Below, one piece after another: positions 1 to 64,000 of a stretch of 64,000 nt of DNA. Every line of letters begins with the position of its first letter. Position 1 is the stretch's first letter. The DNA lies in contig CAIRGJ010000036.1 of NCBI GenBank assembly GCA_903878085.1, positions 1 through 64,000 of the forward strand. The letters are read 5' to 3'. This DNA is from an uncultured Hyphomicrobiales bacterium (lineage in GTDB: Bacteria > Pseudomonadota > Alphaproteobacteria > Rhizobiales > Xanthobacteraceae). The notes beneath the pieces are model-generated. The model had not been told where the DNA came from and searched no databases. It saw only the letters and a program-made list of their open reading frames with translations. The translations under genes were made by a program, and so were the position numbers.

Positions 1-63
1 CCCCCCCCCCCCAATCGTTAGCATCGCCGCCACCAAAAATGGGATCGTCCTTGCGCTAGCCAT
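1..63 (-). CDS. 5' end of an unidentified exported protein, cut by the window edge
   Basis: An ATG at 63 is preceded by a GGGGGA ribosome site with about 6 bases spacing. It opens a frame that begins like a signal peptide (basic start, then a PFLVAAML hydrophobic core). The frame runs into a 12-base C run (G on the coding strand) at the very edge of the window, so the mature protein is unseen and the frame through the run may be wrong. It lies downstream of soxD on the same strand, about 95 bases after its stop, so it could be a further sox-operon gene such as a periplasmic electron carrier. That is inference from position only. Confidence 0.4.
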   Translation of the reverse strand, partial: MASARTIPFLVAAMLTIGGGG

Positions 64-157
64 CGCATTCCCCCTGTTGCTGACAACATTCGGATCGCGA
101 GCATACGGTAACACGACGCCCGCTATGGTTGCGATCACGCCTGCGCGAGAACGGCAG

Positions 158-814
158 CTATTCGACGCCGCCTTTCGGCTTCTGGTCCGGCGTCACATCG
201 AGCACGCCGGCGCGGCCAGTGATTTTGACCGGCGGCCGGCAGTCCTTCATGCAGGGCTTGGCGTTCCAGAACGCCTTTTCGACTTTGTCGCGGTCGTCGT
301 CGTAAAAGCCGCCTTGGTTCGGCATTGTCACCTGGCCCCAGGTCGCCCGCGACAGCACGAATTTGTCGTCGACGATGTCGTTGAGATTGAGCACGTAAGC
401 GGTGACGGCATAGAGCTCGTCATTCGACAACGACTGCGCATCGCCGAACGGCATGGCGCGGCGGATATAGTCGAACACGCTTCCCAGATACGGGTAATAC
501 GAACCGACGGTCTTGACCGGATCGTGCGACGCCAGCGTGCCCTTGCCTTGCGCGAGTTGCGGCCAACGGCCGGCGCTTTCGCCGAACTCGCCATGACAGG
601 CCGCGCATTTCTCCAGATAGATTTTCTCGCCGGCCTTCACCGAGCCTTGGCCCGGCGGCGCGCCCTGCCCGTCCGGGCGCACGTCGATGTCCCAGCCGGC
701 GATCTGCCCGGACGTGGCCGGTTGGCCGATGTTGTAGGTGCGCGACTTGCTTTGCGCCAAGGCGGGCGCGGCAAGCAATGCAAGGAGAAGCGCGAGACTA
801 ACCGACCTCGACAT
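158..814 (-). CDS. soxD: SoxD, c-type cytochrome subunit of sulfane dehydrogenase SoxCD
   Basis: Partner of SoxC in the periplasmic sulfane dehydrogenase, which oxidises the outer sulfur atom carried on SoxY and passes electrons to the respiratory chain. The protein is 218 residues. It has a signal peptide (MSRSVSLALLLALLAAPALA), one haem c site CAACH at 70-74 and a likely Met ligand in RAMPFG near 120. A conserved SoxD-like C-terminal segment contains CMKDC. The start at 814 overlaps the end of soxC by 17 bases, which implies translational coupling. The longer open frame upstream to 1075 is a shadow of soxC. It has a single haem, whereas the Paracoccus SoxD is a longer two-haem protein. Confidence 0.93.
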   Translation of the reverse strand: MSRSVSLALLLALLAAPALAQSKSRTYNIGQPATSGQIAGWDIDVRPDGQGAPPGQGSVKAGEKIYLEKCAACHGEFGESAGRWPQLAQGKGTLASHDPVKTVGSYYPYLGSVFDYIRRAMPFGDAQSLSNDELYAVTAYVLNLNDIVDDKFVLSRATWGQVTMPNQGGFYDDDRDKVEKAFWNAKPCMKDCRPPVKITGRAGVLDVTPDQKPKGGVE

Positions 815-2063
815 TCTCGACCTCCCCGCTGGCCTTGAGCGCCCAGGTCTGGATGCCGTTGTTGTGATAGACCGAATTGACGCCGCGGATTTTGCGCAAG
901 TCGCCCTTCGTCGGCTGCACATAGCCGGTGTCGTCCATGGCGCGCGATTGCAGCAGCAGTTCTTCGCCGTTCCACTCGATCTCGGCATAGAAGCGCACGC
1001 AGGCGCGATCGAACACCGGACCGTCGATGCGCGCCGTGCGCCAGTTGCGGCCGCCGTCGAGCGAGACATCGACACGTTTGATCTTGCCGCGGCCGGACCA
1101 CGCCAATCCGGAGATGACCGTGAAGCCCTTGCGCTTGACCGGCGCCTGCGGCGACGGCGACGTGATCACGGACTTGGCGTCCATCTCGAAGGTGAATTGG
1201 CGCGCCTTGCCGTTCTCCATCAGGTCGGTGTATTTGCCGGTTTCCTCGCGGCTGTACCAAGGCCGATCGCCGACCTTGATGCGGCGCAGCCACTTCACCC
1301 ACATATTGCCTTGCCAGCCCGGCACCACGAGACGCACCGGATAGCCTTGTTCGGGGCGCAACATCTCGCCGTTCGAGCGGTAGGCGACCAGGCAATCGCC
1401 GAGCGCCTTGTGCATCGGCAACGAACGGTTCAACGCCGCGGCGTCGCCGCCCTCCGCCATGATCCAACTGGCGTTGGCTTTGAGCGCGGCCTGCTCCAGC
1501 AGCAGCTTCAGCGGCACGCCGGTGTATTGCACGCAATGCACCATGCCGTGGGTGTATTGACAGCCATTGAGCTGCGCGCCGCGCCACTCCATGCCGGAAT
1601 TGGCGGCGCATTCCAGGAAGTAGATGCGGTTGACGCGCGGCAGGCGTTTCAAATCCTCCAGCGTGAAGATCAGCGGCTTGTCGACCAGACCGTGGATCAT
1701 CAGCCGGTAATCGTTCGGGTCGATCTCGGCGATGCCACCGTGATGGCGCTCGAAGCACAGGCCGTTCGGCGTGATGATGCCGTCGAGTTCGTGCAGCGGC
1801 GTGAAACTGACCGATGACTCGCGGCTGGCGGTGAGCCACGGCACGTCGCGGCGGATGACGTCCTTCTCGAACTTCGATGGCGTGCCGTAAGGCCGCGCCA
1901 CGACGCCATCGCCAAGCTGCTTGGTCCAGCCGGCGACATTGGGCGGTAGGTTCTTGTCGTCGGCACGCGCCGGCCGCGTTGCAGCACCAAAGGCGAGACC
2001 GGCTGCGCCCGCCAGGAATTTGCGGCGCGAGGCCTGCTTTGGGTCGTCGCTCGTCTCGGACAT
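798..2063 (-). CDS. soxC: SoxC, molybdenum subunit of sulfane dehydrogenase
   Basis: Member of the sulfite oxidase fold. In SoxCD it oxidises SoxY-bound sulfane sulfur using a molybdopterin cofactor. The protein is 421 residues. The N-terminus has a twin-arginine export signal (SRRKFL, residues 12-17), as expected for a protein exported folded with its cofactor. The molybdenum-coordinating cysteine is in FLECAANSG (Cys152). The C-terminal half is the dimerisation domain typical of sulfite oxidases. It has its own 73-base upstream gap from soxB that contains an ATTC-N8-GAAT palindrome, so soxCD may have a separate regulated promoter. Confidence 0.95.
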   Translation of the reverse strand: MSETSDDPKQASRRKFLAGAAGLAFGAATRPARADDKNLPPNVAGWTKQLGDGVVARPYGTPSKFEKDVIRRDVPWLTASRESSVSFTPLHELDGIITPNGLCFERHHGGIAEIDPNDYRLMIHGLVDKPLIFTLEDLKRLPRVNRIYFLECAANSGMEWRGAQLNGCQYTHGMVHCVQYTGVPLKLLLEQAALKANASWIMAEGGDAAALNRSLPMHKALGDCLVAYRSNGEMLRPEQGYPVRLVVPGWQGNMWVKWLRRIKVGDRPWYSREETGKYTDLMENGKARQFTFEMDAKSVITSPSPQAPVKRKGFTVISGLAWSGRGKIKRVDVSLDGGRNWRTARIDGPVFDRACVRFYAEIEWNGEELLLQSRAMDDTGYVQPTKGDLRKIRGVNSVYHNNGIQTWALKASGEVENVEVG

Positions 2064-2101
2064 CGGCTGCTCCCGGCGGATCGCCTACCGAACGAATTAT
2101 C

Positions 2102-2121
2102 ACATTCTTTTTTATGAATGT
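2102..2121. promoter_or_regulatory. ATTC-N8-GAAT operator before soxC
   Basis: A perfect inverted repeat ACATTC-N8-GAATGT with an AT-rich centre lies in the soxB-soxC gap, 39 bases before the soxC start. The same core and spacing occur at 6088-6107 before soxY. As I recall, this is the type of site bound by Rhodobacter SqrR. It is the likely target of the ArsR regulator encoded at 11790-12134 (inference). Confidence 0.65.
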
Positions 2122-2136
2122 AACGGGTGGCAGCGA

Positions 2137-3825
2137 CTATGCCCCGGATATTTTCACGCTCGAATTTGGCTCGATACGCACCGTCTTCTCGGCGGCGACA
2201 TAGCGCTCGACCAGGTCCCAAACCGGCGGGCCCTCGGTGCCTTCGTTGACGGACGCCCAGCCGGCCACGGTGTATTCGCGCATGGGTTCGATCGGCTGGC
2301 CGGATTTCAGATGCGTCATCGCCGAAATACGCTGGCCGACCGGCTTGCCGACATCGATGGCGTAGCCAAGCCCACCGCAGCGCACCATGTCGCCGCCCTG
2401 CTGGTAGTAGGGATCGGGGTTGAACAGATTGTCGGCGACGTCTTCGAGAATATCTTTCAGCCGCGCGCCGGTCATCGGCAGCCGATAGACCTGCGGATAG
2501 GTGATGGCGGTGGCGTTGTGGATGTCTTCCATCGTGATCGGCGCACCGGGCAGCACGCTGGTGCCCCAGCGGAAGCCGGGCGACAGCACGATCTCGGCGT
2601 CGCGCTCCTTCAAGAGCGCCGCGCAGATCAGATCGTCGAAGGTGCCGTTGAAATTGCCGCGGCGGTACAGTAGCGAGTCCGCTTGGCCCACCACACGCGC
2701 CAGTTCCTTGGCGTAAGGCGCGCGCGCTTTGGTAATCGCCGCAGCCATCTCGGCGTCGGGCGCGATGGCGTCGGCGAACAGCGGGATCAGTTTGTAGCGG
2801 AAGCCCTTCACCGCGCCGTCTTGCACGTCGAGATCGAGCCTTGAGACGAATTTGCCGTGGCTGCCGGACGCGATCAGCAGCGTCTTGCCGACCGTCACCG
2901 CCTCGGGCAGCGCGTCGTGGGTATGGCTGGTGAGAATGACGTCGATGCCGGCGACGCGCGACGCCAGCTTGCGGTCGACGTCGAAGCCGTTATGCGACAG
3001 CAGCACCACGAGCTGCGCGCCGGCTTTGCGCGCCTTGTCGACTTGGGCACGCACCTCCTCCTCGCGGATGCCGAACGACCATTTCGGCATCAGCCAGCGC
3101 GGATTGGCGACCGGCGTATAGGGGAACGCCTGGCCGAGCACCGCGACCTTGACGCCGCCGCGCTCAAACATCTTCATCGGCTCGAAAGCCGGCTCGTTCC
3201 ATTCGGTGTCGCGGATGTTCAGCGCCAAGAACGGAAAGCCGAGGCCCTTGATCAATTCGTTGACCCGCGCCTCGCCATAGGTGAATTCCCAATGGCCGGT
3301 CATGGCGTCTGGCTTCAACAGCGCCATGCAGTCGACCATGTCCTGGCCTTTACTGCTGTTGGCGCCAAGCGAGCCCTGCCAAGTGTCGCCGCCATCGAGC
3401 AGCAGCACTTTGTCGCCGCGTTCGGCGCGCACCTTTTTAACGACGGTGGCCAGCCGGTCGAGACCACCGATCTTGCCGTAGCTTTTCGCCAGTGCGGCGA
3501 AATTCTCCGAGGTCATGGCGTAAGCCGACGCCGACTTTTCCGGAATGCCGAAGCGCTTGAGGAAATCGGTGCCGGTGAGATGCGGCGGCTGGCCCCTCGC
3601 CTCACCGACGCCAAGATTGACCGACGGTTCGCGGAAATAGACTGGCATCAGCTGGCCGTGGATGTCGGCAACGTGCAGCAGCGTGACGTTGCCGAGCGCG
3701 TCGAACTTCAACAGTTCGTCCTGCGTCAGACGTTGCTGGGCGAAAGCGCGCGTGAAGTTGGCGCCGCCCGCCGTCAGCGCGGCCGTCGCGGCGCTGACCT
3801 GAAGCATTTCGCGGCGGGTGATCAT
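2137..3825 (-). CDS. soxB: SoxB, thiosulfohydrolase
   Basis: Hydrolyses the terminal sulfonate from SoxY-bound S-thiosulfonate and releases sulfate. It is a dinuclear-metal enzyme of the 5'-nucleotidase/metallophosphatase superfamily. The protein is 562 residues, the usual SoxB length. It has a Tat-like signal (TRREMLQ, residues 3-9). Metal-site motifs are visible in order: DIHGQL near 54, DGGDTWQG near 145, GHWEFTYG (the SoxB variant of the GNHE motif) and SHTHD near 300. The nucleotidase-type C-terminal domain follows. It lies 29 bases after soxXA and belongs to the same transcription unit. Confidence 0.96.
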   Translation of the reverse strand: MITRREMLQVSAATAALTAGGANFTRAFAQQRLTQDELLKFDALGNVTLLHVADIHGQLMPVYFREPSVNLGVGEARGQPPHLTGTDFLKRFGIPEKSASAYAMTSENFAALAKSYGKIGGLDRLATVVKKVRAERGDKVLLLDGGDTWQGSLGANSSKGQDMVDCMALLKPDAMTGHWEFTYGEARVNELIKGLGFPFLALNIRDTEWNEPAFEPMKMFERGGVKVAVLGQAFPYTPVANPRWLMPKWSFGIREEEVRAQVDKARKAGAQLVVLLSHNGFDVDRKLASRVAGIDVILTSHTHDALPEAVTVGKTLLIASGSHGKFVSRLDLDVQDGAVKGFRYKLIPLFADAIAPDAEMAAAITKARAPYAKELARVVGQADSLLYRRGNFNGTFDDLICAALLKERDAEIVLSPGFRWGTSVLPGAPITMEDIHNATAITYPQVYRLPMTGARLKDILEDVADNLFNPDPYYQQGGDMVRCGGLGYAIDVGKPVGQRISAMTHLKSGQPIEPMREYTVAGWASVNEGTEGPPVWDLVERYVAAEKTVRIEPNSSVKISGA

Positions 3826-3854
3826 CGCGGCAGCCTATGTTTCGCGCGGAAGCG

Positions 3855-5123
3855 TTAGTGCCGAATGCCCGGCACGTTCAGCTTCAGCCCGTCGTTCTGC
3901 GAGGCCAGATAGATTTCGAGATCGCCGTATTCCTTGGCGTCGGGCGGCAGCTCGTCGTCGCGGATGTTGACCTGGCACCACTGGAAGCGCTGACGAATGT
4001 CCCAGATCGCCAACAGACTGGTGCGCCAGGTCGGGAAGTGATCGAACTGGCCCTTCGGCTCGCCGAGCCACTGGCCGCGGATCCAGTGATTGGCCGATTT
4101 GCCGTGGCAGTCGGTGCAGGCGAAGTTCAATTCGCCGACCTTGCGCTGGCTGAGCGCCTTGCCGCGCTCGATCGCGGCCTTGGAGTCCGCACTGCTGGTG
4201 TCGATCGCAATCGGCGTGCCATTGGCGAGATAGCGCAGGTAGACCGCCATGGCGCGGTTCTCGTCGGTCTCCATCAGCCAGACGTCGCCGGTGGTGGCCT
4301 TGGTGTGGCGCGTGACGAATTCCTCGACGCCGAGCACCTTGTTGAGCCGCGGCTCCCACTTGGGCATCGACGCCGCCCAGGTCTTGAAGGTCTCTTTCGG
4401 CTCGCTATGGCAGGTGTTGCAGGAGAAGCCGATCGAGCTTTTCTGCTTCCACAGTTCCTGCGCCTTATCGACGGCCCACATGCCGGGATTTTCAATCGGG
4501 TCGAGATTGTCGCGCTTCTCGACCGGAGCCGGACGCTTGTCCGGATTGTCGAGTTCGGTCTTGTACGGCGCCGGCGATTTCAACGTTTTCAGGAAGACGA
4601 CGATGTCGCCGATTTCCTGGTCGTTGAAAATCCCGTGCCCGCCCCAGGGCGGCATCACGGTGTCCGGATTGTAAACGCGGGCGTCGTAGACGTAATTGAA
4701 CAGCCACTCGTCCTCGCGGCCGGCATTGCCGAGTTCGGACAGGTCGGGACCGACATTGCCCGGCAAAGCCGCACCGCCGGCCGGACCCATGGTGTGACAC
4801 GCCAGGCACGAGCCGCCGCGGTTGCGGTCGGCAACCAGTTCGGCGCCCTTCTTGGCATCGCCATCGATTGGCGCGCTGAGCTTGCGCGGCGCGGTCGGCG
4901 GCGGCGGTGACGCCAGATTGCCCAGCGTGTTGAATTTGGCCTCGTCGCGCGCCGGCCATCCAGCATAGCGTTTCCACGGCCGCGCCGAGGCATCGTCCTT
5001 GGTCTCAAGCTGAGGGGCGCGTTTGGCGCTTTGCGCGCTGACGCCGTTCGTGAAAAGCAAAGCACTCGCGACGATTACTGCCGCGACGGCCAAGCCGCCC
5101 GCCACAATCCCTGAACGCGTCAT
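3855..5123 (-). CDS. soxXA: SoxX-SoxA fusion, tri-haem thiosulfate-oxidising cytochrome
   Basis: SoxXA couples thiosulfate oxidatively to the cysteine of SoxY. It is normally two polypeptides; here both are in one 422-residue frame. A signal anchor covers residues 1-30. The SoxX-like part (about 60-185) has CLACH at 106-110, the VGPDLSELG segment and a Met ligand in TVMPPWG near 157. A Pro/Lys linker (about 186-215) leads into a di-haem SoxA with CNTCH at 235-239 and CTDCH at 336-340. The active-site cysteine ligand is in RFQWC (383). The C-terminus ends in DLEIYLASQ. I chose the start at 5123 because it has a GGAGAA site; the longer frame to 5165 lacks one. There is no stop or frameshift between the halves. 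Confidence 0.93.
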   Translation of the reverse strand: MTRSGIVAGGLAVAAVIVASALLFTNGVSAQSAKRAPQLETKDDASARPWKRYAGWPARDEAKFNTLGNLASPPPPTAPRKLSAPIDGDAKKGAELVADRNRGGSCLACHTMGPAGGAALPGNVGPDLSELGNAGREDEWLFNYVYDARVYNPDTVMPPWGGHGIFNDQEIGDIVVFLKTLKSPAPYKTELDNPDKRPAPVEKRDNLDPIENPGMWAVDKAQELWKQKSSIGFSCNTCHSEPKETFKTWAASMPKWEPRLNKVLGVEEFVTRHTKATTGDVWLMETDENRAMAVYLRYLANGTPIAIDTSSADSKAAIERGKALSQRKVGELNFACTDCHGKSANHWIRGQWLGEPKGQFDHFPTWRTSLLAIWDIRQRFQWCQVNIRDDELPPDAKEYGDLEIYLASQNDGLKLNVPGIRH

Positions 5124-5183
5124 CCGGTTCTCCACGAACTCATATTGTCGCTGTCCGTGCCGCACGCGGGCGGCATGGCTTTG

Positions 5184-5507
5184 TCAGGCCACGGTGATTT
5201 GTTCTTCCGCGGTGGTGACGGTGCCGTCGTCGTCGGTCCACGAGAACTTGAAAGTGCCGCTCTCCTCCACCTTCGCCGTGAACTGCAGATAAGGATTGGC
5301 GGCGACCGCGGGCTCGATGGTCGCCGAGAACACCGGCTTGCCGTTGAACTCAGCCGTGAACTTGTTGATGATCTTGCGCGGGATGGTCTTGCCGTCTTTG
5401 TCCTTGCGCTGGCCCGACTCCATGATGTGCGGAATCAGCGTCTTGATCTCGATGATGTCGCCCTTCTTGGCTTCCTTGGGCAGTTTGAGCCGCGGCTTTT
5501 CCGCCAT
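5184..5507 (-). CDS. soxZ: SoxZ, sulfur carrier partner protein
   Basis: Forms the SoxYZ heterodimer that holds covalently bound sulfur intermediates in the periplasm. The protein is 107 residues, the normal size, and is an all-beta Ig-like domain. Family motifs are visible: PHIMESGQRKD, the FTAEFNGKPVF strand and the FSWTDDDG end. It has no export signal, which is usual because SoxZ is exported together with Tat-targeted SoxY. It lies 39 bases downstream of soxY and 60 bases upstream of soxXA on the same strand. Confidence 0.96.
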   Translation of the reverse strand: MAEKPRLKLPKEAKKGDIIEIKTLIPHIMESGQRKDKDGKTIPRKIINKFTAEFNGKPVFSATIEPAVAANPYLQFTAKVEESGTFKFSWTDDDGTVTTAEEQITVA

Positions 5508-5546
5508 TGTGGTCTCCTAACTCTGGAATTCAGGAATAACGGAAGA

Positions 5547-6002
5547 TCAGCCGCCGCAGCCGCCGATCGTTACCTTGACCTGCTTCTGGCCGATGTAAAA
5601 CTGACCGCCGCTGGTTTTGGCGACCACGACAATGTTCTGCGTGGCGGCGAGCCGGATGCGGGTCTGCGCTTCGGCCTTGCCCGACAGCGGTGTGAAGTGG
5701 AACGTGATCATGCCGGGATTAGGATTGCCCTCCGACACCACCAGCACGTCGCTGACATAGTTGTCGGCCGTCATCGGTGCATTGACCGACACGGTCAGCG
5801 GCACGGTGTTGCCATTTTCCGCGATTTCGGGAAGCTCGATGGAAATCTTGCCCTGCTCGGCAGTCTTGCCGCCGGTGAACTTGGCGACTTCGTCGGCGGC
5901 TTCCTTGGCGGCGGCGCGCGCGTCGCTGCCCCAGCCGACCACGGTGAGCGCCACGCCGCTGGCGCCGACGGCCAGCGCTGCGCGACGAGTAAGTTTCCGC
6001 AT
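5547..6002 (-). CDS. soxY: SoxY, sulfur carrier protein
   Basis: Carries the sulfur substrate on the single cysteine of its C-terminal swinging arm. The mature C-terminus is the diagnostic GGCGG. The protein is 151 residues from the start at 6002, chosen because GGGAGGA lies about 7 bases upstream. An alternative start at 6023 would add seven residues and has no comparable site. The N-terminus carries a twin-arginine signal (LTRRAALAVGAS). It is the first gene of the yZ-XA-B-C-D run, and an ATTC-N8-GAAT palindrome lies 85 bases upstream. Confidence 0.96.
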   Translation of the reverse strand: MRKLTRRAALAVGASGVALTVVGWGSDARAAAKEAADEVAKFTGGKTAEQGKISIELPEIAENGNTVPLTVSVNAPMTADNYVSDVLVVSEGNPNPGMITFHFTPLSGKAEAQTRIRLAATQNIVVVAKTSGGQFYIGQKQVKVTIGGCGG

Positions 6003-6087
6003 CGAGACGTCCTCCCGAATCAATGTCTTGGAGCCGATAGGCCCTGTCTCAGGCGAACATAGCCACGAGTGGTGGTGGGTTCAAATC

Positions 6088-6107
6088 ATATTCAATAAAA
6101 AGAATAT
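6088..6107. promoter_or_regulatory. ATTC-N8-GAAT operator before soxY
   Basis: A perfect inverted repeat ATATTC-N8-GAATAT lies between soxW and soxY, with an A-rich centre. It has the same core and spacing as the site before soxC (2102-2121) and the half-conserved site at 11228-11247. This is the best candidate operator for the sox structural genes. Confidence 0.7.
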
Positions 6108-6142
6108 ACGTGCTGTTGCACTGCACACTGACAGCATGAAAC

Positions 6143-6727
6143 TCAGCTCGGCAGCGCTTTGACGAAATCGCGGAAGCTTTTGGTCTCGTACGCCTTTTCG
6201 CGAACGAACCTGAACATCGCGAGGAAGTCGTCAGGCCTAAGATACCCCGGCGCGCGCGCCACTTCCCGCTTGGCGGGGGCCAGGCCTTTGAGCGGCGCGG
6301 CGCGTTCGGCAAAGAACTGGAACGTCGGCGTGAAACGTACGCCATATTTCGCCGCCAACTCCTTTTCGGACATTTCGGCGCCGTCGAAGTCGGTGACCTT
6401 GCGCGAACCGATGATGTTGAGTTGCAACACTTCGAAATTCGCCTTGATGTAGCCGGCAATGTCGGCTCTGGCGAAATTGACGAAGTGGGTTTCCTTGCAA
6501 TAGGGGCAGCCCTTGAGCTCCCACATGATAGCGAAGCGCTTGCCCTCCTTGGCCGCACCTTCCAGATCGTCGCCAAGATCCAGAAAACTTTCCAGAAACC
6601 AGGGCTGCTTGTAGAGCCCGTCGTCGGTCAGCACCGGCTCTTCGGCGCGCGCGCCGAATGCGGCCAGAGAAGCCGCCCCTGTCAGCAGGAATCGCCGGGT
6701 GAGTTTCATGCTCTTAGAAGTATCCAT
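6143..6727 (-). CDS. soxW: SoxW-like periplasmic thioredoxin
   Basis: Thioredoxin-fold protein of the SoxW type. It probably keeps the SoxY cysteine or other periplasmic Sox thiols reduced, using electrons relayed by the membrane CcdA/SoxV protein. The protein is 194 residues. It has a twin-arginine-like signal (KLTRRFLLTGAAS) and the redox motif CPYC at 74-77. The cis-proline region is RFTPTFQFF. A second possible start at 6709 would begin MKLTRR; neither start has a strong ribosome site. It is the most upstream minus-strand gene of the sox cluster and diverges from the gene at 6777. Confidence 0.85.
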   Translation of the reverse strand: MDTSKSMKLTRRFLLTGAASLAAFGARAEEPVLTDDGLYKQPWFLESFLDLGDDLEGAAKEGKRFAIMWELKGCPYCKETHFVNFARADIAGYIKANFEVLQLNIIGSRKVTDFDGAEMSEKELAAKYGVRFTPTFQFFAERAAPLKGLAPAKREVARAPGYLRPDDFLAMFRFVREKAYETKSFRDFVKALPS

Positions 6728-6776
6728 GGTCGGGGCCGAGGTCTATATGCTCGGCTTCAAACTTGGGTGACTGTCG

Positions 6777-7508
6777 ATGTGGACATGCTGGGCGCGCGGC
6801 GCAATCCTCGGTTTTGCTTTGTGGGCTGCCATTGTCCCGGCACAGGCTGGCGACCTCGCCGATTTTAATGCGCTGATGGAGGCCGTTGCCAGCCATAACC
6901 GGGTGGCGATCGGTTATCTGCGCACCGAGAACACCGACCTCGCCTCGCTCGAACTCGACCGCACCCGCGAGGCCTGGGGCAAATTGCTGCAACGCTTCGG
7001 CGGGCGGCGGCCGGACATGTTCGAGGGCAACCGGCTCTATCACAACTTCATGACCGGGGTCAGCGGACGTCTCGTCGCCGCGGCGCTGCTGCTCAATGCC
7101 GGACGGCCGGACGCGGCGATGGATTCACTCAACAGACTACGCGACGATGTCTCCGCCCTTCGCAAGGAAAGCGGCATTGTGGTGCTCGCCGACTGCGTGC
7201 GCGACGCCAATCAGGCGATGGATGCGCTGATGGCCTACAACGACCGCGCGCTCGATCTCGGCCAAGCCGATACGGCGACCGATGTTGCCGGCAAAGCGGC
7301 GGTCTACGGCTATGTGCTCAATCGCTGCGACGGCATCGCCGCCGAGCCGGTGCGCAGCGAGGGCGAGTTTCGCCGGCTGGTCGATGGCGCGCAAGCTAGC
7401 CTTGCGCTTATCCCCAAAGCCATCGCCACGCGCGATGCCGACTTGCTGCATCGCGTGCTGATCGAACTGCGCTCGTTCGATAATCTGCTGGCGTTCAGAT
7501 TTGGCTGA
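6777..7508 (+). CDS. exported protein of unknown function in the sox locus
   Basis: Function not recognised. The 243-residue product has a cleavable signal peptide (hydrophobic core ending AQAG near residue 25). The mature part appears largely helical, with many Leu/Ala heptad-like stretches. Two cysteines lie in VLADCVRDAN and LNRCDGIA, which could form a disulfide. There is no CXXCH, so it is not a c-type cytochrome despite its helical-bundle look. It is divergent from soxW with only 49 bases between the starts, so a shared promoter region is likely. A role in periplasmic sulfur chemistry is inference from location. Confidence 0.8.
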   Translation: MWTCWARGAILGFALWAAIVPAQAGDLADFNALMEAVASHNRVAIGYLRTENTDLASLELDRTREAWGKLLQRFGGRRPDMFEGNRLYHNFMTGVSGRLVAAALLLNAGRPDAAMDSLNRLRDDVSALRKESGIVVLADCVRDANQAMDALMAYNDRALDLGQADTATDVAGKAAVYGYVLNRCDGIAAEPVRSEGEFRRLVDGAQASLALIPKAIATRDADLLHRVLIELRSFDNLLAFRFG

Positions 7509-7628
7509 ACCCCGCAAGCGCCGGAATAACCGGCCCGTAAATTCGACGACGGAACGCCCAGGCGCCGCGATTTGGCCCCGAAGCAATGATCGTTTCGGAG
7601 TTGTCGTTGCCCCGCGCCGGAGGCCAAG

Positions 7629-7847
7629 ATGCGAACATCGTTGAAATTCGGAACCGCCGCCATTGCGATCGCGCTGCTGGCGCACACGCCTTTGGCAGAG
7701 GCCAAGGGCAAACGGCAACAGCAAGAACCCGGGACCACTGCGGAAAATGCCGACAAGAAGAAGGCGCTCGACGCGGATTATAAGAAAGCCTTGCAGAGCG
7801 TCCCGGACGTCACCGCCAAGCAGGACCCCTGGAAGACGATGCGCTGA
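7629..7847 (+). CDS. small exported hypothetical protein, 72 residues
   Basis: Function not recognised. Residues 1-25 form a signal peptide ending in the LAEAKG region. The mature part is short, highly charged (KGKRQQQ, DKKKALDADYKKAL) and ends DPWKTMR. Proteins with this DPWKTMR-like end are, as far as I recall, common among Hyphomicrobiales hypotheticals. It lies 120 bases after the gene at 6777 on the same strand. It ends exactly where the convergent glycosyltransferase gene ends, with no gap. Confidence 0.7.
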   Translation: MRTSLKFGTAAIAIALLAHTPLAEAKGKRQQQEPGTTAENADKKKALDADYKKALQSVPDVTAKQDPWKTMR

Positions 7848-10391
7848 TCAATCGATCGGTGGAACAGCGAAAGCCTGCGGCGCCTCGCCGCGCTGCCAGG
7901 TTTCCCACATCGTCGTGTAGGCCGCCTCGAGATGCCGGGCGAAACGCGCGGGATCGAACAGCGGCACGGTGTTGCGGTTCTGCAGCAGGCGCTGCTTGAG
8001 TTCGCCTAATTGCGCCGGATCGCGCGCCAGCTTCAGCGCCAGCGCCTCGTAATCAGCCATGCTGGACGTCGCGAGTTCGGGGACGCGCGCGGCGCGCAAC
8101 AGGCTGGCCGCAACCCGCCCGGCAAAGGTGTGGCCTTCGCAGGTCAGAAGCGGCAAGCCGACCCACAGCGCGTCGCTCGCCGTGGTGTGGGCGTTACAGG
8201 GCAGCGTATCGAGGAACAGATCGGCCAGCGCGTGGCGCGCCAGGTGCTCCTCCGGCAGCATGCGGTCGGCGAACACCAGCCGCGCGGGCTCGATGCCGCG
8301 CTTCTGGGCCTCAAGCCGCAGGTTGCGCATCGAGCCGTCATTGTCGCCGAGCAGCCACAGCACGCTGCCCTCGACTTGATGCAAGAGCCGCATCCAGACG
8401 TCGAACATCGCCGGCGTGATCTTCCAATTGTTGTTGAAGCTGCAGAACACGAAGCCGCGTTCCGGCAGTCCGGCGGCGCTACGCGTCGGCACGTTCGGCG
8501 ACACTTTGCGATGCGTGTCGTTGACCTGATAGCTGTCCGGCAACTGCACGATCTTTTCGGAAAAGAACGGCGCGTCTTCGAACGGCGCCACGGTCTTGTC
8601 GGCGATGATGTAGTCCATCGCCCGGCTGCCCATCGTGCCGGGGTAACCGAGATAGCTCACCTGGATCGGCGACGGCCGGTATTCGAGAATCTCTGTCCGC
8701 GCGTCCTGAGTGTAGCCTTTGAGGTCGACGGCAATATCGATTTGCAGATCGTGCATGATCTGGGCGACGAGGCGGTCGCTGCTGGTGCGCACGTCGTGGA
8801 AATGGCTGAACGCGGCCATCAGGCGGCGCCGCATCTCGGTCTGGTCGTCGGTGCTGAACGAAATGGCGTGGGTCTCGAAGCGCGATTTGTCGTGGCGCTC
8901 GAACAGCTCGGCCATCAGGAATGCCGTGGCATGGGTGCGGAAATCGGCCGACAGATAAGCCACGCGGATCTTATCGTTGCGCCACTTCTGCCCGGTCCAT
9001 AGCGGCTGCGGCGGCCGCGGAATGCGGTTCTCGATGTAATTTCTGGCGCACTGCAATTGCAACGCCGGATCGTCGCTATAGCCGAACAGCACGAAGGGCG
9101 AAAACGCCGACTGGCCGCTGGCAACATGCGCGGCGATGTCGGGCGCCAAACGCTCGCGCCGCTCCCAGTCGCACAGATTGATGGCGCAGGAGGCCGCACC
9201 GCTGAAAGCGTGATCGTGGGTCGGATCGAGCGCCAGCACGTGATCGAAGTCGGCCTGCGCTTCCTCGAAGCGCTTGAGCTCCTGAAGCGTCTGCCCGCGA
9301 TTGTTGAGCGCATCGACATAATCCGGACGGATCGCCAGCGCGCGGTCATAGCTCGGCAGCGCCTCGTCGAGCCGCTTGAGCTCGTGCAGGATCATGCCGC
9401 GGTTCGACAGCGCCTCGATCATATCAGGACGCAGTTCCAGCGCGCGATCGTAACTCGCCAGCGCGTCGGCAAAACGTTTCAGCTCGCGCAGCGCATTGCC
9501 GCGATTGGCGTAAGCTTCGGCAAGGTTCGGCCGCACCGCGATCGCCTGGTCGTAGGCCTTCAGCGCTTCGTCATAGCGCTTGAGTTTCTCCAGCACATGG
9601 CCGCGATTATAGGTGGCTTCGACATTGCCCGGCGCCAGCGTGAGCACCTTGTCATAGCTCGCCAGCGCCTCGTCGTTGCGGCCGAGATCGGCGAGCAGGA
9701 CGCCGCGGTTGACGTAGCAAGGCACCAGAGCCGGCTGTGCCGCCAGCGCGCGGTCGTAACAGCCCAGCGCTTCGTCGAACCGTCCCAATTGCTTGAAGGC
9801 ATTGCCGCGATTGTAGAGCGCGTCGGCGTAATCCGGCCGCACCGCGACCGCGCGGTCGAAAGCCTTCAACGCGTCGTCGTAACGTTTGAGCTTGAGCAGC
9901 GCGTTGCCGCGGTTGGATAGCGCCTCGGCATAATTCGGCGTGATCGCCAGCGCCTTGCTGTAGCTCTCCAAGGCCTCGTCGTCGCGGCCGAGCGTGGCCA
10001 GCACGACGCCGCGGTTGTTGTGCGCTTCGGCGAATTTCGATTTCAGCTTGATGGCCTGATCGAAGCTGTCGATGGCGTCCTGATGGCGGCTGAGCGCGTT
10101 GAGCACGATGCCGTAGTTGAGCCAGACCTGCGGCGTCGGGGCTCTCGCCTTCATCGCCGCGCCGATCAGCCGCAGCGCCTCGGCCAGTTGGCCCTGCGCC
10201 AGCTTGATCAGGCCCAACAGGTGCAGCGCGTCGAAATGGTCGGGCCGCACCGCCAAAATCGCGGCATAAAGCCGCTCCGCCTCAGCCAGCCGCCCGGCCT
10301 TATGCAGCTCCAGAGCCTGGGCGCAGGTTTGCGGAATATTGAGCGGCATACCGTTGGACGGATTGGCGGTCGGCAACAGCGATGGCGGCAT
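7848..10391 (-). CDS. TPR-repeat O-GlcNAc transferase (SPINDLY/OGT-like, GT41)
   Basis: Probable UDP-sugar-dependent glycosyltransferase that modifies Ser/Thr of proteins; the bacterial target is unknown. The protein is 847 residues. Residues about 15-430 hold eleven or twelve TPR units, recognisable by repeated NRGN-LxxLxRxxEAL-YDRAL patterns every 34 residues. The C-terminal GT41 domain (about 475-830) contains SADFRTHATA, GYTQDARTEI, SYLGYPGTMG, CSFNNNWKITP and the DTLPCNAHTTASDALW plus GHTFAGRVAASLL blocks. These give confidence in the family. The start at 10391 has a weak ribosome site, and Met15 (10349) is an alternative. It is inserted between the sox structural genes and ccdA/soxSR. 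Confidence 0.92.
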   Translation of the reverse strand: MPPSLLPTANPSNGMPLNIPQTCAQALELHKAGRLAEAERLYAAILAVRPDHFDALHLLGLIKLAQGQLAEALRLIGAAMKARAPTPQVWLNYGIVLNALSRHQDAIDSFDQAIKLKSKFAEAHNNRGVVLATLGRDDEALESYSKALAITPNYAEALSNRGNALLKLKRYDDALKAFDRAVAVRPDYADALYNRGNAFKQLGRFDEALGCYDRALAAQPALVPCYVNRGVLLADLGRNDEALASYDKVLTLAPGNVEATYNRGHVLEKLKRYDEALKAYDQAIAVRPNLAEAYANRGNALRELKRFADALASYDRALELRPDMIEALSNRGMILHELKRLDEALPSYDRALAIRPDYVDALNNRGQTLQELKRFEEAQADFDHVLALDPTHDHAFSGAASCAINLCDWERRERLAPDIAAHVASGQSAFSPFVLFGYSDDPALQLQCARNYIENRIPRPPQPLWTGQKWRNDKIRVAYLSADFRTHATAFLMAELFERHDKSRFETHAISFSTDDQTEMRRRLMAAFSHFHDVRTSSDRLVAQIMHDLQIDIAVDLKGYTQDARTEILEYRPSPIQVSYLGYPGTMGSRAMDYIIADKTVAPFEDAPFFSEKIVQLPDSYQVNDTHRKVSPNVPTRSAAGLPERGFVFCSFNNNWKITPAMFDVWMRLLHQVEGSVLWLLGDNDGSMRNLRLEAQKRGIEPARLVFADRMLPEEHLARHALADLFLDTLPCNAHTTASDALWVGLPLLTCEGHTFAGRVAASLLRAARVPELATSSMADYEALALKLARDPAQLGELKQRLLQNRNTVPLFDPARFARHLEAAYTTMWETWQRGEAPQAFAVPPID

Positions 10392-10457
10392 GTCGGACTG
10401 GTCCCCACCCGCTTGGTAGGAAATGCCCTCTGAGTCGTCCAGACGGCCGGATTTCGC

Positions 10458-11192
10458 CTAGCCAATGCGGCCCAAGGCCGGAAAGGCCTCGATCAGCCAG
10501 AAGGCGATGGCCGGCATCTGGCCGGTAAAGATCAGGATACCGACAGCGATCAGGAACAGGCCCATCGCCTTCTCGATCAGATCGAGCCGGGCGCGGACCC
10601 GCGCGCTCCAGCGCATGAAACCGGCGGCAAAAAACGCCGCGACCAGGAACGGCAACCCGATACCGAGCGAATAGACCAAAAGCAGCCGCGCACCCTCGGC
10701 GGCGCTGTCGGCGGCGCCGGCTATCAGCAGGATCGCGGTCAGCACCGGGCCAACGCAGGGGCTCCAGCCAAAGCCGAAGGCCAGGCCGACCGCATAGGCC
10801 CCGAGCATTCCCGCCGGCTTGTTGGCCATGCCAGGGCGCGCGGTGCGGTCGAGCAGCGGGATCCGGATCGCGTGGAGAAAATGCAGCCCCATCAGCACCA
10901 ACAGTACGCCCGCGATGTATCCCAAGATGCCGAGGTGGGCGCCGACCGCCTGCCCGATCCAGGACGCCGTGGCGCCGAGCGCGACGAAGACCGTGCTGAA
11001 GCCTGCGACAAAGCACAGCGCCACCAGCAACACGCGGACACGCTGTTGCGCGCCGCCCTGCTCGCGCAACTGCTCGACCGAGACCCCGCCCATATAGGCG
11101 AGATAGGGCGGCACCAGCGGCAGCACGCAGGGCGAGGCAAAAGACAGCAGGCCGGCGACGAAGGCCCCGCCGGCGGTGACGTCGAGACTCAT
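10458..11192 (-). CDS. ccdA: CcdA-family thiol-disulfide transporter (SoxV-like)
   Basis: Polytopic membrane protein that passes reducing equivalents from cytoplasmic thioredoxin to periplasmic thioredoxin-like proteins. In sox clusters it is called SoxV and supplies SoxW. The protein is 244 residues with six predicted membrane segments. The two redox cysteines lie in the conserved FASPCVLPL (about 22) and GWSPCVGP (about 146) motifs. It starts at 11192 after an AAGGA site. It is divergent from the soxS-like gene, and a degenerate ATTC-N8-GAAT site lies between them. A role in cytochrome c maturation is the alternative assignment. Confidence 0.9.
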   Translation of the reverse strand: MSLDVTAGGAFVAGLLSFASPCVLPLVPPYLAYMGGVSVEQLREQGGAQQRVRVLLVALCFVAGFSTVFVALGATASWIGQAVGAHLGILGYIAGVLLVLMGLHFLHAIRIPLLDRTARPGMANKPAGMLGAYAVGLAFGFGWSPCVGPVLTAILLIAGAADSAAEGARLLLVYSLGIGLPFLVAAFFAAGFMRWSARVRARLDLIEKAMGLFLIAVGILIFTGQMPAIAFWLIEAFPALGRIG

Positions 11193-11227
11193 TCTATTGC
11201 TTCCTTGCGGAGCGCCGCTTCGTCGAC

Positions 11228-11247
11228 ATATTCGACATTATTGATAT
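11228..11247. promoter_or_regulatory. degenerate ATTC-N8-GAAT site between ccdA and soxS
   Basis: ATATTC-N8-TGATAT lies in the 112-base divergent gap. The left arm is identical to the one before soxY and the spacing is the same, but the right arm matches only in its last four bases. It is probably a weaker operator for the same regulator. Confidence 0.45.
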
Positions 11248-11304
11248 ATTTGGCCGCAGGCCACCATCGCCGTGTATCCGGACAGACGAAAGAGAATAAA
11301 GTTG

Positions 11305-11694
11305 GTGTCAAAATCTTTTTCTCAAATGCTTTCTTCTCGCCTCGCCCTGATCGGCGCGATGTTTATAGCGTTGAGCCTAACCAGCGCCCGCGCCGCCGAA
11401 CTGGTGATGTTCGAGCAGGCCGGCTGCATCTGGTGTGAATCCTTCAATCGCGAGATCGCGCCCATCTATGGCAAGACCGACGAAGGCCGCCGCGCGCCGC
11501 TGCGGCGCGTCGATGTTGCCGGCCCAGTGCCGCAGGACCTGGCGTTCATCGACGCCGAAAAGCTGACGCCGCTGTTTGTGCTGGTTGATCGGGGCCGCGA
11601 AATCGGCCGCATCCGCGGCTATCCCGGCGAAGACAACTTCTGGGGCCTGCTCGGCGTCCTGATCAAGAAACTCGATGCGCCTGGAACCGGTTGA
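11305..11694 (+). CDS. soxS: SoxS-like exported thioredoxin-fold protein
   Basis: Small periplasmic thiol protein, as found beside soxR in other sox clusters, where SoxS is reported to help reactivate SoxYZ. The product is 129 residues from a GTG at 11305, which is preceded by an AGAGA site. An ATG at 11326 and a GTG at 11272 are alternatives. A signal peptide (SSRLALIGAMFIALS) ends at ARAAE. The redox motif CIWC follows near residue 41 in MFEQAGCIWCESF. The cis-proline is in LTPLFVLVD. The gene is followed by the soxR-like regulator 95 bases downstream. Confidence 0.8.
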   Translation: MSKSFSQMLSSRLALIGAMFIALSLTSARAAELVMFEQAGCIWCESFNREIAPIYGKTDEGRRAPLRRVDVAGPVPQDLAFIDAEKLTPLFVLVDRGREIGRIRGYPGEDNFWGLLGVLIKKLDAPGTG

Positions 11695-11699
11695 AAAGC

Positions 11700-11716
11700 G
11701 TTTATTGGACATAAAC
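11700..11716. promoter_or_regulatory. palindrome before the soxR-like gene
   Basis: The inverted repeat GTTTAT-N5-ATAAAC begins 5 bases after the soxS stop and lies 73 bases before the soxR start. It differs from the ATTC-N8-GAAT sites. It may be a regulator site for soxR itself or a weak hairpin; no T-run follows. Confidence 0.3.
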
Positions 11717-11789
11717 AAAAAACGTTGCGCGCGCTCAACCAATTGTCTGTATTCTCCCCCGCGTCCGCATCGCGACCGTTGGTGTAAAA

Positions 11790-12134
11790 ATGGAATTGCA
11801 GCATCTCGACAGCCGCGACCACTCGCAAGAGCTTGATCGCATGTTGGGCAATGCGACGCGGGCGGCCGGTTTCCTCAAGGCGCTGGCGCATGAAAGCCGG
11901 CTGATGATCTTGTGCATTCTCGCCGAAGGCGAGAAGTCGGTGAGCGAGCTAGAGGACATCCTCAGCCTGCGGCAGCCGACAGTATCGCAGCAACTGGCGC
12001 GGCTGCGCGCCGACGGGCTGGTGTCAACGCGGCGCGACGGCAAGACGATCTATTACAATCTCGCCAGCGCCGAAGCCCGAGTCGTGATCGGCGCGATCTA
12101 CGACGTATTCTGCAAGAAAACCCGCAAGCGCTGA
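11790..12134 (+). CDS. soxR: SoxR/SqrR-type ArsR-family repressor
   Basis: Winged-helix ArsR-family regulator, 114 residues. The recognition-helix region is RQPTVSQQLARLRADGLV, followed by the wing RRDGKTIYYNLA. Cysteines at 42 (RLMILCILAEG) and 108 (YDVFCKK) are 66 residues apart, the pair used by SqrR/BigR proteins to sense persulfide through a polysulfide bridge. It has no metal-binding CXC motif of classical ArsR. By position it is the regulator of the sox cluster, acting on the ATTC-N8-GAAT sites (inference). It would be released when reactive sulfur species accumulate. Confidence 0.88.
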   Translation: MELQHLDSRDHSQELDRMLGNATRAAGFLKALAHESRLMILCILAEGEKSVSELEDILSLRQPTVSQQLARLRADGLVSTRRDGKTIYYNLASAEARVVIGAIYDVFCKKTRKR

Positions 12135-12234
12135 TCCTTCGCCGCGGCGCCCCCCGCTAGCTTTTGCCGTTGTTTCCCTCTATTGTGGTGTGTTATTTTT
12201 CCGCAACTTATTCGTGTTTCGGGGGAGACGCGTC

Positions 12235-13191
12235 ATGAGCCTGCGCCAGCACACCATCGGCATTTCAATATTCTGCCTCGTTGCGAGTGTCGCACCCGGC
12301 ACGCCCGCGCGCGCCGCGGTCAGCGACGCCGACGCCAAGAATGGCGTCGTCGAGTGCACGACGGCTCTGCTCAACGATCACAATCCGGGTATCGCCGACA
12401 AGCCGGACAAAGTTATCTGCTTCCAGGCCTACATCAGCAACTTCAACACCAAGCCGCGCGACGGTAAGCCGAAATTCCTCGGGGTACCGCATTGGGTGGC
12501 GCACCACGTCAAGCGCGCGGCCAATTCGCCGGAAAGCGGCGAGCGGCCCACCACCTGGTTCACCGTTCCCGATCTCGCCAAGCAGGGCATCGCGCCGACC
12601 AGCGACAGCTATGCTTTCTCATCCGCGTTCCGCAAGAAGCACAAGAACTGGTACGACCGCGGCCATCTGGCGCAAAAATATCTCGCCGAACGTCTCGGCC
12701 ACGACGCCGCCTGGTTCACCCACAACGTCGCCAACGCCGTGCCGCAACTGCACGTGTTCAACGCCGGCCCCTGGCTCACGCTCGAATGCATGACCGGAGC
12801 CTGGGCCAACAAATACGGCGAGGTCTGGATCGTCGCCGGTCCGGTGTTCACGAAGACAATGTCTTGGATGCGGTCCGACAATAAAAAAGCGGTGCTGCCG
12901 GTCGCCATTCCGCCCAAGGAGTTCAAGATCGTGCTGCGCAAGGACGGCGGCACGTGGGACGCGCTGGCTTTCGTTTATCCGCAGAACCACAAGACTTATG
13001 CCAAGGGGCCATTCGATCCGGAAATCTGGCTCAAGTCGGTGGCCGATATCGAGCAGATGACCGGCGAGCAATTCCTGTCCGGCCTGCCGAATGCGGCGGC
13101 GCTCAAGGCGAAGACCGCGGACAAACTCTGGCCGGTTGTAAAATCCGATTTCGACTCCGGCTGCGCCAAACAGGCGGCCGACGTGAAGTAG
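12235..13191 (+). CDS. exported DNA/RNA non-specific endonuclease (NUC1 family)
   Basis: Sugar-nonspecific secreted nuclease of the betabetaalpha-metal type. The product is 318 residues from an ATG at 12235 after GGGGGAGA. The longer frame to 12190 lacks such a site. A signal peptide covers about 1-28. The catalytic motif is YDRGHLA with the general-base His at 144. It is followed by the metal-ligand segment HNVANAVPQLHVFNAGPW. Probable roles are nutrient scavenging from extracellular nucleic acid or defence. It stands alone and converges on the creatininase-like gene with a 1-base gap. Confidence 0.87.
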   Translation: MSLRQHTIGISIFCLVASVAPGTPARAAVSDADAKNGVVECTTALLNDHNPGIADKPDKVICFQAYISNFNTKPRDGKPKFLGVPHWVAHHVKRAANSPESGERPTTWFTVPDLAKQGIAPTSDSYAFSSAFRKKHKNWYDRGHLAQKYLAERLGHDAAWFTHNVANAVPQLHVFNAGPWLTLECMTGAWANKYGEVWIVAGPVFTKTMSWMRSDNKKAVLPVAIPPKEFKIVLRKDGGTWDALAFVYPQNHKTYAKGPFDPEIWLKSVADIEQMTGEQFLSGLPNAAALKAKTADKLWPVVKSDFDSGCAKQAADVK

Positions 13192-13192
13192 C

Positions 13193-13993
13193 CTAGTTCG
13201 CCGCCTTGATCTGCTTGATCGCGGCGTCGATGCGGATGTCGAGCAGCCTCTTGCCGAGCTCAGCCGAGGCGCGCGCCGGCTCCCCGGAATGTCCTGGCGT
13301 TTCCTTGCGGGCATAACTGCCGAGCCGCGCCAGATCGACGCCATCCGGATGCACCGACATCAGCTCGGCAGTGTCGATCAGACCGGCGTGGCTGCCGATG
13401 GTGGCGTCGGTCTCGCCTTTGCCGCGCAAGAATGTCATCTGCGCCGCGTCGACATAATAATCCGAGACGTTGAGCACCTTGACCTGCCCGGCCCATTCGC
13501 GGTTGAGCTTGGCGGCGACCGCGGCCTGTGCCGCCTGATTGCCGCCGTGATCGCCGATCAGGCAGATGGTCTTGAAGCCGGCCGATTTGAGACTGCGCGC
13601 GATACCTTCGAGCGCTTGCGCGAACACCGGTTCGGGAAGGCCGAGGGTGCCGGGATACAGCATGTTGCCGGTCGGCGGCTGGTAGTCGCCTTCCGGCACG
13701 TAAGCCAGCACCGGCGCCACCAGCGCGTTGCCCAACTCCCTGGCGATGCGATTGGCTGCGGCGTGAACGATGTAATCGTGCTTGCCGAGCACCATGTGCG
13801 GGCCGTTCTGCTCGACGCCGCCCGACGGCACGATCGCAACGGTAACGCCGCGCTCGATGGCCACGCGCAGTTCGACCCAGGTCATGTCGGCCATCTCGAC
13901 GGTGACGGGCACAGGCTGGCTCGATGCGGCCGACGAAAGCGCCAGCGTGGCCACGCCGGCAACGAGGCAGACCGCTCGCAGTATGGATTGCAT
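13193..13993 (-). CDS. exported creatininase-family amidohydrolase
   Basis: Belongs to the creatininase/formamide hydrolase fold. The protein is 266 residues with a signal peptide (LVAGVATLALSSAAS). Metal-ligand motifs are visible: PSGGVEQNGPHMVLGKHDYI (about 56-75), GDHGGN near 148 and HAGLIDTAELM near 203. Most characterised members are cytoplasmic, so the export signal is a variation and the substrate is unknown. There is no creatine pathway gene nearby. Confidence 0.85.
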   Translation of the reverse strand: MQSILRAVCLVAGVATLALSSAASSQPVPVTVEMADMTWVELRVAIERGVTVAIVPSGGVEQNGPHMVLGKHDYIVHAAANRIARELGNALVAPVLAYVPEGDYQPPTGNMLYPGTLGLPEPVFAQALEGIARSLKSAGFKTICLIGDHGGNQAAQAAVAAKLNREWAGQVKVLNVSDYYVDAAQMTFLRGKGETDATIGSHAGLIDTAELMSVHPDGVDLARLGSYARKETPGHSGEPARASAELGKRLLDIRIDAAIKQIKAAN

Positions 13994-14059
13994 GTGAATG
14001 CTCCGCCTTACGACGGCAGCATCTTGGTGCCGATGCGTTTCCGCAGCGTTAAGACTTGC

Positions 14060-14993
14060 TCAGTCTTTCGCGGCCGGCACCGGCCCGTAGAACTGTCTCA
14101 TCAGCAGCGTGAAATAGCCGCCGGAATAGTTGCCGCCGGCGCGGGCGAAGGCGCGCGGCAGCCGGTTCCACGGCACTTCGGGCTGGTCGTGATGAACGCC
14201 ATGTAGATTGCTGTTGAGCATGAACAGCGCTGCCAGCCGTGAGGCGTAGGAATTATGCGCAGGCGCGCCGATGACGCCCGGCGTGTCGTAATGCGCCACA
14301 TTGTCCTGCAGCGACACGATCAGGCCGCGCAACGCCATGGTGCCGAGCAGAACCGGCCACCACGCGCCGTATAGATAAAACGCCCCCCCCGTAGACGAGA
14401 ATAACGAGGATCGAGTCCAGCCGGATCCGCGACAGCCGCCGGTCGAGGCCGCGGCGCAAGGCGCCGTGCAGCGTCAGGCTCATGGCTTCGTCATCCGGCA
14501 GCAGCCGCGACGCCACCCAGTAGATGACGCGACGCGGCAGCAGCATCAGCAGCGCCGACAGGATTTCGCGCACGTAAAGCCAGCCGACCAAACCGAAATA
14601 GAATTTCACGGTGGCGGCGATGCGGTTTGTGCCCGCCTCGATAACATCGACGCGGTCGAGCGCGTGCCGCGGAAAACGATGATGCGTCATATGGCCGAGG
14701 CGAATGGCGTCGAAGGAAATCCCGGAACAGATGGCGAGCGCGCGGCCGAACCAGACGTTCAAGTCGCGGCGGCGCACCAGCCGGCCGTGGATCGCCTCAT
14801 GCAGCAGCGCGCGGTTGAACGGCGTGGTCAACGACAGCAGCACCGCAATTACGCCGGCCAGCGGGGCGGCTTCGACCCCCGACTCCGGCATCAGAACGAT
14901 CGGAACGATGAGAAGCTGAATTGCTGCAATAGCGAAGGCGGTCGCCGTTAGAACGTTATTCAAGCGATAAGGGGGATTAACGCGGTCCATCAC
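14060..14993 (-). pseudogene. fatty acid desaturase, split by a +1 frameshift in a poly-G tract
   Basis: Membrane di-iron desaturase with all three histidine boxes: HEAIH (N-terminal part), HMTHH and HGVHH (C-terminal part). The first two boxes are in the frame starting at 14993. The third is in a different frame (14060-14338). The break is at an 8-base C run (14383-14390, G on the coding strand). Removing one base joins the halves through a natural sequence, VYGGAFYLYGAWWPVLLG, giving a product of about 310 residues. It may be an intact gene with a sequencing indel, a recent mutation or a phase-variable tract. Confidence 0.85.
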
Positions 14994-15126
14994 ACTACTT
15001 TTTACAACGTCCGGATAAGGACTTAGGCCAGCGTTAATATTTCATAAACATTCGTAAAACAACCAAAGAGATGCGACGGAGCGACGCGGATCGCTCCAAA
15101 TATTATTTTGCACTGCAGCGTATGTC

Positions 15127-16086
15127 TTAGTTTATCGACAGGCCGAGCGCCGTGACCATGGTGCCCCACTTGGTCACTTCGGCCTTAAACATGCTTTCCG
15201 CTTGCGTTTGCGTGCCGCTCAGCGGCTCGAAGCCGATCGACGTGAGCTTCTGTTGCAGTGCGGGGTCCTTCATCACGTCTTCGATGGTCGCATTAAGTAT
15301 GTCGACAATTGGTGCGCTGGTACCGGCCGGCGCGAACACACCAACCCATGACGAGGCCTCGAAGGGGTAACCTGCTTCGGCATAAGTCGGCACATTGGGA
15401 ACGACTGGCACGCGCTTGGCGCTGGCGACGCCGAGGCCTTTGAGTTTGCCGCTGGCGATTTGCGCCGCGGGGCCGCCACCCAATGTCGTTGCCAAGAGTT
15501 CGATCTGGTTGCCCATGACCGCGTTCATGGCCGGCGCGCCGCCTTTGAACGGCACGTGCACCGCCGAAATCTTGGCGTGCACCTTCAGAAAATACTCAGC
15601 GGCAATGTGCGAGCCGCTGCCGACGCCGGCGGTGCCGAAATTGATGCTCTTGCCTTGCGCCGCTTTGAGGAACTCGGCCAGGTTCTTCGCCGGATTACCC
15701 TCGCCGGTCGCGAGACATTCCGGGCTCGAGGCGACAATCGCGATCGATTTGAGATCGGTGGCGGCAAAGCCTTTGTTCGGCGTCAGCGTTTCGTTGATGG
15801 CGAGCGCGGTGGTGGTGACCAACAGCGTGTAGCCGTCGGGTGCGGCGCGCGCGACCGCGGCCGCTGCGATATTGCCGCCGGCGCCGCCGCGATTATCGAC
15901 GATGACAGTGCGGCCCAATTTCGCGCTGACGCCCTGCGCGACAAACCGCGCCACGGTGTCGGCGACGCCGCCCGGCGCGAAGGCGACCAGGAAGGTGATA
16001 TCGCGCGCCGGGTAGGTCTGCGCTTGCAGCGGACTGCCGGCGCCGGCCAGCATGACAAGACCAACGGCAAATTTCATCGCGCGCAT
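15127..16086 (-). CDS. Bug-family (TctC-like) solute-binding protein
   Basis: Periplasmic receptor of the tripartite tricarboxylate transporter (TTT) family, binding small carboxylates or related ligands. The product is 319 residues from the ATG at 16086. A signal peptide ends near PLQAQ, followed by the typical YPARDITFLVAFAPGG start, the GGAGGN loop and GSGSHIAAE. A G10 run on the coding strand (16094-16103) lies 7 bases before this ATG and is the apparent ribosome site. No TctA/TctB membrane genes are nearby, so it is an orphan receptor. Confidence 0.9.
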   Translation of the reverse strand: MRAMKFAVGLVMLAGAGSPLQAQTYPARDITFLVAFAPGGVADTVARFVAQGVSAKLGRTVIVDNRGGAGGNIAAAAVARAAPDGYTLLVTTTALAINETLTPNKGFAATDLKSIAIVASSPECLATGEGNPAKNLAEFLKAAQGKSINFGTAGVGSGSHIAAEYFLKVHAKISAVHVPFKGGAPAMNAVMGNQIELLATTLGGGPAAQIASGKLKGLGVASAKRVPVVPNVPTYAEAGYPFEASSWVGVFAPAGTSAPIVDILNATIEDVMKDPALQQKLTSIGFEPLSGTQTQAESMFKAEVTKWGTMVTALGLSIN

Positions 16087-16190
16087 CGCAAATCCCCCCC
16101 CCCGCCGCGCCATTCTTTGTTTGCTGCTTGACAGCGCGAGCCCGATCAATGCCATTCCGGCCGCCGCCTGACAAGATCGGCGATGCCCGT

Positions 16191-18011
16191 CTATTGCCCG
16201 CTGACCGCCACGTCGGTGAGCCGCATCTGCACGCGCTCCTGCCCTTGCCAGCGATCGACCGTCAATTGACCGGCGGCGTGCATGGCGCGGCCGCGATTGT
16301 CGATCAGCGCCTTGCCCAGCGGCGTGCCGGCGACGCGGAACGCAATGGCGTTGACGAACTTGCCGTCGCCGGAGCGAAACCGGGCGCGAATGTGGTTCTC
16401 TCCGACCGGATCGACATAAGCCAGCGTATGCGCGGGCAGCGCCAAAGTCGGCTCCGGGTTACCGGCGCCAAAAGGCCCGGCGCGCGCCAGCATCTCGCAC
16501 AGCGCGACATCGACACCACCGGCGCTGACCGCGCCATCGATCAGCAGCGCCGTTTCGCGGCGCGCGATTTCGACCGCAGGCGCCAGCGTCGCTTCGAGAA
16601 AAGCGCGGAACGCGGCCAGCCCGCCTTTGGGCAGCGTGACGCCGGCCGCCATGGCGTGGCCGCCACCTTTGAGCAGCAGCTTCTCAACCACCGCTTGGCG
16701 CACGGCGCGGCCGAGATCGACGCCGGCAATCGACCGCCCGGAGCCGGTGCCGATGCCGCCGGGCTCGAGCGCAATGGCGAAAGCCGGACGCCCGTAGCGT
16801 TCCTTCAGCCGCGCTGCAACCAGACCGACGACGCCGGGATGCCAGCCTTGCGCCGCCGTGACGACGACGGCGCCCTTCTCTTCGATGCCGAGCGCAGCGA
16901 GCGCTTCGGCCTCGGCCTGTTGCACCGTGGCAACTTCAATCTGGCGGCGTTCGTTGTTGAGCCGGTCGAGTTCGCCGGCGATGCGGCCGGCCTCGATCGG
17001 GTCTTCTTCCAGCAGCAGCTTAGCGCCCAAGCCCGCATTGCCGATGCGGCCGCCGGCATTGATGCGCGGGCCGAGCAGAAAGCCGAGATGCCAGGCTTCC
17101 GGCGGACCGGACAGCCGCGCGGCGTCCATCAGCGCGGTCAGACCGACGCTGTCGCGGCGGCGCAGCGCGATCAGCCCCTTGGCGACGAAGGCGCGGTTCA
17201 AACCTTTGAGCGGCACCACGTCGGCAACGGTGCCAAGCGCGACCAGATGCAACAGCGACAGCAGATCGGGCTCAGTTCGCGTCGCGGTCCAGAAATTGCG
17301 CTGGCGCAGTTCGCGGCTCAAGGCCACCAACGTGACGAAGACAAGCCCCACCGCGGCAAGATGCCCCAGGCCGGATAGATCGTCAGCACGGTTCGGATTG
17401 ACGATGGCGACTGCCGGCGGCAATTGCTCGTCGGCTTGGTGATGGTCGATCACCACGGTGTCGAGGCCGAGCTTCTTGGCCTCGGTCAGCGGCTCCATGC
17501 TGGTGGTGCCGCAATCGACGGTGATCAGCAGTTTGACGCCGCGCTCGGCGAACGAGCGGATGGCATCGACGTTCGGGCCGTAGCCTTCGAAAATGCGGTC
17601 GGGGATGTGCACGATCGGATCGAGCCCGCACCGGCGCAGATAATAGGCCAGCAGTGCCGAGGCCGTGGCGCCGTCGACGTCGTAGTCGCCGAAGATCGCA
17701 ACGCTCTCAGCCCGCTCAATCGCGTGCGCGATGCGCGCCGAGGCCGCCTGCATCGCAGTCAGCGTGTGCGGATCGGGCAGCATCCGCTTGATGGTGGGAT
17801 CGAGAAACGCCTCGGCCTCGTCAGCTTCGACGCCGCGGCCGGCCAGCACGCGGGCGAGCAGTTCCGGCAGGCCGAGCCGTTGCGCAATCGTCAGCGCGCG
17901 CGCGACGCCGCGCTCGTCAAGCCGGTCGCGCCAGGCCCGCCCGGTCGCGGATTTCTCGACGCCGAGGAAGTAGCGTTCTTTGTCGTCGAATGTGGTTGCC
18001 GGTAGGGCCAT
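16191..18011 (-). CDS. recJ: single-stranded-DNA exonuclease RecJ
   Basis: 5'-3' single-strand exonuclease of recombination and mismatch repair. The product is 606 residues from the ATG at 18011. DHH-domain motifs appear in order: GDYDVDG near 109, VDCGT near 190, IDHHQ near 215, then GPRINAGGRIG. The DHHA1 motif GGGHAMAAG is near 478. The C-terminal OB-type domain ends LTDVAVSGQ. The open frame extends upstream to 18089 without a ribosome site, and that extension is probably not translated. Confidence 0.96.
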   Translation of the reverse strand: MALPATTFDDKERYFLGVEKSATGRAWRDRLDERGVARALTIAQRLGLPELLARVLAGRGVEADEAEAFLDPTIKRMLPDPHTLTAMQAASARIAHAIERAESVAIFGDYDVDGATASALLAYYLRRCGLDPIVHIPDRIFEGYGPNVDAIRSFAERGVKLLITVDCGTTSMEPLTEAKKLGLDTVVIDHHQADEQLPPAVAIVNPNRADDLSGLGHLAAVGLVFVTLVALSRELRQRNFWTATRTEPDLLSLLHLVALGTVADVVPLKGLNRAFVAKGLIALRRRDSVGLTALMDAARLSGPPEAWHLGFLLGPRINAGGRIGNAGLGAKLLLEEDPIEAGRIAGELDRLNNERRQIEVATVQQAEAEALAALGIEEKGAVVVTAAQGWHPGVVGLVAARLKERYGRPAFAIALEPGGIGTGSGRSIAGVDLGRAVRQAVVEKLLLKGGGHAMAAGVTLPKGGLAAFRAFLEATLAPAVEIARRETALLIDGAVSAGGVDVALCEMLARAGPFGAGNPEPTLALPAHTLAYVDPVGENHIRARFRSGDGKFVNAIAFRVAGTPLGKALIDNRGRAMHAAGQLTVDRWQGQERVQMRLTDVAVSGQ

Positions 18012-18080
18012 CGCGTCAATATAGGCGCTCTGACCCGCCACCGCATTGGGCCTGTGAGTGGCTGTGTATAGATGCATTCC

Positions 18081-18242
18081 CCCGCTCATTCCCGCGCAAT
18101 GCAGGAATCCAGGGGCACAATTTGCAATTTCAAAGATCGCCGCCCTGGGGCCCCGCTTTCCGCCTTCGCGCGGCGCGCTTCGTCGGACTCATACCCGCCG
18201 AAGCTCGCTCAGCGAGCGTAGGCGGGTCGCGGGGACGAACGG
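18081..18242. repeat. intergenic inverted-repeat element between recJ and glpX
   Basis: A 162-base element bounded by CCCGCTCATTCCCGCG at one end and GCGGGGACGAACGG at the other, the same boundaries as the element at 61476-61553. It contains a nested hairpin at 18193-18227, with outer arms ACCCGCC/GGCGGGT and inner arms GCTCGCT/AGCGAGC. It is a REP/MITE-like intergenic repeat with no open frame on either strand. Confidence 0.6.
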
Positions 18243-18249
18243 ATATTCG

Positions 18250-19242
18250 TCAATCCAGAAAAAACTTGTCGAGTTGCCGATGCTCGGCGATCACCCGGCG
18301 CACGGTGCCGGTGGCCGAGCGCATTACCACGGTCTCGGTCTCGATCATGTCCTTGCCGAACACGACGCCGCGCAACATCGCGCCGGTGGTGACGCCGGTG
18401 GCGGCGAACAGGCAGTCGCCTTTCACCATGTCCTCGATGTCATATTTCTTCTTCGGGTCTTTGATGCCCATCTTCAAGGTGCGCTCGCGCAACTCCTCGC
18501 TGTCGATGATCAGCCGCGTCTGCATCTGACCGCCGATGCAGCGCAAGGCCGCCGCCGACAGCACGCCTTCCGGCGCGCCGCCGATGCCGAGATAGATGTC
18601 GATGCCGGTCTTCGGTTCGGCGCAATGAATGACGCCGGCAACGTCGCCGTCGCTGATCAGGCTGACCGCAGCGCCGAGCTTACGGATGGCGGCAATCGCC
18701 TCGGCGTGGCGCGGGCGGTCGAGCAGGATCGCGGTGATCTCGGACGGCTTAACGCCCTTGGCCTTGGCCAGGCTGATGATGTTGTCTTCCGCCGAAGCAT
18801 CGAGATCGATGGTGCCCTTCGGGTAACCGGGGCCGATGGCGATCTTGTCCATGTAGCAGTCGGGCGCGTGCAGCAGCGTGCCGCCGTTGGCCATGGCGAT
18901 GGTGGCGATGGCGCCCGGCATGTTCTTGGCGCAAAGCACGGTGCCTTCGAGCGGATCCACCGCGATGTCGACTTTGGGGCCCTGCTTGTTGCCGACCTTC
19001 TCGCCGATGAACAGCATCGGCGCCTCGTCGATCTCGCCCTCACCGATCACCACGGTGCCGTCGATCGGCAGCTTGTTGAGTTCGCGCCGCATGGCGTCGA
19101 CCGCCGCCTGATCGGAAGCCTTGTCCAGGCCGCGGCCACGCAAGCGCGCCGCCGACACCGCCGCGCGCTCGGTGACACGAACGATCTCGAGCGTGAGAAT
19201 GCGCTCCAGCAGCAATTCCGCCTGGACAGTAATCGAAGCCAT
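18250..19242 (-). CDS. glpX: class II fructose-1,6-bisphosphatase
   Basis: Hydrolyses fructose-1,6-bisphosphate for gluconeogenesis or the Calvin cycle. The protein is 330 residues from the ATG at 19242, preceded by GAGAGGGAA. Li-sensitive phosphatase-fold motifs are GEGEIDEAPM (about 67), DPLEGT (about 96) and the GIGGAPEG loop. The end is HRQLDKFFLD. It is preceded by hom, 39 bases away on the same strand. In several Hyphomicrobiales hom and glpX are neighbours, which supports both calls. Confidence 0.96.
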   Translation of the reverse strand: MASITVQAELLLERILTLEIVRVTERAAVSAARLRGRGLDKASDQAAVDAMRRELNKLPIDGTVVIGEGEIDEAPMLFIGEKVGNKQGPKVDIAVDPLEGTVLCAKNMPGAIATIAMANGGTLLHAPDCYMDKIAIGPGYPKGTIDLDASAEDNIISLAKAKGVKPSEITAILLDRPRHAEAIAAIRKLGAAVSLISDGDVAGVIHCAEPKTGIDIYLGIGGAPEGVLSAAALRCIGGQMQTRLIIDSEELRERTLKMGIKDPKKKYDIEDMVKGDCLFAATGVTTGAMLRGVVFGKDMIETETVVMRSATGTVRRVIAEHRQLDKFFLD

Positions 19243-19281
19243 CGTCGTTCCCTCTCGCAAAAAAACAAAATTGTCGTTGAA

Positions 19282-20595
19282 CTAATTCTTCTCGATCCGG
19301 ATCACTTGCGGCCGGCCCGAGATAACCCTGTCACGGGACACCGCGGCAAGGGCCTTTCTAACAGCATCTTCGCTGGTCGCGTAAGTGATGAGAATGACCG
19401 GCACCGAGCCGTTCTTGGTTTCTTCGCTGGAGCCGCCTTTGGCGTGGCGCTGCACAATGGATTCCAGCGATATTTCCTGCTCGGCCAGCCGGGTCGCGAT
19501 GGTCGCGGCGGTGCCGGGCTTGTCGCGCGCCTGCAGGCGGATGTAGTAGCCGCCCTCATGGCGCTGCATCGGCGCCTTTTTGACGCTGGTCAAACGCGCC
19601 GCCGGCCGCCCGAACGGCGTACAACGGACGCCCTTGGCAATATCGGCGATGTCGGACAGCACCGCCGAGGCGGTGGCACCGCCGCCGGCGCCGGGGCCGA
19701 CCAGCGTGATCGGACTGATGCCCTCGGCGTCGATGGTGACGGCATTGGTGACGCCCATGACCTGCGCGATCGAGGAATCCTTGCGCACCATGGTCGGATG
19801 CACGCGCTGCTCGATGCCCTGCGGCGTGCGCATCGCTACGCCGAGCAATTTGACGCGATAGCCGAGCTCATCGGCGGCGGCGAGATCGGCCGCGGCAATC
19901 GAGGAAATGCCTTCGACATAGATGGCGCGCTGGTCGGGTTTGGTGCCGAAGGCCAGGCTCGCCAGGATCGCCAGTTTCTGCGCGGTGTCGTGGCCCTCGA
20001 TATCGAAGGCCGGATCGGCCTCGGCATAGCCGAGCTGCTGCGCCTGCTTGAGACAGTCGGCAAACGACATCTTCTCCTGCTCCATCCGCGTCAGGATGTA
20101 ATTGCAGGTGCCGTTGAGGATGCCGTAGATGCGCTCGATCCGGTTGCCGGCCAGACCCTCGCGCAAGGTTTTCACAATCGGGATCGCGGCGCCGACCGCG
20201 GCTTCGAAATTCAGCGCGACGGAATGCTTCTCCGCCAAAGCGGCGAGCTTGACGCCGTGCTTGGCCAAGAGCGCCTTGTTGGCCGTGACCACCGATTTTC
20301 CGGACGAAAGCGCGGCTTCGACCGCGGCCTTGGCCGGACCGTCCGCGCCGCCCATCAGTTCGACGAACACGTCGATGCCGGGCTCGCGCGCCAGCGCGAC
20401 CGGATCGGCGAACCATTTCATTTTTTTCAGATCGACGCCGCGATCTTTGCCCTTGGAACGTGCGCAGACCTCGACGATCTCGATGGCGCGGCCGCAACGC
20501 GCGGCCAGCGCCTCTTTCTGGCGCGCGACCTGGGCGATCAAGGCGGCGCCGACCGTGCCTATGCCGGCGATGCCGACTTTGAGAGATGAAGCCAT
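19282..20595 (-). CDS. hom: homoserine dehydrogenase
   Basis: NAD(P)-dependent conversion of aspartate semialdehyde to homoserine, the branch point to threonine and methionine. The protein is 437 residues. The Rossmann motif GIAGIGTVGAAL is at 8-19. The catalytic segment is NGTCNYILTRM with GYAEADPAFDIEGHD. The homoserine-binding LVGPGAGGGATASAV follows. A C-terminal ACT domain begins near 350 (YYIRLQARDKPGTAA), which indicates feedback regulation. It is 3 bases downstream of the aminotransferase gene, forming an operon. Confidence 0.97.
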   Translation of the reverse strand: MASSLKVGIAGIGTVGAALIAQVARQKEALAARCGRAIEIVEVCARSKGKDRGVDLKKMKWFADPVALAREPGIDVFVELMGGADGPAKAAVEAALSSGKSVVTANKALLAKHGVKLAALAEKHSVALNFEAAVGAAIPIVKTLREGLAGNRIERIYGILNGTCNYILTRMEQEKMSFADCLKQAQQLGYAEADPAFDIEGHDTAQKLAILASLAFGTKPDQRAIYVEGISSIAAADLAAADELGYRVKLLGVAMRTPQGIEQRVHPTMVRKDSSIAQVMGVTNAVTIDAEGISPITLVGPGAGGGATASAVLSDIADIAKGVRCTPFGRPAARLTSVKKAPMQRHEGGYYIRLQARDKPGTAATIATRLAEQEISLESIVQRHAKGGSSEETKNGSVPVILITYATSEDAVRKALAAVSRDRVISGRPQVIRIEKN

Positions 20596-20598
20596 GGA

Positions 20599-21816
20599 TC
20601 AGCGCCGGGTGGCGAGCGGAACGACGTTGTGAAGCTGTTCCGGCGCGGTGTCGAGGAAGCGGCGGACATTGCGGGCGGCCTGGCGGATGCGTTGCTCATT
20701 TTCCACCAGCGCGATTCGCACAAAACCTTCGCCGTATTCGCCGAAGCCGATGCCGGGCGAGACCGCGATGTCGGCCTTCTCGACCAAGAGCTTGGAGAAC
20801 TCGACGCTGCCGAGGCTCTGGAACGGCTCCGGGATCGGCGACCAGGCAAACATCGACGCGCGCGGGCTCGGCACCTGCCAGCCGGCGCGGCCGAAGCTTT
20901 CCACCAGCACGTCGCGGCGCTTCTTGTAGACTTCGCGCATCTCCTTGATGCAATCGTCGGGGCCGTTGAGCGCGGCGGTGGCCGCGACCTGGATCGGGGT
21001 GAAGGCGCCATAATCGAGATAAGACTTCACGCGGCCGAGCGCGGCGATGATGCGTTCATTGCCGACAGCGAAACCGATGCGCCAGCCCGGCATCGAATAG
21101 GTCTTCGACATCGAGGTGAATTCGACCGCGATGTCGTTGGCGCCGGGTACCTGCAACAGCGACGGCGGCGGATTGTCGTCGAAATAAACTTCGGCATAGG
21201 CGAGGTCCGACAGAACCAGGATGTCGTGTTTCTTGGCGAAGGCGACGAGGTCCTTGTAGAAATCCAAGGTCGCGACGTAAGCGGTCGGATTGGCCGGATA
21301 GCACACCACCAGCGCGATCGGCTTGGGAATCGAATGCTGGATCGCGCGCTCGACGGCGTGAAAAAAATTCGGCGTCGGCTCCGACGGCACCGAGCGGATC
21401 GCGCCGCCCGCCATCAGGAAGCCGAAGGCGTGGATCGGATAGCTTGGATTGGGCACCAGCACGACGTCGCCCGGCGCGGTGATCGCCTGCGCCACGTTGG
21501 CGAAGCCCTCCTTCGAGCCCAGCGTCGCGACGACCTGGGTGTCGGGATTGAGCTTCACGCCGAAGCGGCGGTCGTAATAGGCAGCCTGCGCGCGGCGCAG
21601 CCCGGCGATGCCGCGCGACGCCGAATAACGGTCGGTGCGCGGCCGGCCCAGCGTCTCTTTCATCTTCTCGATGACATGCGCAGGCGCCGGCAAGTCCGGG
21701 TTGCCCATGCCGAGGTCGATAATGTCGGCGCCGCCGTTGCGGGCTTTTGCCTTGGCCCGGTTCACTTCTTCGAACACGTAGGGCGGCAAGCGGCGGATGC
21801 GGTAGAATTCTTCCAT
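20599..21816 (-). CDS. class I aminotransferase (alanine/diaminopimelate aminotransferase-like)
   Basis: PLP-dependent fold-type I aminotransferase, 405 residues from the ATG at 21816. The longer frame to 22104 is proline/arginine-rich shadow sequence. Visible motifs are LGMGNPDLPAP, the pyridoxal-lysine segment SMSKTYSMPGWRIGF and NPTAYVATLDFY. It resembles AlaC and LL-diaminopimelate aminotransferases; the substrate cannot be fixed from sequence. Coupling to hom (3-base gap) suggests a role in aspartate-family or alanine amino acid metabolism. Confidence 0.9.
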   Translation of the reverse strand: MEEFYRIRRLPPYVFEEVNRAKAKARNGGADIIDLGMGNPDLPAPAHVIEKMKETLGRPRTDRYSASRGIAGLRRAQAAYYDRRFGVKLNPDTQVVATLGSKEGFANVAQAITAPGDVVLVPNPSYPIHAFGFLMAGGAIRSVPSEPTPNFFHAVERAIQHSIPKPIALVVCYPANPTAYVATLDFYKDLVAFAKKHDILVLSDLAYAEVYFDDNPPPSLLQVPGANDIAVEFTSMSKTYSMPGWRIGFAVGNERIIAALGRVKSYLDYGAFTPIQVAATAALNGPDDCIKEMREVYKKRRDVLVESFGRAGWQVPSPRASMFAWSPIPEPFQSLGSVEFSKLLVEKADIAVSPGIGFGEYGEGFVRIALVENEQRIRQAARNVRRFLDTAPEQLHNVVPLATRR

Positions 21817-21886
21817 CGGCTTAAAACCTTGAATAGTCGCGCCCGGCTGTCCTCTCAGCCGGCAGGGTGACCCCGGCTGGCTTTTA

Positions 21887-22306
21887 TCACGGGTTGGTCT
21901 TTGCGCCAGACGTTTTGGCGGCAGATGTCGTGGCGTCGCCGGGGGCGTTCGCGGCCGGCTGTTTCTTGGCCGCCGGGGGCTTCTTGGCGGGAGGTGGCGG
22001 CGGCGGCGGCGCGGGAGTTGCCGGGTCCGGCTGGGTGGCGATGGCGTTCTGCTGGTCGCGGGCGGCCTGGAGGTCCTTTTCCAGCTTGATCTGATCTTCG
22101 TCACTCATCGGGGCAGACGACCGGGGTGCCGGCATGTCGTGGACCTGGGGGAATTGGCGGGTCGTGTTTGGTCGCGCCGGGGCGCCATCCGGCAACCCGC
22201 CCAGAGAGTTTGGCAGCGTATCGCCTAACTGCCCGGCCGAGCAGCCAGCCAGAGTCGCTGCCAGAACCGCGGCCACCGCCATCGAGCGTTGAAGTAATCG
22301 ACTCAT
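21887..22306 (-). CDS. lipoprotein with proline-rich tail, unknown function
   Basis: The 139-residue product starts at 22306 (MSRLLQRSMAVAAVLAATLAGC) and carries a clear lipobox LAGC with the modified cysteine near residue 21. The mature part is low-complexity: a Gly/Asn region, a predicted helix (DEDQIKLEKDLQAARDQQ), then a run of eight prolines and an Ala/Lys-rich tail. The composition suggests a disordered periplasmic spacer that binds cell wall or a partner. Function not recognised. Confidence 0.75.
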   Translation of the reverse strand: MSRLLQRSMAVAAVLAATLAGCSAGQLGDTLPNSLGGLPDGAPARPNTTRQFPQVHDMPAPRSSAPMSDEDQIKLEKDLQAARDQQNAIATQPDPATPAPPPPPPPAKKPPAAKKQPAANAPGDATTSAAKTSGAKTNP

Positions 22307-22532
22307 GCCCGTCACAACCCAATCCTCAAGGCGAAACCCATGCAGACTCAACGAATTATAGCAGGAAACGGTTAAGCGACTAATATGGCGTCAGCATGGT
22401 CACCGTCCCGCCATGGCGCTGTGTGCAGGATCGCAGCGCAGCGCAAAATATGCCGCAACTATATTCAGTTGAGCGGCTTGCGGGGCAAGGCCGTCCAGGT
22501 CAATTGTCTCAATGCGGACCAATGAGAGCCCG

Positions 22533-24464
22533 ATGGACAAACGGACCACCGAGAAGGCTAAAGCACCGGCCAAGAAGCCGGACAGGACGCCGAACAAAAA
22601 ACCGGACCTGCCGGCGATGCGTTCGCAGGCTGCGGTTGTGCCGGCCACGGCCCAAGCGGCGGCCGAGCCTGCCGCAAGCCCGATCACCTCGGTTAATATC
22701 GAGGCCTTCGCACACAACCTTGCAAGGATCATTGAGGAAGGTGGCAAGGCGCTCGCCGCCTATATGAAGCCGCGCGAGGAAGGTAAACTCAAAGACGAAC
22801 TGGCCGACGACGTCACCGATGTGGTCAAGACCGTCGGCCACGTTGCGGAATACTGGCTGTCCGATCCCAAGCGCGCACTCGAATTGCAGACCAGCCTCGG
22901 CCGCGCCTATCTCGATTTATGGGCCGGCGCGGCCAAGCGCATGGCCGGCGAGGCGGCGCCGCCCGCCGCCGCGCCTGACACCAAAGACAAACGTTTCGCC
23001 GATCCGGAATGGTCGCAAAACCAATTCTTCGACTTCCTCAAGCAGGCCTATCTGTTGACCGCGCAATGGGGCGAGAAGCTGGTGAATGACGCCGCCGGCA
23101 TCGATGAGCACACCCGCGCCAAGGCCGCGTTCTACGTCAAGCAGATATCGAACGCGATCTCGCCGTCGAACTTCGTGCTGACCAATCCGGAATTGTTGCG
23201 CGAAACACTGTCATCGAACGCCGACAATCTGGTGCGCGGCATGCATCAGCTCACCGAAGATATTAAAGCCGGCCAGGGCAATCTCAAGATCACGCAATCC
23301 GATTCGTCGGGTTTCGAGGTCGGCCGCAATCTCGCACTCACGCCCGGCAAGGTGATCTTCCAGAACGACTTGATGCAGCTCATCCAGTACGCGCCATCGA
23401 CGCCGGACGTGCTCAAGGTGCCGCTGCTGATCGTGCCGCCCTGGATCAACAAATTCTACATTCTGGATCTGACGCCGGAGAAATCCTACATCAAGTGGTG
23501 CGTCGATCAGGGCATCACCGTGTTCGTGATCTCCTGGGTCAACCCGGATGCCCATCTCGCGACCAAGGGATTCGACGAATACATGAAGGAAGGCCCCCTC
23601 GCCGCGCTCGACGCCATCGAGCAAGCTACCGGCGAGAAGAAAGTGCACGCCGTCGGCTATTGCGTCGGCGGCACACTGCTGTCGATCACGCTGGCCTATC
23701 TCGCCGCCAAGAAAAAGAACCGTGTGATCTCGGCCACCATGTTCGCGGCGCAGGTCGATTTCAAATATGCTGGCGATCTCAAGGTGTTCGTCGACGAGGG
23801 GCGCATCCAGCAGCTCGAAGCGCACATGCAGGAACAGGGTTATCTCGAAGCCTCGAGTATGGCCACGACGTTCAACATGCTGCGCTCCAACGACCTGATC
23901 TGGCCCTATGTGATCAACAATTATCTCAAGGGCAAGAAGCCGTTCCCGTTCGATCTTCTGTACTGGAATTCCGACGCCACGCGGATGCCGGCGGCCAATC
24001 ATTCGTTCTATCTGCGCAACTGCTATCTCGACAACAGATTGACCAAAGGCGAGATGGAAGTCGCCGGCGTCAAGCTCGACCTGAAAAAGGTGAAAGTGCC
24101 GGTCTACAATCTCGCCACCCGCGAGGATCACATCGCACCGGCGAAATCGGTGCTGGAAGGCTCAAAATATTTCGGCGGCCCGGTGAAATTCGTGCTGGCC
24201 GGTTCCGGGCATATCGCCGGCGTGGTCAACTCGCCGGCCAAGCCGAAATATCAGTATTGGCTCGGGGCCAAGCCCGAGGGCGCCGATGTCGATGCCTGGA
24301 TAAAGAAGGCCACGGAGCACGCCGGCTCGTGGTGGCCGAACTGGCTCGACTGGATCAAGGCGCAAGATGACAAGACCATGCCGGCGCGTGAGATCGGCAA
24401 AGGCAAATTGAAACCGATCGAAGACGCGCCAGGGTCCTACGTCAAAGTGCGCAATTGGGATTAG
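22533..24464 (+). CDS. phaC: class I poly(3-hydroxyalkanoate) synthase
   Basis: Polymerises (R)-3-hydroxyacyl-CoA into storage polyester on cytoplasmic granules. The protein is 643 residues from the ATG at 22533, chosen because GAGAG precedes it. An ATG at 22512 would add seven residues. A Lys/Pro/Ala-rich N-terminal tail covers about 1-45. The catalytic core has the lipase-like box GYCVGG with the nucleophile Cys near 377, the Asp in REDHIAP and the His in GSGHIAG. The conserved WNSDATRMP and WWPNW segments are present. There is no phaAB or phasin gene adjacent. Confidence 0.96.
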
Positions 24465-24473
24465 CGCATTGCG

Positions 24474-25349
24474 CTAAGACGCCAGCTTCACCGGCACCTT
24501 CAGATAATGCACGCCGTCGGCTTCGGCCGGCGGGAAATGGCCGGCGCGAATATTAACCTGGATCGACGGCAACAGCAGCAGCGGTGCTGCCAGCTTGGCA
24601 TCGCGCGCGGTGCGTATGGCGACGAACTCGTCCTCGCTGACGCCGTCGTGGACGTGGACGTTGCGCGCCCTCTCCTCGCCGATCGTGGTCTCCCAGGCGT
24701 AAGCCTCGCGGCCCGGCGCTTTGTAATCGTGGCACATGAACAGCCGCGTCTCGGCCGGTAGCGCGAGAATGCGCCGGATCGACCGGTACAGCGCGTGGGC
24801 GTCGCCGCCGGGAAAATCCGCGCGCGCCGTGCCGAAGTCGGGCATGAACATCGTGTCGCCGACAAACACCGCATCGCCGATCTTGTAGGTGACGCAGGCC
24901 GGCGTATGGCCGGGCGTGTAGACCACCTCACCGTCGAGATCGCCAATCTTGAAACGCTCGCCATCTTTGAACAGGTGGTCGAACTCCGAGCCGTCGCCCG
25001 ACACGTCGAGCGCGTTGAACACTGGCCGGAAGATGCGCTGCACGTCGCGGATGTGTTCGCCGATGCAGACCTTGGCGCCGGTCTTGAGCTTGATATAGGG
25101 CGCGCCCGACAGATGATCGGCGTGGGCGTGGGTTTCCAGCACCTGGCCGATCTTGACGCCGAGCTTGGCCGCCTCGGCGAGAATGTGGTCGGCGGATTTA
25201 ACGTTCGCCTTGCCGCTGCGGAAATCGTAATCGAGCACCGGGTCGATCACCGCGCCATCCATCGTCGCTCTGTCCCAGACCAGGTAGCTCACGGTGTTGG
25301 TCGGCTCGTCGAAAAACGCACGGATTTCGGGCTTATTGGCTACGGTCAT
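24474..25349 (-). CDS. blh: persulfide dioxygenase-like metallo-beta-lactamase protein (ETHE1/Blh)
   Basis: MBL-fold enzyme of the ETHE1/Blh type, which oxidises glutathione persulfide to sulfite with a single iron. The protein is 291 residues. The metal-binding motif is THAHADHLSG (His74-His79). The other ligands lie in TPGHTPAC and VGDTMFMPD, and the late His in MCHDY. It has no fused rhodanese, but a rhodanese lies nearby at 25820. It is divergent from bigR over a 91-base gap carrying tandem palindromes, the classic BigR-Blh arrangement. Confidence 0.92.
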   Translation of the reverse strand: MTVANKPEIRAFFDEPTNTVSYLVWDRATMDGAVIDPVLDYDFRSGKANVKSADHILAEAAKLGVKIGQVLETHAHADHLSGAPYIKLKTGAKVCIGEHIRDVQRIFRPVFNALDVSGDGSEFDHLFKDGERFKIGDLDGEVVYTPGHTPACVTYKIGDAVFVGDTMFMPDFGTARADFPGGDAHALYRSIRRILALPAETRLFMCHDYKAPGREAYAWETTIGEERARNVHVHDGVSEDEFVAIRTARDAKLAAPLLLLPSIQVNIRAGHFPPAEADGVHYLKVPVKLAS

Positions 25350-25395
25350 CGCGCGCTCCTTCGGCTCATCTGCGACATTGGACTTGACTTATATA

Positions 25396-25424
25396 TTAGC
25401 ATCACCTAATTTAGCAACATCTAA
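25396..25424. promoter_or_regulatory. tandem TTAG-N6-CTAA operators between blh and bigR
   Basis: Two adjacent perfect palindromes, TTAG-N6-CTAA at 25396-25409 and again at 25411-25424, are centred 15 bases apart in an AT-rich stretch. They lie 16 bases before the bigR start and 46 bases before the blh start, so one repressor could control both directions. This is the likely BigR binding site (inference from position and symmetry). Confidence 0.7.
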
Positions 25425-25440
25425 TTTATAGGACCGAAAA

Positions 25441-25779
25441 GTGACGAGCCAAACCGCCCGCCGCAAATCGCCTGCCGACGAAAAAGATATGGCGGCGTTC
25501 GAACGCAAGGCCGCGGCAGCGGCTGGGATGTTGAAGCTCCTGGCCAACGAGAACCGGCTGCTGATCCTGTGCCGGCTGGCGATGGCGCTGGAACTGTCGG
25601 TCAACGAGTTGGCCGAGGCGGTGGGCCTGAGCCAGTCGGCGCTGTCCCAGCATCTCGCCAAGATGCGTGACGAAGGCCTGCTGGCCACGCGGCGCGAGGC
25701 GCAGACGGTTTTTTACCGCATCGCCGATCCGAATGCGGCGCGCCTGCTGGCGCTGCTCAAAGATATTTATTGCCCGTGA
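25441..25779 (+). CDS. bigR: BigR-type ArsR-family persulfide-sensing repressor
   Basis: Winged-helix ArsR-family repressor, 112 residues, starting at a GTG after AGGA. The recognition region is [20 protein letters not shown] and the wing is [13 protein letters not shown]. Cysteines at 44 ([11 protein letters not shown]) and 111 (DIYCP, next to the C-terminus) form the sensor pair of BigR/SqrR proteins. It probably represses blh and its own operon and releases them on exposure to sulfide-derived persulfides. It is the second such sensor in the window besides the one at 11790. Confidence 0.92.
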
Positions 25780-25819
25780 CCCCACAAAACTCGCTGAGCA
25801 AAGCAAAGGATACAAGACC

Positions 25820-26350
25820 ATGAGCAACCTCAAGACCATCTCCCCTGAACGCGCGGCGGAGCTGATGCGCAGCGGCGCCGTGCTGGTCGATATTCGCGAA
25901 GCCGACGAGCATGCGCGCGGGCGCATCCCCGGCGCGCACCATCATGCCTTAAGCCGCGTTGATCAAAGCACGCCGATCCGTAACGGCGACGATGTCTTGA
26001 TCTTCCATTGCCGCTCCGGGGCGCGCACCAAAGGCAATGCCCCGCGCCTCGCCGCTGCAGCGCCCAAATGCGAAACTTATATCCTCGAAGGCGGTCTCGA
26101 CGCCTGGAAGAAGGCCGGTCTGCCCGTGACGCTCGACCGTAGCCAGCCGATCGACATCATGCGGCAAGTCCAGATCGCCGCGGGCAGCCTGGTGCTGCTC
26201 GGCGTCGTGCTGGGCGCGCTGGTGACGCCCGGCTTCTACGCGCTGTCCGGCTTCGTCGGGGCGGGACTGCTGTTTGCCGGCGCCAGCGGCTTCTGCGGCA
26301 TGGCGCGGCTGCTGGCCGTCATGCCGTGGAACCGCCGCGCGCACGCCTGA
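25820..26350 (+). CDS. membrane rhodanese (rhodanese plus DUF2892)
   Basis: Sulfurtransferase, 176 residues from the ATG at 25820. The rhodanese domain (about 5-115) has the active loop HCRSGART with Cys64, and [16 protein letters not shown] ahead of it. Two membrane helices follow (about 125-165), matching the DUF2892 arrangement. It would move sulfane sulfur between thiols at the inner membrane. It lies 40 bases after bigR and overlaps the next gene by one base (TGATG), so the three form an operon. Confidence 0.92.
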
Positions 26351-27138
26351 TGACGATCCTGCACGCTATATTGGCGATCGCCTCTGGCAGCCTGGTCGGC
26401 TTTACGCTGGGCTTGGTCGGCGGCAGCGGATCGATCATGGCCGTGCCCCTGCTCGTCTATGTCGTGGGCGTGTCGTCCCCGCATGTCGCCATTGGCACCA
26501 GCGCGATTGCGGTTGCCGTCAGTGCTGCGGCCAATCTGGCCGGGCATGCGCGCGCCAACACCGTGAAGTGGCCCTGCGCGACGGTGTTCGCCGTCTCCGG
26601 TATCGCGGGCGCGGCCGGCGGCGCGCAACTCGGCAAGATGGTGGATGGCGGCCGCTTGCTGACGCTGTTCGGCGTGCTGATGGTGGTGGTCGGAATTCTG
26701 ATGTTGCGGCCGCGCCAGTCCGGCGGCAACCCCGATGTCAGGCTGACGGTGGACAGCATGCCGCGGCTGCTGCCTCTTCTGGTCGGCGTCGGGCTTCTGG
26801 TCGGCGTACTATCCGGTTTTTTCGGCATTGGCGGCGGCTTCCTGATCGTGCCGGGGCTGATCGGCGCGACCACCATGCCACTGATCAATGCGATCGGCTC
26901 GTCGCTGGTGTCGGTCACGGCTTTCGGACTGACGACCGCCGCGAGCTACGCCTGGTCCGGCCTGATCGATTGGCCGCTGGCGGGGCTGTTTATTGTCGGC
27001 GGCGCGCTCGGCGGTTTGCTGGGGACCCGGCTGGCCCGCCATCTGGCCGGCTATAAACAAGCCCTCTCCCTCACCTTTTCCGGCATCGTGATCGCGGTCG
27101 GGCTCTACGTCATTGCCAAATCGCTGATGGGCTCCTGA
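26350..27138 (+). CDS. TauE/SafE-family sulfite exporter-like permease
   Basis: Inner-membrane permease, 262 residues from the ATG at 26350, with about eight predicted membrane segments. The two-fold repeat of the family shows in GFTLGLVGGSGSIMAVP near the N-terminus and GVLSGFFGIGGGFLIVPGL in the second half. Members export sulfite or other sulfur/organic anions. In this operon the product of persulfide dioxygenase (sulfite) is the obvious substrate (inference). Confidence 0.9.
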   Translation: MTILHAILAIASGSLVGFTLGLVGGSGSIMAVPLLVYVVGVSSPHVAIGTSAIAVAVSAAANLAGHARANTVKWPCATVFAVSGIAGAAGGAQLGKMVDGGRLLTLFGVLMVVVGILMLRPRQSGGNPDVRLTVDSMPRLLPLLVGVGLLVGVLSGFFGIGGGFLIVPGLIGATTMPLINAIGSSLVSVTAFGLTTAASYAWSGLIDWPLAGLFIVGGALGGLLGTRLARHLAGYKQALSLTFSGIVIAVGLYVIAKSLMGS

Positions 27139-27211
27139 CGGCTCTCCAGGCGACAAGCGGCGCTTCCTCAATTAATGTGCCGTCGCTGACAATCCAACAG
27201 CGGGGAACGCG

Positions 27212-27610
27212 ATGACCAGGGAATTGCTGTGGCTGACGCTGACGGTTGTTCTGACCGGGCTGTTGTGGCTGCCTTACACGCTCGATCGCGTCCTGGTGCG
27301 CGGGCTGATGGGCGCGATGGACAACCCCTCGCGCAACGACAAGCCGCAATCGCCCTGGGCGCAGCGGCTTTATTTCGCCCACACCAACGCGGTTGAAAAC
27401 CTGGTGGTGTTCGCCGCCTTGGTGCTCATTCTCGACAGCCTGGGCCATCAGACCGAGAGCACGGCGATTGCCTGCGCGGTGTATTTCTGGGCGCGGCTCG
27501 CGCATGTCATCATTTATGCGCTGGGTATTCCGGTGCTGCGCACACTGGCCTTCAGCGTCGGCTTCCTGGCGCAGGTGGCTTTGGTGCTGGCGGTGTTCGG
27601 GAAACTCTAG
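27212..27610 (+). CDS. MAPEG-family membrane protein
   Basis: Four-helix membrane protein of the MAPEG fold, related to microsomal glutathione transferase. The protein is 132 residues. The motif RLYFAHTNAVENLVVFAALV is the characteristic segment, with ARLAHVIIYALG in the third helix. Bacterial members may conjugate glutathione to electrophiles; the substrate is unknown. It lies 73 bases after the sulfite exporter gene and could be co-transcribed. Confidence 0.87.
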   Translation: MTRELLWLTLTVVLTGLLWLPYTLDRVLVRGLMGAMDNPSRNDKPQSPWAQRLYFAHTNAVENLVVFAALVLILDSLGHQTESTAIACAVYFWARLAHVIIYALGIPVLRTLAFSVGFLAQVALVLAVFGKL

Positions 27611-27843
27611 ATAATCTGATTGGCCGCAATCCCTTGCCGGCATATCCAGCAACTGTGGCCAAACTTAAGGCTGGCCCCGGCAGCGCGTCTGGATATCCGG
27701 ACGGCGGGAAAATGTTAGCAAACCAAAGAATCTTAGCCTGTTTGGTTATTTAATATCGTAGCATTTGCTGATTCACGGCGTCACGGCGTGCTCCGCACGC
27801 GGACAATGGCAATAGCCGTGGCTTTTGGGGTAAGAGCGAGCGC

Positions 27844-28183
27844 ATGTCGGAGAATCAGAAGACCTTTTGGGGAGCGGCCGTCGGCGTGGACCGGGCCGGG
27901 GATAAACAGCGGATCAATATCTTCAAGACTGCCAAGGGTTTTCATTTCGTCGATGAAAATCTCGAAAGCTGTTACAGGCAGTTGCCGTCCCCGAACCATG
28001 TACCCGCCGAAGTCGCGACAATCTTCGGTCTGTCCAACGTGAAGCTCGAGATGCCGCACCTCGGAATCTACGCATCGGCGAAGGCGCCCCCCCAACGCCG
28101 CTGCGGCGAAACCGGCGGCGCCAGCCAAGACGGCCCCGGATGCCTGGGGAAAATTGCTGTCGGCAAGAAAGCCCAAGCGCTGA
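27844..28183 (+). CDS. small conserved hypothetical protein, frame broken in a C7 run
   Basis: Function not recognised. As sequenced, the frame starting at 27844 runs past a 7-base C run (28087-28093) into antisense aidB sequence. If one C is removed, the frame continues as an Ala/Pro-rich linker (APPNAAAAKPAAPAKTAP), then DAWGKLLSARKPKR. It stops at 28181-28183, five bases before the convergent aidB end. The corrected product is about 112 residues. The N-terminal part (FKTAKGFHFVDENLESCY) looks like a compact soluble domain. No export signal is seen. Confidence 0.65.
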
Positions 28184-28187
28184 TACG

Positions 28188-29801
28188 TCAAGCCAGCGGC
28201 AGCGCCCGCTCGGCGATGGCCCGCAAATCGAGGCCGCGCGGTAGCGTGCCGAAGGCGGAGCCCGCTTCGCCGCCGAGCCGCGAGGCACAGAAGGCATCGG
28301 CGACCGCTCCCGGCGCGTGCTGGACCAACAGCGCGCCTTGCAGCGCCAGCACCAGATCGCGCACCAGCACGCGGGCCTGCGATTCATCGTTACGGTCGGC
28401 GGCGGCAAGCCGCTGTTGCAGCCGGCCGGCAAAGGCATCGACGCGCGCATCGCCGGCCTCGCCGAGTTCCTGGCTCAAGACCTCGCCGGCATTCGGCATG
28501 CGCGAGATGGCGCGCAGGACGTCGAGGCACATCACGTTTCCGGAGCCTTCCCAGATCGAGTTAACCGGCATCTCGCGATAGATCCGCGGCATGATGGATT
28601 CCTCGACGTAACCGTTACCGCCCAAGACCTCCATCGCCTCCAGCGCCAGCGACGGCGCGCGCTTACAGATCCAGAACTTCGCCGCCGGCGTCACCACGCG
28701 GCGGATCACCTGCGCGGCTGCGTCGTCTTCGTCATAGGCGCGCGCCAGCCGCATGGTCAGAACAGTGGCGGCTTCGGATTCCAGCGCCAGATCGGCCAGC
28801 ACATTGGTCATCAGCGGCTGATCGATCAGCTTCTTCTGGAAGGCGCTGCGGTAGCGCGCGTGATGCACCGCCTGCGCCACGGCCTGCCGCATCAAGCCGG
28901 ACGAGCCGATGCAGCAGTCAAGCCGCGTGTAGTTGCTCATCTCGATGATGGTCGGAATGCCGCGGCCTTCCTCGCCGATCATCTGCGCATAAGCGCCATC
29001 AAACTCGACTTCGCTCGACGCATTGGATTTGTTGCCGAGCTTGTCCTTCAGCCGGTTGATGTGAACGGCATTGCGTTCGCCGTCCGGCGTCCAGCGCGGC
29101 ATGAAGAAGCAGCTCAGTCCCTTCGGCGCCTGCGCCAAAATCAGAAAGCCGTCGCACATCGGCGCCGACATGAACCATTTGTGGCCATGCAGCCGGAAGC
29201 TGCCGTCGCCCGAAGGCTCGGCGCGCGTGGTGTTGGTGCGCAAATCCGAGCCGCCCTGGTTCTCGGTCATTCCCATGCCGATCAGCGCTGCGGTTTTTTC
29301 CGCCGCCGGCGCAAAGCGGCGGTCATAGGTGCGGCCGAAAATGCGCGGTAGCCATTCCGCGGCAATCGCCGGCGCCTGCTGCAAGGTCGGCACCGAACCG
29401 TAGGTCATGGCGATCGGGCAATAGACCCCGCTCTCGATCTGGGTGAGCATGTAGGTGCCCGCCGCGCGCGCGACATGTGCGCCCGGCTTTGGCTTGGCCC
29501 AGGGGCTCGAATGCAGCCCGGCCGCGACCGCAATACCGAGCAGTTCGTGCCAGGCCGGGTGAAATTCGACCTCATCAATGCGATGGCCGAAACGGTCGAA
29601 GATCTTGAGCTGCGGTGGGTTTTTGTTGGCGGCATGCCCCAACGCGATGGTTTCGGGCTGGCCGAGCTGCCGGCCGAGGGCGCCGAGTTCGGCTTCCGCC
29701 CACGACGCGCCTTCGCGTCTCACCGCGTCGAGCAGCACCGCATCGGTGCCAAGCAGGTCATAGGACTCAAGCGGCGGCGACTGGTTGCTGACCTCGAACA
29801 T
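28188..29801 (-). CDS. aidB: AidB-like acyl-CoA dehydrogenase
   Basis: Flavoprotein of the acyl-CoA dehydrogenase superfamily, 537 residues, close to the 541 of E. coli AidB, which is linked to the alkylation (Ada) response. The start at 29801 has a GGAGAGG site. AidB-like features are the FDRFGHRIDEVEFHPAWHEL segment, MGMTENQGGSDLRTNTT, the LGGNGYVEE flavin segment and the EGSGNVMCLDVLRA block. An Ada operator or alkylation genes are not visible nearby. An inverted-repeat element lies immediately upstream of the ribosome site. Confidence 0.9.
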   Translation of the reverse strand: MFEVSNQSPPLESYDLLGTDAVLLDAVRREGASWAEAELGALGRQLGQPETIALGHAANKNPPQLKIFDRFGHRIDEVEFHPAWHELLGIAVAAGLHSSPWAKPKPGAHVARAAGTYMLTQIESGVYCPIAMTYGSVPTLQQAPAIAAEWLPRIFGRTYDRRFAPAAEKTAALIGMGMTENQGGSDLRTNTTRAEPSGDGSFRLHGHKWFMSAPMCDGFLILAQAPKGLSCFFMPRWTPDGERNAVHINRLKDKLGNKSNASSEVEFDGAYAQMIGEEGRGIPTIIEMSNYTRLDCCIGSSGLMRQAVAQAVHHARYRSAFQKKLIDQPLMTNVLADLALESEAATVLTMRLARAYDEDDAAAQVIRRVVTPAAKFWICKRAPSLALEAMEVLGGNGYVEESIMPRIYREMPVNSIWEGSGNVMCLDVLRAISRMPNAGEVLSQELGEAGDARVDAFAGRLQQRLAAADRNDESQARVLVRDLVLALQGALLVQHAPGAVADAFCASRLGGEAGSAFGTLPRGLDLRAIAERALPLA

Positions 29802-29810
29802 GAACCTCTC

Positions 29811-29915
29811 CGTCATTCCGGGACGCGCGAAAGCGCGGACCCGGAATCCAGAAGCGCACACGAGTATAGCGCTGGATTCCGGGTTCGGCCCTAGCGGGCC
29901 CGCCCCGGAATGACA
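29811..29915. repeat. inverted intergenic repeat before aidB
   Basis: The element starts CGTCATTCCGGG and ends CCCCGGAATGACAG, with internal complementary blocks GGACCCGGAATCCAG and TGGATTCCGGGTTC. It folds into a long hairpin. This form is the common dispersed repeat of Bradyrhizobium-like genomes. It fills the gap between argC and aidB and would lie in the aidB leader. Confidence 0.7.
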
Positions 29916-29919
29916 GAAT

Positions 29920-30978
29920 TCACGGAAACAGCGCGACCTGATCGATCCCCAGGGTCTCGGGATAGCCCAGCACCAGGTTCATGTTCTGGATCGCCTGGCC
30001 GGAGGCGCCTTTCACCAGGTTATCGAGCGTCGAGATGATGATGGCCCGGCCCTCGATGCGGTCCTTGGTGACGCCGATGAAAGTCATATTGGAACCGCGC
30101 ACGTGCCGGCTTTGTGGCACTTCGCCAAACGGCAGAACGTGCACGAACGGCTCCTTCGCGTAGAACTTTAAAAGTATCTCATGAAGTTCTTGGGGGCTCC
30201 GGCCGCGTTTGCCCCGCACATAAATGGTCGAATAGATGCCCCGGTTCATCGGCACCAGATGCGGTGTGAAGGTCACCACCACGTCCCGCCCGGCGGCAGC
30301 TGAGAACTCCTGGTCGAGTTCGGCCATGTGCCGGTGATGGCCGACGCCATAGGCGTTGAAGCCTTCGGACACTTCCGAGAACAGCATGGCCTCCTTGGGC
30401 GCCCTTCCTGCTCCCGTCATGCCCGACTTGGCGTCGATCACGATCTCGTCGAGATCGATCGCCTTGGCCTTGATCAGCGGGATCAACGGCAGTTGGGCAC
30501 AGGTCGTGTAGCAGCCGGGATTCGCCACCAGCCGCGCTTTTTTGATGTCACGCCGGTGGATTTCCGACAGGCCGTAGACCGCCTCCTGCTGCAACTCGGT
30601 CGCGTGATGCTCGTGGCCATACCACTTGGCATAGGCTGCGGTGTCGGCCAGCCGGAAGTCGGCCGACAGATCGACCACCTTGGTGGCCGGCGCCTTGGCC
30701 AGCAGGTCCTTCAGCACCTTCTGCGTCGTAGCGTGCGGCAGCGCGCAGAACACCAGATCGAGGCCGAGCTTGGCCCAGTCGAGCCCGTCGATGGCCACCA
30801 GCATCGGCAGTTCGAACGGCGAGAACTGCGGGAACACGTCGCGCATTTTCTTGCCGGCGCTGCGCTCGGCGGTGAGCAGCACGAGCTCAGCGCGCGGGTG
30901 CCGCAGCAGCATCCGCACCAGTTCGGAGCCGGTATAGCCGGAGGCGCCGAGCACCCCGATTTTTGCCTTGGTCGCCAT
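29920..30978 (-). CDS. argC: N-acetyl-gamma-glutamyl-phosphate reductase
   Basis: Third step of arginine synthesis: NADPH reduction of N-acetylglutamyl phosphate. The protein is 352 residues, the type 1 family. The Rossmann motif is GVLGASGYTGSEL at 8-20. The catalytic cysteine is in NPGCYTT (Cys156). The SGMTGAGRAPKEAML and HRHMAELDQE segments follow. The start at 30978 has an AAGGGG site. No other arg genes are in the window. Confidence 0.97.
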   Translation of the reverse strand: MATKAKIGVLGASGYTGSELVRMLLRHPRAELVLLTAERSAGKKMRDVFPQFSPFELPMLVAIDGLDWAKLGLDLVFCALPHATTQKVLKDLLAKAPATKVVDLSADFRLADTAAYAKWYGHEHHATELQQEAVYGLSEIHRRDIKKARLVANPGCYTTCAQLPLIPLIKAKAIDLDEIVIDAKSGMTGAGRAPKEAMLFSEVSEGFNAYGVGHHRHMAELDQEFSAAAGRDVVVTFTPHLVPMNRGIYSTIYVRGKRGRSPQELHEILLKFYAKEPFVHVLPFGEVPQSRHVRGSNMTFIGVTKDRIEGRAIIISTLDNLVKGASGQAIQNMNLVLGYPETLGIDQVALFP

Positions 30979-31216
30979 CGTTCAACCCCTTCGATTCCGG
31001 GCGAGCCTATCAGGCCGCCATAACAAATGCTCCCGCATGGGAACGGTTCATTCGACCGGATTGGGGAGATGCAAGGTGCCGCGGCCCAAGTCCGGCGGCA
31101 CGGGGACGACTACACGCGTGAGCGCGCCCGTGCCGTGGAGGCACGGCGGCGGCGGAGCATTAATGCTGCAAACGGTGTCGTCATGGCCGGCTAGATAGGC
31201 CGCACGCCCGGCTCCG

Positions 31217-32557
31217 TCAAGCCGACCCCACCAACGGCAGCGGCTGCTCGGCCAGCATCGCCTTGACCACGACCTCGCGCGCCAGCGCGGGATCGATGTT
31301 GCGAGCGGCGATCATGTCGGCGCAATCGGCGACGATAGCGTCGGCGTCCTGCATGATCTTCAGCCGCTTGAAATCGTCGTCGTGATGCAGCCCCATGCTG
31401 GCGCCGGCAATCTCCAAAATGTTGACGACACGGAACGGCCAGTCGCGCTCGTGCGCACAAAATTCGCGGTAATCGACGTGATAAATCACCGCCAGCGCGT
31501 CGACGCCGGCCGCCGCCGCCGCTTGCAGTTCGGCAAGATGGAGGCCTCGCTTGTAGTCCGGCAGCGCGCTGAGCGCGTTACCGACAAGACCGACCTCCGG
31601 CTGGCCCAGATCGACAAGCTCGACGCCGGGCACCATGCGCAATAGCTCGACAGCGGCCTCCGTGACCCCTTTGACCCCCGGATGCCGATGCAGCGCTACC
31701 CGCATCGGCACGCGCCGCGTCAGCAGCGGCCGCAGGGCGTCGAGACGCGGCTTGAGGAACTGCATGAACGGCGTCATCTCGAAGGGCCGCGCGCCGCGCA
31801 TCTTCTCGATCGTCGGAATGGTCGTCTCGGTGAACTGCACGTGGCAGCTCGGGCACCAGGAGATGACGCCGGTCTTGCCTTCGGCGAGGCGGTCGAGCGA
31901 GTTCGTCGCCATGCGGCCGGAGACTTCGGTGTCGCCGGTGCGCAACTGAATCACGCCGCAGCAATGCGCCGGACCGCCCATCACCCGGTAGGTGACGCCG
32001 ATCGCATCCATGATGTCGAGCGCCAGCAGCGCGATGTGCGGCGTCTTGAGCACGTTGCAGCCGGTGTAGAAGACGAAATCGGGGCGCTCGCCCGGCTTGG
32101 CCGTCGACCCGTTCGCCAAGCGGTCGGTCACCTGCTGGCCGAGCCGCGCCAACTCGCCATCGGTCAGCTGCATGCGGGACAGCACATTGACGCCATCGGC
32201 GACGGCGCGGAAGTTCTCGATGCCCCGCTTGCGCCGCTCGCGCGGTTCGCTCGTTTGCCGCGCCAGCGCCACGCGCGCCATCGCCAGCAGGAAGCGCGGA
32301 TTGACGCCCTCGGGACAGACGGCGATGCAGTCGCCGCTGAGCGCACAGCCGCTCGCCCAGGCTTTTGCGGCCTGCGAGCCCTCGCCCAAACGCAAAATGT
32401 CGAGCACGCCGGAAATCACCGCGGTCGGGGTGGCGTCGCCGACGCCGGCGGGGCCCGTCACCGGACATATTTCCACGCACTTGCCGCAACGTGTGCACGC
32501 GTCGATCATCTCACCGGTGCGCGCGGCCAAGGCGGTTTCGAAAGTGATTTCGGGCAT
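31217..32557 (-). CDS. iron-sulfur oxidoreductase subunit (GlcF/HdrD-like)
   Basis: The protein is 446 residues with two 4Fe-4S ferredoxin motifs near the N-terminus, CTRCGKCVEICP (about 21-32) and CALSGDCIAVCP (about 70-81). Two CCG-type cysteine-rich domains follow, seen in PAHCCGV and SWCPSCHVQF. This is the layout of the electron-transfer subunit of glycolate, lactate or glycerol-3-phosphate oxidases and of heterodisulfide reductase. No flavin subunit is adjacent, so the partner and substrate are unknown. The second CCG domain appears partly degenerate. Confidence 0.82.
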   Translation of the reverse strand: MPEITFETALAARTGEMIDACTRCGKCVEICPVTGPAGVGDATPTAVISGVLDILRLGEGSQAAKAWASGCALSGDCIAVCPEGVNPRFLLAMARVALARQTSEPRERRKRGIENFRAVADGVNVLSRMQLTDGELARLGQQVTDRLANGSTAKPGERPDFVFYTGCNVLKTPHIALLALDIMDAIGVTYRVMGGPAHCCGVIQLRTGDTEVSGRMATNSLDRLAEGKTGVISWCPSCHVQFTETTIPTIEKMRGARPFEMTPFMQFLKPRLDALRPLLTRRVPMRVALHRHPGVKGVTEAAVELLRMVPGVELVDLGQPEVGLVGNALSALPDYKRGLHLAELQAAAAAGVDALAVIYHVDYREFCAHERDWPFRVVNILEIAGASMGLHHDDDFKRLKIMQDADAIVADCADMIAARNIDPALAREVVVKAMLAEQPLPLVGSA

Positions 32558-32611
32558 CTTTGGCGTTCCGGCTGTTCAATTGATCTTAGAGGCAAAGCCG
32601 CGCCGGCGCGG

Positions 32612-32643
32612 CAAAAAAGAAGGCCGCCAAGACCGGCGGCCTT
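32612..32643 (-). terminator. rho-independent terminator after the MBL gene
   Basis: Nine-base perfect stem AAGGCCGCC/GGCGGCCTT (32620-32628 with 32635-32643) with a 6-base loop. On the minus strand it is followed by a C and six T. It begins 24 bases after the stop of the gene at 32667. Confidence 0.85.
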
Positions 32644-32666
32644 CCAATGATCATTATTGGCGGGCG

Positions 32667-33638
32667 TCAAACCAGCGGCACCAGCCGATAGCCGGCGCCG
32701 TCCTTTTCGACGTGGCCTACACAGGGGAACGGGAAGTGATAGCCGATCACCGGCATCTTCTCCGCCGCCGCCATGTCGTAGATCTTGTGGCGGGTCTGCG
32801 CGGCCTGGGCGCCGTCATTGTCGAACATTGCCTGCCAGTCAGGATTGCGCAGGAACAGCGCTGGGATGTTGGTGACATCCGACTGCACCAGCATTTTCGA
32901 TGAGCCCGACGCCACCACGAAGGACATATGCCCCGGCGTATGGCCGGGCGACGCAATCGAGGTGATGCCCGGCGCCACTTCCTTATTGGCGTCGTAGGGC
33001 GTGACCTTCAGACCTTCCATCATCTTCTTGACGCCGGCAAACTGGCCCTTGTTGAAGCCGTTGGCCTTGCTCTGGTTGGCATCGTCGCCCCAGAACGCGG
33101 CTTCGACCGCCGGCACCATGATCTCGGCATTCGGGAACGCGGGGCTACCATCGGCATTCTTCAGGCCGCCGATGTGATCGCCATGGAAATGCGAGATCAG
33201 CACGATATCGACCGACTTCGGATCGATGCCGGCGGCATCCATGTTGCTGCGCGCCTGCCCAACCGCACCCTTGCTGCCTGCGAAAGCGCCGAGGCCATTG
33301 CCGGTGTCGATGGCGACCAGCTTGCCGCCGGTGTTGACGATCATCGGGCTGAACGGAATGGTGACCTGCCCGTTCGGGATATAGGCCGCGGTCGCTGCCT
33401 CGATCGCCTTGTCCTTGCTGACATTGGCGACGAACGTATCCGGCATCGGGAAGGTGCGCGCACCGTCGCGCAGCTGGATGATTTCGTAGTCGCCCAATTT
33501 GTAGCTAAAGATGCCGGTGCTCTTTGCGCCTATCGGCGCGGCGGCGAAGGTCTGGCGAATGCCGAAGGGCGTTAGCGTTGCCGCAGCTGTAACGGCGGCA
33601 GCGCCTGCGAACAGACTGCGTCTAGTGAGTTGGATCAT
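32667..33638 (-). CDS. Tat-exported metallo-beta-lactamase-fold hydrolase
   Basis: The protein is 323 residues from the ATG at 33638, which has a GGGAGAAGG site. It carries a twin-arginine signal (LTRRSLFAGAAAV). The dinuclear metal motif is SHFHGDHIGG, with the later ligands in SPGHTPGHM and QSDVTN. The closest general type is the quorum-quenching lactonase/alkylsulfatase-like MBL group. The substrate is unknown. It diverges from the HbpS-like gene over 257 bases and ends at a strong terminator. Confidence 0.88.
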   Translation of the reverse strand: MIQLTRRSLFAGAAAVTAAATLTPFGIRQTFAAAPIGAKSTGIFSYKLGDYEIIQLRDGARTFPMPDTFVANVSKDKAIEAATAAYIPNGQVTIPFSPMIVNTGGKLVAIDTGNGLGAFAGSKGAVGQARSNMDAAGIDPKSVDIVLISHFHGDHIGGLKNADGSPAFPNAEIMVPAVEAAFWGDDANQSKANGFNKGQFAGVKKMMEGLKVTPYDANKEVAPGITSIASPGHTPGHMSFVVASGSSKMLVQSDVTNIPALFLRNPDWQAMFDNDGAQAAQTRHKIYDMAAAEKMPVIGYHFPFPCVGHVEKDGAGYRLVPLV

Positions 33639-33895
33639 GGCCTTCTCCCTGTTTCTGCTTTTGATTCGTTGGTTTTTGTTTTTGTTGCGGTGCGTCAGCA
33701 CGCGCCAACATCGTTACGCACGTTAACACCACATTCGACTTACGGGAAAATTCCGCACCGACAGGTGGGCGCCCCATATAGGCGAACGGCATTCGGTTCG
33801 CTAAGCTCAGCGGCGTGGGCACCGCGAACGAGAAGTGTGCGGTGCACAAACGGAACAAGCCGGAAGCACCGGCAAACATCCCTTGGGAGGAATAC

Positions 33896-34432
33896 ATGCG
33901 TCGTTTGACTATGATTGCGGGCGCCCTTGGCGTCGCGCTGCTGATGAGCACGGGCGCCTTCGCGCAAGTGCCACCCGATCCGGCCAACCCGAATGAAGCG
34001 ATCCCCGATGCGGCATCGCCGCCGCCCTACGGCGAGCCGATCAATCTCGAAAACGCCAAGAAGGCGGCCGCCGGCGCGATCGCCGAAGCGGTCAAGCGCA
34101 ACTGGAATGCGTTCTGCGTCGCGATCGTCAATCCGGCCGGCGAACTGGTCTACTTCGAGAAGCAGGACAACTGCCAGAACGCGTCGGTGACGATCTCGCA
34201 GCACAAAGCACGGACCTCGGCGCGCTATCGCCGCCCGACGGTGGTGTTCGAGCGGTTGCTCGGCAAGGGTCCGTTCTTCTCGTATCTCACCACGCTCGAC
34301 GACGTGATCGCGTCGCGCGGCGGCAACATGCTGATGGCTGGCGGCAAGGTCGTCGGCGCAATCGGCGTCAGTGGCGGCAGCGGCTCGCAAGACGACGTCG
34401 TCTCGCTCGCCGGACAAGCGGCGTTCAAGTAA
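33896..34432 (+). CDS. exported HbpS/GlcG-family haem-binding-like protein
   Basis: The protein is 178 residues from the ATG at 33896, after an ideal TTGGGAGGAATAC ribosome site. A signal peptide ends near AFAQ. The mature domain has the GlcG/HbpS fold motifs, including AFCVAIVNPAGELVYFEKQD, SQHKARTSARY and GGKVVGAIGVSGGSGSQDD. Family members bind haem or corrin-like ligands extracytoplasmically. The physiological role here is unknown. A strong terminator follows. Confidence 0.87.
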   Translation: MRRLTMIAGALGVALLMSTGAFAQVPPDPANPNEAIPDAASPPPYGEPINLENAKKAAAGAIAEAVKRNWNAFCVAIVNPAGELVYFEKQDNCQNASVTISQHKARTSARYRRPTVVFERLLGKGPFFSYLTTLDDVIASRGGNMLMAGGKVVGAIGVSGGSGSQDDVVSLAGQAAFK

Positions 34433-34450
34433 TAGCCGCGTTCAACGATC

Positions 34451-34484
34451 AATCCGCCGGGGTGAAAATCCCGGCGGATTTTTT
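34451..34484 (+). terminator. rho-independent terminator after the HbpS-like gene
   Basis: Eleven-base perfect stem AATCCGCCGGG/CCCGGCGGATT with an 8-base loop, followed by a T-run. Its T-run overlaps the stop codon of the convergent dedA gene (34483-34485). Confidence 0.9.
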
Positions 34485-35013
34485 AGTGCCAGAAATACGA
34501 CACGACTTGCGAAATTCCGTCGCCGAGCGTGAGCAACACCGCCGCCCAGACGAAGGCTGACGAGAAATTGGCGAGTTGGAAAAGCCAATAAGGCATTTCG
34601 AAAATCCCGGCGATCAGCGGCACCACGGCGCGCAGCGGGCCGAAGAAGCGGCCGATGAAGATGCCGGGCACGCCCCATTTTTTCATGAAGATTTCACCGC
34701 GCGGAATCATTTCGGGGTGACGCGACAACGGCCAGATATGCTGCACCCGGTATTCGAGCTTCAGCCCAATCCAGTACGACAGCCAATCGCCGCACGCCGC
34801 GCCCAGAGAGCCCGCGATCCAGACCGGGAAGAAATGGATGCCGCTCGGGCCGATCAAGGCGCCGATCGCAACCAGCGCACCCCAGGCCGGGATCAGCAGT
34901 GAGATGAAGGCCAGCGACTCGCCGAAAGCCAGCGCGAAGACGATTGGCGGCGCCCACACCGCATTGTCGCGGACGAAGGCGATGAGAGCATCGACGTAAG
35001 CCTGGAATTCCAT
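34483..35013 (-). CDS. DedA-family membrane protein
   Basis: Inner-membrane protein of the DedA/SNARE-associated family, 176 residues with about five hydrophobic segments. The members studied flip undecaprenyl phosphate or other lipids, or support proton-dependent homeostasis. Family motifs are GESLAFISLLIPAWGAL (a variant of the E...PGE region), GSLGAACGDWLSYWIG and the FIGRFFGPLRAVVPLIAG block with its conserved R-F-x-P-x-R pattern. It lies 13 bases downstream of the AI-2E-type transporter gene. Confidence 0.9.
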   Translation of the reverse strand: MEFQAYVDALIAFVRDNAVWAPPIVFALAFGESLAFISLLIPAWGALVAIGALIGPSGIHFFPVWIAGSLGAACGDWLSYWIGLKLEYRVQHIWPLSRHPEMIPRGEIFMKKWGVPGIFIGRFFGPLRAVVPLIAGIFEMPYWLFQLANFSSAFVWAAVLLTLGDGISQVVSYFWH

Positions 35014-35026
35014 CGCGGTCAGCGCC

Positions 35027-36118
35027 CTATGGCAGTACTGGGTCTTCTTCGCCCGGGAACAGATGACCGGCCGCCACCAGCCCGATGATCAGCAGCGGCG
35101 AAGCCAGAAAGGCGCCGATCGGCCCCCATAGCCAGGCCCAGAACACCAGCGACAGGAACACCGCAAGCGGACTCAAAGTCAGCCTGCGGCCGACAATCGT
35201 CGGCGTGATGAAATTGCCCTCAATCGTCGCCATGCCGATGTAGAGCGCCGGCGCGATCAGCGCATGGCTCGCGGCCGGGAATTCGATCAAACCGACGCCG
35301 AACAAAACCAGGACCACGATGCCGGGGCCGATATAGGGGATGAAGCTGAGCATAACGGTGAGCGCGCCCCATGCGGCGGGATTCGGCAGGCCGATGAAAT
35401 ACGATGCCACGCCGACGCAGATCCCCTCCACAAAATAGATGGCGCCGACTGTGGTGAAATAGGCCGTCAGGTCGCTCTCGGCGTCGTTCATGATGCGCAG
35501 CACGCGCAGCCGCGTCTCGCGGTCGGTGAAGCAGACTGCCGCGGCCCGGCGCATCTGGGTACGCGAGGAGAGGAAGAAGAACAGCGTGCCGAAGAAGATC
35601 AGCAATTGTCCGATCGCCGGCGTAACGAAGCCGAGCGCCGGCGTGAGCAAGCCGAGCGCTGGCTGGATCAAGTTCGACACGCCGAGGTCGAGCGGCGCGG
35701 CGTGATCGCCGCCGGGATTGAGCGTGTCGCGCAGATTGCGCAACAGTTGAAGCGGATAATCGAGCAGCCACAGCTTGTCCTTGAGCCGAGCGCCGATTTC
35801 CGGGGCCTTGCCGACCCAATCGGACACCGGGGCGGCGACCAGCACGACCAGCGCATTCATTACGGCAATGAGCACGAGGACAAGCGCTAATGCGGTGAGC
35901 CACTGCGGGACACGATGCGTGGTCGCACGCTCGGCGATCGGACCGAGCAAGGTGCCGATCACAAACGCCGCGGTCACCGGCAGCAGCACGACACGAGCGA
36001 GCTCGAGGAACCCGCCGAACAGCAGCAGGAAGATGCCGACGGTCGCCACCTGCGCCGCCCTGCGCCAAAAGCTCGCGACGCCAGATATCGGCCCCTCGAG
36101 CGGACTTTGAGTGTCCAT
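35027..36118 (-). CDS. AI-2E/PerM-family transporter
   Basis: Polytopic membrane protein of 363 residues with about seven predicted helices. A large soluble loop lies around 100-160. The family signature GALTVMLSFIPYIGPGIVV is near 270 and the late ITPTIVGRRLTLSPL block near 320. The family contains autoinducer-2 exporters, Na+/H+ antiporters and uncharacterised members, so the substrate is open. It is probably co-transcribed with the DedA gene. Confidence 0.9.
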   Translation of the reverse strand: MDTQSPLEGPISGVASFWRRAAQVATVGIFLLLFGGFLELARVVLLPVTAAFVIGTLLGPIAERATTHRVPQWLTALALVLVLIAVMNALVVLVAAPVSDWVGKAPEIGARLKDKLWLLDYPLQLLRNLRDTLNPGGDHAAPLDLGVSNLIQPALGLLTPALGFVTPAIGQLLIFFGTLFFFLSSRTQMRRAAAVCFTDRETRLRVLRIMNDAESDLTAYFTTVGAIYFVEGICVGVASYFIGLPNPAAWGALTVMLSFIPYIGPGIVVLVLFGVGLIEFPAASHALIAPALYIGMATIEGNFITPTIVGRRLTLSPLAVFLSLVFWAWLWGPIGAFLASPLLIIGLVAAGHLFPGEEDPVLP

Positions 36119-36396
36119 ATGCGCTTTCCTGCTTGTTTCCCGAGAGGTCCGCTAACAATGCACGACGGCGCCTTTAGTTGCGCGGCGTTGCCGTCATCTT
36201 CACCCTATACCATCCGGCCGTCATGCCCGCGGCGCCTTGGCTTTCCACAGCCGGCCCTGGTTCTGCCTGGTCAGGCCTGGACCCTCCCCTTAAAGCTCCC
36301 TTAAGCGGCGGCCCGCACCCTGCCCGGACCCGTCAATGGGACCGCGCCATCGTGGCATAGTGCGGCTAAGTGATTCGTCCTGATCTGAAGGCTTCC

Positions 36397-38496
36397 ATGG
36401 CTAAATCCGCGACCAAGAAAAAATCGACCAAACAGCCCGACCTGTTCGGCGAGGCCCTGCGCCCGGCCAAGGCTGCCGCGCACCAGCCCGCGGCGCGTGC
36501 CAAGCCGTCGCGCGAAAAGCCTGCCCGTGAAAAGCCATCGCGCAGTTCGAGCGCGGAGAGCGGCTACACCGCCAAGCACATCGAGGTGCTGGAGGGCTTG
36601 GAGCCGGTGCGCCGCCGCCCCGGCATGTATATTGGCGGCACCGACGAGAAGGCGCTGCACCATCTGTTCGCCGAGGTGATCGATAACTCGATGGACGAGG
36701 CGCTGGCCGGTCACGCCAGCTGGATCGAAGTCGACATGGAAGCCGGCGGCTTCATCAGCATCACCGATAACGGCCGCGGCATTCCGGTCGATCCGCATCC
36801 AAAATTCAAGAACAAGTCGGCGCTCGAAGTCATCATGTGCACGCTGCACGCCGGCGGCAAATTCGATTCCAAGGTCTACGAGACCTCGGGCGGCCTGCAT
36901 GGCGTCGGCGTCTCGGTCGCCAATGCTTTGTCCGACCGGATGGAGGTCGAGGTCGCGCGCGAGCAGCAGCTCTATAAGATGGCGTTCGAGCGCGGCATAC
37001 CGAAGGGCAAGCTGGAAAAGGCCGGCCGCGTGCCGAACCGGCGCGGCACCAAAATTCGTTTCCATCCCGATCCGCAGATTTTCGGACCAAAGGCCGCCTT
37101 CGATCCGGCCCGCGTGTTCAAGATGGCGCGCTCCAAGGCCTATCTTTATGGCGGCGTCGAAATCCGCTGGCACTGCGCCAAGGAATTGCTGCACGGCGAC
37201 GACGTGCCAGAAAACGCCACGTTCCATTTCGCCGAAGGCCTCAAGGATTATCTCGCCACCAGCCTCGAAGGCAGCACGCTGGTGCATCCCGATATCTTCA
37301 CCGGCAGTGTCGGCAAGACCGGACGCCACGGCACCGTCGAATGGGCCATCGCCTGGACCGCCGACGCCGACGGTTTCCTGCAATCTTATTGCAACACCAT
37401 CCCGACGCCCGATGGCGGCACCCATGAATCCGGCCTGCGCACCGCGTTGTTGCGCGGCCTAAAGGATCACGCCGCGCGCGTCGGCCAGGAAAAGCGCGCC
37501 AGCGCCGTGACCAGCGAAGACGTCATGGTCGGCTCCGGCTGCATGCTGTCGGTGTTCATTCGCGAACCGGAATTCCAGGGCCAAACCAAGGACCGCCTCG
37601 CCACCGCGGCGGCGCAGAAGATCGTCGAGAACGCGATCAAGGATCCGTTCGATCACTGGCTGTCGGGCAATCCGCTGCAGGCCAACAAGCTGTTGGACTT
37701 CGTCATCGACCGCGCCGAAGACCGGCTGCGGCGCCGCCAGGAAAAAGACATCGCGCGCAAATCAGCCGTGCGCAAACTCCGCCTGCCCGGCAAACTCGCC
37801 GACTGCTCAAGCTCTGCGTCGGAAGGTTCCGAGATTTTCATCGTCGAGGGCGACAGCGCCGGCGGTTCCGCCAAGCAGGCGCGCGACCGCCGCACACAAG
37901 CCGTGCTGCCGTTGCGCGGCAAGATTCTCAACGTCGCCTCCGCCGGCAAGGACAAGCTGGCGCAGAACCAGCAACTCGCCGATCTGGTGCAGGCACTCGG
38001 CTGCGGCACCGGCGCGCACTACAGCGAGAAGGACCTGCGCTACGAGAAGGTCATCATCATGACTGACGCCGACGTCGACGGCGCGCACATCGCCTCGTTG
38101 CTCATTACCTTCTTCTACCGGCAGATGCCGAAAATGATCGATGCCGGCAGGCTTTATCTCGCGGTGCCGCCGCTGTTCCGGCTGCAGCACGGTGGCAAGA
38201 TTTTCTACGCCCGCAACGATGTGCACAAAGATCAGCTATTGAAGTCCGAGTTCAACGCCAATGCCAAGGTCGAGGTGTCCCGCTTCAAAGGCCTCGGCGA
38301 GATGATGGCGGCGCAGCTCAAGGAAACCACCATGGACCCCAGCAAGCGCATGCTGCTCAAGGTCGTGCTGGCGGAAGCGGACATCAAGGCTACGGCCAAG
38401 TCGGTCGAGAACCTGATGGGCAACAAGGCCGAAACCCGCTTTGCCTTCATCCAGGAAAACGCGGAATTCGCCGGCGAGGAATTGCTGGACGTCTAA
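36397..38496 (+). CDS. parE: DNA topoisomerase IV subunit B
   Basis: ATPase subunit of the chromosome-decatenating type II topoisomerase. The protein is 699 residues from the ATG at 36397, preceded by GAAGG. A Lys-rich tail covers about 1-55. The GHKL ATPase motifs are VIDNSMDEAL and GGLHGVGVSVANAL. The TOPRIM domain has EGDSAGGSAKQARDR and MTDADVDGAHI. It is called ParE rather than GyrB because of the length (about 700 against 800) and the alphaproteobacterial ParE-type N-terminus ending in DLFG. It overlaps the convergent gene by 4 bases. Confidence 0.93.
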   Translation: MAKSATKKKSTKQPDLFGEALRPAKAAAHQPAARAKPSREKPAREKPSRSSSAESGYTAKHIEVLEGLEPVRRRPGMYIGGTDEKALHHLFAEVIDNSMDEALAGHASWIEVDMEAGGFISITDNGRGIPVDPHPKFKNKSALEVIMCTLHAGGKFDSKVYETSGGLHGVGVSVANALSDRMEVEVAREQQLYKMAFERGIPKGKLEKAGRVPNRRGTKIRFHPDPQIFGPKAAFDPARVFKMARSKAYLYGGVEIRWHCAKELLHGDDVPENATFHFAEGLKDYLATSLEGSTLVHPDIFTGSVGKTGRHGTVEWAIAWTADADGFLQSYCNTIPTPDGGTHESGLRTALLRGLKDHAARVGQEKRASAVTSEDVMVGSGCMLSVFIREPEFQGQTKDRLATAAAQKIVENAIKDPFDHWLSGNPLQANKLLDFVIDRAEDRLRRRQEKDIARKSAVRKLRLPGKLADCSSSASEGSEIFIVEGDSAGGSAKQARDRRTQAVLPLRGKILNVASAGKDKLAQNQQLADLVQALGCGTGAHYSEKDLRYEKVIIMTDADVDGAHIASLLITFFYRQMPKMIDAGRLYLAVPPLFRLQHGGKIFYARNDVHKDQLLKSEFNANAKVEVSRFKGLGEMMAAQLKETTMDPSKRMLLKVVLAEADIKATAKSVENLMGNKAETRFAFIQENAEFAGEELLDV

Positions 38497-38963
38497 GCGC
38501 CGCCCTCCCCGCACTTCCTCAGCACCGGCGTCTTGACGCCGTGGCCCAGCGCGACGCCGTCTTTGACCCGTACCTCGCCGCCATCAGGCTGATTGAACAT
38601 CGTGCGGCGTGTACCTTTGCGGATCAGCAGCGTGAGCTTCTGGTGCTGCTCGCCATCGGTCCCGGGTCGAAAGATGACTTCGATCGCCAACAGCTCGCGC
38701 GGCAGCCGGGCCGCCGACACAACGCTATAGCGATTGCCGGCGAAGTCGGGCCCGAGGTCGTGGCTCTCCGTGACGACGCCCGGACTCTGCAGAACGACGG
38801 CAACGTGCGGGTTGGCGGGCGAAGCCTCCTGGCTGCAATCGATCGCCCAATTGCCGAACAGATCGACCTCGCTGAGCACATCCTCGACTGGGACGGCGCT
38901 GGCGGCAGACAAGTCAGCAGGCAAGATCAGCAACGCAATAACAACCGCCCACGCCTGCCGCAT
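38493..38963 (-). CDS. exported hypothetical protein, 156 residues
   Basis: Function not recognised. A signal peptide (MRQAWAVVIALLILPADLSAASA) is followed by a small beta-rich domain. Its two cysteines, in WAIDCSQEA and LRKCGEGGA, bracket the mature protein and could form a disulfide. The N-terminal part (LFGNWAIDC) resembles the start of small periplasmic invasion-associated locus B-type proteins, but the match is weak. A GGAG site precedes the start. The 3' end overlaps the parE stop by four bases. Confidence 0.75.
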   Translation of the reverse strand: MRQAWAVVIALLILPADLSAASAVPVEDVLSEVDLFGNWAIDCSQEASPANPHVAVVLQSPGVVTESHDLGPDFAGNRYSVVSAARLPRELLAIEVIFRPGTDGEQHQKLTLLIRKGTRRTMFNQPDGGEVRVKDGVALGHGVKTPVLRKCGEGGA

Positions 38964-39027
38964 CGAAACTCCGCCCCTCGACTCATCAAATCACAAGCAA
39001 GCATAGCAGCGCGCCGCGCCTCGGCAA

Positions 39028-39044
39028 TTGATCCAATGGATCAA
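39028..39044. promoter_or_regulatory. palindrome TTGATCC-N3-GGATCAA
   Basis: A perfect 7-base-arm palindrome lies between the Bug-type gene and the gene at 38493-38963, about 65 bases upstream of the latter. Its form resembles operators of GntR-family regulators. No such regulator is encoded nearby. It could instead be a short hairpin at the end of the Bug transcript. Confidence 0.35.
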
Positions 39045-39075
39045 CGACGCGCGCATGCCAGAGTTCGATGTCCGG

Positions 39076-40056
39076 CTATTGCTCGAAAGTCAGCTTTGCC
39101 GCCGTCACGACGTCGCTGTAGGTCTTGATTTCGGCATCGATGCGCTTCTGGAATGCCTCCCCGGTCGGCCCGCCCGGATTGACCGCCATCTTGCGCAACG
39201 ACGCCTGCACCCCGGCGTCGGACAGTGCGCGGCCGAGTTCCGCCGTCAGTTTCGCCACCACTGGTGCCGGTGTACCGGTCGGCACGAAGAAGCCGCTCCA
39301 CAACTGAGTATCGACTTCCGGAAAGCCGGCCTCGGCCATGCTCGGGATTTCTGGGATCTCCGGCGAACGCTCGGAGCCGGTGACCGCCAGGGCGCGGGTC
39401 TTGCCGCCTTTGACCAGCGGGATCGCGGGCGGGCCGTCGGAAATGGTGAACAGTGTTTGCCCCGCCATCACGCTCAGGTTCGACTCGTTCGTCCCTTTGT
39501 ACGGGATGGCGACGGCGGGCATGCCGGTCTTCAGCTTGAGCAACTCGCTGGCGATGGTGAAGGCCGGCGACGAGGTGCCGTAATTCGACTTGTCGGGGTG
39601 CGCCTTGGCCCAGGCCACCAGCTCCTTGACGGTCTTGGCCGGATGGTCCGGCGACACCACCATCACCAGCGGGAACGACGCGATCATGTTGAGCGCGATG
39701 AAACTCTTGGTCGGGTGGTAGCCAAGCTTCGGATAGATCGCGGCGGCGATCGCCATTTGTCCGCTGGCGCCGACCAGCACGGTGTAGCCGTCCGGCGGCT
39801 GACGCGACACAAACTCGGCGGCGATACGGCCGCCGGCCCCGACCTTGTTATCGATCACGGTGGTGGCGCCGGTGTTTTCCTGGAATTTCTGCACTACCAG
39901 CCGCGCGAAGATGTCGTTGCCGCCGCCGGCGGCAAAGCCGACGACAAAATGAATCGCCCGATTCGGAAAATCGGCCTGCGCAAGCGCGTGACTCGCGGCA
40001 AAAGCGATCGGCAAAGACGTCAGAAGACAAGCGATGGTGCGCTGGAATCTTGTCAT
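39076..40056 (-). CDS. Bug-family (TctC-like) solute-binding protein
   Basis: The protein is 326 residues with a signal peptide ending near ALAQ, followed by the family start FPNRAIHFVVGFAAGGGNDI. The GAGGRIAAEFV loop and DGYTVLVGASGQMAI follow. A GGGGGAA site precedes the ATG at 40056. It is the second orphan TTT receptor in the window and, like the one at 15127, lacks neighbouring membrane subunits. The ligand is probably a small carboxylate, but this is not determinable here. Confidence 0.92.
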   Translation of the reverse strand: MTRFQRTIACLLTSLPIAFAASHALAQADFPNRAIHFVVGFAAGGGNDIFARLVVQKFQENTGATTVIDNKVGAGGRIAAEFVSRQPPDGYTVLVGASGQMAIAAAIYPKLGYHPTKSFIALNMIASFPLVMVVSPDHPAKTVKELVAWAKAHPDKSNYGTSSPAFTIASELLKLKTGMPAVAIPYKGTNESNLSVMAGQTLFTISDGPPAIPLVKGGKTRALAVTGSERSPEIPEIPSMAEAGFPEVDTQLWSGFFVPTGTPAPVVAKLTAELGRALSDAGVQASLRKMAVNPGGPTGEAFQKRIDAEIKTYSDVVTAAKLTFEQ

Positions 40057-40201
40057 GGTTTCCCCCGGCCCCCCTTTTCTGGAGTCGGCTGCCGTTGGGG
40101 TTTGACGAAAGCGTACACTGGCCTTTGACGTTCGGAAATGGCCTTGTCGGCCTTGGTGTAGCGCGATGTGCTATTGTTGGCGGCGCAACAATCCGGACCG
40201 C

Positions 40202-41560
40202 ATGACAACGCCGTTGCCGACAACCGCCGATAGCACGACCGCGAGCGTCGATCTGTTCGGCCACCCCCGCGCGCTGACGTTCCTGTTCGCGACCGAGATG
40301 TGGGAACGCTTTTCCTATTACGGAATGCGGGCACTGCTGGTTCTCTACATGATCAAGTATCTGCTGCTGCCCGAGCGCGCCGGCGTGGTCGCCGGACTCG
40401 AAGGCTTCCGCAGCGTGCTGGAATCCGTGTTCGGGCCGCTGGCGCTGCAACCGCTCGCCTCGCAGATCTACGGTTTCTATACCGGCCTCGTGTACCTGAC
40501 GCCGATCTTTGGCGGGCTCTTGGCCGACCGGGTGCTGGGGCAGCGACGAACGGTTATCCTCGGCGCCGGACTCATGGCCATCGGTCATGTCCTGATGGCG
40601 TCCGAGCATCTGTTCCTGCTGGCGCTGTTCGTGCTCATCCTCGGCAACGGCGCGTTCAAGCCGAACATCTCGACGCAAGTCGGCCATCTTTACCCGCCCG
40701 GCGACCGCAGGCGCGACCGCGCTTTCTCGATCTTTTACGTCGGCATCAATCTCGGCGCCTTTCTGGCGCCGCTGATCTGCGGCACGCTCGGCGAGGAATA
40801 CGGCTGGCATTACGGCTTTATCGCCGCCGGCGTCGGCATGACCCTCGGCCTTGTCATCTATCTGCTGGCGGCGCCGGTATTGCCGCCAGATGCCATCGTC
40901 AAACGCGCCACATCCGACGCGCCGATGCGCCGCGACGAATGGCTGGCAATTGGCGCGATCGTGGCGTTGATGCTGCCGGCCGGTCTGTATTGGGGCACCT
41001 ACGAGCAGCAGGGCAACACCATCGCGCTGTGGGCCGACCAATACACCAACCGGCATGTCCTCGGCGGCGAAATCCCGGTGACGTGGTTTCAGGCGCTCAA
41101 TCCGTTCATGATCTTTGCCTTCACGCCCTTCATCGTCGCGTTCTGGCGCCGGCAAGGTGGGCGCGAACCGTCGACCGTTGCCAAGATGGCGATCGGCTGC
41201 CTGCTGAACGCCACGGCTTATCTGCTGATGGCCGTCGCCGCCTGGCATTCCGCCGGCGGACAAGCCAGCTGGCTGTGGCTGTTTGCATTTTTCGCCATCG
41301 TGACCGTCGGCGAGCTGTATCTGTCGCCGACCGGGCTCTCGCTGGTCACCAAAGTCGCCCCGGTGCGCCTGCTGTCGATGATGATGGGCGTGTGGCTTTC
41401 GACCAGCTTTATCGGCGGATTTCTCGCCGGCTATCTCGGCACGTTCTGGTCGGCGATGAGCAAGCCGGGGTTCTTCCTGATGCTGGCCATCATCTCAGCC
41501 GTCGCAGCAGCCGCGATCGCGCTCTTGATCCGCCCGTTGCGCGCAATCCTTCGAGACTAG
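40202..41560 (+). CDS. POT-family proton-dependent oligopeptide transporter
   Basis: Twelve-plus-helix MFS-type symporter for di- and tripeptides. The protein is 452 residues from the ATG at 40202. Signature motifs are EMWERFSYYGMRALLVLYM (the conserved ExxER-type helix 1 motif), the GAFKPNISTQVGHLY motif and FYVGINLGAFLAPLICG (PTR2 signature). The WGTYEQQGNTIALWAD segment in helix 7 is also typical of bacterial members. It stands alone. Confidence 0.94.
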   Translation: MTTPLPTTADSTTASVDLFGHPRALTFLFATEMWERFSYYGMRALLVLYMIKYLLLPERAGVVAGLEGFRSVLESVFGPLALQPLASQIYGFYTGLVYLTPIFGGLLADRVLGQRRTVILGAGLMAIGHVLMASEHLFLLALFVLILGNGAFKPNISTQVGHLYPPGDRRRDRAFSIFYVGINLGAFLAPLICGTLGEEYGWHYGFIAAGVGMTLGLVIYLLAAPVLPPDAIVKRATSDAPMRRDEWLAIGAIVALMLPAGLYWGTYEQQGNTIALWADQYTNRHVLGGEIPVTWFQALNPFMIFAFTPFIVAFWRRQGGREPSTVAKMAIGCLLNATAYLLMAVAAWHSAGGQASWLWLFAFFAIVTVGELYLSPTGLSLVTKVAPVRLLSMMMGVWLSTSFIGGFLAGYLGTFWSAMSKPGFFLMLAIISAVAAAAIALLIRPLRAILRD

Positions 41561-41835
41561 GCCGTGGGCTCATAAATCCGGCTTGTTGAGAGCGGCTCGC
41601 TGAATGTCCGCGCCGCTCCGAGAGCGACCGAATTGCTGCATCGCCGCGAATGGTCGCTAAGGGCCAGACTCGGAAGTCACCAGCCTCATTCGACGACGGC
41701 GTCGGCCGGCGGCCCCTGCTTGGCCGCCTGCGCCAGGGCGTGACACAAGTTGAGCTCAAAGGCCGGACAGTCAGCGCGCGCCGTACCCACGTCAAAGGTC
41801 GATGATTTCAAGTCCGTGTCGTTCTCTCGCATGGC

Positions 41836-44496
41836 TTATTGTCCGATCGCGTCTTCGAGGGCTTGCGCCAGCCGGCCTTTGGAAAAAGGTTTTTCTAGAA
41901 AGTCGATATTTTGAATCTCAAGCCATTTTTGATACTTCTGCGTCGGGTCGTAACCCGACATGCACAGCACGCCCATGCGTGGCCGCGCCTGCATCGCCTC
42001 CTTGATGAGCGCCACGCCATCTAAGCCGCCGGGCAGCACGATATCGGTCAGCGTAATGTCGATGGTCGCCGGCGACACGATCAGGTCGAGGGCCTCCATG
42101 CCGTTCGCCACCGCGTGAACCTTGTAGCCCAATTGCTTCAATTGCGCCTCCGTCACGATCCGCACATCGGGATCGTCCTCCACCAGCAGCACGGTTTTTT
42201 CCCGTCCGTGCGCGGATGTGCTGGCATCTGAATCGGCTCCTTCGCTGCGGTTCTCGGCTTCGATCCGCGGCAGCCTGATGGTGATGGTAGTGCCGCGCCC
42301 AACCGCACTGTCGATCTCGATATGGCCGCCGGTCTGCTCCACGAACCCTTGCACCATGCTCAGGCCGAGGCCGCTGCCCAGCCCGTCCACCTTGGTCGTG
42401 AAGAACGGTTCGAACGCGCGCTTGCGCACGTCTTCGGTCATGCCGGTGCCGGTGTCGCTGATGGTGATGCAGACTTCCTCTCCGGTCGGCCAGCGGGCGG
42501 CGCCTTCCACTGCCGCCCATTGGGCCGGCTGGCACGTTGTCGCAATGGTCAGCTCACCACCGTCCGGCATTGCATCGCGGGCGTTCAGCGCCATATTCAA
42601 CAGAGCGTTTGCCAACTGGTTGCGATCGACGCAAACGACCGCCGCCGCCGTATCCAGGCGCGTCACGATGTCTATCCCCTGACCAAGCGTACGTTGCAGC
42701 AGCCGCAGCGTATCCAGCACCAGTTGATCGATGGTCGTCGGCTCTGCTTTTAACGGCGACTTGCGCGCGAAAGCCAGAAGCCGCTTCACCAGATCGCTTC
42801 CGCGCCGTGTGGCGCGCAGCGCCGCGTCGATTAATTCCGGTTCGGCGGTGAGCCCGCGCGCCGCCGCCGCCTCGATCAAGCCGAGGCCGCCGCTGATCAC
42901 CGCCAGAAGATTGTTGAAGTCATGGGCGATGCCGGCGGTCAGTTGCCCAACCGTTTCCAACTTCTGCGCCTGCGCCAGCGTCATTTGCGCTTCCTCGCGC
43001 CGGCGCATTTCCTGTGAGAGCTCGGCCGTACGTTCGGCCACGCGTTCCTCCAAGTCATGGTTTACCTGCGCCAAAGCGGCTTGCGCTTCCTCGCGCCGGC
43101 AAATCTCTTCCTGCAGCTCCCTCTCGGCCCGCTTGCGCTCAGTGACATCTTGAATCGTGCCAAACACACCGGTCACACTGCCGTCGCTGGCGCGGATAGG
43201 CGATGACCAGTATTCAACGTAAATGATCTGGTCGTCGCCCCGGATCGCACGCAATGTCATCGGTGGAAGTTCGAGGCCCGCCATAGAATCGCGGCGATAT
43301 TGTTCCAGCGCCGGCCGGTCATCGGGATGGATCAGCTCCCGAGCGGCATCCAATGTGGGCGTGAAGGTCGCAGGCGACTGATCCAAGATGCGATAGATGC
43401 CTTCGGACCAAGTCAGCTTATTCGACCCCTTTTCAATTTTGTAATGCCCCAACAGGGCCATCGTCTCCGCACGCGCAAGATTATCACGGCTTTCCCCGAT
43501 CAAGACCTGCGCCTGACGCATCATCGACGTTGCCTCAAGCAGTTTTCGTTGGCGCGCCGCGCCGAAGCCGATGGCGATGGCGATTCCAACCGTGAGCAGA
43601 ATAGCTATACCCCAATAGATGCGCGCATTTTCATCCGCGCGCTGGTACACCTCGGCTTCTGGAATCGTGACAACAGCGATCATCGGAAAGGATTCGAGCA
43701 CCCGATACGAAACCAATCGCCGGACATTGTTGAAGACGCCGGGTATGCTCCAATAGTGCCCCGAACTAACCAGGAATGCGCGTCCCAAAGTTTCCGGTAT
43801 GAGCGAGACTTTCCGTCCGATATTTTCCCAGTCGACGACACCGTTGATGGAACGCGTGCGCAAAAAACTATCGAGGCCGACCAAGGCAATACTTCCATCC
43901 GGGCCAAGATCGATCGAACCAACCTGTTTGACGAGCGCAGCTGGGTCGAGCTGGGTCGCTATGACGCCGGCAAACGTTCCATCCGCTGCCGTGATGCGAC
44001 GGGTCAGTATGATCGCTCGCTTGCCGTTATGGTTCAGGATCGCGGGTTTGCTGATGAAAAGTTCGTCCGCGGCGTTATTGGTATGAGCGCGAAATGACTC
44101 CCGATCGCTACGATCGGCACCAATGTTTGTTTTTGTATAGCTCGAATCGACGATGCGGCCTTTGGCATCTAAGATTACGTAATCGAATGTTAATTCGTTC
44201 CTGACCGAGGGGTCGTTGACCAAAGCGGAAAGGTCAAAAGTCGAGGGGTTCTGCTGATATGATTTTCTGAGGAACAGGAGGGTGGCATCGATGCTCTTGA
44301 AGATATGCGCAAAAGATTGATCCACGACGCGGGCAAGATTGTCCCCACGACGCCCCGCATCGTATTCAGCGATCTTTCTGTCGTTGACGAGCAAATAAGC
44401 AACGGCGCAATAGATTAACACCAGCATCGCGACACCTAGGTAGGTGACCGGCTGGGCCAATGGGCGCATATATCTTCGCATGCTGCCCGTGCTCAT
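41836..44496 (-). CDS. membrane hybrid histidine kinase (Cache-PAS-HisKA-HATPase-REC)
   Basis: The protein is 886 residues. The domains in order are: membrane helix (about 18-38), periplasmic double-Cache sensor (about 60-285), second helix (about 293-312) and PAS domain (about 345-455). A coiled coil (about 455-515) follows. HisKA has the phospho-accepting His525 in GIAHDFNNLLAV. HATPase has DTGTGMTEDV and GSGLGLSMVQG. A C-terminal receiver has the phospho-Asp in ITLTDIVLPGG. The Cache domain suggests a small extracellular ligand, with tandem TGAAA-N3-TTTCA sites about 260 bases upstream. No partner response regulator is adjacent. Confidence 0.93.
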   Translation of the reverse strand: MSTGSMRRYMRPLAQPVTYLGVAMLVLIYCAVAYLLVNDRKIAEYDAGRRGDNLARVVDQSFAHIFKSIDATLLFLRKSYQQNPSTFDLSALVNDPSVRNELTFDYVILDAKGRIVDSSYTKTNIGADRSDRESFRAHTNNAADELFISKPAILNHNGKRAIILTRRITAADGTFAGVIATQLDPAALVKQVGSIDLGPDGSIALVGLDSFLRTRSINGVVDWENIGRKVSLIPETLGRAFLVSSGHYWSIPGVFNNVRRLVSYRVLESFPMIAVVTIPEAEVYQRADENARIYWGIAILLTVGIAIAIGFGAARQRKLLEATSMMRQAQVLIGESRDNLARAETMALLGHYKIEKGSNKLTWSEGIYRILDQSPATFTPTLDAARELIHPDDRPALEQYRRDSMAGLELPPMTLRAIRGDDQIIYVEYWSSPIRASDGSVTGVFGTIQDVTERKRAERELQEEICRREEAQAALAQVNHDLEERVAERTAELSQEMRRREEAQMTLAQAQKLETVGQLTAGIAHDFNNLLAVISGGLGLIEAAAARGLTAEPELIDAALRATRRGSDLVKRLLAFARKSPLKAEPTTIDQLVLDTLRLLQRTLGQGIDIVTRLDTAAAVVCVDRNQLANALLNMALNARDAMPDGGELTIATTCQPAQWAAVEGAARWPTGEEVCITISDTGTGMTEDVRKRAFEPFFTTKVDGLGSGLGLSMVQGFVEQTGGHIEIDSAVGRGTTITIRLPRIEAENRSEGADSDASTSAHGREKTVLLVEDDPDVRIVTEAQLKQLGYKVHAVANGMEALDLIVSPATIDITLTDIVLPGGLDGVALIKEAMQARPRMGVLCMSGYDPTQKYQKWLEIQNIDFLEKPFSKGRLAQALEDAIGQ

Positions 44497-45018
44497 GAGT
44501 GAGAGACACCCTTTGAGGGCATTGATTCTGCGCCTATTTTATTATGTTTGCTGCGCCCCAAGCGGCTGCGCACTATCACAAAAATCCGCAACGACGAATC
44601 AAACTATACTCTAATATCTTATGTAGAATAACCGCGCCCTAGAGGTATCCAGATAGATATAACGGCAGCTTAGGCCGTTCAGAAAGACACCGTTTCCCAT
44701 CCCTGATTATCAAACCACACGTGCAGATCCTTCTTTTATGGTGCAAACGCACGGTGAAACGTTTTCATATGCGATGAAACCTTTTCATAAGCAGCGGCTG
44801 AATGTCGGCTGTGGATCAGTAGCGACATTTGCCCATTTTTTTGAAATGTCAGCTTCTCCCCGATAGCGACCCAAAAAAGAGCCGGGCAATTGGACCCCAA
44901 GATGGGCAAGATGGGATTGAGATCGGCTGCGGAGCCGTAATTCAAGCTCCCGAACTGAAGCCTCAAATCATGCGCGACGTACTCACAGATTTCGAGTGGA
45001 CTGCCACTAAGCCATGTC
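44497..45018. other. 522-base gene-free region, AT-richer than its surroundings
   Basis: This region lies between the hybrid-kinase start and the pobA end. It holds two tandem TGAAA-N3-TTTCA sites (44755-44787) and a GACATTT/AAATGTC inverted repeat (44824-44850). The latter looks like a degenerate dispersed repeat. Open frames here (for example 44736-45041 on the minus strand) have no recognisable domain, and I do not call them genes. Confidence 0.5.
44755..44787. promoter_or_regulatory. tandem operator-like sites TGAAA-N3-TTTCA
   Basis: Two near-identical copies of TGAAAC[G/C]TTTTCATA begin exactly 20 bases apart (44755 and 44775). Each is itself an inverted repeat. A 20-base period places both on the same face of the helix. 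They lie upstream of the hybrid-kinase gene and downstream of pobA. Confidence 0.45.
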
Positions 45019-46206
45019 CTAGTCGAGCGGCAGTCCGACATATTGCTCGGCCAGCGACCGCGCCGCGACCGGCGAACCGGTCAGATAATCCAGATCGGCG
45101 AGTTGGCGGCGATGGTCGAACGCGGTCTCGTCGGGAAAGCGGTGCATGATCTGTGTCATCCACCACGAGAACCGTTGCGCCTTCCACACCCGGCGCAGCG
45201 CGGTCGCGGAATAGCTTTCCAGGAGATCGCTGCTGTTCTTCTTGTAGAACGCGTCGATGGCGCGCGACATGAACATGACGTCGGCGAAAGCCAGGTTCAT
45301 ACCTTTGGCGCCTGTCGGCGGCACGATATGCGCGCTGTCGCCGGCCAGGAACAGCCGGCCGTGTTGCATCGGCTCGGCGACGAAACTGCGCATCGGCGTG
45401 ATGCCCTTCTGCAGCATCTTGCCCTCTTGCAGCTTGCGTGCGCCGCCCAGCCGCTTGTGCAACTCCTCCCAGATCCGCGCATCCGACCAGTTCTCGATGA
45501 CGTCGTCGTGGTCGCATTGCAGATAGAGCCGCGCGATCGTGTTTGAGCGCATAGTGTAAAGCGCAAAGCCGCGGTCGGTGTAGGAATAGATCAATTCGTG
45601 ATCCGGCGGCGGCGATTCCGTCAGAATGCCGATCCAGCCGAACGGATAATCGCGCTCAAACACTTTGAGCAGGACTTCGGGGAAACTCGGTCGGCAGATG
45701 CCGTGAAAGCCGTCACAGCCGGCGATGAAGTCGCACTCGATCTGTTGCGCCTTGCCGTTATGCGTGAAGCGGATGGTCGGCTGCTGCGACGTGACGTCAT
45801 GCACGCTGACTTTATCGACCTCGAACAGCAGCGGCCCGCCGTCGGTAAGCCGCTGGACCACCAGATCCTTCACCACTTCCTGCTGGCCGTAGATGGTGAC
45901 GCGTTTGTCGAGCAGCGCCTTGAAGTCGAGGTGATGCAGATCGCCGTTAATGCCGATATTGATGCCCCAATGAATGAGGCCTTCCCGCTTCATTCGCGCG
46001 CCGACGCCGAGCTCGACCAGCAGGTCGGCGGCCCAGTGCTCGATCAGCCCGGCGCGGATGCGGTTCTCGATATAATCGCGGCTGCGATTCTCGATGATGA
46101 TCGACGAGATGCCGGCAAGATGCAGCAGCCGCGCCAGCATCAGCCCGGCAGGTCCCGCTCCGATAATTCCGACTTGCGTCCGCATGGTGTTGCTCGCGCC
46201 CGCCAT
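45019..46206 (-). CDS. pobA: 4-hydroxybenzoate 3-monooxygenase
   Basis: Flavin monooxygenase that converts 4-hydroxybenzoate to protocatechuate with NAD(P)H and O2. The protein is 395 residues from the ATG at 46206, which has a GGGAGG site. An internal ATG at 46185 is an alternative. The FAD motif GAGPAG is at 16-21. The group A signatures are CDGFHG and GDSAHIVPPTGAKGMNLA. The class-specific FGWIGILTESPP segment is also present. It follows a TetR gene on the same strand, and a 24-base palindrome lies between them. No protocatechuate ring-cleavage genes are in the window. Confidence 0.96.
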   Translation of the reverse strand: MAGASNTMRTQVGIIGAGPAGLMLARLLHLAGISSIIIENRSRDYIENRIRAGLIEHWAADLLVELGVGARMKREGLIHWGINIGINGDLHHLDFKALLDKRVTIYGQQEVVKDLVVQRLTDGGPLLFEVDKVSVHDVTSQQPTIRFTHNGKAQQIECDFIAGCDGFHGICRPSFPEVLLKVFERDYPFGWIGILTESPPPDHELIYSYTDRGFALYTMRSNTIARLYLQCDHDDVIENWSDARIWEELHKRLGGARKLQEGKMLQKGITPMRSFVAEPMQHGRLFLAGDSAHIVPPTGAKGMNLAFADVMFMSRAIDAFYKKNSSDLLESYSATALRRVWKAQRFSWWMTQIMHRFPDETAFDHRRQLADLDYLTGSPVAARSLAEQYVGLPLD

Positions 46207-46292
46207 GACCGCCTCCCTCGCATCGCCGGCTCTTGATCCGTCCGGCCTATGAGCCCCGAACACTAAACGGCGCCCCCGGCCGAGGCAATGCA

Positions 46293-46316
46293 GAAATAAG
46301 CACACATGCTTATTTC
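46293..46316. promoter_or_regulatory. palindromic operator before pobA
   Basis: Perfect 10-base arms GAAATAAGCA/TGCTTATTTC surround a 4-base centre, located 86 bases upstream of the pobA start and 37 bases after the tetR stop. The size and symmetry suit a TetR-type dimer. No T-run follows, so it is not a good terminator. Confidence 0.65.
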
Positions 46317-46352
46317 TTGCCGGAACCGGCCAAAATGCCTGTCTCTAAAGCA

Positions 46353-46985
46353 TCAGATGCGCTTGAGCGCGTGCCGGCCCATGCGATGCCACGCCTCCAG
46401 CAGGTCCGGAAATTCCGATTTGCGCGGCTGAAACACCGACGCGAAGGCCATGCCGCGCAGAAGGTAATGCGTGATCTTAACGAAGGACTCCACGCCCTGC
46501 CGCTCATAGCCGGCAGCACAGAGCGCGTCGATCCAGATACCGTCCACCGAATTGCGAAACTCCCGGACGACAGGCGTATTGACCTTGGACAGAGCCGGAT
46601 TGCGCCGGGACACTGTCACCATCTCCATCAGCGCCAGGTAAGTGGGGCTGAAATAGAACGACTTCGAGTTTTCCAGGAAGACCTCGACCGGCTCGGCAGA
46701 GCCGGCATTGCGCGCGGCCAGCACCCGCGCTTCATCCGCAGCGCGCGCGAGCGTGTAGCGGGTTGCCGCCACGATCAGTTCATTCTTGGTCCGAAAATAG
46801 TTTTCCTGCGCGCCGCGAGAAACGCCCGCTGCCTTCGCCACCCGCGTCGTCGTGAATTTCTCATAGCCGGCCTCGACCAGAACGGTCATGGCCGCTTTGA
46901 GAATGGCATCCTGGGTTTCGCGGCGGCGCTGCTCCTGCGTGCGTCTTGGTACGCGCTTGATCTTGACGCTTCGACGCTTGGCCAT
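46353..46985 (-). CDS. TetR-family transcriptional regulator
   Basis: The protein is 210 residues from the ATG at 46985, preceded by AAGAGA. A Lys/Arg-rich tail (MAKRRSVKIKRVPRRT) leads into a classic TetR helix-turn-helix, ILKAAMTVLVEAGYEKFTT then TRVAKAAGVSRGAQENYF. The C-terminal ligand domain has aromatic residues in ENSKSFYFSPTYLALMEMV. Its position directly upstream of pobA and the palindrome suggests control of 4-hydroxybenzoate use. PobA is more commonly controlled by AraC- or IclR-type PobR, so this would be an unusual arrangement (inference). Confidence 0.9.
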   Translation of the reverse strand: MAKRRSVKIKRVPRRTQEQRRRETQDAILKAAMTVLVEAGYEKFTTTRVAKAAGVSRGAQENYFRTKNELIVAATRYTLARAADEARVLAARNAGSAEPVEVFLENSKSFYFSPTYLALMEMVTVSRRNPALSKVNTPVVREFRNSVDGIWIDALCAAGYERQGVESFVKITHYLLRGMAFASVFQPRKSEFPDLLEAWHRMGRHALKRI

Positions 46986-47016
46986 GTTTTTTTCTCTTTG
47001 GAATGTCCGGACCGTA

Positions 47017-47505
47017 TTAGCCCGGCCAGCCATAGCGCGATACGGCCTCACAATATTGCTCATAAGCCGCGCCAAACTTTGCGGCGAGATAGCGCTCTTC
47101 GCGTTTGATCACGCCGAAATGCATCGTCAGCGCCACGGCCACCAGCATCACCAGCGTCCAGTCCGACGCCAGCGCGATGCCGATGCCTGCGACTAACAGC
47201 TCCAGGCCGACATACATCGGGTTGCGGACATAGGCATAGACGCCGGTGGTGGTGAGCACGGTCGATGGCTTCCAAGGCTCGATATTCGTGCCGGCGGAAC
47301 GAAAGGCGAGAATAGCAGGAAAACCGAGCACTGCGCCAACCGCGATGAGCACAACGCCGATGACGATGCGTTCGCTCCGGTCGAGCATAACGGTCAGAAC
47401 ATAAGCGGGCGCCAGCCAGTCGAGCGCGAGCCCGGCAAGCACCGCCGTCAGCGCGATCAGCGGCGGCGGTGCGATGACGCCGGCGGTATCTTTGGATTCA
47501 TTCAT
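47017..47505 (-). CDS. isoprenylcysteine carboxyl methyltransferase-like membrane protein
   Basis: The protein is 162 residues with about four membrane helices. The signature is TTGVYAYVRNPMYVGLELLVAG together with KREERYLAAKFGAAYEQYCEAVSRYGW, the SAM- and substrate-binding end of ICMT/PEMT-type methyltransferases. The bacterial substrate is unknown; lipids and small thiols are possible. It overlaps the preceding hydrolase gene by four bases (ATGA), so the two are translated together. Confidence 0.88.
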   Translation of the reverse strand: MNESKDTAGVIAPPPLIALTAVLAGLALDWLAPAYVLTVMLDRSERIVIGVVLIAVGAVLGFPAILAFRSAGTNIEPWKPSTVLTTTGVYAYVRNPMYVGLELLVAGIGIALASDWTLVMLVAVALTMHFGVIKREERYLAAKFGAAYEQYCEAVSRYGWPG

Positions 47506-48203
47506 GTCCTGAGCCAGTCGAGCATCGCGGCGTTCAGCGCGTCAGGTTTCTCGATGGTGGACAGATGCCCGCACGCCGGCACCACTACCAACCGGGAGCC
47601 GAGGATATCGGCATGCATCTCGCGCGCCAGTTCCGGCGGCGTCAGTTCGTCGCCCTCGCCGACCAGCACCAGCGTCGGGCAGCCGATCTGCGACAGCAGC
47701 GGCCGCGAATCTTGCCGCGACATGATGGCCTTCTGCTGGCGCACGAAGGCGTCGGGTCCGGTGTCGTGCGCCATGTCGCGCACGATCTTCTTCAAACCCT
47801 CGTCCTTCACATGATCGCGATGCAGGAATTTGGGCGTCAGCGTTTCGACCACGTCATGGAGCTTGCCCGCTTGCGCCAGGGCGATGAATTTGTCGCGGCC
47901 GGCTTTCTGCTCCGGCAGGTCGGGCCGCGCCGAGGTGTCGAGCAGCGCCAGTCTGGCAATGCGCTCCGGCGCCAGCCGCATCATGGCGAAGGCGATGTAG
48001 CCGCCCATCGATAAACCTGCGAGCGCGAAGTGCGGCGGCGCCTCATTAAGGATGCGCGCAGCGATCGCCTCCATCGTGTCGTCGCGGCGGTGATCGGCGA
48101 CCGTGACCTGGCCGTGCGGCCACAACGCCGCAATCTGAGAGCCATAAAGCCTGGCGCTGCACAGCAGTCCGGGCACCAGAACGAGCGGTAAAGATTGCAG
48201 CAT
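47502..48203 (-). CDS. alpha/beta-hydrolase
   Basis: The protein is 233 residues with the alpha/beta-hydrolase fold. The oxyanion region is LVPGLLCSARL. The nucleophile elbow GLSMGGYIAF has Ser near 85. The acid is in VGEGDELTPP and the catalytic His in CGHLSTIEKP. It resembles esterases and enol-lactone hydrolases; the substrate is unknown. Although pobA is near, it is separated by the TetR and methyltransferase genes. It starts the two- to four-gene minus-strand run. Confidence 0.87.
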   Translation of the reverse strand: MLQSLPLVLVPGLLCSARLYGSQIAALWPHGQVTVADHRRDDTMEAIAARILNEAPPHFALAGLSMGGYIAFAMMRLAPERIARLALLDTSARPDLPEQKAGRDKFIALAQAGKLHDVVETLTPKFLHRDHVKDEGLKKIVRDMAHDTGPDAFVRQQKAIMSRQDSRPLLSQIGCPTLVLVGEGDELTPPELAREMHADILGSRLVVVPACGHLSTIEKPDALNAAMLDWLRT

Positions 48204-48263
48204 TATGACCCTCCGATAACGAAAAACCCTAAGAATTAAGCTACTTATTGGCCCCTTGTAGCA

Positions 48264-48291
48264 TTGACTTTGGCCCTTTCGGGCTTATGTT
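48264..48291 (+). promoter_or_regulatory. candidate sigma-70 promoter of the DEAD-box helicase gene
   Basis: TTGACT (-35) and TATGTT (-10) are separated by 16 bases. This leaves a leader of about 90 bases before the helicase start at 48390, long enough for RNA-level control as in cold-shock helicases. Confidence 0.4.
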
Positions 48292-48389
48292 CCAGCCAAC
48301 CGGTGCGAACATAGATTCGACCGTCTCCCGCGCATTGCAACTGGTTGTTTTCATGTCCCGCGCGGACCCAGGACGGTCCTTGAGGTTAT

Positions 48390-49841
48390 ATGTCCTTTTC
48401 TCATCTTGGCTTATCCGACAAAGTTATCGCCGCCATTGACTCGGCCGGCTACAAGACCCCCACCCCCATTCAAGACCAAGCCATTCCCCACGTTCTCGCC
48501 CGACGCGATGTGCTCGGCATTGCGCAGACCGGAACCGGCAAGACCGCAGCCTTCGTGCTGCCCATGCTCACCATGCTCGAAAAGGGCCGCGCCCGCGCCC
48601 GCATGCCGCGCACGCTCATTCTGGAGCCGACGCGCGAACTGGCCGCCCAGGTCGTCGAGCAGTTCGAGAAATACGGCAAGAACCACAAGCTCAACGTCGC
48701 GCTGATCATCGGCGGCGTGTCGTTCGGCGATCAAGACACCAAGCTCACCCGCGGCGTCGATGTGCTGATCGCAACGCCGGGCCGACTGCTCGACCATTCC
48801 GAGCGCGGACGCCTGCTGCTGTCCGGCGTGGAATTGCTGGTGATCGACGAAGCCGACCGCATGCTCGACATGGGCTTCATCCCCGACATCGAGCGCATCG
48901 GCAAACTGGTGCCGTTCACGCGCCAGACCCTGTTCTTCACCGCCACCATGCCGCCGGAAATCCAGCGCATCGCCGACAACTTCCTGCACAATCCGGTGCG
49001 TGTCGAGGTGTCGAAGCCCGCCACCGCCGCCACCACGATCACCCAGTTGCAGGTCGCCACCGGCCGCGATCCAGCCGACAAGCGCGAGACCCTGCGCCGG
49101 CTGCTGCGCTCGGCCGACAACTTCAAGAACGCCATCATCTTCTGCAACCGCAAGCGCGAAGTCGCGACCCTGCACAAATCGCTGCTGCGTCACAAGTTCA
49201 ACGCGGTCGCGCTGCACGGCGATCTCGATCAGTCGGCGCGCACCGCCGCGCTCGAAGCCTTCCGCAGCGGCGAAGCCAAGCTGCTGATCGCATCCGATGT
49301 CGCCGCCCGCGGCCTCGATATTCCGGCTGTCAGCCACGTGTTCAATTTCGACGTGCCGCACCACCCGGACGACTACATTCATCGCATCGGCCGCACCGGC
49401 CGCGCCGGCTTGACCGGCACCGCCATTACGCTGGTTGCGCCGATGGATACCAAGTCGGTGGCGGCGATCGAGAAGCTCACCGGGCAGCCGATACCGCCGA
49501 TGAGCGGCGAACCCGCCGCCCGCGAAAGCCGGCCACAGCAAGCGTCGTCACAAGACCAACCGGCACAAGCTGAACGCAGCCAGGCCGAGCGCCCGCACGC
49601 CGACCACAACCGTGGCGAGCGCCATCAAGCCAGGCCGCCCCGCCAGCGTCACGAGCGCCAACCGGAACGCCAAGCAGAACGCCAGCCCGAACGTCAGGAG
49701 CGTCCGCCGCAACAGCGGCCCGCCGCGGCCAGCGCGAGCAAGCCGCCGCACGTCCATAAGCCGCAGGCCGATCACGACGCCGATTCCGACGGTAGCCATT
49801 TGCCGGCATTCCTGCTGCGGCCGATTACCGTCAAAGCGTAA
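48390..49841 (+). CDS. DEAD-box RNA helicase (RhlE-like)
   Basis: ATP-dependent RNA helicase for ribosome assembly or RNA decay, 483 residues. All helicase motifs are present: Q motif (TPTPIQDQAIP), AQTGTGKT (I), PTRELAAQ (Ia), TPGRLLD (Ib), DEAD in VIDEADRMLDMGF (II), TATMP (III, a variant of SAT), ARGLDIP (V) and HRIGRTGRAG (VI). The tail (about 375-483) is disordered and made of repeated basic/Glu/Gln/Pro units (RQPERQ) likely to bind RNA. The ORF ends AFLLRPITVKA. Confidence 0.95.
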   Translation: MSFSHLGLSDKVIAAIDSAGYKTPTPIQDQAIPHVLARRDVLGIAQTGTGKTAAFVLPMLTMLEKGRARARMPRTLILEPTRELAAQVVEQFEKYGKNHKLNVALIIGGVSFGDQDTKLTRGVDVLIATPGRLLDHSERGRLLLSGVELLVIDEADRMLDMGFIPDIERIGKLVPFTRQTLFFTATMPPEIQRIADNFLHNPVRVEVSKPATAATTITQLQVATGRDPADKRETLRRLLRSADNFKNAIIFCNRKREVATLHKSLLRHKFNAVALHGDLDQSARTAALEAFRSGEAKLLIASDVAARGLDIPAVSHVFNFDVPHHPDDYIHRIGRTGRAGLTGTAITLVAPMDTKSVAAIEKLTGQPIPPMSGEPAARESRPQQASSQDQPAQAERSQAERPHADHNRGERHQARPPRQRHERQPERQAERQPERQERPPQQRPAAASASKPPHVHKPQADHDADSDGSHLPAFLLRPITVKA

Positions 49842-49856
49842 ATGCAATTTTAACGC

Positions 49857-49878
49857 GGTGTTATGCAAGCATAACACC
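49857..49878. promoter_or_regulatory. 22-base palindrome between the helicase and GGDEF genes
   Basis: Perfect 10-base arms GGTGTTATGC/GCATAACACC around AA. It starts 15 bases after the helicase stop. It could form a hairpin at the end of the helicase transcript, but no T-run follows. It could equally be an operator for the diguanylate cyclase gene 140 bases downstream. Confidence 0.5.
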
Positions 49879-50017
49879 CATAAATCGTAGGCGCGGCAGT
49901 TCCCATCTTTACGCTCGGTTCACCTCCCTCGCCTACCGTCCTGCCGGGGACGCGGCGCGGCCACCCTGGGCGCGCGCTTGAAGACCTACAGGCAGAACGC
50001 CTCAAGGAGGTTTTCCG

Positions 50018-51088
50018 ATGACTGGGCATGCCGACGAGCACGAACGCACCATGGCGTTCTGCGAGATCGCGCTCGGCCAAATCAAGGCGCTTCGGCAGCC
50101 TGCGACTCCGCGCAATTACGAGATCTGGTACGCCTACGCCACCGGTTACCAGCCTTCGCTCAATCAGAAGATCAATGAGACGCTGCAGCAAAGCGGCGGG
50201 CTCTCCGAGACCGATCTCGAAGAGATCTACGCGACCTATTTGTCGCCGAACCGGCTGACCGAGCGCATCGACAAAGTCGGTTCGCAGGTGATGGGCGAGA
50301 TCGAGCAGGTCATGGCCATGATCGACGCCGCCGCCGGCTCCGCCAACAGCTATACCGAGAGCCTTGCCGATATGAGCGAAAAGCTCGGCAACTCGAAGGA
50401 CCGCGAGGGCCTGCGCACCATCGTCGAAAGCCTGGTGCAGACCGCCAAGGAAATGGAAGTGTCCAACCAGAAGCTGGAAGAGCGGCTCAACGCCTCGAAG
50501 CAGGAAATCGACCAACTGCAGGAAAATCTCGAGGTGGTGCGCACCGAGAGCCTGACCGACCCCCTCACCCAGCTCGCCAATCGCAAATTCTTCGACACCA
50601 CCATCGAACAGGCCATCGCGGACGCGCGCGCCAAGAACGAGCCGCTGTCGCTGCTGATGACCGACATCGACCACTTCAAGAACTTCAACGACAGTTTCGG
50701 CCATCTCACCGGCGACCAGGTCTTGCGTCTGGTGGCGCTGTCGGTGAAGCAGAACGTCAAGGGCCAGGACACCGCGGCGCGTTATGGTGGCGAGGAATTT
50801 GCCGTGGTGCTGCCCAACACGGTGCTGCGCTCGGCGATTACAGTCGCCGATCACATCCGCCGCGCGGTGATGACCAAGGAACTGATGAAGCGTTCGACCG
50901 GCGAGCACCTCGGCCGCGTCACCATCTCGATCGGTGTTGCCACCTGGCGCAAGAACGATACCGTCCAGACCCTGATCGAGCGCACCGATAGCTGCCTCTA
51001 TGCCGCCACGCGGCACGGCCGCAACCGCGTGATGTGCGAGACCGATCCGGAAGTCGCGGCCGCGGTCGCCTCCATGCAGGTCGCCTGA
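50018..51088 (+). CDS. GGDEF diguanylate cyclase
   Basis: Synthesises cyclic di-GMP. The protein is 356 residues and starts after a strong AAGGAGG site. The N-terminal 175 residues are a helical, partly coiled-coil domain without membrane segments, so the protein is cytosolic. The GGDEF domain has DPLTQLANRKFF and the active site RYGGEEF, which should be active. The I-site, five residues upstream, reads KGQD instead of RxxD, so product inhibition may be weakened. The late HGRNRV is typical. There is no EAL domain. Confidence 0.94.
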   Translation: MTGHADEHERTMAFCEIALGQIKALRQPATPRNYEIWYAYATGYQPSLNQKINETLQQSGGLSETDLEEIYATYLSPNRLTERIDKVGSQVMGEIEQVMAMIDAAAGSANSYTESLADMSEKLGNSKDREGLRTIVESLVQTAKEMEVSNQKLEERLNASKQEIDQLQENLEVVRTESLTDPLTQLANRKFFDTTIEQAIADARAKNEPLSLLMTDIDHFKNFNDSFGHLTGDQVLRLVALSVKQNVKGQDTAARYGGEEFAVVLPNTVLRSAITVADHIRRAVMTKELMKRSTGEHLGRVTISIGVATWRKNDTVQTLIERTDSCLYAATRHGRNRVMCETDPEVAAAVASMQVA

Positions 51089-51113
51089 CCGCTACAGCTC
51101 GCGGATCAGCAGT

Positions 51114-51497
51114 TCAGTGCGCCTCGGCGCCGTCGTCTTTCGCCGGCGATAATTGCACCGACTCGCCGCAGCCGCAGGCGCTCGTCTGGTTCGGATTATT
51201 GAACACGAACTGAGCGGACAATTTCTCGGTCTTGTAATCCATCTCGGTGCCGAGCAGGAACAAGATGGCCTTCGGGTCGATGAGAATCTTGACGCCCTTG
51301 TCCTCGATCACTTCGTCGAACGGCTTCACGTCGTCGGCATATTCCATGGTGTATTCCATGCCGGCGCACCCACCATTTTTCACACCAACACGGACGCCCG
51401 CGACCGGCTTGTCGGCCCGCGCCATGACGTCCTTGATGCGCATCGCGGCGGCATCGGTCAGCCGCATCACCTGGGGTCGGGGTCGTGCAGTGGCCAT
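51114..51497 (-). CDS. sufA: SufA/IscA-family iron-sulfur carrier
   Basis: A-type Fe-S carrier that delivers clusters assembled on SufBCD to target enzymes. The protein is 127 residues. The three conserved cysteines are in KNGGCAGMEY and in the C-terminal TSACGCGES (CGCG). It is the last gene of the suf operon, 49 bases after the sufT-like gene. An Ala/Lys/Asp-rich tail follows the CGCG motif. Confidence 0.95.
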   Translation of the reverse strand: MATARPRPQVMRLTDAAAMRIKDVMARADKPVAGVRVGVKNGGCAGMEYTMEYADDVKPFDEVIEDKGVKILIDPKAILFLLGTEMDYKTEKLSAQFVFNNPNQTSACGCGESVQLSPAKDDGAEAH

Positions 51498-51546
51498 GAT
51501 GTCCTCTCGATCGACTCTATCTAGTCCCTAATTCGCTAATTCAAAG

Positions 51547-51969
51547 TCACCACATATTGAGCACGAGTCGGGCCTCGTCGGACATCCGGCTCGGGTCCCA
51601 CGGCGGGTCCCACACCACTTCCACCTTCGCTTCCTTGACGCCGGGGACGCTGGAGACCGCATTTTCGATCATGATCGGCAGTTCCTGCGCCGACGGGCAA
51701 TTCGGCGACGTCAGCGACATGTCGATCTTGACCGTCCCGTCGTCGCCGATATCGATCTTGTAGATCAGGCCCAACTCGTAGACGTCGGCTGGGATTTCCG
51801 GGTCGAACACGGTCTTGATGCCGGCGATGATGTCGTCGGTCAGGCGGTTGAGCTCGTCTGCCGGCAGCGCCGAAGCGCCGCTGACGGCGGCGTTCTGCGC
51901 CGGCTTTTCCGTGGGGAATTCCGTGGCTGGCGTTCCGACGGGAACATCTTTGGTCATGTCATCGCTCAT
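51547..51969 (-). CDS. sufT: SufT-like MIP18/DUF59 iron-sulfur assembly protein
   Basis: The protein is 140 residues from the ATG at 51969, overlapping the sufS stop by four bases (ATGA). The MIP18/PaaD-type domain begins near 45, with FDPEIPADVYELGLIYKI and the conserved cysteine in TSPNCPSAQELP. WDPPWDPSRMSDEARL is the expected end. Members aid Fe-S maturation of specific targets. The N-terminal 40 residues are low complexity. The longer open frame upstream to 52098 is a sufS shadow. Confidence 0.92.
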   Translation of the reverse strand: MSDDMTKDVPVGTPATEFPTEKPAQNAAVSGASALPADELNRLTDDIIAGIKTVFDPEIPADVYELGLIYKIDIGDDGTVKIDMSLTSPNCPSAQELPIMIENAVSSVPGVKEAKVEVVWDPPWDPSRMSDEARLVLNMW

Positions 51970-53216
51970 GCGAAAAATTCCTGAGCCTTCACCAGAGACG
52001 CGGCGAGGAAATCGACTTCGTCCTTGGTATTGTACATTGCGAATGAGGCGCGACACGTTGCGGTGACGCCAAAGCGGGTCATCAGCGGCATCGTGCAATG
52101 CGTGCCGGCACGCACCGCGACGCCGGCACGGTCGATGATGGTCGAGATATCGTGCGGATGCGCGCCCTTGATCTCGAACGACACGATCGGGCCTTTGCCC
52201 TTGGCCTTGCCGATGATGCGCAGCGAATTGATCGCGCCCAGTCTGTCATGGGCGTATTTAGTCAGCGCATTCTCGTGCGCGCGGATGCGCGCCTTGCCCA
52301 CAGAGTTGACGTAGTCGATCGCCGCGCCGAGCCCAATGGCTTGAACGATGGCCGGCGTACCGGCTTCGAAACGATGCGGCGGCTCGCCATAGGTGACGCG
52401 GTCCTCGAACACTTCGCGGATCATCTCGCCGCCGCCGTTATAGGGCTGCATCGCGGCGAGCAGATCGTATTTGCCGTAGAGCACGCCGATCCCGGTCGGG
52501 CCGTAGAGCTTGTGGCCGGTCATCACATAAAAATCGGCGTCAATATCCTGGACATCGACATCCAGATGCACCGCGCCCTGCGCGCCATCGACCAGCACCG
52601 GAATGCCGCGGGCATGCGCCAGCTTGATGACGTCCTTCACCGGCACCGCGGTGCCGAGCACGTTCGACATCTGCGTGATCGCGACCATCTTGGTGCGCGG
52701 CGACAGCAGCTTCTCGAACTCGTCGATCAAGAAGTTGCCTTCGTCGTCGACCGGCGCCCATTTGATCACCGCACCCTGGCGCTCGCGCAGGAAATGCCAC
52801 GGCACGATGTTGGAATGGTGCTCCATGATCGAGAGCACGATCTCATCGCCCGCCTGGATGCGCGGGCCGCCGAAACTTGCGGCGACCAGATTGATCGCTT
52901 CGGTGGCGTTGCGGGTGAAGATGATCTCTTCCTTGCGCGCCGCGCCGAGGAAGCGCTGCACGGTCTCGCGAGCGCCTTCGTAGGCCTCGCTCGCCTCATT
53001 GGCGAGATAATGCAGACCGCGGTGCACATTGGCGTATTGCTCGGTATAGGCCCTGTACATGCGGTCGAGAACTTGTGTCGGCTTCTGCGCTGAAGCGCCG
53101 TTGTCGAGATAGACCAGCGGCTTGCCATAAACCTTCATCGCCAGCGCCGGAAAATCCGCGCGGATCTTGGCGATGTCGTAGGAGCCGTTGCTCACTGCGG
53201 GGTGCATTGTCATCAA
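51966..53216 (-). CDS. sufS: SufS cysteine desulfurase (class II)
   Basis: PLP enzyme that removes sulfur from cysteine for Fe-S assembly. The protein is 416 residues. The pyridoxal-lysine is in TGHKLYGPTG (Lys236). The class II active-site Cys is in ATCRASFAMY near 373. The early DNGASAQKP and HRGLHYLANEA segments are typical. It overlaps sufD by four bases. No sufE or sufU is visible in the operon, so the sulfur acceptor must be encoded elsewhere or supplied by another protein. Confidence 0.97.
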   Translation of the reverse strand: MMTMHPAVSNGSYDIAKIRADFPALAMKVYGKPLVYLDNGASAQKPTQVLDRMYRAYTEQYANVHRGLHYLANEASEAYEGARETVQRFLGAARKEEIIFTRNATEAINLVAASFGGPRIQAGDEIVLSIMEHHSNIVPWHFLRERQGAVIKWAPVDDEGNFLIDEFEKLLSPRTKMVAITQMSNVLGTAVPVKDVIKLAHARGIPVLVDGAQGAVHLDVDVQDIDADFYVMTGHKLYGPTGIGVLYGKYDLLAAMQPYNGGGEMIREVFEDRVTYGEPPHRFEAGTPAIVQAIGLGAAIDYVNSVGKARIRAHENALTKYAHDRLGAINSLRIIGKAKGKGPIVSFEIKGAHPHDISTIIDRAGVAVRAGTHCTMPLMTRFGVTATCRASFAMYNTKDEVDFLAASLVKAQEFFA

Positions 53217-54526
53217 CCGCGCGCTCCCTGCCAGCGCAACGCCGCCAGATTCAAGTCGTCACGAATACCTTCATGCGCGACTTCCTCAAGGGCCTCGCCG
53301 ATGAAAGCCTGGATCAGCAACGCCTCGGCTTCCTTCTCGTGGATGCCGCGCGACATCAGATAGAACTTCAAGCCCGGATCGAGCGCGCCGGCGGTAGCGC
53401 CGTGGCCGCAGACCACGTCGTCGGCGAAGATTTCCAGTTCGGGCTTTTGCGAGGCCTCGGCCTCGTCGGACAGCAGCAGCGACCGCGTCATCATCTTGGC
53501 GTTGGTCTTCTGCGCGTGCGGCTCGACGATGATCTTGCCCTGGAACACGCCGTGGCTCTGGTCGTCGAGCACGGTCTTGAACAGTTCGCGGCTGTCGCAA
53601 TGGGGCGCGGCATGCGCGATCACCAGCGTGTTGTCGACGTGCTGCTTGTTCTTCAGCAGGCTGGCGCCGCCGATGAAGGCGTCGATACCCTCGCCGGCAA
53701 ACCGCGCAAAGGTCTGATTGCGCACGACCGCGCCACCGGTGGTGAAAGAAAAATCCTTGTAGACGGCCTTGGCGCCGACCGTGACCCCGAGCGTCGAAAT
53801 GCGCAGCGCGGCATCACCGTCGTAACCGATCTTGATGTGATCGACGCGAGCGCCGTCGCCGATCACCAATTCGAGCGCCGAATTGACCTGATAGTCGATA
53901 CCATTGGGGCCGGAGAACGACTCGACCAACGTGACATGCGCACCCGGCTCCACGATCATCACCGAACGCGGATACATCGCGGCGGCGGTATCGCCCGAAA
54001 AGACGTGCGCGATATGGATCGGCTTACGCTCGGCAGCACCGCGCTTGACGCGAATGCCGACGCCGCCGCTCATGAAGGCGGTGTTGAGCAAGCTGGCTTG
54101 ATCGCCGTGGCCAGGCATTTGCCCCAGCCGGTAGTCCGTATTCTCGGCAAGGAAGGCGAACAATTCGAGCAGCGTGATGCCGGGGTCGGAAGCGTTCTTA
54201 TCGGTCCATTCCGGGGCGAGGCGGCCGTTGACGATGGTCACCAGCGTCGCATCGACGCCGGACAGGATCGCCGCGATATCGGCGGGCTTCCTGATGTCGG
54301 CCGGCCCCGCCAGGGGCTTGGCCTCGCGCATCAGCGCGCGCAGATCTGTGTATTTCCATTCCTCGACCCGGCGATGCGGCAACCCGGCGGCGTCGAAGCG
54401 TTTGAACGCATCGTCGCGCAGCGCCGCCACGGCGCCTTTGCCCGGTAGCGTATCGCGCGCGCCGGCAAAGGCCGTCGCCAGCCCCTGCTCCGCCGCAGTC
54501 TTGATGCCGCGAATTTCCGCGTTCAT
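53213..54526 (-). CDS. sufD: SufD scaffold subunit
   Basis: Beta-helix partner of SufB in the SufBC2D scaffold. The protein is 437 residues. The C-terminal family block is visible: HGATAGALDPGLKFYLMSRGIHEKEAEALLIQAFIGE. The VYKDFSFTTGGAVVRNQ region belongs to the core helix. It starts 3 bases after sufC ends. Confidence 0.95.
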   Translation of the reverse strand: MNAEIRGIKTAAEQGLATAFAGARDTLPGKGAVAALRDDAFKRFDAAGLPHRRVEEWKYTDLRALMREAKPLAGPADIRKPADIAAILSGVDATLVTIVNGRLAPEWTDKNASDPGITLLELFAFLAENTDYRLGQMPGHGDQASLLNTAFMSGGVGIRVKRGAAERKPIHIAHVFSGDTAAAMYPRSVMIVEPGAHVTLVESFSGPNGIDYQVNSALELVIGDGARVDHIKIGYDGDAALRISTLGVTVGAKAVYKDFSFTTGGAVVRNQTFARFAGEGIDAFIGGASLLKNKQHVDNTLVIAHAAPHCDSRELFKTVLDDQSHGVFQGKIIVEPHAQKTNAKMMTRSLLLSDEAEASQKPELEIFADDVVCGHGATAGALDPGLKFYLMSRGIHEKEAEALLIQAFIGEALEEVAHEGIRDDLNLAALRWQGARG

Positions 54527-54529
54527 CGC

Positions 54530-55285
<756 letters not shown>

Positions 55286-55290
55286 AAGAA

Positions 55291-56766
<1,476 letters not shown>

Positions 56767-56860
56767 TCTTCCCTCCGTGCGGTTTCAAGGACCGCGGGTT
56801 GGATTAGTCGGTTATGGTCGGTTCGCTCGTCGCGTTGCGATCATTCCTGTGAGCGCCGCG

Positions 56861-58033
56861 TCATGCGGCATTTGCATGCATCTTACGTAGTGACGAAATC
56901 ACGGCATTCCAAGCATTTAGCAGGTTTTCCACGTCGGCGTCGCTGGTGCTCCAGCCGAGGCTGAGGCGCAGCGCGCCGCGGGCGAGTTCCGGTTCCACGC
57001 CCATACCCGCCAGCACATGCGAGGCCTGGACGCGGCCCGACGAGCAGGCGGAACCGGACGACAGCGCTATGCCGCTGAGATCGAAGGCGATTATCGCGGT
57101 TTCGGCCTTGATGCCGGGCACCGCCACCAGTGTCGTATTGGGCAGGCGCGGCGCCTTGGCGCCAAAAATCACCGCCTCGGGCGTCGCGGCCAACAACCGG
57201 GTTTCAAGCGTGTCGCGCAGCGAAGCCATGCGGACGGCGTCAGCCTGCCTTGCGACCTCCGCAGCGGCGCAAGCCGCGCCGAAGCCGGCGATCGCGGCGA
57301 CGTTTTCGGTACCGGCGCGCAAGCCACGCTCCTGCCCACCGCCGGCGATCAGGGGCGAGGCAATATGGATGTCGCCAAATACGGTACCTTGGCGGACCAG
57401 CGCGCCGATACCCTGCGGACCGCCGAGCTTGTGCGCGGAGATGCTGAGAAGGTCGGCGCCCAGCGCGCTAATGTTGCAATCGATCCGGCCGGCGCCTTGC
57501 ACCGCATCGACATGGAGGATCCCGTTGGCGGTGTGAACGATCTCGGCAATTTCCGCGATCGGCTGAATCACGCCGGTCTCGTTATTGGCCAGCATTACCG
57601 AAACCAGCGGCCGCTCGGCCCGAGCCAGCGCGCTTCTAAGAGCACGAAGATCGACGATGCCGTCGCCGCTGACCGGCAATTCCTCGACCACACCCGCCGC
57701 AAAACGGCCGCCGCTGCGCACCGAAGGATGCTCCACCGCCGACAAAAACAGCGTATCGCGCAAGGCCTTACGGCCGCCGATCTCGAGCGCAGGCGTCAGC
57801 GCCAACATGTTGGCCTCGGTGGCGCCCGAGGTGAAAGTGACGTTCTTGGCCTCTGCCCCCACCAGCGCAGCGACTTTTTCACGCGCTTTCTCGATGACCT
57901 GCCTGGCCGCACGGCCCTCGGCATGGACCGAGGACGCGTTGCCGGTCATGGCCAAGGCCATCACCATGGCCTCGCGGGCCACTGCGCGCAGCGGAGCCGT
58001 GGCATTCCAATCAAAGTACGCGCGTTCCGCCAT
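56861..58033 (-). CDS. iscS: NifS/IscS-like cysteine desulfurase (class I)
   Basis: Second PLP cysteine desulfurase in the operon, 390 residues. The pyridoxal-lysine is in SISAHKLGGPQG. The class I mobile-loop cysteine is in SSGSACSSGRVQ. The HVDAVQGAGRID and EHPSV segments match the family. In Hyphomicrobiales a class I enzyme commonly heads the suf operon, unlike in E. coli. An Irr-type palindrome lies about 145 bases upstream. The start at 58033 has only a weak ribosome site. Confidence 0.94.
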   Translation of the reverse strand: MAERAYFDWNATAPLRAVAREAMVMALAMTGNASSVHAEGRAARQVIEKAREKVAALVGAEAKNVTFTSGATEANMLALTPALEIGGRKALRDTLFLSAVEHPSVRSGGRFAAGVVEELPVSGDGIVDLRALRSALARAERPLVSVMLANNETGVIQPIAEIAEIVHTANGILHVDAVQGAGRIDCNISALGADLLSISAHKLGGPQGIGALVRQGTVFGDIHIASPLIAGGGQERGLRAGTENVAAIAGFGAACAAAEVARQADAVRMASLRDTLETRLLAATPEAVIFGAKAPRLPNTTLVAVPGIKAETAIIAFDLSGIALSSGSACSSGRVQASHVLAGMGVEPELARGALRLSLGWSTSDADVENLLNAWNAVISSLRKMHANAA

Positions 58034-58176
58034 GAGAGCTGTTGGTACCTAATTACCGATTCGGCCTGGAATTGACCAAAAAGCTTGCTTTTTGCCCTGC
58101 CGGTCGTGGTAGAAACCGCCATTCGCTCGGCAACTTATAGCTCTTGTTGGCGTGGTGAACAGCGGAAATCATATAA

Positions 58177-58191
58177 TTAGAACAATTCTAA
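58177..58191. promoter_or_regulatory. iron-control element (Irr-type ICE box)
   Basis: Perfect inverted repeat TTAGAA-N3-TTCTAA, matching the ICE consensus TTTAGAA-N3-TTCTAAA bound by the haem-responsive Irr regulator in rhizobia. It lies in the divergent gap between the iscS-suf operon (start 58033) and the hydrolase gene (start 58346). It overlaps a TATAAT hexamer (58172-58177). Confidence 0.8.
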
Positions 58192-58255
58192 ACTAGCGCC
58201 CGGCTGTCCGTCACCAGGCGCCGAACACCTCCCGCCGCCGGGATCCGCCAAGCGG

Positions 58256-58310
58256 CCAAGTGGGCGCCAAGTAAGCGCAAAGTACGCACCAAGTAAGCGA
58301 AAAGAGCGCG
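58256..58310. repeat. 11-base tandem repeat, five degenerate units
   Basis: Units of 11 bases start at 58256, 58267, 58278, 58289 and 58300. The best copies read CCAAGTAAGCG (units 2 and 4), with units 1 and 3 differing by 2-3 bases and unit 5 more degraded. The array lies 36-90 bases before the hydrolase start. Confidence 0.7.
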
Positions 58311-58345
58311 GCAAACGCGCAACATCCGGTTCGAGGTCGAAAACT

Positions 58346-59005
58346 ATGCCTGAAGTCATTTTCACCGGTCCCGCAGGTCGGATCGAGGGGCGATATCATC
58401 CCGCCCGCCAGAAGAACGCGCCGATCGCGATCATCCTGCACCCGCACCCGCAGTTCGGCGGGACGATGAACCATCAGATCATCTACCAGATGTACTATGC
58501 CTTCGTGCATCGCGGCTTCTCGGCGCTGCGCTTCAACTTCCGCGGCGTCGGCCGCAGCCAGGGCTCGTTCGACCACGGCACCGGCGAATTGTCGGACGCG
58601 GCGGCAGCACTGGACTGGGCGCAGACCATCAACCCCGAGGCCAAGAGCTGCTGGATCGCCGGCTTCTCGTTCGGCGCCTGGATCGGCATGCAGTTGCTGA
58701 TGCGCCGGCCTGAGATCGAAGGCTTCATCTCGATTTGCCCGCCCGCCAACCTCTACGACTTCTCGTTCCTGGCGCCCTGCCCGTCGTCCGGCCTGATCAT
58801 TCACGGCGACAAGGATGCCGTGGTGCCGGCCAAGGACGTCAACACGCTGGTCGAGAAATTGAAGACGCAGAAGGGCATCGTGATCGAGCAGAAGGTCATC
58901 CCCGGCGCCAACCACTTCTTCGACGGCAAGGTGGACACGCTGCTGACCTCGATCGGCGCCTATCTCGACAAGCGGCTCAAGACCGAGCGCAAGCCGGCGG
59001 CGTAA
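58346..59005 (+). CDS. alpha/beta-hydrolase of the small serine-hydrolase type
   Basis: The protein is 219 residues without a signal peptide. The diagnostic segments are ILHPHPQFGGTMNH near 31-44, RFNFRGVGRSQGSFD near 63 and the nucleophile elbow AGFSFGAWIG near 105. The acid lies in HGDKDAVVP and the catalytic His in PGANHFFDG. This small-hydrolase group is widespread in Alphaproteobacteria. The substrate is unknown. It is divergent from the suf operon, so the ICE box between could also affect it. Confidence 0.88.
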   Translation: MPEVIFTGPAGRIEGRYHPARQKNAPIAIILHPHPQFGGTMNHQIIYQMYYAFVHRGFSALRFNFRGVGRSQGSFDHGTGELSDAAAALDWAQTINPEAKSCWIAGFSFGAWIGMQLLMRRPEIEGFISICPPANLYDFSFLAPCPSSGLIIHGDKDAVVPAKDVNTLVEKLKTQKGIVIEQKVIPGANHFFDGKVDTLLTSIGAYLDKRLKTERKPAA

Positions 59006-59009
59006 AGCC

Positions 59010-60119
59010 TCACGGCTTCGCGATCACACCACCCGTCATCGACTGTTTCACGCCGGTGGTCTGCGGAAAGGTGATCGGCATATTGCGGAGCGTGCGCACC
59101 GCCAGATAGGCAAAGGCCTGTGCCTCGATCGACTGCGACGACCAGCCGACGGCGTCGGCGGTCTCCACCCTAGCGGGGCTGAGCCGTTCCGCCAGCATCT
59201 TCATGAGCGTCGGATTGCGCGCGCCGCCACCGGCCACAATCCAGGCTTTCGGCGGCTCCGGCAGATGCCGCACGACGCGCGCCACCGATGCGGCGGTCAG
59301 CGCCGACAAGGTCGCCGCGCCATCGACGACGGAGAAATCCGGCAGCCCGATATTCGCGAAGGCGAACGCATTGCGGTCGAGCGACTTCGGGCACGGCAGA
59401 TCGAAGAACTTGTGCGCCAACACGTTCGCCACGAATGCCTCATCGGCGCGACCGCGCGACGCCTGATCGCCATCGCGGTCGAGCGGGGCGCCGGTGCGGG
59501 CGCGCATGAAATCGTCGATCAGCGCGTTGCCCGGCCCGGTATCGCAGGCAACCGGATCGCCGCCGTCGACCCAGGTGACGTTGGCGACGCCGCCGACATT
59601 GAGTACGGCGATCGGATGCGGGTGATCGAGATCGCGGGCCAGCGCCTGATGAAACACCGGCACCAGCGGCGCGCCCTGCCCGCCGGCCGCGACATCGGCG
59701 GCGCGGAAATCGAACGCCACCGCCATACCGAGACGTTTGGCCAGCGCACCGCCGTCACCGATCTGTACGGTCAGGCGCTCAGCCGGCTTGTGCAGCACGG
59801 TTTGGCCGTGGAAACCAACAATCGCGATGCCGGATTTGTCGATGTGCTCGGTTAAGAGAAAATCCTCGACGGTCTCGGCATGCGCGCGGGTAACGAAAGC
59901 GTCGGCCTCGGCCAGCACGCCCGGCCGCGCGTTACGGTCGGTCAGGCTCGCGCCCTGCGCCAGCGCGGCCCGCAGCAAAGCCCGTTCCTCGTCCGAATAG
60001 GGCCGGTAGCCGGTCGGGCCCAACGCGGCGATACGATCGCCGTCGGTCTCGATCAGCGCCACGTCGACGCCGTCGAGCGAGGTCCCGCTCATCAGCCCTA
60101 TGGCCCGCACCACGCCCAA
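59010..60119 (-). CDS. anmK: anhydro-N-acetylmuramic acid kinase
   Basis: Phosphorylates 1,6-anhydro-MurNAc during peptidoglycan recycling. The protein is 369 residues if it starts at a TTG (60119); GTG codons at 60113 and 60110 are alternatives behind the same G-rich ribosome site. Signature segments are GLMSGTSLDGVDVAL, GFHGQTVLHKP, DFRAADVAAGGQGAPLVP and NVGGVANVTW. The ATP-site segment is VAGGGARNPTLM. It is divergent from tyrS. Confidence 0.95.
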   Translation of the reverse strand: MGVVRAIGLMSGTSLDGVDVALIETDGDRIAALGPTGYRPYSDEERALLRAALAQGASLTDRNARPGVLAEADAFVTRAHAETVEDFLLTEHIDKSGIAIVGFHGQTVLHKPAERLTVQIGDGGALAKRLGMAVAFDFRAADVAAGGQGAPLVPVFHQALARDLDHPHPIAVLNVGGVANVTWVDGGDPVACDTGPGNALIDDFMRARTGAPLDRDGDQASRGRADEAFVANVLAHKFFDLPCPKSLDRNAFAFANIGLPDFSVVDGAATLSALTAASVARVVRHLPEPPKAWIVAGGGARNPTLMKMLAERLSPARVETADAVGWSSQSIEAQAFAYLAVRTLRNMPITFPQTTGVKQSMTGGVIAKP

Positions 60120-60213
60120 AACCCCGCCCCCTTTTCCTTTACGCCGGACCTGTTACACCACCGCCACCCCGAAGCGACAAGCCTCGTAATGTTTGGCCCG
60201 GCGAGACGATACA

Positions 60214-61467
60214 ATGAGCGCCTATAAATCCGACTTTCTTAAAATTCTTGCCGAGCGCGGCTTCATCCACCAGGTGTCGGAGCCCGACGTGCTGGACGCG
60301 CGCGCCGTGGCCGGCCCGATCACAGCCTATATCGGCTTCGATTGCACCGCGGCGTCGCTCCACGTCGGCTCGTTGCTGCCGATCATGATGCTGTACTGGC
60401 TGCAGCAGACCGGCCACCGGCCGATCGCGCTGATGGGAGGCGGCACGACGCGCGTCGGCGACCCGTCCGGCAAGGACGAGAGCCGCCGCATCCTCACCGA
60501 CGAGATGATCGAGCAGAACCTCACCGGCATCCGCGCGATCTTTTCCAAATTCCTGAAGTTCGAAGGCAGCGGCGGCAATGCCGTGATGGCCAACAATGCC
60601 GACTGGCTGAACACGCTCAACTACATCGATTTCCTGCGCGACGTCGGCAAGCATTTCTCCGTCAACCGCATGCTGTCCTTCGACTCGGTCAAGATGCGGC
60701 TTGACCGTCAGCAGGAGCTGTCGTTCCTCGAATTCAACTACATGGTGCTGCAGGCCTACGACTTCGTCGAACTGCACAAGCGCTACGGCTGTGCCTTGCA
60801 GATGGGCGGCTCCGATCAGTGGGGCAACATCATCAACGGCATCGATCTCGGGCGCCGCATGGCCAACGCGCAGCTGTTCGCGGTGACCGCGCCGTTGTTG
60901 ACCACCTCGTCCGGCGCCAAAATGGGCAAGACCGCCGCCGGCGCGGTGTGGCTCGATGCCAATCTCTTGAGCCCCTACGACTACTGGCAATACTGGCGCA
61001 ACACCGAGGACGGCGACGTTGCGCGCTTCCTCAAGCTGTTCACAATTTTGCCGCTCGACGAGATCGCCAAGCTGGCGGCGCTGCAAGGCGCAGAGTTGAA
61101 TGAGGCCAAGAAGGTGCTGGCGACCGAGGCGACCGCATTGGTGCACGGCCGCGCCGCAGCCGATCAGGCCAGCGAAACCTCGCGCAAGACTTTCGAGGAA
61201 GGCTCGCATGCAGAAAACCTGCCAACGGCAAATGTGCCGCGCGCAAGATTTGACGAAGGCATTTCTATCGCTGATGCCGCAATTCTCGCCGGCTTCTGCA
61301 ACTCCAAGAGTGAGGTGCGACGTGCTATTGCCAATAACGCCATCGCAATCAACGATAGCCGGATTAGCAATTTTGACTTCATCATTGGCGCAAAGGACTT
61401 TACGCCCGAGGGCGTGATCAAGCTCTCGTTCGGCAAGAAGAAGCACGTGCTGCTGAAGGCGGTTTGA
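60214..61467 (+). CDS. tyrS: tyrosyl-tRNA synthetase
   Basis: Class I aminoacyl-tRNA synthetase, 417 residues from the ATG at 60214. A TTG at 60193 would add seven residues. The motif AASLHVGSL (HIGH equivalent), [37 protein letters not shown] and the KMSKS-like loop AKMGKT are visible. The C-terminal S4 domain begins near 345 ([20 protein letters not shown]). The next element downstream works as a terminator-like repeat. Confidence 0.97.
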
Positions 61468-61475
61468 TCTTCTCC

Positions 61476-61553
61476 GCTCATTCCCGCGAAAGCGGGAACC
61501 CAGTAATTTGATAAAGACTGGGTCCCCGCTTCCGCGGGGACGAACGGTTTTTT
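61476..61553. repeat. inverted intergenic repeat with terminator form after tyrS
   Basis: The element opens CGCTCATTCCCGCG and closes GCGGGGACGAACGG, like the element at 18081-18242. It contains CCCGC/GCGGG hairpins and the pair ACCCAGT/ACTGGGT. It is followed by six T (61547-61552), so it could terminate tyrS transcription. Confidence 0.7.
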
Positions 61554-61563
61554 GCAGGCAGGC

Positions 61564-64000
61564 TCACCTTGTCGGCGGAATGAAATTCCGATCGAAGGTA
61601 CCCGGCGACGGGATGAATTTGCGCAACAGCCCTGGCGCGATCGCCGTCACTGGATTGACCGAGACCCGCGGTGCACTCGGCGGCCCGACCGCTTCGTACG
61701 TAATCCCGAGCAGGCCTTCATTACTGCCGCCCAAGAACAATCCGACAATCGGGATTTGGCCAAACATGTTGTTGAGGCCGTAGAACGGCACGAAGGTGCC
61801 GCGCAAATGGACGTCGTCTTTGGCGTAGTCGATTTGCCCTTCGATGGTGGCGCCGACTAGCGGGCCGCGGACCACGCCGTCGCGGATCGCCATCCGGCCG
61901 GGAAATTTCGTGAAGTCGACGCCGAGTTCGGAAAACTCGACCGCGCCCTTGGCGCCGCCCGGCGCGCCCGACACCACGCGGTCGAGCGCGGGCTCGCCGC
62001 GGATCACAAAACTACGCAGGAACAGATGGCCTACCTGCGGCGCCTCGTCCTGGGTCGGGGGGTCCATCGCCACCCACATCTGGCCGCCGACCATGCGCGG
62101 ATAAACATCGGTGAATCTGAACAATGAGCCGGCGTCGTCGGTCTCGAAATAGACGACCTGGTGATTGTCGCGCGCGCGCACGCGCAAATCGCCGAGCAGC
62201 GCCGTATCGCGGCCGATTTTGGAGGCCAGAGAGAACGTGCGGATGCGCCCGCCGCGGCGCGTCAGCCTGAGGTCGAGCCCGCGCATCGTCTCGCCATTAT
62301 GGCCGGCCACGGTGCCAAGCTTGATGTCGAGATCGAGATCGGCCTGCTTCTTGTTCTTGTCCGCCGCGCCGGCCAGCGACGCCTTGACGAACTGGCGGCC
62401 GTCATAGACGTCGCCGCGCATCGTCACGCGCAATACGTTGTCGGTGCCGCGATCGGCCTTAAGCGAGGTCTTGTCGCCATCCGACAGGCTGAACACCGGG
62501 AAGTTCGCCGCCAGCAACTCGCCTGAATTATCGATTTCGACCGAACCTTTTACCGAGGCGCCGGCACCGTCGATGCTGAGATCGTCGAGCTTCGCCGATT
62601 TGGCGGTCCTGGTCAGTGTGTAGGTCGCCCGCGCCGGTTTGCCCGCGGCCTTCAGCCAGCCTGGCAACAGATTGTCGATCTTCACCGGGGTTAGATCGGC
62701 CTCCACACTCATCTTGTCTTCGGTCGAATTGTCGCCGACGCGGCCATTCACTTTAATGGGAATCGAGCCGGTAATTGCGCCGCCGAGATCCATGCCGAGC
62801 CTGCGCCGCGACGCTTCGTCGATGTTCGCGGTCATGCGCAATTCGGCGTCGGCGTCGCCTTTCTGCCTGCGCAGATCGATGGTGGCCGGCGTGCCGTTGA
62901 TCTTGACGTCGCCTTTGACCTGATAGCCGTCAGGGCCAGCCGTCACGCGTAGCGCCGATGCTTCGAGCTTTTGCCCGAGCAGCATCTTGTCGGCGGCAAA
63001 GTTGGTCAGGTCGGCGGTGACGGAATAAGTCACTGCTCCCTTCGCAATTGTCTTCGCCAACGGCACGCTGACGGTCACCTGCGCGGCGACGGTGCCGCGG
63101 CTCGACGCCGGATCGAGCATGATGCCGACATTATCGCGCAAGCCGTCGGTGGCCAGCAAAGCCGCGGCCGCGGCCATGGTGCCATCGATGCGGAAGATGG
63201 CGCGCGCCAGTGCAGGCTTCGGATGGGTGTCTGGCACCTCGAACACGCCGCTCGCGACATTGAGCTTGCGGCCGCCGGCCTCGACGGTGCCGCGGCCGAG
63301 ACTGACGGTGGCGCTGCGCCCGGTGATGCGGATCGTCAGATCGGCGTCCCGGATCGGCGGCAAGTTGTCGATCGGGCGCAAGGTCGTGCCGCTGGTTTCG
63401 ATATCGATGGAGAGGCCGTCTTCGGGAGTCGGCGGGCCGCCGTTCTTGAAGTCGATCAGCGGCGCGTTGCCGGCGACCACCACGCGCTCGACCGTGCCGC
63501 CCGATATATGATCCTCGACCCAAGTGCGCACCTCATTGGCGGCAAACACCGGCCACACCCGTTTCATCACCGATGTCGGCATGCGGGTGCCGGCGACGCC
63601 GAACGCCAGACGCGGCTCGCCCGAATAATCCAGACTGCCCGTGACCGCGATACCGACGTTACGCAGCGGCCGGGTGTCGATGCGGCTGAAGTCGCCCTGG
63701 TCGAGGTCGATGCGTTTGCGCACCGGATCGATGCGGGCGCGCACCGCGATGCGGTTGAGCGCGGTGCCCTCCTCGTCGCCCGCTCCCGCCGAACCGAGAA
63801 TGACCGGATCGATTACCGGATCGCCGCGCGTGACGGTCAAGTTCCACGCCGTCTGATCGGCGGCGGGCGCCTCCAACATGGCCTGCAGGGTGAACTGGTT
63901 GCCGCCGGACTTGATCTGGAACGGAACGATCAAATTGCGCCGCGCCGCATCCCAATTGAACCGGACGTCGGCATGGTCGATGGCGACGTGAACATCCGGA
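61564..64000 (-). CDS. AsmA-like/DUF3971 membrane-associated protein, 5' end outside the window
   Basis: The frame is open to the window edge, so the start is missing; at least 812 residues are seen. The sequence is rich in alternating beta-strand segments (for example KASLAGAADKNKKQADLDLD) with the AsmA-type C-terminal block GQIPIVGLFLGGSNEGLLGITYEAVGP and the end SPGTFDRNFIPP. Proteins of this YhdP/AsmA type are inner-membrane anchored. They are now thought to bridge the envelope and carry phospholipids to the outer membrane. The assignment to a subfamily is tentative. Confidence 0.9.
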   Translation of the reverse strand, partial: PDVHVAIDHADVRFNWDAARRNLIVPFQIKSGGNQFTLQAMLEAPAADQTAWNLTVTRGDPVIDPVILGSAGAGDEEGTALNRIAVRARIDPVRKRIDLDQGDFSRIDTRPLRNVGIAVTGSLDYSGEPRLAFGVAGTRMPTSVMKRVWPVFAANEVRTWVEDHISGGTVERVVVAGNAPLIDFKNGGPPTPEDGLSIDIETSGTTLRPIDNLPPIRDADLTIRITGRSATVSLGRGTVEAGGRKLNVASGVFEVPDTHPKPALARAIFRIDGTMAAAAALLATDGLRDNVGIMLDPASSRGTVAAQVTVSVPLAKTIAKGAVTYSVTADLTNFAADKMLLGQKLEASALRVTAGPDGYQVKGDVKINGTPATIDLRRQKGDADAELRMTANIDEASRRRLGMDLGGAITGSIPIKVNGRVGDNSTEDKMSVEADLTPVKIDNLLPGWLKAAGKPARATYTLTRTAKSAKLDDLSIDGAGASVKGSVEIDNSGELLAANFPVFSLSDGDKTSLKADRGTDNVLRVTMRGDVYDGRQFVKASLAGAADKNKKQADLDLDIKLGTVAGHNGETMRGLDLRLTRRGGRIRTFSLASKIGRDTALLGDLRVRARDNHQVVYFETDDAGSLFRFTDVYPRMVGGQMWVAMDPPTQDEAPQVGHLFLRSFVIRGEPALDRVVSGAPGGAKGAVEFSELGVDFTKFPGRMAIRDGVVRGPLVGATIEGQIDYAKDDVHLRGTFVPFYGLNNMFGQIPIVGLFLGGSNEGLLGITYEAVGPPSAPRVSVNPVTAIAPGLLRKFIPSPGTFDRNFIPPTR

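Follow-up and report, generated by a model that had tools for sequence, protein, structure and literature searches.

Candidate SoxR/SqrR-type operators before soxC, soxY and soxS in an alphaproteobacterial sox cluster

Three sites in the sox cluster of the window (the whole stretch of 64,000 nucleotides from contig CAIRGJ010000036.1 that was analysed here) are probably operators of a SoxR/SqrR-type repressor of the ArsR family, most likely the protein encoded at 11790–12134, which would be released by sulfane sulfur, and one of these sites would give soxCD a start of its own; we put the probability of this reading at about 0.78. It builds on the sites themselves, their uniqueness in the genome, their conservation in relatives, a cysteine pair in the regulator, and promoter-like elements that lie in register with the sites.

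Candidate operators in the sox cluster

The open reading frames of the window place soxY-soxZ-soxXA-soxB-soxC-soxD in this order on the minus strand; upstream of soxY come soxW and ccdA/soxV, and beyond them the pair soxS-soxR runs divergently. The genes and candidate operators are as follows:

158..859, minus strand: soxD, with a cytochrome c domain and no NCBIfam match; named by position, start chosen by us
798..2063, minus strand: soxC (TIGR04555)
2102..2121, minus strand: candidate operator ACATTC-N8-GAATGT in the soxB–soxC gap, a palindrome conserved in relatives
2137..3825, minus strand: soxB (TIGR04486)
3855..5165, minus strand: soxXA, a single open reading frame of 436 aa that contains a SoxX and a SoxA domain (TIGR04485 and TIGR04484)
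5184..5507, minus strand: soxZ (PF08770)
5547..6023, minus strand: soxY (TIGR04488); the start may be the ATG at 6002
6088..6107, minus strand: candidate operator ATATTC-N8-GAATAT upstream of soxY, in the soxW–soxY gap, a conserved palindrome
6143..6727, minus strand: soxW (Thioredoxin_2); gene name given by position
10458..11192, minus strand: ccdA/soxV (DsbD_TM)
11228..11247, plus strand: asymmetric operator-like site ATATTC-N8-TGATAT in the divergent soxS/ccdA (soxV) gap, a conserved variant
11272..11694, plus strand: soxS-like open reading frame, named by position and gene order, with no Pfam or NCBIfam match
11790..12134, plus strand: soxR, an ArsR-family regulator of SqrR/SoxR type with a conserved cysteine pair

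The first-pass annotation had placed perfect palindromes with a shared ATTC-N8-GAAT core before soxY and soxC, and both are present exactly there: on the minus strand the soxY site reads ATATTCTTTTTATTGAATAT and the soxC site reads ACATTCATAAAAAAGAATGT, each with exact 6-bp arms around an N8 spacer. The two lie about 4 kb apart, the soxC site 39–58 bases before the soxC ATG and 16–35 bases from the soxB stop, and the soxY site 86–105 bases before the likely soxY ATG. The third site, ATATTCGACATTATTGATAT, differs from the 8-base core in two bases; its presence had been noted correctly, and the word “degenerate” that had been attached to it is too weak, since the site is a conserved asymmetric variant (below). 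Both halves of the soxXA fusion have high-identity relatives in several loci of the genus, and other genus loci carry soxA and soxX in a different, divergent arrangement.

Frequency of the motif in the genome

The window contains three bare ATTC-N8-GAAT cores where 1.1 would be expected, a count that is not significant by itself because 9 of 100 shuffles reach three. The third match (37558–37573) lies inside a 708-aa open reading frame that is presumably parE-like. In the genome-wide scan that had been proposed as a check of the regulon, the 4.4-Mb genome has 42 bare matches; 39 of them lie beyond the window, 25 in called genes and 14 not, according to a crude gene caller written for the purpose. 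Fully A+T spacers (8/8) are found in three of the 42, namely the two sox sites and a site before a TonB-receptor gene. The extended motif AYATTC-N8-GAATRT, which was defined after the sites were known, has exactly two matches in the whole genome, and these are the sox sites in the soxB–soxC and soxW–soxY gaps. When up to one mismatch is allowed there are 23 places, 21 of them beyond the sox sites, and the reversed control gives one; the four of these 21 that were read with their surroundings have no evident link to sulfur: one precedes a TonB-receptor gene, one precedes a gene with a Cache domain, and two are inside called open reading frames.

That the sites are merely chance palindromes in A+T-rich gaps would agree with the unremarkable frequency of the bare core in the window, but this explanation is ruled out by the restriction of the extended motif to the sox sites in this genome and by its conservation in the same gaps of relatives, where the counts are far above chance (below), and we give it hardly any credence.

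Conservation of the sites in relatives

Two samples of relatives were surveyed. The first consists of 40 genomes of the genus, the window's own included, 33 of which have soxC at E ≤ 1e-120; the second consists of 119 distinct sox loci, the window included, with two duplicates dropped and only identical soxB stretches removed for redundancy, and its genomes may overlap. Across the 40 genus genomes the extended motif has 81 matches by per-genome counts, against three for the control; 75 of these are listed, and the other six (in G199, G207 and G214) were left out of both listing and classification. The two sox gaps account for 42 of the 75 listed matches (24 in soxB–soxC and 18 in soxW–soxY), while four precede an SqrR-like gene, seven are near fumC and 22 lie elsewhere. 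The fumC-linked matches are 58–117 bases 3' of that gene (L165 2555, L166 2502, L167 2540, L196 3081, L201 1775, L207 3051 and L209 2333), and in three of them the spacer is fully or nearly palindromic.

In the locus sample soxC directly follows soxB in 88 of the 119 loci, those without soxC within 700 bases of soxB being excluded; in one locus outside this set (L118) soxC is preceded, at a distance of 145 bases, by an extended site. The perfect core is present in 21 of the 88 soxB–soxC gaps, the window included, compared with a mean of 0.06 and a largest value of 1 in shuffles, and the first scoring skipped gaps shorter than 40 bases (7 of 88 for soxB–soxC, 3 of 94 for soxS). Controls with spacers of 6, 7, 9 or 10 bases gave 0 of 88, and the inverted control GAAT-N8-ATTC gave 2 of 88. 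Seven more gaps carry ATGC-N8-GCAT, in which both half-sites are changed together, and the soxB–soxC gap has no ATTC- or ATGC-type operator in 60 of the 88 loci. When mapped onto a quickly made SoxB tree, the operator of this gap is scattered, with at least 11 changes, seven of them forced by starred branches; within the window's own 21-row SoxB clade 15 rows have the operator, three do not, and three were not counted.

Boxes recur at different sox gaps. The perfect core is found upstream of soxY or soxX in 21 of 117 regions, where spacers of 6 and 10 give one each. The soxS-region variant, sought as AYATNC-N8-TGATA (a pattern chosen post hoc from the window site), is present in 15 of 94 loci, the window included, against a shuffle mean of 0.015, and all 15 belong to the window's family sample or to Bradyrhizobium. 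A box lies in the soxG–soxW gap of six of the eight Bradyrhizobium-clade loci and of two others, and five Rhodobacterales-type loci (L088, L095, L096, L100 and L106) have ATTC-N8-GAAT between soxA and soxB. In four family loci (L134, L135, L137 and L142) it lies in the soxS–soxR gap, immediately before soxR, a position that makes autoregulation possible; before soxR in the window there is no perfect site, the best having three mismatches.

Promoter-like elements

The following promoter-like elements lie at the three sites:

2096..2124, minus strand: GTTACA-N17-GATAAT, with the soxC operator mostly inside its spacer; a consensus match only
6056..6084, minus strand: TTGAAC-N17-TATGTT, shortly after the soxY operator; a by-eye reading
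11223..11250, plus strand: soxS promoter-like TCGACA-N16-TATATT, enclosing the asymmetric site; one found, shuffle mean 0.3

A separate control point for soxCD within the operon had been suggested on first pass, and the palindrome in the soxB–soxC gap, the TT and GATA flanks shared among relatives and the sigma70-like match in the window all speak for it. The scan of this gap found one promoter-like site against a shuffle mean of 0.1. When the 24 soxB–soxC gaps of the genus that contain the motif are aligned on the operator, the consensus has tT before it and GATA after it (exceptions include L182 and L186); these gaps were picked by the motif, and the flanks lie outside the search pattern. 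Similarly, in 18 soxW–soxY gaps of the genus the operator is closely followed by a pair that resembles TTGAcc-N17-tatgGt, and the promoter scan of the soxW–soxY region of the window found no promoter-like site. No terminator was found by scan in the soxB–soxC or soxW–soxY regions, and the soxS region has one terminator-like match (11222–11236; shuffle mean 1.0).

The arrangement is not the same at the two palindromes: the operator is inside the promoter-like spacer at soxC and upstream of the -35-like element at soxY, so the strength of repression may differ between them. This difference tells against the possibility that the soxC site is simply a second, equal promoter that keeps the distal genes expressed with no separate control, to which the common operator type at soxC and soxY and the distance between the two sites lend weight, and for which we judge the odds to be slightly short of even.

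The regulator and its paralogues

The protein encoded at 11790–12134 had been called an ArsR-family regulator with a cysteine pair, and this description holds. It matches PF01022 (ArsR-type HTH) with 54.4 bits (cutoff 22), it has one cysteine in LMILCIL and one in DVFCKK, and both align with cysteines in its best PDB matches, 13ct (E 9e-31) and 6o8k–6o8o (2e-30), which we take to be R. capsulatus SqrR; it also matches 3pqj and 3cuo. The best NCBIfam model is the BigR equivalog NF040642, at 110.7 against a cutoff of 155. By these comparisons the protein fits the SqrR/SoxR/BigR subfamily of ArsR, both cysteines included. In the window soxR adjoins soxS and ccdA. A regulator at ≥40% is present in 84 of the 119 loci, many of which are cut short, and in 67 of these 84 soxS lies on the same strand and no more than 400 bases away. 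Both cysteines are found in 78 of the 84 regulators compared (window included), five being gapped at the second position and one lacking both.

Among loci with a counted soxB–soxC gap, helix RQPTV is always accompanied by an ATTC-type site (12 of 12), and every ATGC-type site goes with helix RQPAV (seven of seven). Because RQPAV or RQAAV also occurs with ATTC-type sites (four cases) and the helix groups are largely clades, we dropped this covariation as proof of regulator–operator pairing.

Four other ArsR matches are present in the genome, the nearest being C12:2361 (51% identity) and, within the window, 25441 (42%). The match in the window is a BigR-like gene (25441–25779) in a second locus of persulfide-sensor type (24474–27138), with a divergent metallo-beta-lactamase-fold gene beside it and rhodanese/YgaP-TM and TauE genes downstream, and its gap by eye has TTAGCA/CTAATTT repeats instead of ATTC-N8-GAAT. 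In four genus genomes (L161–L164) the extended box stands just upstream of an SqrR-like gene that is divergent from a Pyr_redox_2 flavoprotein gene, presumably sulfide:quinone reductase-like, and cross-regulation is therefore possible. Given this box and the BigR/SqrR-like paralogues, the sequence does not fix which protein reads the sox sites. The box could be common to more than one SqrR/BigR-type sensor, that is, to SoxR and the C12 paralogue, the BigR-like protein or both. We consider this rather unlikely; the paralogues, the box before the SqrR-like gene of relatives and the target that SoxR and sHdrR share in H. denitrificans (PMC10451225) would fit it, but the BigR-like gap of the window contains no sox-type box (two mismatches at best) and contig C12 has no match to the bare core.

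Proposed mechanism and its meaning

The preferred reading is a single regulon under SoxR. Such a regulon had been proposed on first pass, and it is supported and of a known kind, since the motif is identical to the one deduced for SqrR in the literature and the ArsR protein encoded next to the sites matches the subfamily; the motif also recurs in the sox gaps of many Alphaproteobacteria. We infer binding, repression, release by sulfane sulfur and use of PsoxC, the binding and the persulfide response by analogy with the family. Without sulfane sulfur, the reduced dimer would occupy each site and block the overlapping or adjoining promoter, namely PsoxY (soxYZ-XA-B), PsoxC (soxCD) and the divergent soxS/soxV region, which would also serve soxR and thus provide autoregulation. 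Per- or polysulfide would then bridge the two cysteines, and the repressor would leave the DNA. Through the soxB–soxC site soxCD would gain a start that answers to the same signal, added to read-through from PsoxY. The joint change of both half-sites in seven loci and the box immediately before soxR in four family loci also favour this reading; against it stand the 60 soxB–soxC gaps with neither type of operator, the BigR/SqrR-like paralogues, the imperfect best site before soxR in the window, the two matches of the inverted control, the 22 genus matches elsewhere, and the YgaV and conflicting SoxR data cited below.

The motif should be usable to map SoxR-type regulation across Alphaproteobacteria, where the internal gap that contains such a box varies among sox clusters. 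The soxCD box is placed at the step in which complete and truncated Sox systems differ; this contrast, usually described as gene presence or absence, may here be regulated. It is conceivable, though we think it improbable, that the cell uses the soxCD operator as a regulated branch point, with SoxCD set apart from SoxYZ-XA-B under a common sulfane-sulfur repressor, to switch between truncated and complete Sox, and that the scattered box positions reflect independent rewirings. If so, sulfane sulfur would in the truncated state stay on SoxY and then move on to the cytoplasm or be retained as inducer, SoxCD would consume the very signal that induces it, and the boxes in soxB–soxC here, in soxA–soxB of the five Rhodobacterales-type loci and in soxG–soxW of the Bradyrhizobium clade would each be such a rewiring.

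Comparison with known systems

ATTC-N8-GAAT is the deduced R. capsulatus SqrR site, and E. coli YgaV is described as binding a katG promoter without it and as having a similar box in its own promoter (both PMC9774250). SoxR is likewise already published as a sulfane-sulfur-responsive sox repressor; in H. denitrificans its binding to the soxA–soxY gap is lost after polysulfide, and its two cysteines are bridged (PMC10451225). Published results on SoxR obtained at different expression levels are said to disagree. The soxYZBCD genes of Starkeya novella are written as a single block, within a cluster that comprises at least four transcriptional units (PMC3797975). No operator or promoter before soxCD was found in the accessible parts of the open-licence literature, a body that includes PMC10451225, PMC12423496, PMC9774250, PMC11582611, PMC10318464, PMC3797975 and PMC2864759 and excludes most subscription papers and the original SoxR binding papers. 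What is possibly new is modest, a conserved and recurrent candidate operator before soxCD, and is limited to that operator since the motif and the SoxR regulation have already been published. The soxS–soxV and soxW–soxX regions are reportedly SoxR targets in the SoxR binding papers, which may also cover a soxB–soxC site.

The SoxR proteins of Hyphomicrobium denitrificans, Pseudaminobacter salicylatoxidans and Paracoccus are likewise of ArsR type with a cysteine pair, and theirs bind sox promoter–operator regions. H. denitrificans differs in having a truncated Sox system without SoxCD (PMC10451225), and because SoxCD is missing there the question of a soxB–soxC operator cannot arise in it. Xylella BigR and E. 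coli YgaV, to which the PDB matches 3pqj and 3cuo relate, belong to the same ArsR subfamily but are associated with different operons. The site deduced for R. capsulatus SqrR is the same as the core in the window, and SqrR is presumably the protein in the best PDB matches of the window regulator. It differs in that it is described as controlling the genes of sulfide-dependent photosynthesis rather than a sox operon (PMC10451225).
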